A DNA stretch of 21,136 nucleotides, from assembly GCA_016188575.1 (NCBI GenBank), contig JACPHN010000264.1:1-21136 (forward strand). Direction: 5' to 3'. Under the pieces are notes generated by a model. That model worked only from the letters and a program-made list of their open reading frames with translations. It had not been told where the DNA came from and ran no database searches. This document shows, in pieces, positions 1 to 21,136 of this stretch. Both the position numbers and the translations under genes were made by a program. The DNA is from Candidatus Schekmanbacteria bacterium. GTDB taxonomy: Bacteria > CSSED10-310 > JACPHN01. How positions within the stretch are numbered: the first letter of the stretch is position 1; the number at the start of each line of letters is the position of its first letter.

Positions 1-13
1 TCACCTTACGCAT
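1..13 (-). CDS. 5' end of a leftward gene (only first codons in window)
   Basis: On the minus strand an ATG (13-11) begins a reading frame starting M-R-K-V that runs off the left edge. It is preceded by GGAGAG (26-21) with a 7-base spacer, a good ribosome binding site, and about 135 bases downstream of a strong-looking promoter. Nothing can be said about the product. The call rests only on the promoter/RBS/ATG arrangement. Confidence 0.4.
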
Positions 14-328
14 CGCGAAACTCTCCAAGTTGGTGGTAGAGATCCGTTCCCCATCGTCGGGAGCGCGGCCTGACGTCCCGCATCCCGATCGGCAACCGGT
101 TCGAGGACAGCCGCCTCTCGCCGCACCGTGCTACGGGAATCCCGAACGTGCCCACTTTAGTTTACGCGCGCTCCGGGCGAGCTGTCAACGGTGGCCGACG
201 AGCTCCCATGGCCGATGCCCGCGCCGCGTCTGTCCCTGCGGCACCTCGAGCGCCGGCGGCGCGTCAGAGTTGCTTGCGCGCTACCCCACGAGAAACGCCG
301 GGAGCATCAGGTCTTGTGGAAAGCTCAA
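14..328. other. Intergenic stretch left of the IS66 element
   Basis: About 315 bases without a convincing gene. The several overlapping frames that stay open here look like GC-rich chance frames and none resembles a known family. The stretch holds the leader and promoter of the leftward gene at the window edge (14-188) and, at its right end, a degenerate copy of the IS66 terminal repeat (313-329). The part from 189 to 312 shows nothing I can interpret. Confidence 0.5.
159..188 (-). promoter_or_regulatory. Sigma-70-type promoter, leftward
   Basis: On the minus strand there is a perfect -35 TTGACA (188-183), an 18-base spacer and a -10 TAAACT (164-159). It points toward the RBS and ATG at the left edge, predicting a leader of roughly 140 bases. 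The combination of promoter, RBS and start codon in order is what gives it support. The IS66 element begins about 140 bp upstream of this promoter and does not interrupt it. Confidence 0.5.
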
Positions 329-329
329 G
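313..329 (+). repeat. Degenerate extra copy of IS66 right terminal repeat
   Basis: Just outside the left end of the element, 313-329 matches the right terminal repeat (4536-4552) in the same orientation at 13 of 17 positions, including GAAAGCTCA. With the left terminal repeat it forms a 9-bp inverted repeat (319-327 and 331-339, 3-base spacer). It could be the relic end of an earlier IS66 copy or a preferred target site. Confidence 0.4.
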
Positions 330-350
330 GTGAGCTTTCGGCAAGCGTGC
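329..350 (+). repeat. IS66 left terminal inverted repeat
   Basis: A 22-bp terminal repeat starting GGTGAGCTTTCGGCAAG. It is identical to the complement of the right end except at position 346. It lies 68 bp before the tnpA start codon. Confidence 0.75.
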
Positions 351-417
351 ATGAAAAGCGGTGCGGCACCCGGATATGGTGTTCTTCCCGAAGTTGCTGA
401 ATCTTCGGAGGATACCT

Positions 418-1140
418 ATGGACAAGAAGCGTGACTCGGTTTTGCCGTTGGAGGTCGTCAGTCTGCGCGGAGAAATCGAGGCGTGGCGCCGGAGCCGGGT
501 CCCCGGCCGGTCCATGCCGGAGGCGTTGTGGCGCGAGGCGGGAAAGCTTGCTGGGGCCCACGGCGTCACCCAGATCAGCCTTTGGCTGGACCTGAAGTCC
601 TCCGCCGTCCGAGCGCATCTGCCCGCGGCGCGCCAAGAGGGGGGAACCGAGCATCTCCAGCAAGGAGGGTATGCGGTCGTCGAGCCGCAGAGCGCAGCCG
701 TTGTTGCCGCGGACGTTGCCGCATTGGCGTCACGAATCGAGGATTGGCGGCGCACCAGGGCGAAGCAGGAACCGAGCGCAGCGAGGTCTAGGGCGGCGCC
801 CGCCGCCGTAGGCGGTGGGAGGGTTCCCGAACCGATGCCGCGGGAGCTATGGGAGCGGGCGGTGCGCCTGGCGCGCGATCACGGAGCGATGCCGATCGCT
901 CGCGCATTGCGCGTGGACGATAAGAGGCTCAGATCGCTCCTCAGGGCGGGGGCTGAGTCGCCGGCGCCGACGCCGACGTCCCCGCCGTTTGTCGAGGTGT
1001 GTTTCGCCGCGCCAGATGCCTTCATCTGTGTCGTCGAGATGGCTCGGCAGGACGGTGCGGCAATGACCATTCGTCTATCTCGCGATTGCGCGGCGGCGCT
1101 CGGCGCTCTGAGCGAGGTCTTCTGGGGGGCGGGGCGATGA
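418..1140 (+). CDS. tnpA: IS66 accessory protein TnpA (OrfA), with duplicated HTH-like unit
   Basis: A 240-aa protein, first gene of the IS66 element. IS66 elements of the three-gene type need this small accessory protein together with TnpB and the TnpC transposase; its exact role is not settled, but it is thought to bind DNA. The start ATG at 418 follows GGAGG (407-411) with a 6-base spacer, which decides it over the upstream in-frame codons. The segment E-A-W-R-R-S...M-P-E-A-L-W near residues 20-60 recurs at about residues 105-185 (E-D-W-R-R-T...M-P-R-E-L-W), so the HTH-like unit is present twice, separated by an Ala-rich linker. The C-terminal ~50 residues resemble the usual IS66 OrfA tail. 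IS66 OrfA is usually half this length or slightly more. It overlaps tnpB by ATGA. Confidence 0.7.
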   Translation: MDKKRDSVLPLEVVSLRGEIEAWRRSRVPGRSMPEALWREAGKLAGAHGVTQISLWLDLKSSAVRAHLPAARQEGGTEHLQQGGYAVVEPQSAAVVAADVAALASRIEDWRRTRAKQEPSAARSRAAPAAVGGGRVPEPMPRELWERAVRLARDHGAMPIARALRVDDKRLRSLLRAGAESPAPTPTSPPFVEVCFAAPDAFICVVEMARQDGAAMTIRLSRDCAAALGALSEVFWGAGR

Positions 1141-1499
1141 TCCAACTGACTCTGCAGATGCGCATCCTGGTGGCGCTCGAGCCCGTGGATTTCCGCGGTG
1201 GTATCGATGCGCTTGCGCAGGTTTGCCGGGCGGCTCTGCACGCAGATCCGTTCTCGGGCACGGTCTTTGTCTTTCGCAATCGCCGTCGCAATGCTGTAAA
1301 GATTCTCGTCTACGACGGCTGGGGCTTCTGGCTATGTGCGCGGCGGCTGTCGATGGGCCGCTTGCGGTGGTGGCCGAAGGCGAACGGTAGCACCGCTGTC
1401 CCGCTGCTCGCGCACGAGCTCGGTGTGCTGTTGTGCGGCGGCGATCCATCGGTGATCCAGACCGCGCCGCGGTGGCGTCGGGTCGACCCGGCCGCCTGA
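1137..1499 (+). CDS. tnpB: IS66 accessory protein TnpB (Orf2)
   Basis: A 120-aa protein of the IS66 Orf2 family, normal length for the family. Recognisable family signatures are P-V-D-F-R-G-G-I-D near residue 17, D-P-F-S-G-T-V-F-V-F-R-N-R-R near residue 40, and V-Y-D-G-W-G-F-W-L-C followed by R-L...R-W-W-P. It is an accessory transposition protein of unknown biochemical role. The start ATG overlaps the tnpA stop as ATGA (1137-1140), so translation is probably coupled. No Shine-Dalgarno sequence is needed for that and none is obvious. Confidence 0.88.
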   Translation: MIQLTLQMRILVALEPVDFRGGIDALAQVCRAALHADPFSGTVFVFRNRRRNAVKILVYDGWGFWLCARRLSMGRLRWWPKANGSTAVPLLAHELGVLLCGGDPSVIQTAPRWRRVDPAA

Positions 1500-1829
1500 G
1501 ACCGAACGAGGAGCTGTGGTGGCGATAGCGGCGCCGGTCGGCCAGGAGCCGGGAAGCGCCCGCCGCCCGGCGAGAGGCCTGAGTCCACCGCCGGTGCGAC
1601 GTCGACGCGACGGTGCCCCCCACCTCACCTCCGCCCGCGCGCGCGGGGAGGTGAGTTGATCACAGCGGTGGCATACCCCGCCGCTGCGCCTCCGCCCGCG
1701 CGCGCGGGGAGGTGAGGTGGATGGTCTTCGTGAGGCGCTTTCCGCGCACCTCGCAGGCGGACAGGTGGGGGATTCAGGCCGGGGGGTAGACGCGTACGTT
1801 CTACGTCTGCACGTGCTATACCTCTCGGC
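1500..1829. other. Non-coding gap inside the IS66 element
   Basis: 330 bases between tnpB and druA with no supportable gene. In most three-gene IS66 elements tnpB is followed directly by tnpC, so this gap plus druA is extra DNA. It contains two identical 28-bp GC-rich palindromic repeats (1628-1655 and 1689-1716). No clear promoter or terminator (no T-tract follows the palindromes) is visible. Confidence 0.6.
1628..1716 (+). repeat. Two perfect 28-bp palindromic repeats, 33-bp spacer (CRISPR-like geometry)
   Basis: Positions 1628-1655 and 1689-1716 are identical over 28 bases and are separated by 33 unrelated bases, a period of 61. Each has the 14-bp palindrome CCCGCGCGCGCGGG at its centre, flanked by CCTCC and GGAGG arms, and ends GTGAG. 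In the first copy the outer arms extend to 9 bp (1624-1632 with 1647-1655). Repeat length, spacer length, GC-rich stem and GTGAG end are like type I-E CRISPR repeats of GC-rich bacteria. However, there are only two copies and no cas genes in the window, so a binding site for a transposon protein or a structured RNA is equally possible. Confidence 0.55.
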
Positions 1830-2708
1830 ATGGAAACGATTTTCGAATATCGCGGCCGCCGGATTACAGATGCTGATGTCGCGTTGATCCGCGGGCTGGT
1901 CGCCGCCAATCCGGAAATGACGCGGCGCGCCCTTTCCCGCGACCTTTGCCGAAGGTGGGGATGGATCCAGGAAAACGGCGCGCTCAGGGACGGCGTGTGC
2001 CGCGGCCTGCTGCTTTCGCTCTGGCGTGCCGGGCACCTCGAGCTCCCCGCCCCGCGCTGGTCGGCAACCCGCCCGCCCTTGCGCCAGCGACGACTTGCCC
2101 CTCTCGATATCGACACCGGTCCGCTTTTGGGCCGCCTGCAGGACCTCGGCGAGATCCGCTTTCGCCAGGTCCGCCGCGCTGCCGAGGAGCCGCTCCTACA
2201 CGCGTTGATCGCCGATTATCACTACCTGGGCTACACGCGGCCGGTGGGCGAGCATCTCAAGTTTTTGGCAGCCGCTGGCGCGCGGCCGGTGGCGTGTTTC
2301 GTATGGAGCTCGGCGCCACGACACCTTTCGCCGCGCGACCGCTACCTCGGCTGGTCCGCCGAGACGCGGCGGCAAAACCTCCACTTGGTCGCATACAACA
2401 GCCGCTTCCTCATCCTTCCCTGGGTCCAGGTGCCGCATCTGGCCTCGCACCTGCTCGCTCGCATGACGCGAATGCTGCCGGCGGCGTGGCAAGCAGCCTA
2501 CGGCCATCCGGTATGGTATGCCGAGACGTTTGTCGACCCGACGCGTTTCCGGGGCACCTGCTACCGCGCGGCGAGCTGGGTGTGGCTGGGGCGTACCACC
2601 GGCCGGGGCAAGGACGACCAGACGGGCCGGCCCAACCGCTCGCTCAAGGACGTCCTGGGCCTGCCACTGCACCGGCGCTTTCGCGCCCTACTGACGAGGA
2701 GATCATGA
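1830..2708 (+). CDS. druA: DruA/DUF4338-family protein inside the IS66 element
   Basis: A full-length 292-aa member of the DUF4338 family, the family of Druantia anti-phage protein DruA, whose molecular function is unknown. The N-terminal ~75 residues match the usual lead domain (R-R-A-L-S-R-D-L-C-R-R-W-G-W near 33-45). The core follows: H-Y-L-G-Y (131-135), R-D-R-Y-L-G-W (169-175), N-S-R-F-L-I-L-P-W-V (190-199), E-T-F-V-D (232-236) and a G-T-C-Y-R-A-A-S-W...G-R-T-T-G-R-G tail. It sits between tnpB and tnpC, and its stop overlaps the tnpC start (ATGA, 2705-2708), so it is built into the transposon rather than merely nearby. Upstream of the ATG there is no good Shine-Dalgarno sequence. It may serve transposition, protect the element, or act as a carried defence gene. 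The other Druantia genes are absent. Confidence 0.85.
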   Translation: METIFEYRGRRITDADVALIRGLVAANPEMTRRALSRDLCRRWGWIQENGALRDGVCRGLLLSLWRAGHLELPAPRWSATRPPLRQRRLAPLDIDTGPLLGRLQDLGEIRFRQVRRAAEEPLLHALIADYHYLGYTRPVGEHLKFLAAAGARPVACFVWSSAPRHLSPRDRYLGWSAETRRQNLHLVAYNSRFLILPWVQVPHLASHLLARMTRMLPAAWQAAYGHPVWYAETFVDPTRFRGTCYRAASWVWLGRTTGRGKDDQTGRPNRSLKDVLGLPLHRRFRALLTRRS

Positions 2709-4289
2709 GCCCAAAGAAGATCAGCCGAAAGGCGTCGGGCGGAAAAAGGTCACCCCACCGGCGGGAAATCAGCCTCGATGAGCTGCATGCGATGTTGGAG
2801 CGGGTTCAGCCGATCATCAGCGCTGAGGACCACGAGCTCCTTGCGGACACCGTGGAGACGCTGGCGGTGCTGACCCAGAAGCTGGAGCAGAAGGGGATCA
2901 CCATCGCCAAGCTGCGCAACCTGCTTTTTGGCCCCGGTTCCGAGAAGACTCAGGACGTCCTGGAGCGCATCGCGGAGGAGCCCACGGCTGACGAGCAGGC
3001 AGCGCAACCGGCGGCCACCGGCGACCAGACGACCGCGATGGAGGCCGATCCGAAAACCTCCGCGCCGAAACCGAAGCGCAAGGGACACGGCCGCATTGCC
3101 GCGGACGCCTATGCAGGTGCGGAGCAGGTGGAGGTGGCTCATCCCTCCCTCGCCCCTGGCGACCCCTGTCCGCTAGACGATGGCGGGAAGGTATACCCAC
3201 TACCAGAGCCGGCGAAGCTGGTCAGGGTTACGGGAGTGGCACCGCTGTTGGCAACCGTCTACGAGCTGGAGCGGCTGCGCTGCAACCTGTGCGGCACCGT
3301 ATTTACCGCGCCGGCGCCGGAGGGGGTTGGCGAGGAGAAATACGATGCGCGCGCGCGGGCGATGATGGGGTTTCTGAAGTATGGCTCCGGATTGCCGTTC
3401 AACCGCTTGGAGCGGCTGGGGGAACGGCTGCAGATGCCGCTGCCCGCGGCCACCCAGTGGGAGGAAGTCGAGAAGCTCGCCGCGATCCTCGAACCCGTGT
3501 GGATCGAGCTGATCAACCAGGCGGCGGACGGCGAGGTGGTGTACATCGATGATACCAGGGCGCGGGTGCTGGCGCTCAATGAGCAGATTCGCCAGGAGCT
3601 GGCCGCGGGGCGCACGAAGCGAACCGGTGTGTTCACCTCGGGTGTGGTCTCGACAGTTGGTGACCGGCGGCTTGCCGTCTTCTTTACCGGCCGGCAACAT
3701 GCGGGCGAGAACCTCGACAAGGTCCTCTCCCAGCGTAACGAGGAGCTGCCGCCGCCGATCCAGATGAACGACGCGGGTTCGTGCAACAGCTCCCCCGCTG
3801 GCATCGAGACCATCGTTGCCAACTGCATGGCGCACGCGCGGCGCCACTTCGTCGACGTCGCCACGAGCTTCCGCGACGAGGTGCGTCACGTGCTCGAGGT
3901 GCTGCGCGAGGTCTACCGGTACGATGACGAAGCGAAAGCGGCCCGCATGTCGCCCGCGCAGCGTCTGACCTACCACCGAGAGAACAGCAAGCCGCTGATG
4001 GAAGGCCTGAAAAAGGGGGCGCCTTTGGACAACAACTTGGTGGAGCGGGCCTTGAAGAAGGCAATCTTGCACCGGCGGAATTCGCTGTTCTATCAGACGA
4101 CCAACGGTGCGCACGTGGGCGACGTGCTGATCAGTGTCATCCATACCGCCGCGCTGGATCAACCCCTTCGACTACCTGGTAGCGGCACAGCGCCACGCCG
4201 GCGCTGTCGCCGCGTGCCCCGAACGCTGGATGCCCTGGCGTTATCCCGAGACGCTGGCCGAGATGGCCGCTGCTGCTCCGACCGCGTGA
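2705..4289 (+). pseudogene. tnpC: IS66 transposase TnpC, internal loss and C-terminal frameshift
   Basis: The DDE transposase of the element. The start ATG overlaps the druA stop and follows GAGGAG. Visible parts are an N-terminal leucine-rich coiled segment (~40-75), a basic stretch (P-K-P-K-R-K-G-H-G-R, 121-130), a zinc-ribbon area with C155 and C193/C196, and DDE residues in Y-I-D-D-T (280-284), Q-M-N-D-A (353-357) and N-N-L-V-E-R-A (443-449). Two faults are visible. About 40 residues that IS66 transposases normally have between L-M-E-G-L-K (431-436) and G-A-P-L-D-N-N (438-444) are missing. Near base 4160 the frame shifts, so the conserved N-P-F-D-Y-L tail is found in another frame (4161-4289) while the original frame runs on meaninglessly to 4429. 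The first zinc-ribbon Cys pair is also incomplete (C-P-L-D-D). Confidence 0.82.
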
Positions 4290-4530
4290 GCTCTTTCGCG
4301 TTGACGGCTCCCGCCAGCGACACGCCATGGGGCGGAGCCCCAGCGCGGGACGCGAACCCTGAATCGCCCGCCGGCCCCAAGTCACTGCGCGGCGGATGCC
4401 TTGCCCGTCAACCCCGGCCCCCGGCGTGACGGCCATTGCGCCATCTCGCAGATGAGGCGGGCGATCCGGGCGAAAATAGCGGTCTTGTATCGTCGTGGTC
4501 GCTCTGGTCTACCACGCCGCTGTTCCGTGC

Positions 4531-4552
4531 GCACCCTTGCCGAAAGCTCACC
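4531..4552 (-). repeat. IS66 right terminal inverted repeat
   Basis: The complement of the left end, 21 of 22 positions matching, with the outer 17 bp (4536-4552) perfect. It ends the element 263 bp after the intended tnpC stop. The remnant transposase frame starts immediately outside it. Confidence 0.75.
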
Positions 4553-4969
4553 GTCAAAGAGAAGCGGCACGGCCGGCTCGTGACACTCAGCACGCGCATC
4601 CTTGCCGGTGCCCAGCATGTTGCCGCGCGCGGGCTGGTGATCAGTACGGCGCTGATCGAGCGCCTGAACCTGACCCTGCGCAGAGCGCTCGCACCCCTGG
4701 CGAGAAAGACCTACAGCTTCTGCAAGGATCGAGAACAGATGCAGCGGCGGGTGACCTTCTTCCAAGCCTTCTACAACGTGGCGCGCCCGCACCAGAGCCT
4801 GCGCACGCACTTGCCCATGGAAGAGCGCCACCGCACGGGAGCGATTAGCACGCGATGGCGGCAACGAACGCCTGCAATGGCGGCCGGACTGACGGACCAC
4901 GTCTGGACCTTTCGTGAGCTTCTCACGGCGAAATTCGCGCCCTTGTACTGTCAAAGTACTAGCGGATGA
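4553..4969 (+). pseudogene. C-terminal remnant of a DDE transposase (IS1-like type)
   Basis: About 138 codons of a transposase whose 5' part is missing; the frame is cut exactly at the right end of the IS66 element. The segment S-T-A-L-I-E-R-L-N-L-T-L-R-R (just after the middle region) contains the catalytic-type glutamate in an I-E-R-x-N context. It is followed by R-K-T-Y-S-F-C-K-D and the conserved tail R-T-P-A-M-A-A-G-L-T-D-H-V-W-T. I recognise this as a transposase widespread in environmental bacteria and often labelled IS1-like, but I cannot name the IS. The IS66 insertion, or a deletion next to it, probably removed the front. The missing half is not in the DNA left of 329. Confidence 0.6.
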
Positions 4970-5133
4970 GCACCCGAGACGCCGCCGACCAATAAATCAC
5001 CCATGACTGCTGGGCAGACGCCCCGCCGCATGAAAACGCTTGTCCGGTAGAGCGGTTCGTGTACAACAGTGCGTATCATGAGAAGCTGGCGACGACAGGA
5101 TCAGCCGAATGATAGCGTAGCACATTTGCCACG

Positions 5134-5616
5134 ATGGCCCGACATAATGCGTACCGTCGGGGGGGATTGTTTTGCTCAGACGCGGGAGGTGTGTTTACGT
5201 GGGAGGTCGATGGTCGAAAACGGCACGCGCTAGTCGATGTCCTGGGGCTGCTGAGCGTGGTGGTGGTGCACGCCGCCGACATTCAGGATCGCGACGGGGC
5301 GCGGCAGGTCTTCGCCGAGCTCCTGGGGTGGCGACTGCCGCGACTGCAGGCGGTGCTGGCCGATGGTATCTACAATGGCGACATTGGTCCGTGGCCGCGT
5401 CGCACCCTTGGCTTGCAGTTACACGTGGTGGAACGGCCCGTGGGCACGCAGGGGTTCACAGTGGTGCCCAGGCGCTGGGTCGTGGAGCGCACCTTCGCCT
5501 GGATGGGGCGCTGCCGCCGACTCGCCAAGAGTTACGAGCGCTTCCCTGTCGGAAGCGTTGGCTTCACCTATATCTCCATGATCTCCCTCATGCTTCATAG
5601 ATTGTCTCGTGTATGA
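5134..5616 (+). pseudogene. C-terminal remnant of an IS5-family transposase
   Basis: 160 codons, of which roughly the last 140 match the DDE domain of IS5-family (IS4/IS5 superfamily) transposases: V-D-G-R-K-R-H-A-L-V-D near the front, V-V-V-H-A-A-D-I-Q-D-R-D-G-A, L-A-D-G-I-Y (second catalytic Asp), and the closing V-V-P-R-R-W-V-V-E-R-T-F-A-W (catalytic Glu). The N-terminal half, including the first catalytic Asp region, is missing, so it cannot be active. The first codons before about 5180 look unrelated. The 164 bases between this and the previous remnant show no gene. Confidence 0.72.
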
Positions 5617-5691
5617 GTCCCCCATCGATTTTCCGTACACCATCTTGAAGGGTGTTGACACTATCCCGATGGGAGTGCCGCGGTTGAGCTA

Positions 5692-5722
5692 TAGGAGATT
5701 GGACTTGTGCCGGCCACGACTG
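5692..5722 (+). repeat. Left copy of a 31-bp direct repeat flanking the island
   Basis: Matches 20221-20251 in the same orientation at 27 of 31 positions, including the unbroken core GCCGGCCACGACTG and the start TAGGAGA. The two copies bracket all the defence-type genes and are 14.5 kb apart. Candidate attachment site or relic of an element end. Confidence 0.5.
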
Positions 5723-5779
5723 GCGTCTGAGGCGAGAGGAGCTCGGTTGAGATAGGTCGCCCGCCGCGGGTGGGCCTGC

Positions 5780-5834
5780 ACGTCCCCGCAGGGACGTCGG
5801 CTGGCGCCTCCGGTCACGAGCACGGCCTGTGCTC
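5780..5834. other. Two adjacent small hairpins
   Basis: The first is ACGTCCC / GGGACGT (5780-5786 with 5791-5797, 4-base loop). The second is GAGCAC / GTGCTC (5818-5823 with 5829-5834, 5-base loop). No T-run follows, so they are poor terminators on the plus strand. They may be DNA-level sites of a mobile element or leader RNA structures. Confidence 0.3.
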
Positions 5835-5854
5835 ACGCGGAACCGGAGAAGGAC

Positions 5855-5881
5855 ATGGCGCCGGCTTTCGAGGGGTGCTAG
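5855..5881 (+). other. Eight-codon mini-ORF with good RBS
   Basis: ATG (5855) preceded by GGAGAAGG, then seven codons and TAG (frame M-A-P-A-F-E-G-C). The ribosome site is better than that of the following gene. It could be a leader peptide or the relic start of a deleted gene; nothing proves translation. Confidence 0.2.
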
Positions 5882-5931
5882 TAGGAAACTCAGGTTACGA
5901 GGTCCTCCGTTTCATCCGGCGCGGGTCGGCG

Positions 5932-5967
5932 ATGCCGGTGGAAAACTAAAATGTATCTCGCCGGCAT
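5932..5967 (+). promoter_or_regulatory. Inverted repeat around an AT-rich -10-like core
   Basis: ATGCCGG (5932-5938) and its complement CCGGCAT (5961-5967) flank 22 bases that hold the only AT-rich run nearby, including TAAAAT (5947-5952), a fair -10 element. No good -35 is visible. The layout, with dyad arms on both sides of a -10, suggests a repressor-controlled promoter for the immA operon. A transcript from here would begin near 5960, which would favour a downstream start for the first gene. Confidence 0.3.
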
Positions 5968-7038
5968 GTGGGCCCCTTCCTGCGTGCCGGTTGCGCACGA
6001 AACCGAGGGCCGAACGACAGGAGCCGTACGCTGACGAAGCACACCTTCACGAGCCTGATGCAGCGCTTATCCCGCGCCGGGTTCAAGAAGGACTTCGTGT
6101 GCCCGGCGATCTTGGCAGACTGGTGGAACGACCAGTGCGCCGAGGACCCTAATCTCCTCCAGGACGTCGAGTTTCGGGTGGCGCGCTTCCTCGGCCTGCC
6201 GCTCGCGACCGTCAGGGACACCACCGCCAGCCTGACCCCGCCCAACTACCCGCAAGCCCAACTCCGACGGGTGCGGGATGTGGACCGCGACCGTCTTGGA
6301 CCGGCGATCCACTCGGCCATGCGGATCGGCGCAGCCGTCGTTCGCAGCCTGCGTGACGCCCCGCCCGACGCAGTAGTGCCTCCCGCCGATGGCCTGGCCT
6401 GGCGCGCGACGATCCAGCGCGCCGGTTCAGCGGTAACGCTGCAGGACATCGTGGCCGACCTTTGGGGACGCGGCATTCCGGTGATCCCCCTCGATGTGCT
6501 CCCGGCCCCCAGCTTTCAGGGCGTCGCGTGCATCGTTGAGGGCCGCCCCGTCATACTGCTCGGCCACAAGCATGACGAGCCTGGACGCGTCGCGTTTCCG
6601 GCCGCGCACGAGGCGGGACACGTCGCAGCGGGCGACTGTGCGCCGGGGCAGCCTGTTGTGGACGAGGAGGAGGAGATCGCGGACGACGCGGACATCGAGA
6701 TCCGAGCTGACCAGTACGCCACCCGCGTTGTCGTCGGCGGCGACTCCGTGCCCCGCGTTGACGGCGGCAGCTTCAAGGAGCTCGCGCGCATGGCCGCCGA
6801 GATCGAGCGCACAACGGGTGCTGACGCGAGTGCTGTGATCTTCGCGTGGGCTCGTCGCACCGGCGACTACGCGAAGGCGACGATGGCCGTGAAGGCCCTC
6901 TATCGGGGGTCAGGCGCGCGCAGACAGCTCCGACAGATCTTCGACCGCTACGTCGACCTCGATGCGGCGGCCGAGAGCGACCGCGCTCTGCTCCGCTGCG
7001 TCTACGGCGACCCGGAGCGCGATGAAGCTGCTCGTTGA
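5968..7038 (+). CDS. ImmA/IrrE-family zinc metallopeptidase
   Basis: A protein of up to 356 aa with an M78-type (ImmA/IrrE) zinc peptidase domain in its C-terminal half. Family members typically cut a partner repressor in response to a signal. Metal-binding residues are H214-E-A-G-H218; a following E-I-R-A-D-Q-Y-A segment (244-251) supplies the usual third ligand Glu. The first ~90 residues (F-T-S-L-M-Q-R-L-S-R-A-G-F...R-V-A-R-F-L-G-L) form a separate helical domain. The start is uncertain. GTG 5968 opens the frame but has no ribosome site; a CTG at 6031, reading L-T-K-H-T-F, sits 7 bases after AGGAG and fits better; ATG 6058 is the third option. It overlaps the PIN-like gene by 17 bases. No XRE repressor, its usual partner, is beside it, so the protease may act on the downstream PIN-like or beta-family protein. 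Confidence 0.85.
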   Translation: MGPFLRAGCARNRGPNDRSRTLTKHTFTSLMQRLSRAGFKKDFVCPAILADWWNDQCAEDPNLLQDVEFRVARFLGLPLATVRDTTASLTPPNYPQAQLRRVRDVDRDRLGPAIHSAMRIGAAVVRSLRDAPPDAVVPPADGLAWRATIQRAGSAVTLQDIVADLWGRGIPVIPLDVLPAPSFQGVACIVEGRPVILLGHKHDEPGRVAFPAAHEAGHVAAGDCAPGQPVVDEEEEIADDADIEIRADQYATRVVVGGDSVPRVDGGSFKELARMAAEIERTTGADASAVIFAWARRTGDYAKATMAVKALYRGSGARRQLRQIFDRYVDLDAAAESDRALLRCVYGDPERDEAAR

Positions 7039-7633
7039 CGTCGACGCTTTCTGCAAGCTGCAGGTGGCCGGGCTGCTCAGCGACGCAGCCGGTTTGGTGG
7101 CTGCGCGTATCGACGATTGCGGCAGGCTGCCGGCGCTCCCTCACATGTTGCGGAGAGGCAAGCTCCGGAAGCAGTTCGGGGGGGATGTTTGCGAGGTCTT
7201 GATCTCAGTCGCGGAGGCCGTGCCCGTGATACCCCAGCCCAGCGACACCTGGCTCGACAAGCTGATCCCAATCGAGGGGATCGATGTCGGCGAGGCCCAG
7301 CTCTTCGCCGCGGCGGCCGAAGGCAGCCTGCTCGTCGTGTCGGGCGACAAGCGTGCTCTGCGTGCCCTGAAGGACGTCGAGGGATTTGCCGGGGCGCTCG
7401 CCGGCCGCATTGTGGTGCTGGAGGCGGTTCTTGTCGCCCTTTGCGACCATCTCGGGGCGGATGCAGTTCGGGACCGCATCGCTCCACTCGCTGCAGCGGA
7501 CAAGATGGTCCAGGTCTGCTTCTCGATCGGGAACCCGAGTCCCCGCGAGGCGCTCATCTCGTACTACCAGAGCCTCGCGGCCGAGCTCGATCCGCTTGTC
7601 CTCTGGGACGCTCGGGCCGGAGGGGCGCCATGA
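7022..7633 (+). CDS. PIN-like nuclease, probable toxin-type partner of the ImmA-like protease
   Basis: A 203-aa protein that looks like a PIN-domain RNase: an acidic residue pair at the very start (L-L-V-D6-V-D8), an acidic residue in the middle (D-V-G-E91-A-Q-L-F) and a third cluster after a strand (L-V-V-S-G-D109-K-R-A-L). This is the arrangement of the metal-binding residues of PIN enzymes. The ~70-residue C-terminal extension (to 203) is not recognised. The start ATG lies inside the end of the immA-like gene (17-base overlap), and its stop overlaps the next start as ATGA, so the three genes are translated as one unit. The fold assignment rests on residue pattern only. Family name not recognised. 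Confidence 0.6.
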   Translation: MKLLVDVDAFCKLQVAGLLSDAAGLVAARIDDCGRLPALPHMLRRGKLRKQFGGDVCEVLISVAEAVPVIPQPSDTWLDKLIPIEGIDVGEAQLFAAAAEGSLLVVSGDKRALRALKDVEGFAGALAGRIVVLEAVLVALCDHLGADAVRDRIAPLAAADKMVQVCFSIGNPSPREALISYYQSLAAELDPLVLWDARAGGAP

Positions 7634-8696
7634 CCTTTGGAGTCCACCATTACGTCCCGGTGCTGAAGGTCAAGCGCGGCGAGAAGAAGGCGCTCCGCTC
7701 CGTCCTGCCAGCCCTTCGGGGGCACATTACGCCGCTACTGGAGATCGTCCAACGAAAGGCCGACAAGGCTGCGACGGTCGATGCCCACCTCAACAACGCA
7801 TTCGATGCCCTCGCGGATAGTGTCCGTCCTTACTCCAGGTGCTTCCTTGATGCGCGTGAGATCGCACCCGATGGCCCGTCGGCCGCAGCCGAGGTCTTTC
7901 GGAGAGCATCCTCGGCCGGGATCGTGTTCACGCCGGTCACGGGGATTTCTCGGGCCGCGGACGTGGCTGCAGCCATCGGCAATCAAACTCACGGGATCGC
8001 GCTGAGGCTGTCACGAGAGGAGCTCGAGAGCGGACACCTGGCCGGGAGGCTTCGAGCCTTCTTGGCGCGACACGCGCTCGCACCGGAAGGAACGGACCTG
8101 ATCATGGACCTGGGGCCGGTCGACGAGATGATCGTCGACGGCGTCGCGGCGTTGGCCGCCGCGTTCTTGGGTGATGTCCCCGATCACCAACGGTGGCGCA
8201 CGTTCACAATGTCGGCATGTGCGTTCCCATGAGCATGGGCGTCGTCGCCCGCCACTCCCACAACCGTGTCGAACGCGCGGGGTGGATCGCGTGGCGGGAC
8301 CAGCTACACGCGCGCCGGAGCCGTCTTCCGCGGCTTCCCACCTTCAGCGACTGCGCCATTCAGCATCCGAAGGGCGTCGAGGACTTCGATTTCCGAACCA
8401 TGCAGGTCTCGGCTTCGATCCGGTACACGATGTCGACTGAATGGCTGCTCATCAAGGGGGCGAGCACTCGCGTCACGCGGCCGGGCGTGCAGTTCCCGGC
8501 ATTGGCAACGAAGCTCGTGTATGGGCAGATGCGCTCCAGCTTCTCCGGAGCCGCGCACTGCGAAGGGTGCAGATCGATGAAGGCCGCCGCGGATCTTGCC
8601 GGCGGCTTCGGCTCCGCCGAGGCATGGCGGCGGCTCGGGACGATACATCACATCTCCATGGTCACGGAGGGCCTTGCGGCGCTGCCCTGGCCTTGA
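7630..8696 (+). pseudogene. Beta-family protein gene with a one-base frameshift
   Basis: Together the two frames encode about 355 residues of a beta-family (Beta_protein, sce7725-like) protein: Y-V-P-V-L-K-V-K-R-G-E-K-K-A-L near residue 8, then I-T-P-L-L-E-I near 33, both typical of the N-terminus. Frame one stops at TGA 8230-8232 after the conserved W-R-T-F-T-M...F-P. The rest, ending at 8696, continues in another frame from about 8229. One missing C in the run at 8226-8228 would explain it. By chance or not, the second frame begins with an ATG overlapping the stop (ATGA, 8229-8232), so a split protein could still be made by restart. The molecular role is unknown; relatives occur beside sce7726 proteins, and here an sce7726 gene converges with it. 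Confidence 0.68.
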
Positions 8697-9252
8697 GCTG
8701 GGCTCGTACGGCCGCAGCGATCTCGTCGACGCTGAAATGCTCGCACACCCGGTCCCACACGATCCGCCGCGGCCGGCCCCGGACGCCCCTCGCAACCTCG
8801 CGTGCTTCCAAAAGAGCCAGCGCGTCGTCGAGCCAGAGGAGCTCGACAAGCGAGCGGGGGTCCTTGTTCGGGTTCTTCCGTCCGCGGCGGATGGTCTTGA
8901 ACCGGTCGTTGCGAGGCGTCTGCTGGACGCGGAGGACGCCCCACCAAGCTGGAAGGATATCGAGCGCATGGGACAGGTGATGCTCGCCAACTACGAGCGT
9001 CGCTCGATCGAGAACCTTGCCGTAGAAGTCGATCTGCGTGCTCAGACGCCGCAGCGTGTCGCGGTCCGACTTGATCTCGTATCCGTGGATGATTCCGTTC
9101 ACGACTGCTACGTCAACTCGAACACGCCCACGACAGACCCCCAGCTCCTCGATGATGACCGTGTCTGCTTCGCCGGCGTGCTTGCCAAGCAGGCTTGAGC
9201 GCAGAGCCGGGCGGATGTCTGCGTCCCGGAGGATGATGTCGCCGTCGTTCAC
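8662..9252 (-). CDS. sce7726-family protein, putative PD-(D/E)XK-type nuclease
   Basis: A 196-aa protein of the sce7726 family. The centre reads R-V-D47-V-A-V-V-N-G-I-I-H-G-Y-E59-I-K61-S-D-R-D, which has the D...ExK spacing of PD-(D/E)XK nucleases; L-V-V-G-E-H-H and W-W-G-V follow as in the family. Nuclease function is inferred from this motif. I chose GTG 9252 because GGAGG precedes it by 5 bases; TTG 9336 would add 28 residues that do not look conserved. It lies 154 bases after the helicase gene on the same strand and may be the last gene of that operon. Its 3' end overlaps the end of the convergent beta-family gene by 35 bases. In other genomes the usual partner is an sce7725/beta-like gene in the same direction. 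Confidence 0.75.
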   Translation of the reverse strand: MNDGDIILRDADIRPALRSSLLGKHAGEADTVIIEELGVCRGRVRVDVAVVNGIIHGYEIKSDRDTLRRLSTQIDFYGKVLDRATLVVGEHHLSHALDILPAWWGVLRVQQTPRNDRFKTIRRGRKNPNKDPRSLVELLWLDDALALLEAREVARGVRGRPRRIVWDRVCEHFSVDEIAAAVRAQLKARAAPQGPP

Positions 9253-9406
9253 GGTTGCCTCCACCAACTCGGGCGACGTGAGCTCGACTCCTCGGGACAC
9301 GCATCGAGCCCGAGAGGCCGGCTGCCTCGCGCCCAATAGGGCAAAGCGGACCGCCTGCGAGATGGGGACAGGTGGGCGTGGGCTGCGTTTCCGTAGTCCG
9401 TGGCCC

Positions 9407-12184
9407 TCATACAGCCCCCCCTACCTCAACCCAGCCGACGAGCTCCGCGTGGAAGCCACCGCTGTCGGGCACGGCGCCCGCATGTTTCAACTCGCGCTGC
9501 AGCATCGGCTCTATGCTCTCGCGGATCAGCGCCGCGCGCTCGCTGCTTTCGAGTGTGGGTGGCCCCGCGTCGCGATCAAAGAGCTTGTCGGCGCGCCGTT
9601 CGAGCGGAGGGAGTCGAGCCCCGCTCGAATCGACGGCCAGGCGAACGACGCGCGCCGTTCGCTCGTGCCCGCCGCCCTGCGTCTCGACCAGCCACCAAGT
9701 CACGACGCCGCGGGCTTCGCCGTTGCCGCGGACGGCTGCGCCGAGCTCGTCGGGTTTGATGCCCCCGTGTCGCTGCAAAGCAGACTGCACCAGCGGATGG
9801 TCAAGACCGAGAAGATCGACATCCTCACGCACGCGCGCGGCCTCACGGTCCGTCGTGAACCAGGCGACGCGCTGGTCGCTCGCGTCCCGTGCCTCCAATG
9901 TGCCGTCGTCGAGGCGAAAGAGGCGATGGTGGCGGCTTTCCAGGTCGGCACGGAGAAAGCGCGTCAAGCGCTCGAGCCCTGCGCTGACGTCCGAATACGG
10001 CCGGTAGTCCTCCAGATTGAAGCCATCCAGGTCCTGGAAGAGCTGCCAGACCACGCTCCGGGCTTCCTTGGCGTGCTCCAGGGCGGCCTCCAACTCGATC
10101 TTGGTGCGCTTCAGCTCCGGGTCAGAAAGCGCCTGCTGGTAGAGCTGGTCGTAGCGGATCCGTTCGGAGAGCTGCCCGAGGATCTGCCCCCGCAAGTCCT
10201 CGGCGATGTTGCCGTGGTCGTCGAGCTTGCCGAGGGCCTTGGCGATCTCCTTCAGCTTCTCGTCGAGCAGCAGGAAGATGCGCCCCTCGATGGTGTCCGA
10301 CAGCACGAGGTTGTAGATCTGCGCCGTGTCCTTTTGCCCGTAGCGGTGGATGCGGCCGATGCGTTGCTCGACGTCCATCGGATTCCAAGGCAGGTCGAAG
10401 TTGAAGACCACCCGGGAGAACTGGAGGTTGATGCCCTCGCGCCCGGCCGCGGTGCAGACCAGGATCCGCGGACCGTTTTTCTGGCGGAAACGGCGTTCGG
10501 CCGCCAGCTTGGCTCCGTGGTCCCCACCGCGAAGGACGACGACGCCCTGCCCAGGATAGGCCGTCTCGATCTCCCGACCGATCACATCCACCGTGCCGAG
10601 AAAGGTCGCGAAGATGACGATCTTCTCGCCGGGGTTCTCCCTCCACAGGGCGCCCAGACCGCGGAGAAGCTTCTCCACCTTGGTCTCGCGGCGCGCCGGG
10701 AACCCCTTCAACAGGTTCGCGATGCGAAGCCGCTCCTCCGGCAGTGCCAGGCCGACGACCGCTGCTGCCATCTCCTCGCCCCCAGCGGCCGCCTCTTCTC
10801 CGGCGCCGGCATCGGACGCCAGCGCCAGGTCGTCCTCGCGGAGCTTGCGCAGCAGCCGTAGCTTGAGGTCCGCGAGTGCTCGGTCGGCCTCTCCGCGCCC
10901 CACTGCGTCATCCGGCAGCTTGGTTTCGGCGTGGATCAATGCCCGGGCCTCGTCGTAGAGCGCCTCGCGCCCCTCGATGTCGAGCGCCTGGTCCTTGAGG
11001 ATCGCCTCGTGGATGGTGAGCATCAGCATCCGGCGACGCAGCGTTCGCCGAACGGCCGCGAAGCTCGACGCGGCGATCTTCTGGAAGATGGTCATGACGA
11101 AGCCGAGAGCTCGACCCTGGTTGCCCTGTCGCTTCGCCAGCGCGAAGCCGTCTTCCAGGTATGCCCTGAGCTGCGCGTAAAAAGCGCGCTCGTCCTCGTT
11201 CATCGTGAAGCTCTCGGTGTGGACCCACCGGCGGGCAAAGAGCGGAGAGCCGTCGGGCCGGCAGGCCTCCGCCTTGGTGCGCCGGAACACCAGCGTGTTG
11301 AGCCGGTGTCGGTTCTCCACCATGTCCTCCGGCCCCTTGAACCGGGTCGGGTCCAGGAGCTGCATCAGCATCCAGAAGCGGTAATGATCGCCCTGGTGCG
11401 GCGTCGCCGAGAGCAGAAGCAGGTCGCGTGCGTGACCCCGCAGGGCCTCCGCGAGCTTGTAGTTTTCGGTCTTCGTGATCTTGTTGCCGTTTCGGTACGC
11501 GCTGAGATGGTGCGCCTCGTCGAAGACGACCAGGTCCCAGATGGGCGCCTCGAGGAGCTTCTTGACCCGGCGCGGACGCTTGAGCGTGTCGATGCTGGCG
11601 ATGAGCCGGTGGTGCTTGGCGAAGGCGTTGGTCTTGCGGTCGGTGACGTCGCCCTCGCTGCCGAAGACCTCGAAGTCCAGGTGGAAGACCTCGTTGAGCT
11701 CCCGGTGCCAGTTGTTGACCAGTCCCGCCGGGACGACCATCAGCGCCCGCCGCAGCTCACCGCGGCCAGCCAGCTCCCGCAGGACCAGGGCAGTCTCGAT
11801 GGTCTTGCCGAGGCCGACCTCGTCAGCCACGAGGTAGCGCCGCGGAGAGGCCGTCGCGATCCGGTGCGTAAGCACCACCTGGTGCGGCAGCAGGTCGATG
11901 CGCGCCGAGGTGAGCGCCGCGGCGCTTTCCATCAGCGGCAGCGTGCGTGCCTCGATGGCGAGCCAGGCTTTACGCAGCCGCTCGGCTGAGCCCTGCACGC
12001 CCGCCAGCACACGCTCTGTCCGGGTGAGCGCGGGGCGTAGGGTGCCCACCGGGACCTGGCGCTCACCGACCCCAAAGAACGCGCGGACGAAGCCGTTGCG
12101 CTCACTTGTGACGACCACGCCCTCGCCGAATTCGGGATGGTGGATCCGCTGGCCCGGGGTGAGGTCGAACACGTCGGTCATCAT
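9407..12184 (-). CDS. SNF2-type DEAH helicase/ATPase (BrxHII/DrmD-like)
   Basis: A 925-aa superfamily 2 helicase of the SNF2 type found in BREX type 3 (BrxHII) and DISARM (DrmD). Motif I is D-E-V-G-L-G-K-T (121-128), motif II is D-E-A-H (222-225), motif III is S-A-T (259-261) and motif VI is Q-R-I-G-R-I-H-R-Y-G-Q (607-617). A short N-terminal domain (H-H-P-E-F-G-E-G-V-V, ~15-24) looks like the SH3-like opening of these helicases. Between the two RecA lobes is an insert with an Ala/Glu/Gly-rich run (~457-475). The C-terminal ~280 residues are not recognised. The start ATG overlaps the stop of the preceding gene (ATGA, 12184-12181). It probably moves along or remodels DNA for the BREX-like complex. 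Confidence 0.88.
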   Translation of the reverse strand: MMTDVFDLTPGQRIHHPEFGEGVVVTSERNGFVRAFFGVGERQVPVGTLRPALTRTERVLAGVQGSAERLRKAWLAIEARTLPLMESAAALTSARIDLLPHQVVLTHRIATASPRRYLVADEVGLGKTIETALVLRELAGRGELRRALMVVPAGLVNNWHRELNEVFHLDFEVFGSEGDVTDRKTNAFAKHHRLIASIDTLKRPRRVKKLLEAPIWDLVVFDEAHHLSAYRNGNKITKTENYKLAEALRGHARDLLLLSATPHQGDHYRFWMLMQLLDPTRFKGPEDMVENRHRLNTLVFRRTKAEACRPDGSPLFARRWVHTESFTMNEDERAFYAQLRAYLEDGFALAKRQGNQGRALGFVMTIFQKIAASSFAAVRRTLRRRMLMLTIHEAILKDQALDIEGREALYDEARALIHAETKLPDDAVGRGEADRALADLKLRLLRKLREDDLALASDAGAGEEAAAGGEEMAAAVVGLALPEERLRIANLLKGFPARRETKVEKLLRGLGALWRENPGEKIVIFATFLGTVDVIGREIETAYPGQGVVVLRGGDHGAKLAAERRFRQKNGPRILVCTAAGREGINLQFSRVVFNFDLPWNPMDVEQRIGRIHRYGQKDTAQIYNLVLSDTIEGRIFLLLDEKLKEIAKALGKLDDHGNIAEDLRGQILGQLSERIRYDQLYQQALSDPELKRTKIELEAALEHAKEARSVVWQLFQDLDGFNLEDYRPYSDVSAGLERLTRFLRADLESRHHRLFRLDDGTLEARDASDQRVAWFTTDREAARVREDVDLLGLDHPLVQSALQRHGGIKPDELGAAVRGNGEARGVVTWWLVETQGGGHERTARVVRLAVDSSGARLPPLERRADKLFDRDAGPPTLESSERAALIRESIEPMLQRELKHAGAVPDSGGFHAELVGWVEVGGAV

Positions 12185-12690
12185 GAGATCCGCGGGTGAT
12201 ACATGCCGACCCAGGCATCGCCGTCCGGGTCCGCGGTGAGGTCACCAGTCAGAATGCGCTGGGCATCGCCCTCGGCCCCGGCCCAAAGGAGACGCCCGAG
12301 AGGGAAATGCGCATCAGCGCGCCCAACCCAGTAGTAGTCGCCGCTAGCAAGCTCGTAACGCACGCGGCCGCGGCCGGAGGGCAACCAGAAGACGAGTGCC
12401 GCATCTCCCTGATACTCGTCCTGGAAAGCGAAGATCTGCGGGTCGAGATCCTGCTCGATCCAGGTCGCCGCGTCATCCGGCGAAAGGGCATCGAGGCAGC
12501 CTTCGAGCCCTGCCACCACCAATGCGCGGCCGTTGTTCGAGGGCAGGTCCTCGGGCCACGACCGGGCGAGCACGAAGAAGGTGCGGATCGACGCGACCTC
12601 GGAGGGCTCGGCGAAGGTGACCAGGGTGGACGGGCACCACAGCAGCGAGCAGCCCCGGCGGGTCCACGCCGTGTCGCGCATCAGCTTCAT
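12181..12690 (-). CDS. Unknown 169-aa protein between methylase and helicase
   Basis: A 169-aa acidic protein I do not recognise. It has no Walker motif, so it is not an obvious BrxF-type ATPase, and it does not look like BrxA. Visible features are a hydrophobic front half, the segment D-P-Q-I-F-A-F-Q-D-E-Y-Q-G-D-A-A (83-98), an aromatic run D-Y-Y-W-V-G-R (118-124) and the end W-V-G-M-Y-H-P-R-I-S. The start at ATG 12690 is fixed by an ATGA overlap with the methyltransferase stop, and its own stop overlaps the helicase start the same way. Such tight coupling on both sides argues that it is a real subunit of the system. The frame stays open upstream to 12828 only as a shadow inside the methylase gene. 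Confidence 0.75.
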   Translation of the reverse strand: MKLMRDTAWTRRGCSLLWCPSTLVTFAEPSEVASIRTFFVLARSWPEDLPSNNGRALVVAGLEGCLDALSPDDAATWIEQDLDPQIFAFQDEYQGDAALVFWLPSGRGRVRYELASGDYYWVGRADAHFPLGRLLWAGAEGDAQRILTGDLTADPDGDAWVGMYHPRIS

Positions 12691-15600
12691 GCGTCGGCCC
12701 CCAGGTCTGCGAAGAGCGAGAGCTGGTGGGCCTGCTGGCGGTTCCTCGTCTGCCAGCTCGCATACAGCCGCTGGGCTCTCGCCGCCGCCGTCCGCACCTG
12801 AGCATCGTTCGACCGGGTGGCGAACCACTCGACCAGCGAGCCCAGCGCGGGGTGGAGCTTGAAGTTTGGGTTGCTCAGCGTGTCGTCGGCCTTGATGCCG
12901 CTGCCGTCGTAGCAGGCGCCGATGAGGAACGCGGCCTGGTCGTAGTCGTGGACCATGCCGACGCGATGCTTCTTGTGCCAGGCCTGGGCCACCTCGGCGA
13001 ATGACTTGAGGTAGTAGACCTTCTTCTCCTCGCGGATCCAGCCGCGCTCCTCAAACTCGGATGGCGCGATACCGGTGCCTCGGAGGAACTTCTGCACCTG
13101 GTCCCGGGGCTGCTCGGCGCCGGACTGGAACATGCGCAGGAGCTGACGCGTGTACGGCGAAGCGGTGACCGGTGGCGGCTCGACGCCAGGGTTGGCGTCT
13201 TCGTCGAGCACCTGCAGCACGCCGAGCACGGCGTCCTTGACCGAGAGGGTCGTCCCCTCGGCCTCGTAGACCTTGCCGTAGTGGCGGGAATAGTACTCCA
13301 GTGCCTTACCGCGCTTGATGACCTGGATGTCGGCCGCGGGCAGGCCCTCGCGCTGGTGGTGCTCCAAGAGGCCCTGGAGACGCCGGACCTCCTTGAGGAT
13401 CTCGCGCCGCATCTTCGCCCAGCTCACGGGCCGCGGTTCGAAGCGGCGCTTGCGGCAGACGTGGATGATGTCGTACTCGACCTTGCGCGAACCAAACTCG
13501 CCGTCGCCCTTCGTCTCGTCGCTGCGGATCGGGTAGGTCGCCTGTAGGTAGAACCCGGCGTCGAAGAGGCTCTCCAGCACCTGCACCCAGGGTTCGTCCT
13601 CGCTGTGGTGGAAGGTGAACGCAAGAAGCCCGCCCGGCTTCAGGATGCGGTGGCACTCCGACCAAGCCGCCGTGAGCAGGCGTTGGTAGAAGCTCCCGGG
13701 GTCCTCCGGATTGCGAGCCTTGTTCTCGACGATCTCCAGCGTCTTCGGCACGTACTCTGAGGTAAACCATTCCGGGTAGCGTTCCTTCAAGACCAGCCGG
13801 AGCCAGACGTAGAAGAAGTCGGACAGCTCGGAGTAGTGGAGCAGGCCTCCGAACGGGGGGTCCGTGACGACGAGGTCGATGCTTCCATCACGAGCGGTCT
13901 CAATTCCCGTGGCCGTCCCGCACGTCACGTCAGCAGAAAGAACCGGGTCGCGCGGCTCAGCTTTCTCGCTCTTTCCCGACGTCAAGTCAGCAAGAAGAGC
14001 GCTCTGCTGTGCGAGAGAAGTGTTTGAGACGAGTTCCCAGGGATCCTGCGCCCAGTCGATGGCACTCAGAAGCCCGGCCGTTGATGATTGCCAGTTCCCA
14101 CGGCCGAAGTTCGAGAACACGCCGTTCTCAATTACAGTCGACTTGGGGTGGAAATTGTTGTTCGAGAACATGGGCTCCGGCGTATCGCGCTGCGGGTTCC
14201 AGAAGCAGAACATGTTCTGGTTGCGTAAGTACTGCTGGTAGGCGCTCAAGACGCACTCTCGTGTGCCCCAAGCATGCCGGGCTCCGCCCGCCTCGACGGC
14301 CGCTCGAAGCAGCTGCGACTGCACGAGAAGCTGGCGCGGGTTGAACATCTTCCACCAGTGGGTGAACCCGTGGTTCGGAATGCCGCCATTGAGGTGGTGC
14401 GTCATGAATCCGTACGGCAGCTCGCTTCGAGGCCAGAAAGCAGCAAGGTCACCTTCCCGTCGCGCTTCCCACTCGGTCGCGGCAGCGTCGAAGGCCGAGC
14501 TATAACGCACTGGCGCGAAGAAGCGACCGCCGTAGGCCTGGCCCTCTTTGTCGCAGGTCGGGCAGTAGCCCTGCACTGCGTACGCCGCCACCGGCCCCGT
14601 CTTGCCAGACGCCTTCACCGTGGTCAGAACGTCCTGCTGCCGCCCGCAGGTAGCCGCGGCACACTCGTAGGTTGACCGCTTTGGAACCGTCCCACCCTCG
14701 CTGCCGGTCTTGATCGTCGCCCCGGTCACAGGGTCCGCGATCTCATCGGGCAGCCTGCCGCGAACCTCCACGAGCTGCATCTTCGCCGCCCGTGCCCGGT
14801 TCCAGGCGGCCGTCGCCGCAGCCGTGTCGGTGACGCTCCCCCCGTACGGTGACCCGTCTGGACCTACGCTCGCCTCGCCCGCCAGCCATTGTGGGTGGAC
14901 GAGGAGCGACAGCTCCACCTTCTTCTTCTGGGGCGGCTTCTCTGGCACGCCGAGCTCGACGTGCTCATGACCGCAATGCGGACACGCGACATCCATCCGG
15001 CGCTTCTTGTTCGGGTGCATCGCGTGCTCGCGAGTCGGCAAGGCGAAGGCGCGCTCCGTCTCCGCGACCACGAGCGGCACACCCGGCGCCATCCGCGCAT
15101 CCTGGTCTTCGATGTCGAACTGCCGACCGCATGCCTTGTTCTTGCAGTGTTGTGGCCAGTAGCGAACGGTCATCGTCTTCACGGCCATGACCGGAGAGCT
15201 CATGATCGGCGTCCGATGCCCACACCCGGTGACCTGGCAGGGTCCGTGCTTGGCCCAGAAGACGTAGATGATCTCGGGCCCCTCGTACCGGTAGTCCTTC
15301 CTCTGCTCCGGGGTCAGAGCGAGCGGGTCGAAGCCCGCGCCCATGACCTTGCCCGAGGACACCTGCGTCCACTTGCCCTTGTGCCCGCGGGCGCAGTCGC
15401 ATGCGTAGAAGGGCATGATCTGCGGCTTGACCTCGGCCTCGATGTCGGCGAGCAACGCCTCGACCTCGGCCTTGTCCACCTGTGCCAGCTCGGTCTTCAC
15501 CACGAACCACGCGACGGGATTCAGGTCGATGCCGAGCATCTGCATGCCGAGGCGGCTGCCTTCGACGATCGTGGTTCCGCCGCCCATGAACGGATCAACC

Positions 15601-15959
15601 ACCTTGATCTTCGAGAGCGCGCCGCGCTTCTGGTGGTTCGCGTAGTAGACGTCCCAGACGGCCTTGCCCGCCTCGAGCGGATCCTTCGGCGCCCGCATCG
15701 ACGCCGACAGCAGGAGCGACCGAAAGACGCTGGAGCGGCGCCGGGCCCACCACTTCGACACCTGGTAGATGGGCTTGCCGGCGTTGCCCTCGATGGTCGC
15801 GACCTGGTTGACCGGGATGATCGGGAAGTCGACTTCGAGGCAGGTGAGCGGTCGATCGGGGTCGGAAAAGTCCACCGTGTCCACGGCCACGGGGCGGCCG
15901 GCGCCGACGGCCTTGCGGATCTCCTCTGCGAGCACGTCGGCCTTGTTCTTTTCGGCCAT
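12687..15959 (-). CDS. DUF1156-type adenine-specific DNA methyltransferase (PglXI-like)
   Basis: A 1090-aa predicted N6-adenine methyltransferase of the DUF1156/COG1743 family, the type that replaces PglX in BREX type 3. The DUF1156 region is N-terminal (S-K-W-W-A-R-R at 68-74). Motif I is D-P-F-M-G-G-G-T-T (122-130) and the catalytic motif is D-P-P-F (700-703). Between them lies a long insert with six Cys pairs (187/189, 241/246, 272/277, 326/329, 433/438, 466/469), likely zinc ribbons, perhaps for DNA recognition. The C-terminal ~350 residues are helical and unassigned. The start is ATG 15959, 2 bases after the pglZ stop; the frame's upstream opening to 16472 is a shadow in pglZ. It presumably marks host DNA so that the system spares it. 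Confidence 0.88.
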   Translation of the reverse strand: MAEKNKADVLAEEIRKAVGAGRPVAVDTVDFSDPDRPLTCLEVDFPIIPVNQVATIEGNAGKPIYQVSKWWARRRSSVFRSLLLSASMRAPKDPLEAGKAVWDVYYANHQKRGALSKIKVVDPFMGGGTTIVEGSRLGMQMLGIDLNPVAWFVVKTELAQVDKAEVEALLADIEAEVKPQIMPFYACDCARGHKGKWTQVSSGKVMGAGFDPLALTPEQRKDYRYEGPEIIYVFWAKHGPCQVTGCGHRTPIMSSPVMAVKTMTVRYWPQHCKNKACGRQFDIEDQDARMAPGVPLVVAETERAFALPTREHAMHPNKKRRMDVACPHCGHEHVELGVPEKPPQKKKVELSLLVHPQWLAGEASVGPDGSPYGGSVTDTAAATAAWNRARAAKMQLVEVRGRLPDEIADPVTGATIKTGSEGGTVPKRSTYECAAATCGRQQDVLTTVKASGKTGPVAAYAVQGYCPTCDKEGQAYGGRFFAPVRYSSAFDAAATEWEARREGDLAAFWPRSELPYGFMTHHLNGGIPNHGFTHWWKMFNPRQLLVQSQLLRAAVEAGGARHAWGTRECVLSAYQQYLRNQNMFCFWNPQRDTPEPMFSNNNFHPKSTVIENGVFSNFGRGNWQSSTAGLLSAIDWAQDPWELVSNTSLAQQSALLADLTSGKSEKAEPRDPVLSADVTCGTATGIETARDGSIDLVVTDPPFGGLLHYSELSDFFYVWLRLVLKERYPEWFTSEYVPKTLEIVENKARNPEDPGSFYQRLLTAAWSECHRILKPGGLLAFTFHHSEDEPWVQVLESLFDAGFYLQATYPIRSDETKGDGEFGSRKVEYDIIHVCRKRRFEPRPVSWAKMRREILKEVRRLQGLLEHHQREGLPAADIQVIKRGKALEYYSRHYGKVYEAEGTTLSVKDAVLGVLQVLDEDANPGVEPPPVTASPYTRQLLRMFQSGAEQPRDQVQKFLRGTGIAPSEFEERGWIREEKKVYYLKSFAEVAQAWHKKHRVGMVHDYDQAAFLIGACYDGSGIKADDTLSNPNFKLHPALGSLVEWFATRSNDAQVRTAAARAQRLYASWQTRNRQQAHQLSLFADLGADA

Positions 15960-15961
15960 CG

Positions 15962-16963
15962 TCAGCCCTCCGCCCGCGATACGTCGATGAAGGGCACCAG
16001 CACCTCGAGCACACTGAGCCCCCCGTGGGAAAGAGTCGGGTGGCCGCCGGAGACCTTCCATTTCCGCCGGCCAAGCACGTACCGATGCAGACCGTGGTCG
16101 GTGTCCAGGACCAGATCGACTGGCGGCACCCACGGGCTGTCGGCCCCGTCGTTCGGCGCCGACCGGCCAGCCTTGAAGCAGTCCTTCATGTGCTGGACCT
16201 GGTCCGGATCCGTCATGTCGGGGAAGAGACCGGACGCCGCGTAGCCGTGATCGCCCGTGATGACGAGGCGCCGCCCCTGAGTGAGTCGCTCGATCAGCAT
16301 CCAGAAGCCGTCGGACGCCATCGCCTGCTGCACCTCGGCGACCAGCTCGGCCAGACCCTTGCCGTGCTCGGCCAGCTCGTGGATTCGCGTGTCGGGCCAC
16401 TCGTGCCACAGGACCCAACGAGGCTCGGAGGTGATCTGGGCGGCGGCGTCTTCCCACGCGACCTTGAGACACTCGGTGCGGGCGCCGGGCAGCCGGTGGC
16501 TGTTCCCGGCGCCATTGTTGTAGAGCATCGATCGCGAGCCGAAGCCCAGAGCCTTGGCGAACGGCGTGGTATCGGGCGGTAGCTCCGCTCCGGTGACCCC
16601 ATCCTCGTGGACGGCGTAGCCCCTGCTGTGCAGCCCGCCGAGGAGCCAGGGAACCTCTCGCAGCGAAAGGCCGTCGAGAATCAGGACCGCGCGCCCACCG
16701 TCACGTGCCTCCCACCATTCCGCCAGCGTGTTCGCCGTCGTCTTGACGACGCCAGTCCATTGCCGCCACAGGTCCCATCCGGCGGTGGCGAGGAAGAGGT
16801 CCACGTCGGCGATGGCCTTTTCTCGCTTCACGATGTCGGACACGGCCTTGTCCGTGCTCACCGGGTCGCGGAACGTCGCCCAGACGTGCTCGGCGATCGC
16901 CTCCCAGGCCGCGGCTGGGCTTCCGTCCTGGATCTGGCGCAAGAGGCCGAGTGGAAGCGCCAT
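15962..16963 (-). CDS. pglZ: PglZ-domain protein (alkaline-phosphatase superfamily), short form
   Basis: A 333-aa protein with the PglZ core, the hallmark of BREX and Pgl phage-defence systems. Metal-site residues of the alkaline phosphatase superfamily are visible: L-I-L-D97-G-L-S, I-T-G-D238-H239-G-Y and G-G-H308-P-T-L-S-H313-G-G. The protein is about half the length of most BREX PglZ proteins, which have long N-terminal parts; here the domain begins almost at once. Both ends are fixed by neighbours: its ATG shares one base with the stop of the ATPase gene (TGATG) and its stop is 2 bases from the methylase start, so nothing has been cut off recently. It probably acts with the DUF499 ATPase. 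Confidence 0.87.
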   Translation of the reverse strand: MALPLGLLRQIQDGSPAAAWEAIAEHVWATFRDPVSTDKAVSDIVKREKAIADVDLFLATAGWDLWRQWTGVVKTTANTLAEWWEARDGGRAVLILDGLSLREVPWLLGGLHSRGYAVHEDGVTGAELPPDTTPFAKALGFGSRSMLYNNGAGNSHRLPGARTECLKVAWEDAAAQITSEPRWVLWHEWPDTRIHELAEHGKGLAELVAEVQQAMASDGFWMLIERLTQGRRLVITGDHGYAASGLFPDMTDPDQVQHMKDCFKAGRSAPNDGADSPWVPPVDLVLDTDHGLHRYVLGRRKWKVSGGHPTLSHGGLSVLEVLVPFIDVSRAEG

Positions 16964-19722
16964 CAGCCCTCCTCCTTCTCGACGTCAAGAGCGTAGGTCA
17001 CCCCGTCCGGGAGCTTCTTGAGAAGCTCATTGAGCTTGGCACCCGTGAGCCCCTCTACGCGTAGCGACGCGCTGCGAACCTGGGTGAACTGGCCGATGCC
17101 CCAGGCCTCGACCTTGGCCATCAGGTTGAGCGACGACGTCGCGGGGGCCGAGTAGGTCTTCGTGGGGCCGTCACCGAAGATGTCGCCGCCAACGGTGCCG
17201 GTCGACTCGCCGTCGCCGATGTCGGCCCCGCCGCCGGCTTCGCCGGTGGTCGTGTCGCTGCCATCAGCGCCTTCACCCTCACTGTCGCCGCCCGTGGCGG
17301 TCGTGCCGCCGTCGCCACTGCCCGTGCCCGTCTCCCCCTCCGTAGGCTTCTTCACGCCGCCGGTCCGCGGGACGGCTTGTGGGAGGAGGAGCCTTGTCTC
17401 GTCCAGATGTTTGCCGGTGCCCAGCCGGCCGCGCACCTTGGCCCACGCGGCGTTTTCGTCCTCGCCCTCCTGGGCCTGCAGGTACTGGCTGCCCCGCAGA
17501 TCGATGGCGATCTTGCCCTTGGCGCAGAGGCGCTCGATCTTCTCCTTCGCCAGCGTCTCACCGACCCAGGCGACGCAATCGTCGCCGTTTGGACGCGGCT
17601 CCTGAAGCTCGCCGAGGAGCTTCGCCACACTGTCGGTGTTCTCGGCCGCGGCGAGGACCATTTCCTCGAAGTCCTCCGGGATGAAGAGCTGCTCCCTGAT
17701 GTGCTTGTCGACAGCCTCGGGGATAGCAGCACCCTGGGCCTGGTGCGCGACGACGTGGAACTTGCACTGCGCCGTGTCCGCGAAGCTCCACGTCTCCAGG
17801 ACTGCGAAGCGGTCGAAGCGCTTCTTCAGCACGTTGCGCAGCTCCCCTTCGTACTTGCTCTGGAGCTTCCGGTACTCGGGGCTGCCGACCTTCCATGCGT
17901 CTGCAAGACACACCGCGCGGGAGAGCACCAACAGATCCCGGTCGTGGTACGCGCTGGGGGCGCCGTCGAACGGCAGCAGGAAGCGCACCGTGTTCCGGCG
18001 CTTCTGCAGATGGTCCTTCAGCCACTTGCCCAACCGCTGGTCGAGCTTGTCGGGGCACTCGGGGAGCACGACGAGCGGGATGCGGTTGTCGGTCCAACGC
18101 TCCGCGCGTTCGGATTCGTCGAGGTCGTCCCAGGGGTTCGTGAGCCAGCTCGGCCCGAGCACGACCACGCGGTACTGCTTGGAGGTCGCATCGCCGATGA
18201 CGTAGCGGACCTCCTTGGCGAGTTGGTCCCGGTCCTGTCCGGCCATCGGCTGGCCGGCGGCGAAGAGCTTGTCGTTCCGGGCGCTCGCCATCAGCCGAGC
18301 CCGCGGGTTCTCTTCGTCCTTGAAGAGGAGACGATCACCCCGCAGATGGATGTTGAAGCTGTTCTCGACGATGAGGTTCAGCTCGTCCTGGAAGGCGTTG
18401 TCGTCGATCACCTTGGCTCGCGTGACATCGACGTGCAGCGTCGGCGCGGTCGCCCCGGCCATGTTGCCAACGGCGAGCGATCGAACCCATAGCGCGGCGA
18501 CGATCTCCGCGAGGTGAGGGACGACATGCTCCGCGTCTTTGACGGCGTCGCGTACCGCCTCGAGGTTGCGGAGCGCCTTCTCACGCAGGTTCTGGTGCGC
18601 CTGGTTGGCAACCGAGTCGAGCAAGGAAGCGATGCCGCTCTTGTCGTCGTCCAGACGGAAGTCCGCCGCGGTGAGAATGGGGTCGCCGTCGCTGTGGCGC
18701 TTGAAGAGATCGGCCAGAATCTTGATGAGGTCGCGGGTCTCCTGAGCGCTTGTGGCAATCAGCACCTGGTCTTCAAGGAGCTGCATCAGGTGAGGGGCGA
18801 AGGGCCACGCATCCATGAACTCGCGGCGCGTGCGGTCGCGTTCTGCGGGCGTGACGTCGAGCAACCGGATGTGCTCCTCGACGTGCGCGCCGATGAGCGA
18901 GGTGATGTCAGCGGGGGCGACGTGGAGGCGGTTCTCGAAGAGCCGGTGCAGGAGGAGCCGCTGGCGGTCCTTCTTCGCGTTCTGCCCCTTCCAGTCCACC
19001 AGCACGGGGTTCACGCGCAGAACCTGCTGATAGGCATCGCTATGGCCGTTGCGCAGCGACACCACGAGAACCAGCAGGTCCGGACGGTCCTTGGCGATCT
19101 CGGAGAGGAGCTGGATGAAGTTGAACGCCCAGACCCGCGATTTCTGAACGCGGGAGTCAGTGAGCCCGTCGAACCACGTCTGATACTCGTCGAGGACCAG
19201 CGCCGTAGGCTGGGACTCGAACATCTCCAAGAGGAGCTTGTCGCTGGGCACGTTGGTCTTCTTGTCGCCCTGAGCCTCCCACTTGCCCTTGATGAATTCG
19301 CCCTTCGGGTGACGCTCGAAGAGCAGGTCCCAGAGGAACTTGTAATTCTGGCGGTGGAGGTTCTCGGAGATCACGTGCACGCCGGAGCGCAGCGGCATGT
19401 CGGCGACCTTCGGCATGGCGAGGCGGTCCGCCCAGCTCATGAGCCACGTCCTGGTCGCGACCGCGTCGTTGAGAGCGTGCACGAGGGCCGCCATCAAGTG
19501 CGACTTGCCTTGGCCGCGCTCGCCGATGAGGACTACCGGGCGGCCCTGCTCGGGCCCGATGGACTCGACGGCCGCGAGCACGTCCCCGGTCGGGTACGTG
19601 ATGCGAAGGAAGTCGGCGGCCGCCAGCTTCACCGCGTCTGGCAGCTCGATCTGCGTGCCCTTCAGCCGCTTGCCGCGGAATTCTTCCCTTAGCTCGAGTC
19701 CCAGCATGGTGTCGCCCTTCAT
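16963..19722 (-). CDS. DUF499-family AAA ATPase (BrxC/PglY-like)
   Basis: A 919-aa P-loop ATPase of the DUF499/COG1483 family, which fills the BrxC/PglY place in BREX-type loci. Walker A is G-E-R-G-Q-G-K-S (67-74) and Walker B is A-L-V-L-D-E-Y (174-180). The front P-D-A-V-K-L-A-A-A-D-F-L (28-39) is typical of the family. Near the C-terminus, before a last domain of ~55 residues, is a run of ~65 residues made almost only of Gly, Thr, Asp, Glu and Ser, probably a flexible linker. I chose ATG 19722, preceded by GGGGGA about 6 bases upstream. ATG 19707 is possible, and the frame's opening to 19797 is not needed. It is the first large gene of the coupled operon. Confidence 0.88.
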   Translation of the reverse strand: MKGDTMLGLELREEFRGKRLKGTQIELPDAVKLAAADFLRITYPTGDVLAAVESIGPEQGRPVVLIGERGQGKSHLMAALVHALNDAVATRTWLMSWADRLAMPKVADMPLRSGVHVISENLHRQNYKFLWDLLFERHPKGEFIKGKWEAQGDKKTNVPSDKLLLEMFESQPTALVLDEYQTWFDGLTDSRVQKSRVWAFNFIQLLSEIAKDRPDLLVLVVSLRNGHSDAYQQVLRVNPVLVDWKGQNAKKDRQRLLLHRLFENRLHVAPADITSLIGAHVEEHIRLLDVTPAERDRTRREFMDAWPFAPHLMQLLEDQVLIATSAQETRDLIKILADLFKRHSDGDPILTAADFRLDDDKSGIASLLDSVANQAHQNLREKALRNLEAVRDAVKDAEHVVPHLAEIVAALWVRSLAVGNMAGATAPTLHVDVTRAKVIDDNAFQDELNLIVENSFNIHLRGDRLLFKDEENPRARLMASARNDKLFAAGQPMAGQDRDQLAKEVRYVIGDATSKQYRVVVLGPSWLTNPWDDLDESERAERWTDNRIPLVVLPECPDKLDQRLGKWLKDHLQKRRNTVRFLLPFDGAPSAYHDRDLLVLSRAVCLADAWKVGSPEYRKLQSKYEGELRNVLKKRFDRFAVLETWSFADTAQCKFHVVAHQAQGAAIPEAVDKHIREQLFIPEDFEEMVLAAAENTDSVAKLLGELQEPRPNGDDCVAWVGETLAKEKIERLCAKGKIAIDLRGSQYLQAQEGEDENAAWAKVRGRLGTGKHLDETRLLLPQAVPRTGGVKKPTEGETGTGSGDGGTTATGGDSEGEGADGSDTTTGEAGGGADIGDGESTGTVGGDIFGDGPTKTYSAPATSSLNLMAKVEAWGIGQFTQVRSASLRVEGLTGAKLNELLKKLPDGVTYALDVEKEEG

Positions 19723-19898
19723 GCTCTTCCCCCAGCGAGGCTGGGGCAGCGGGTGCGGTCGCCGCGCGCAGCGAGCGGACCACAGAGTCGGACGCATACG
19801 TCCGTGGGTCCTCGAGAGGAGATGTCGGTCACGCGCCGCCGGCAGTCACCCGCACGAGCGGCGCCATCGTGGCCCTGGAACCCGTCCTGTACGCTCAT
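19719..19898 (-). CDS. Possible 59-aa leader ORF coupled to the DUF499 gene
   Basis: A 59-codon frame starting at ATG 19898, with AGGGAG about 9 bases upstream. Its stop overlaps the DUF499 start as ATGA, the same coupling used twice more in this operon. The predicted peptide (Arg, Gly and Cys rich, four cysteines) resembles no family I know, and a chance frame in GC-rich DNA is a real alternative. Its last codons run through a hairpin that hides the DUF499 ribosome site, so translating it would open that site. It could therefore matter as a translated leader whatever the peptide does. Confidence 0.3.
   Translation of the reverse strand: MSVQDGFQGHDGAARAGDCRRRVTDISSRGPTDVCVRLCGPLAARGDRTRCPSLAGGRA
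19730..19746 (-). promoter_or_regulatory. Hairpin covering the DUF499 ribosome binding site
   Basis: Perfect 7-bp stem CCCCAGC / GCTGGGG with a 3-base loop, ending 7 bases before ATG 19722 on the minus strand. The 3' arm contains the GGGG that forms the Shine-Dalgarno sequence. In RNA this would reduce initiation unless melted by an upstream ribosome. Confidence 0.4.
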
Positions 19899-19966
19899 GG
19901 CTTGGCGCTCCCTATTCGGCCGGCCGGAACCTTCGACTCGCTCCCGGGAGCAGCAGGACCGTCGGT

Positions 19967-20144
19967 TTACCCGACGGTGTCCGCGGTCTGGTTCTCAATC
20001 CAGCGGTCGATGTCCTCGCGCCGAAAGCGCCAGGCCCCGGCCACCTTGAAGCCTGGGAACTCTCGCTTCTGGGCAAGCCGGTAGACCGTCTTCTCGTTAA
20101 CGTTCAGGTACCTCTCGGACGGTCATCGCGGCGGTCACGACCAT
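19967..20144 (-). pseudogene. AlpA/excisionase-type HTH regulator, frameshifted
   Basis: A small DNA-binding protein of the AlpA/excisionase (MerR-like) kind. From ATG 20144, with GGAGGG 10 bases upstream, the frame reads M-V-V-T-A-A-M-T-V-R-E-V and then stops early at TAA. The expected continuation Y-L-N-V-N-E-K-T-V-Y-R-L-A-Q...W-R-F-R-R-E-D-I-D-R-W-I-E lies in another frame down to TAA 19967. Compared with the family, the residues between V-R-E-V and Y-L are missing, consistent with a loss of about 8 bases near 20108. An intact gene would give about 60 aa. It is the gene nearest upstream of the defence operon on the same strand, so it was probably its regulator, or the excision factor of a mobile island. 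Confidence 0.72.
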
Positions 20145-20188
20145 CGGCGCAGTGCCCTCCCGCAAGGAAGCTGGGTTCAAGGCAGGAC

Positions 20189-20215
20189 ATTCTATTACAA
20201 ACCGGTCCAGGGCAA
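20189..20215 (-). promoter_or_regulatory. Weak candidate promoter for the leftward operon
   Basis: On the minus strand TTGCCC (20215-20210) and TAGAAT (20194-20189) are 15 bases apart, shorter than ideal. It is the only AT-rich patch upstream of the HTH gene and lies next to the right 31-bp repeat. Weak support. Confidence 0.22.
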
Positions 20216-20220
20216 TGCTG

Positions 20221-20251
20221 TAGGAGACTGGATTGGCGCCGGCCACGACTG
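20221..20251 (+). repeat. Right copy of a 31-bp direct repeat flanking the island
   Basis: Same orientation as 5692-5722, differing at 4 of 31 positions (the 8th, 13th, 15th and 17th). It lies 77 bp upstream of the HTH gene and about 34 bp from a broken transposase. It marks the right edge of the defence-type genes. Confidence 0.5.
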
Positions 20252-20284
20252 ATACCCTAGACCGGACGCCGCGACCTGTCAAGC

Positions 20285-20532
20285 GGCCCCAAAAGTGTCG
20301 AGCTGACGCTGGAACGTTGCAGATAGCACAGCAAGCGCATGGCGCCGAAGACGACTGTTCGTACGACTCGCGTGACACGGCCGTGCTTGCGGGTCTTTTT
20401 TACTGTCGCGTAGCAGAGATCCTCGGGCAGGTGCTTGCGAGGTTTCGGAGGCCGACCGGGCCCGGGCCTCCGAGGCGCTGGCTGCTCCTCTCCATAGGTT
20501 TGGCGGTGGGTCCCTCCCGGTCGGCCGCGCAC
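20285..20532 (-). pseudogene. Internal remnant of a DDE transposase (IS1-like type)
   Basis: A frame on the minus strand with P-G-P-G-R-P-P-K-P-R-K followed by D-L-C-Y-A-T-V-K-K-T-R-K-H-G-R-V and R-T-V-V-F-G. This is a middle segment of a common environmental transposase; the following S-S-V-S-S-T is where an S-x-T-I/V-N-T-S-F-V-E-R-Q active-site segment would come, but the frame departs there (about base 20290). Both the front and the catalytic C-terminal part are missing. It begins right after the stop of the gene at the window edge and is of the same general type as the remnant at 4553-4969, though they overlap rather than complement each other. Confidence 0.5.
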
Positions 20533-20541
20533 GATCGCGAC

Positions 20542-21136
20542 TCAACTGTGCGGCAGATCGCAACCGATCCCGTTGTTCCGCATCAAGTCGCCGATCATGA
20601 GCTCGTACGACGAGCTGCCGCCCTTGCGCTCCTGAATGTAGTACTCGGTGTACTCGCAAATCCCCATGCACGACTGCCCGTCGAAGTAGCTCCACATCTG
20701 ATCCAGGTTGTACCAGACGCTGTACATCCCGCCCTCTGGCTGGTTCTGGGAGTACGACTCCATGGTGCCGCTGCCGTCACTCGCTACGAAGTAGTCTCCC
20801 GCTCCCGCCTGGACGCTGTGGTCGTCATTGGCCTTGTCCAGCCAGTCCATGAAAGCCATGGTCACGTTGTTTTCGTAATAGGCGCCGTAGTTGGGCGAGC
20901 CTGACGCCGGAAGTGGATTCCAGTTTTCGGTGCACTTGCAGCTCGTCGAGGTAGCGGAATAGCTGGTGCAGTAGCTCGCCGACTTCCCGTTGATGTTCAT
21001 GCCGACCTTGTCGAGCGCCGCGTGGTTGTAGAATTCGGCCCAACCTTCGAGGAGACCGTACCATTGCGTCGGGCCCTTGTACCCGCAGTAGTGTGTGTGT
21101 AACGGTTCGCAGTTGATCCAGTCAGCGCCGGCGATG
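20542..21136 (-). CDS. C-terminal part of an unknown, probably exported protein (runs off right edge)
   Basis: 197 residues in frame from the window edge to TGA at 20542; the real start lies outside. The composition is unlike the defence genes: rich in Tyr, Asn, Ser, Trp, Gly and Cys (about nine Cys), as in secreted myxobacterial-type proteins. Near the left end of the visible part is L-L-E-G-W-A-E-F-Y, which resembles the E-G-W-A-(D/E) segment giving the third zinc ligand in some extracellular metalloproteases, but the HExxH part, if any, is outside the window. The end (N-G-I-G-C-D-L-P-H-S) looks natural. Function unknown. Confidence 0.65.
   Translation of the reverse strand, partial: IAGADWINCEPLHTHYCGYKGPTQWYGLLEGWAEFYNHAALDKVGMNINGKSASYCTSYSATSTSCKCTENWNPLPASGSPNYGAYYENNVTMAFMDWLDKANDDHSVQAGAGDYFVASDGSGTMESYSQNQPEGGMYSVWYNLDQMWSYFDGQSCMGICEYTEYYIQERKGGSSSYELMIGDLMRNNGIGCDLPHS

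What the first reader, a model, noticed from the sequence alone, without database searches (positions are those of the whole stretch)
1830..4289. DruA-family gene built into an IS66 transposon and coupled to its transposase
A full-length DUF4338/DruA protein lies between tnpB and tnpC and within the terminal repeats, and its stop overlaps the tnpC start (ATGA). That coupling shows it is a working part of the element rather than a neighbour. DruA is known as a Druantia phage-defence protein of unknown mechanism; an IS66 home hints at an ancestral role in transposition (target choice, DNA processing) or at a transposon carrying defence genes.
Basis: partly seen in the sequence, partly recalled or inferred. 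Interest (0 to 1): 0.7.

Follow-up and report, generated by a model that had tools for sequence, protein, structure and literature searches.

The report
Mom-like DruA gene inside IS66 transposons
A gene known only from a phage-defence system turns out to be a regular part of several kinds of bacterial jumping gene, and it is related to a phage enzyme that chemically modifies DNA, which suggests these transposons modify DNA as they move.

Summary
The anatomy is as reported: tnpA-like, tnpB, druA and tnpC lie between 20-nt terminal repeats (330-349 / 4532-4551), and the druA stop overlaps the tnpC start (ATGA, 2705-2708). This copy is decayed: tnpC has a 38-codon gap and a frameshift, and there is no target duplication.

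The arrangement is not a one-off. Ten further loci in Myxococcota, Acidobacteriota, the window's own phylum and a viral contig have tnpB-druA, nine of them continuing into tnpC. Nearly all keep a 4-nt overlap at the druA stop. Two intact copies sit in perfect 8-bp target duplications. DruA is also operonic with other IS66 types, one inside a prophage, and fused to Tn5/IS50-, ISAs1- and IS701-type transposases.

DruA is a winged-helix plus GNAT-fold protein. Three methods link its GNAT domain to Mom, phage Mu's DNA-modifying enzyme: PHROGs (E to 1e-6), profile-profile comparison (96%, shuffled controls at most 1%) and structure (Mom is the top VIA-align match, Z 12.9). Mom's essential serine aligns with an invariant DruA serine.

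Best reading: DruA is an accessory subunit of transposition that modifies DNA at the transposase complex. Membership in the transposon is shown; the chemistry is inferred.

The parts
330..349 (+). left terminal inverted repeat GTGAGCTTTCGGCAAGCGTG (consensus in relatives GTGTCCTTTCGGCAAGCGTG)
   Evidence: 19/20 match to the right end; similar repeats end L093, L094, L102, L095, L100
4532..4551 (-). right terminal inverted repeat
   Evidence: no 8-bp target duplication outside it
418..1140 (+). tnpA-like gene, 240 aa, apparently with an internal duplication (by eye)
   Evidence: no Pfam or NCBIfam hit; identified by position, ATGA overlap with tnpB and 33% identity to the gene before tnpB in L054
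1137..1499 (+). tnpB, IS66 accessory protein
   Evidence: PF05717 E 7.1e-27; NF033819 E 1.5e-25
1500..1829 (.). 330-nt tnpB-druA spacer with a 32-nt inverted repeat (1620-1651 / 1689-1720); 36-64 nt in relatives, so probably an insert in this copy
1794..1822 (+). druA promoter-like site: GTACGT, 17 nt, TATACC (extended -10), ending 7 nt before the ATG; relatives mostly have TTGCGT in place of GTACGT
   Evidence: similar site at the same place before druA in nearly all IS66-A relatives and L053; consensus match only
1830..2708 (+). druA, 292 aa: N-terminal winged-helix-like domain and C-terminal GNAT/Mom-like domain
   Evidence: PF14236 E 2.9e-27; GNAT-part model pLDDT 82, pTM 0.79; winged helix inferred from the better-modelled N-terminal part and sequence pattern
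2112..2705 (+). GNAT/Mom-like domain of DruA (residues 95-292); invariant H131, R192, S206 and nearly invariant Y245
   Evidence: profile match to Mom 96%; Mom 8bv8 top VIA-align match Z 12.9; residue mapping
2705..2708 (+). ATGA: druA stop overlapping the tnpC start
   Evidence: ATGA overlap with the next gene in L043, L054, L058, L093, L094, L095; TTGA in L101 and L102
2705..4289 (+). tnpC, IS66 DDE transposase, degenerate: 38-codon gap after 4015 and frameshift near 4157-4160
   Evidence: PF03050 E 4.6e-30; comparison with L102 and L117

Best explanation
The locus is a decayed member of an IS66 subtype (tnpA-tnpB-druA-tnpC) in which druA is a standard, translationally coupled gene of the transposon. 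It belongs to a large transposon-borne branch of the DruA family that has associated repeatedly with DDE transposases, as an operon gene (IS66, probably ISKra4 and IS701) or as an N-terminal fusion (Tn5/IS50, ISAs1, IS701). DruA carries a DNA-binding-like winged helix and a GNAT-fold domain related to Mu Mom. Proposed mechanism: DruA is made together with the transposase and brought to the transposon ends or target, where it covalently modifies bases in a Mom-like reaction. That would protect or mark the DNA being moved against host nucleases and restriction, or license the ends and target. Shown here: transposon membership, gene overlap, fold and Mom homology with conserved active-site residues. 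Inferred: translational coupling, DNA as substrate, action at the synaptic complex, and the benefit.
For: Ten other loci with tnpB-druA in this order, nine continuing into tnpC, mostly with 4-nt overlaps. Terminal repeats and exact 8-bp target duplications around whole druA units: L093 GGCCGGTG, L102 TATTTTTC; L119 TTAAATCA, L103 AATAAATG, L105 GATTGAAC. Fusions confirmed by Pfam: Tn5/IS50 (L044), ISAs1 (L097, L111), IS701-type DDE_5 (L112); operonic IS66-B, IS701-like and ISKra4-like. Low dN/dS, about 0.13-0.25 (dS near saturation), and druA mean identity 61% against tnpC 51% and tnpB 65%. The PHROGs family holding Mu Mom (E 7.8e-84) matches DruA at 1.3e-6 to 1.6e-4 in several members. hhalign 96%, P 2.6e-9; shuffled and reversed controls at most 1%. 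Structure: Mom 8bv8 ranks first in VIA-align, Z 12.9 over 168 residues. Mom S124 (the inactivating mutation in 8bv8) aligns with DruA S206 (30/30); D149 with D236 (D/E 27/30), Y159 with Y245 (29/30), H58-Y59 with H131-Y132. Fusion to a transposase argues for local action.
Against: No biochemistry. P0001 alone has no PHROGs hit, and the Pfam Mom model is only reached below its cut-off. In plain Foldseek, ordinary GNAT acetyltransferases lead the list, and Mom's lead over them in VIA-align is about 1 Z unit. GNATs often acylate proteins or small molecules. IS66 elements without druA exist (for example in L052), so it is not required for transposition in general. A few DruA genes had no transposase found next to them (for example L098, L115, L158).
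Confidence: 0.5

Rival explanations
1. DruA is a protein acyltransferase: it acylates the transposase or a host factor (nucleoid protein, sliding clamp, replisome) to regulate or target transposition.
For: GNAT fold; Foldseek's best matches are spermidine and other N-acetyltransferases; coupling and fusion would put the transposase within reach.
Against: The usual GNAT acetyl-CoA loop (Q/R-x-x-G-x-G/A, general knowledge) is not evident in DruA, as in Mom; the conserved serine, aspartate and tyrosine follow Mom; profile comparison and VIA-align favour Mom.
Confidence: 0.2
2. DruA is a non-catalytic DNA-binding or architectural subunit, for target choice or end recognition, with the GNAT fold kept only as a scaffold.
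For: N-terminal winged-helix-like domain; IS66 accessory proteins TnpA and TnpB are themselves small and of unclear role (general knowledge).
Against: The most invariant residues lie in the GNAT part and match Mom's active site; several ISAs1/IS701 fusions keep the GNAT part and lack the winged helix (L052, L111, L112).
Confidence: 0.12
3. DruA is a cargo defence gene carried by the transposon for the host's benefit, as in Druantia.
For: PF14236 is named after Druantia; transposon and defence-type DruA are homologous (96.8%); the window also holds a defence island.
Against: No PADLOC DruA model hit; no Druantia partner named in the window's defence-model hits; repeated fusion to transposases and repeated position within the transposase operon.
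Confidence: 0.08
4. DruA entered this one IS66 copy as a chance later insertion and has no role.
For: This copy is damaged and has an odd 330-nt spacer.
Against: Ten relatives with the same order, target duplications around whole units, purifying selection.
Confidence: 0.02

Closest known systems
IS66-family insertion sequences (tnpA-tnpB-tnpC)
   Same: TnpB and TnpC families, gene order, overlapping genes, terminal repeats starting GT, 8-bp target duplication in intact relatives
   Different: extra druA gene between tnpB and tnpC with its own promoter-like site; terminal repeats GTGTCCTTTCGGCAAGCG
Druantia DruA (PF14236)
   Same: same Pfam family; homologous by profile comparison with defence-type loci
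   Different: no Druantia partner genes found; ETFVD-GTCY-AANW motifs instead of the TTTS-GRSSxYNR of the defence-type loci; fused or coupled to transposases; no PADLOC model hit
Mom, DNA modification enzyme of phage Mu (PF25680, PDB 8bv8)
   Same: GNAT fold, aligned over the whole domain, conserved H-Y, R, S, D and Y residues; also carried by a transposing element
   Different: only about 15% identity; DruA has an added winged helix; substrate and product unknown
DUF4338 GNAT domains fused to DndF (PMC10853773)
   Same: that paper already assigned DUF4338 to the GNAT fold
   Different: there it is a proposed defence co-effector; Mom and transposons are not mentioned in the passages read

Membership tests
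IS66 family | DDE_Tnp_IS66 transposase TnpC | tested here: met
   PF03050 E 4.6e-30, though degenerate in this copy
IS66 family | TnpB accessory protein | tested here: met
   PF05717 E 7.1e-27; NF033819 above cut-off
IS66 family | TnpA accessory protein | tested here: inconclusive
   gene in the right place overlapping tnpB, but no library hit
IS66 family | terminal inverted repeats | tested here: met
   19/20
IS66 family | 8-bp target site duplication | tested here: not met
   absent in the window copy; present and exact in relatives L093 and L102; taken as decay of this copy, so the family assignment rests on the relatives and the other features
DruA (PF14236) | match above the curated cut-off | tested here: met
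   96 bits against cut-off 27
Druantia defence system | DruA recognised by defence-specific models | tested here: not met
   no PADLOC hit at E 0.01
Druantia defence system | partner genes such as the DruE helicase | tested here: not met
   five neighbouring proteins scanned: Hma-like and PD-Lambda-2-like hits, no Dru protein among the families shown (25 of 42 shown for the helicase)
Mom-type DNA modification enzymes | GNAT fold with Mom as nearest solved structure | tested here: met
   8bv8 Z 12.9, rank 1; next row 11.9, then 11.4 and below; plain Foldseek ranks other GNATs first
Mom-type DNA modification enzymes | family model above curated cut-off | tested here: not met
   PF25680 best 24.3 bits against 27.1 among the DruA proteins scanned: homologue, not a member
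Mom-type DNA modification enzymes | active-site residues | tested here: met
   S124/S206, D149/D236, Y159/Y245, H58-Y59/H131-Y132; D236 is D or E in 27/30
Mom-type DNA modification enzymes | modifies adenine in DNA | not testable with these tools
   needs nucleoside mass spectrometry

The most novel reading that the evidence does not exclude
A widespread class of bacterial transposons, spanning at least four DDE transposase families, carries its own Mom-type DNA-modifying enzyme, coupled or fused to the transposase, so that moving DNA or its target is chemically marked during transposition. Druantia's DruA would be a defence-recruited branch of the same enzyme family.
Probability: 0.4. Interest if true: 0.9.

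Novelty: new variant of a known kind. Interest (0 to 1): 0.76.

Why it matters
DruA has been an orphan of the Druantia phage-defence system. Finding it as a standard, repeatedly acquired component of unrelated transposases, with a Mom-like active site, gives a direct hypothesis for its chemistry and names the residues to mutate (S206, Y245, H131). If transposons carry their own base-modifying enzyme, that would be a new layer of transposition control or protection, comparable to Dam methylation control of IS10 and IS50 (general knowledge) but encoded by the element. It also cautions against calling every PF14236 gene a defence gene.

Tried and rejected
The first AlphaFold job, on full-length DruA with 5 sequences, was poor (pLDDT 52.8); it was not used beyond noting a better N-terminal part. 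A PDB sequence search with the DruA profile gave nothing. The phage collection gave no close DruA and plasmids only Thiodictyon. The mirror-tree test of druA against tnpC was uninformative (6 usable rows, r 0.30, p 0.25; druA-tnpB r 0.65, p 0.013); an earlier version used wrong tnpC pieces and is discarded (correlation part), and one script failed on a syntax error. IS91/integrase next to DruA (L051, L038) and IS1634 (L200) are not counted as partners: adjacency only, and in L205 an IS1634-like gene lies between two druA pieces. A link from defence-type DruA directly to Mom was not detectable (0.8%). Literature: no held paper joins DruA with IS66, or DruA with transposase and acetyltransferase; most subscription papers, ISfinder and TnCentral are not held, so a prior note there cannot be excluded.

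Full report
OBSERVATION. The window is one whole contig (C122) of a 9.2-Mb genome in 275 contigs, from a phylum with only eight genomes held. The reported anatomy is right. druA is an intact 292-aa ORF at 1830-2708 with a PF14236 match of E 2.9e-27. Upstream lie tnpB (1137-1499) and a tnpA-like gene (418-1140) that overlaps it by ATGA. Downstream, tnpC starts inside the druA stop (ATGA, 2705-2708). Terminal repeats sit at 330-349 and 4532-4551. This copy is decayed. Against L102 and L117, tnpC lacks 38 codons after nt 4015 and shifts frame near 4157-4160. No target duplication is present. The tnpB-druA spacer is 330 nt instead of 36-64. tnpB is single-copy in the genome, while 28 DruA matches, mostly fragments, are scattered over its contigs.

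THE ARRANGEMENT RECURS. A scan of GTDB contigs and whole-genome searches in the window's phylum and in those of two related loci gave further loci with tnpB-druA: L043, L054, L058, L093, L094, L095, L100 and L102 with tnpC downstream, and L101 up to a contig end. A viral contig adds L116/L117. druA identity to the window is 36-63% among these, and 68% for L053, which lacks IS66 genes. The druA/tnpC junction overlaps as ATGA in L043, L058, L093, L094 and L095. In L054 a small ORF is chained by the same overlap and then leads into tnpC. L101 and L102 have TTGA. L100 has ATGA at the druA stop, but the tnpC frame starts 5 nt later. A promoter-like site, usually TTGCGT, 17 nt, then a TA-starting -10, lies just before the druA ATG in nearly all of these and in L053; this is a consensus match only. 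Whole units are bounded by terminal repeats and exact 8-bp duplications in L093 (GGCCGGTG) and L102 (TATTTTTC). A related IS66 element in Thiodictyon has tnpA-tnpB-tnpC without druA (L052), so druA is an accessory of particular lineages.

DruA IS A GENERAL TRANSPOSON COMPANION. In a second IS66 type, druA lies before tnpC (L103, L104, L119, L096) or after it (L105, L106, L107, L108). L103, L119 and L105 have perfect 8-bp duplications, and L119 is inserted in a contig with phage genes. Pfam confirms fusions to Tn5/IS50-type (L044), ISAs1-type (L097, L111) and DDE_5/IS701-type (L112) transposases; more members appear. L053 carries druA plus an IS701-like gene between 24-nt repeats with CTAG at both ends, and L194 has druA overlapping an ISKra4-like gene; the IS701 and ISKra4 names for these two rest on my reading of the sequences. 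In a 46-row tree the partner labels cluster (13 changes against 30 in shuffles). Ten of the eleven IS66-A druA genes and L053 form one supported group (100/99). L043, with the same gene order, lies elsewhere, so druA probably entered the tnpB-tnpC slot more than once. Selection: dN/dS is about 0.13-0.25 with dS near saturation; mean identity is 61% for druA, 51% for tnpC and 65% for tnpB.

WHAT DruA IS. DUF4338 was already called a GNAT domain (PMC10853773). Here the link is to Mom of phage Mu. PHROGs family phrog_1384, which holds Mom (E 7.8e-84), matches several DruA proteins at 1.3e-6 to 1.6e-4. Profile-profile comparison of 30 DruA with 9 Mom proteins gives 96% and P 2.6e-9 over 164 columns; ten shuffled and one reversed control give at most 1%. 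A model of the GNAT part (pLDDT 82, pTM 0.79) has Mom 8bv8 as best VIA-align match, Z 12.9, with other GNATs following from 11.9. Plain Foldseek ranks ordinary GNATs first. The alignment pairs Mom S124, the residue of the inactive mutant named in 8bv8, with DruA S206 (invariant in 30), D149 with D236, Y159 with Y245 and H58-Y59 with H131-Y132. The S124 numbering is my inference: in the 241-aa sequence residue 124 is a serine, while in the 231-aa numbering position 124 is not. Defence-type DruA (L191-L193) is related to transposon DruA (96.8%) but not detectably to Mom (0.8%), so the transposon branch provides the link.

MECHANISM. Shown: druA is an overlapping, selected, mobile part of transposons and has a Mom-related domain with matching key residues. 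Inferred: it modifies DNA, and does so locally, because it is made with or fused to the transposase. Benefits could be protection of the intermediate from host nucleases or restriction, or marking of ends or target. Protein acylation and a purely structural role remain possible.

VERDICT. The broader result, a Mom-like DruA companion shared by several transposase families, appears unreported in the library searched, within the limits of that library.

Noticed in passing
window 5968-8232 (+) and 9410-19848 (-): Defence island beside the element: a PD-Lambda-2_C-like gene, and an Hma-like set (HmaA-like helicase E 1.8e-98, HmaB-like methylase E 6e-33, and a large third gene without a PADLOC hit).
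   Followed up: partly
window 4436-4969 and 5134-5616 (+): Remnants of two other transposases (rve_3/IS1-like and DDE_Tnp_1) after the element: an insertion-sequence graveyard.
   Followed up: partly
window 1500-1829: Extra 330-nt spacer with a 32-nt inverted repeat, absent from relatives; possibly a small inserted element.
   Followed up: no
L116 / L117 (IMGVR_UViG_3300048503_000080): druA of the IS66-A type lies near both ends of a 42.7-kb viral contig in opposite orientations: composite transposon, or assembly artefact.
   Followed up: no
L158:4797-5573: Lone, very divergent DruA-like gene in a phage contig near deaminase- and methylase-like genes; recalls the cyanophage DruA-like proteins of PMC12774648.
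   Followed up: partly
L054:1877-2209: Extra 110-aa ORF of no known Pfam family chained between druA and tnpC by ATGA overlaps.
   Followed up: partly
L202, L203, L204: DruA-type regions inside very long ORFs (702-1297 aa) in Pseudomonadota, probably a further defence-type architecture.
   Followed up: no
G000, many contigs: 28 DruA matches, mostly fragments, in the window's own genome: decayed remains of many DruA transposons.
   Followed up: partly
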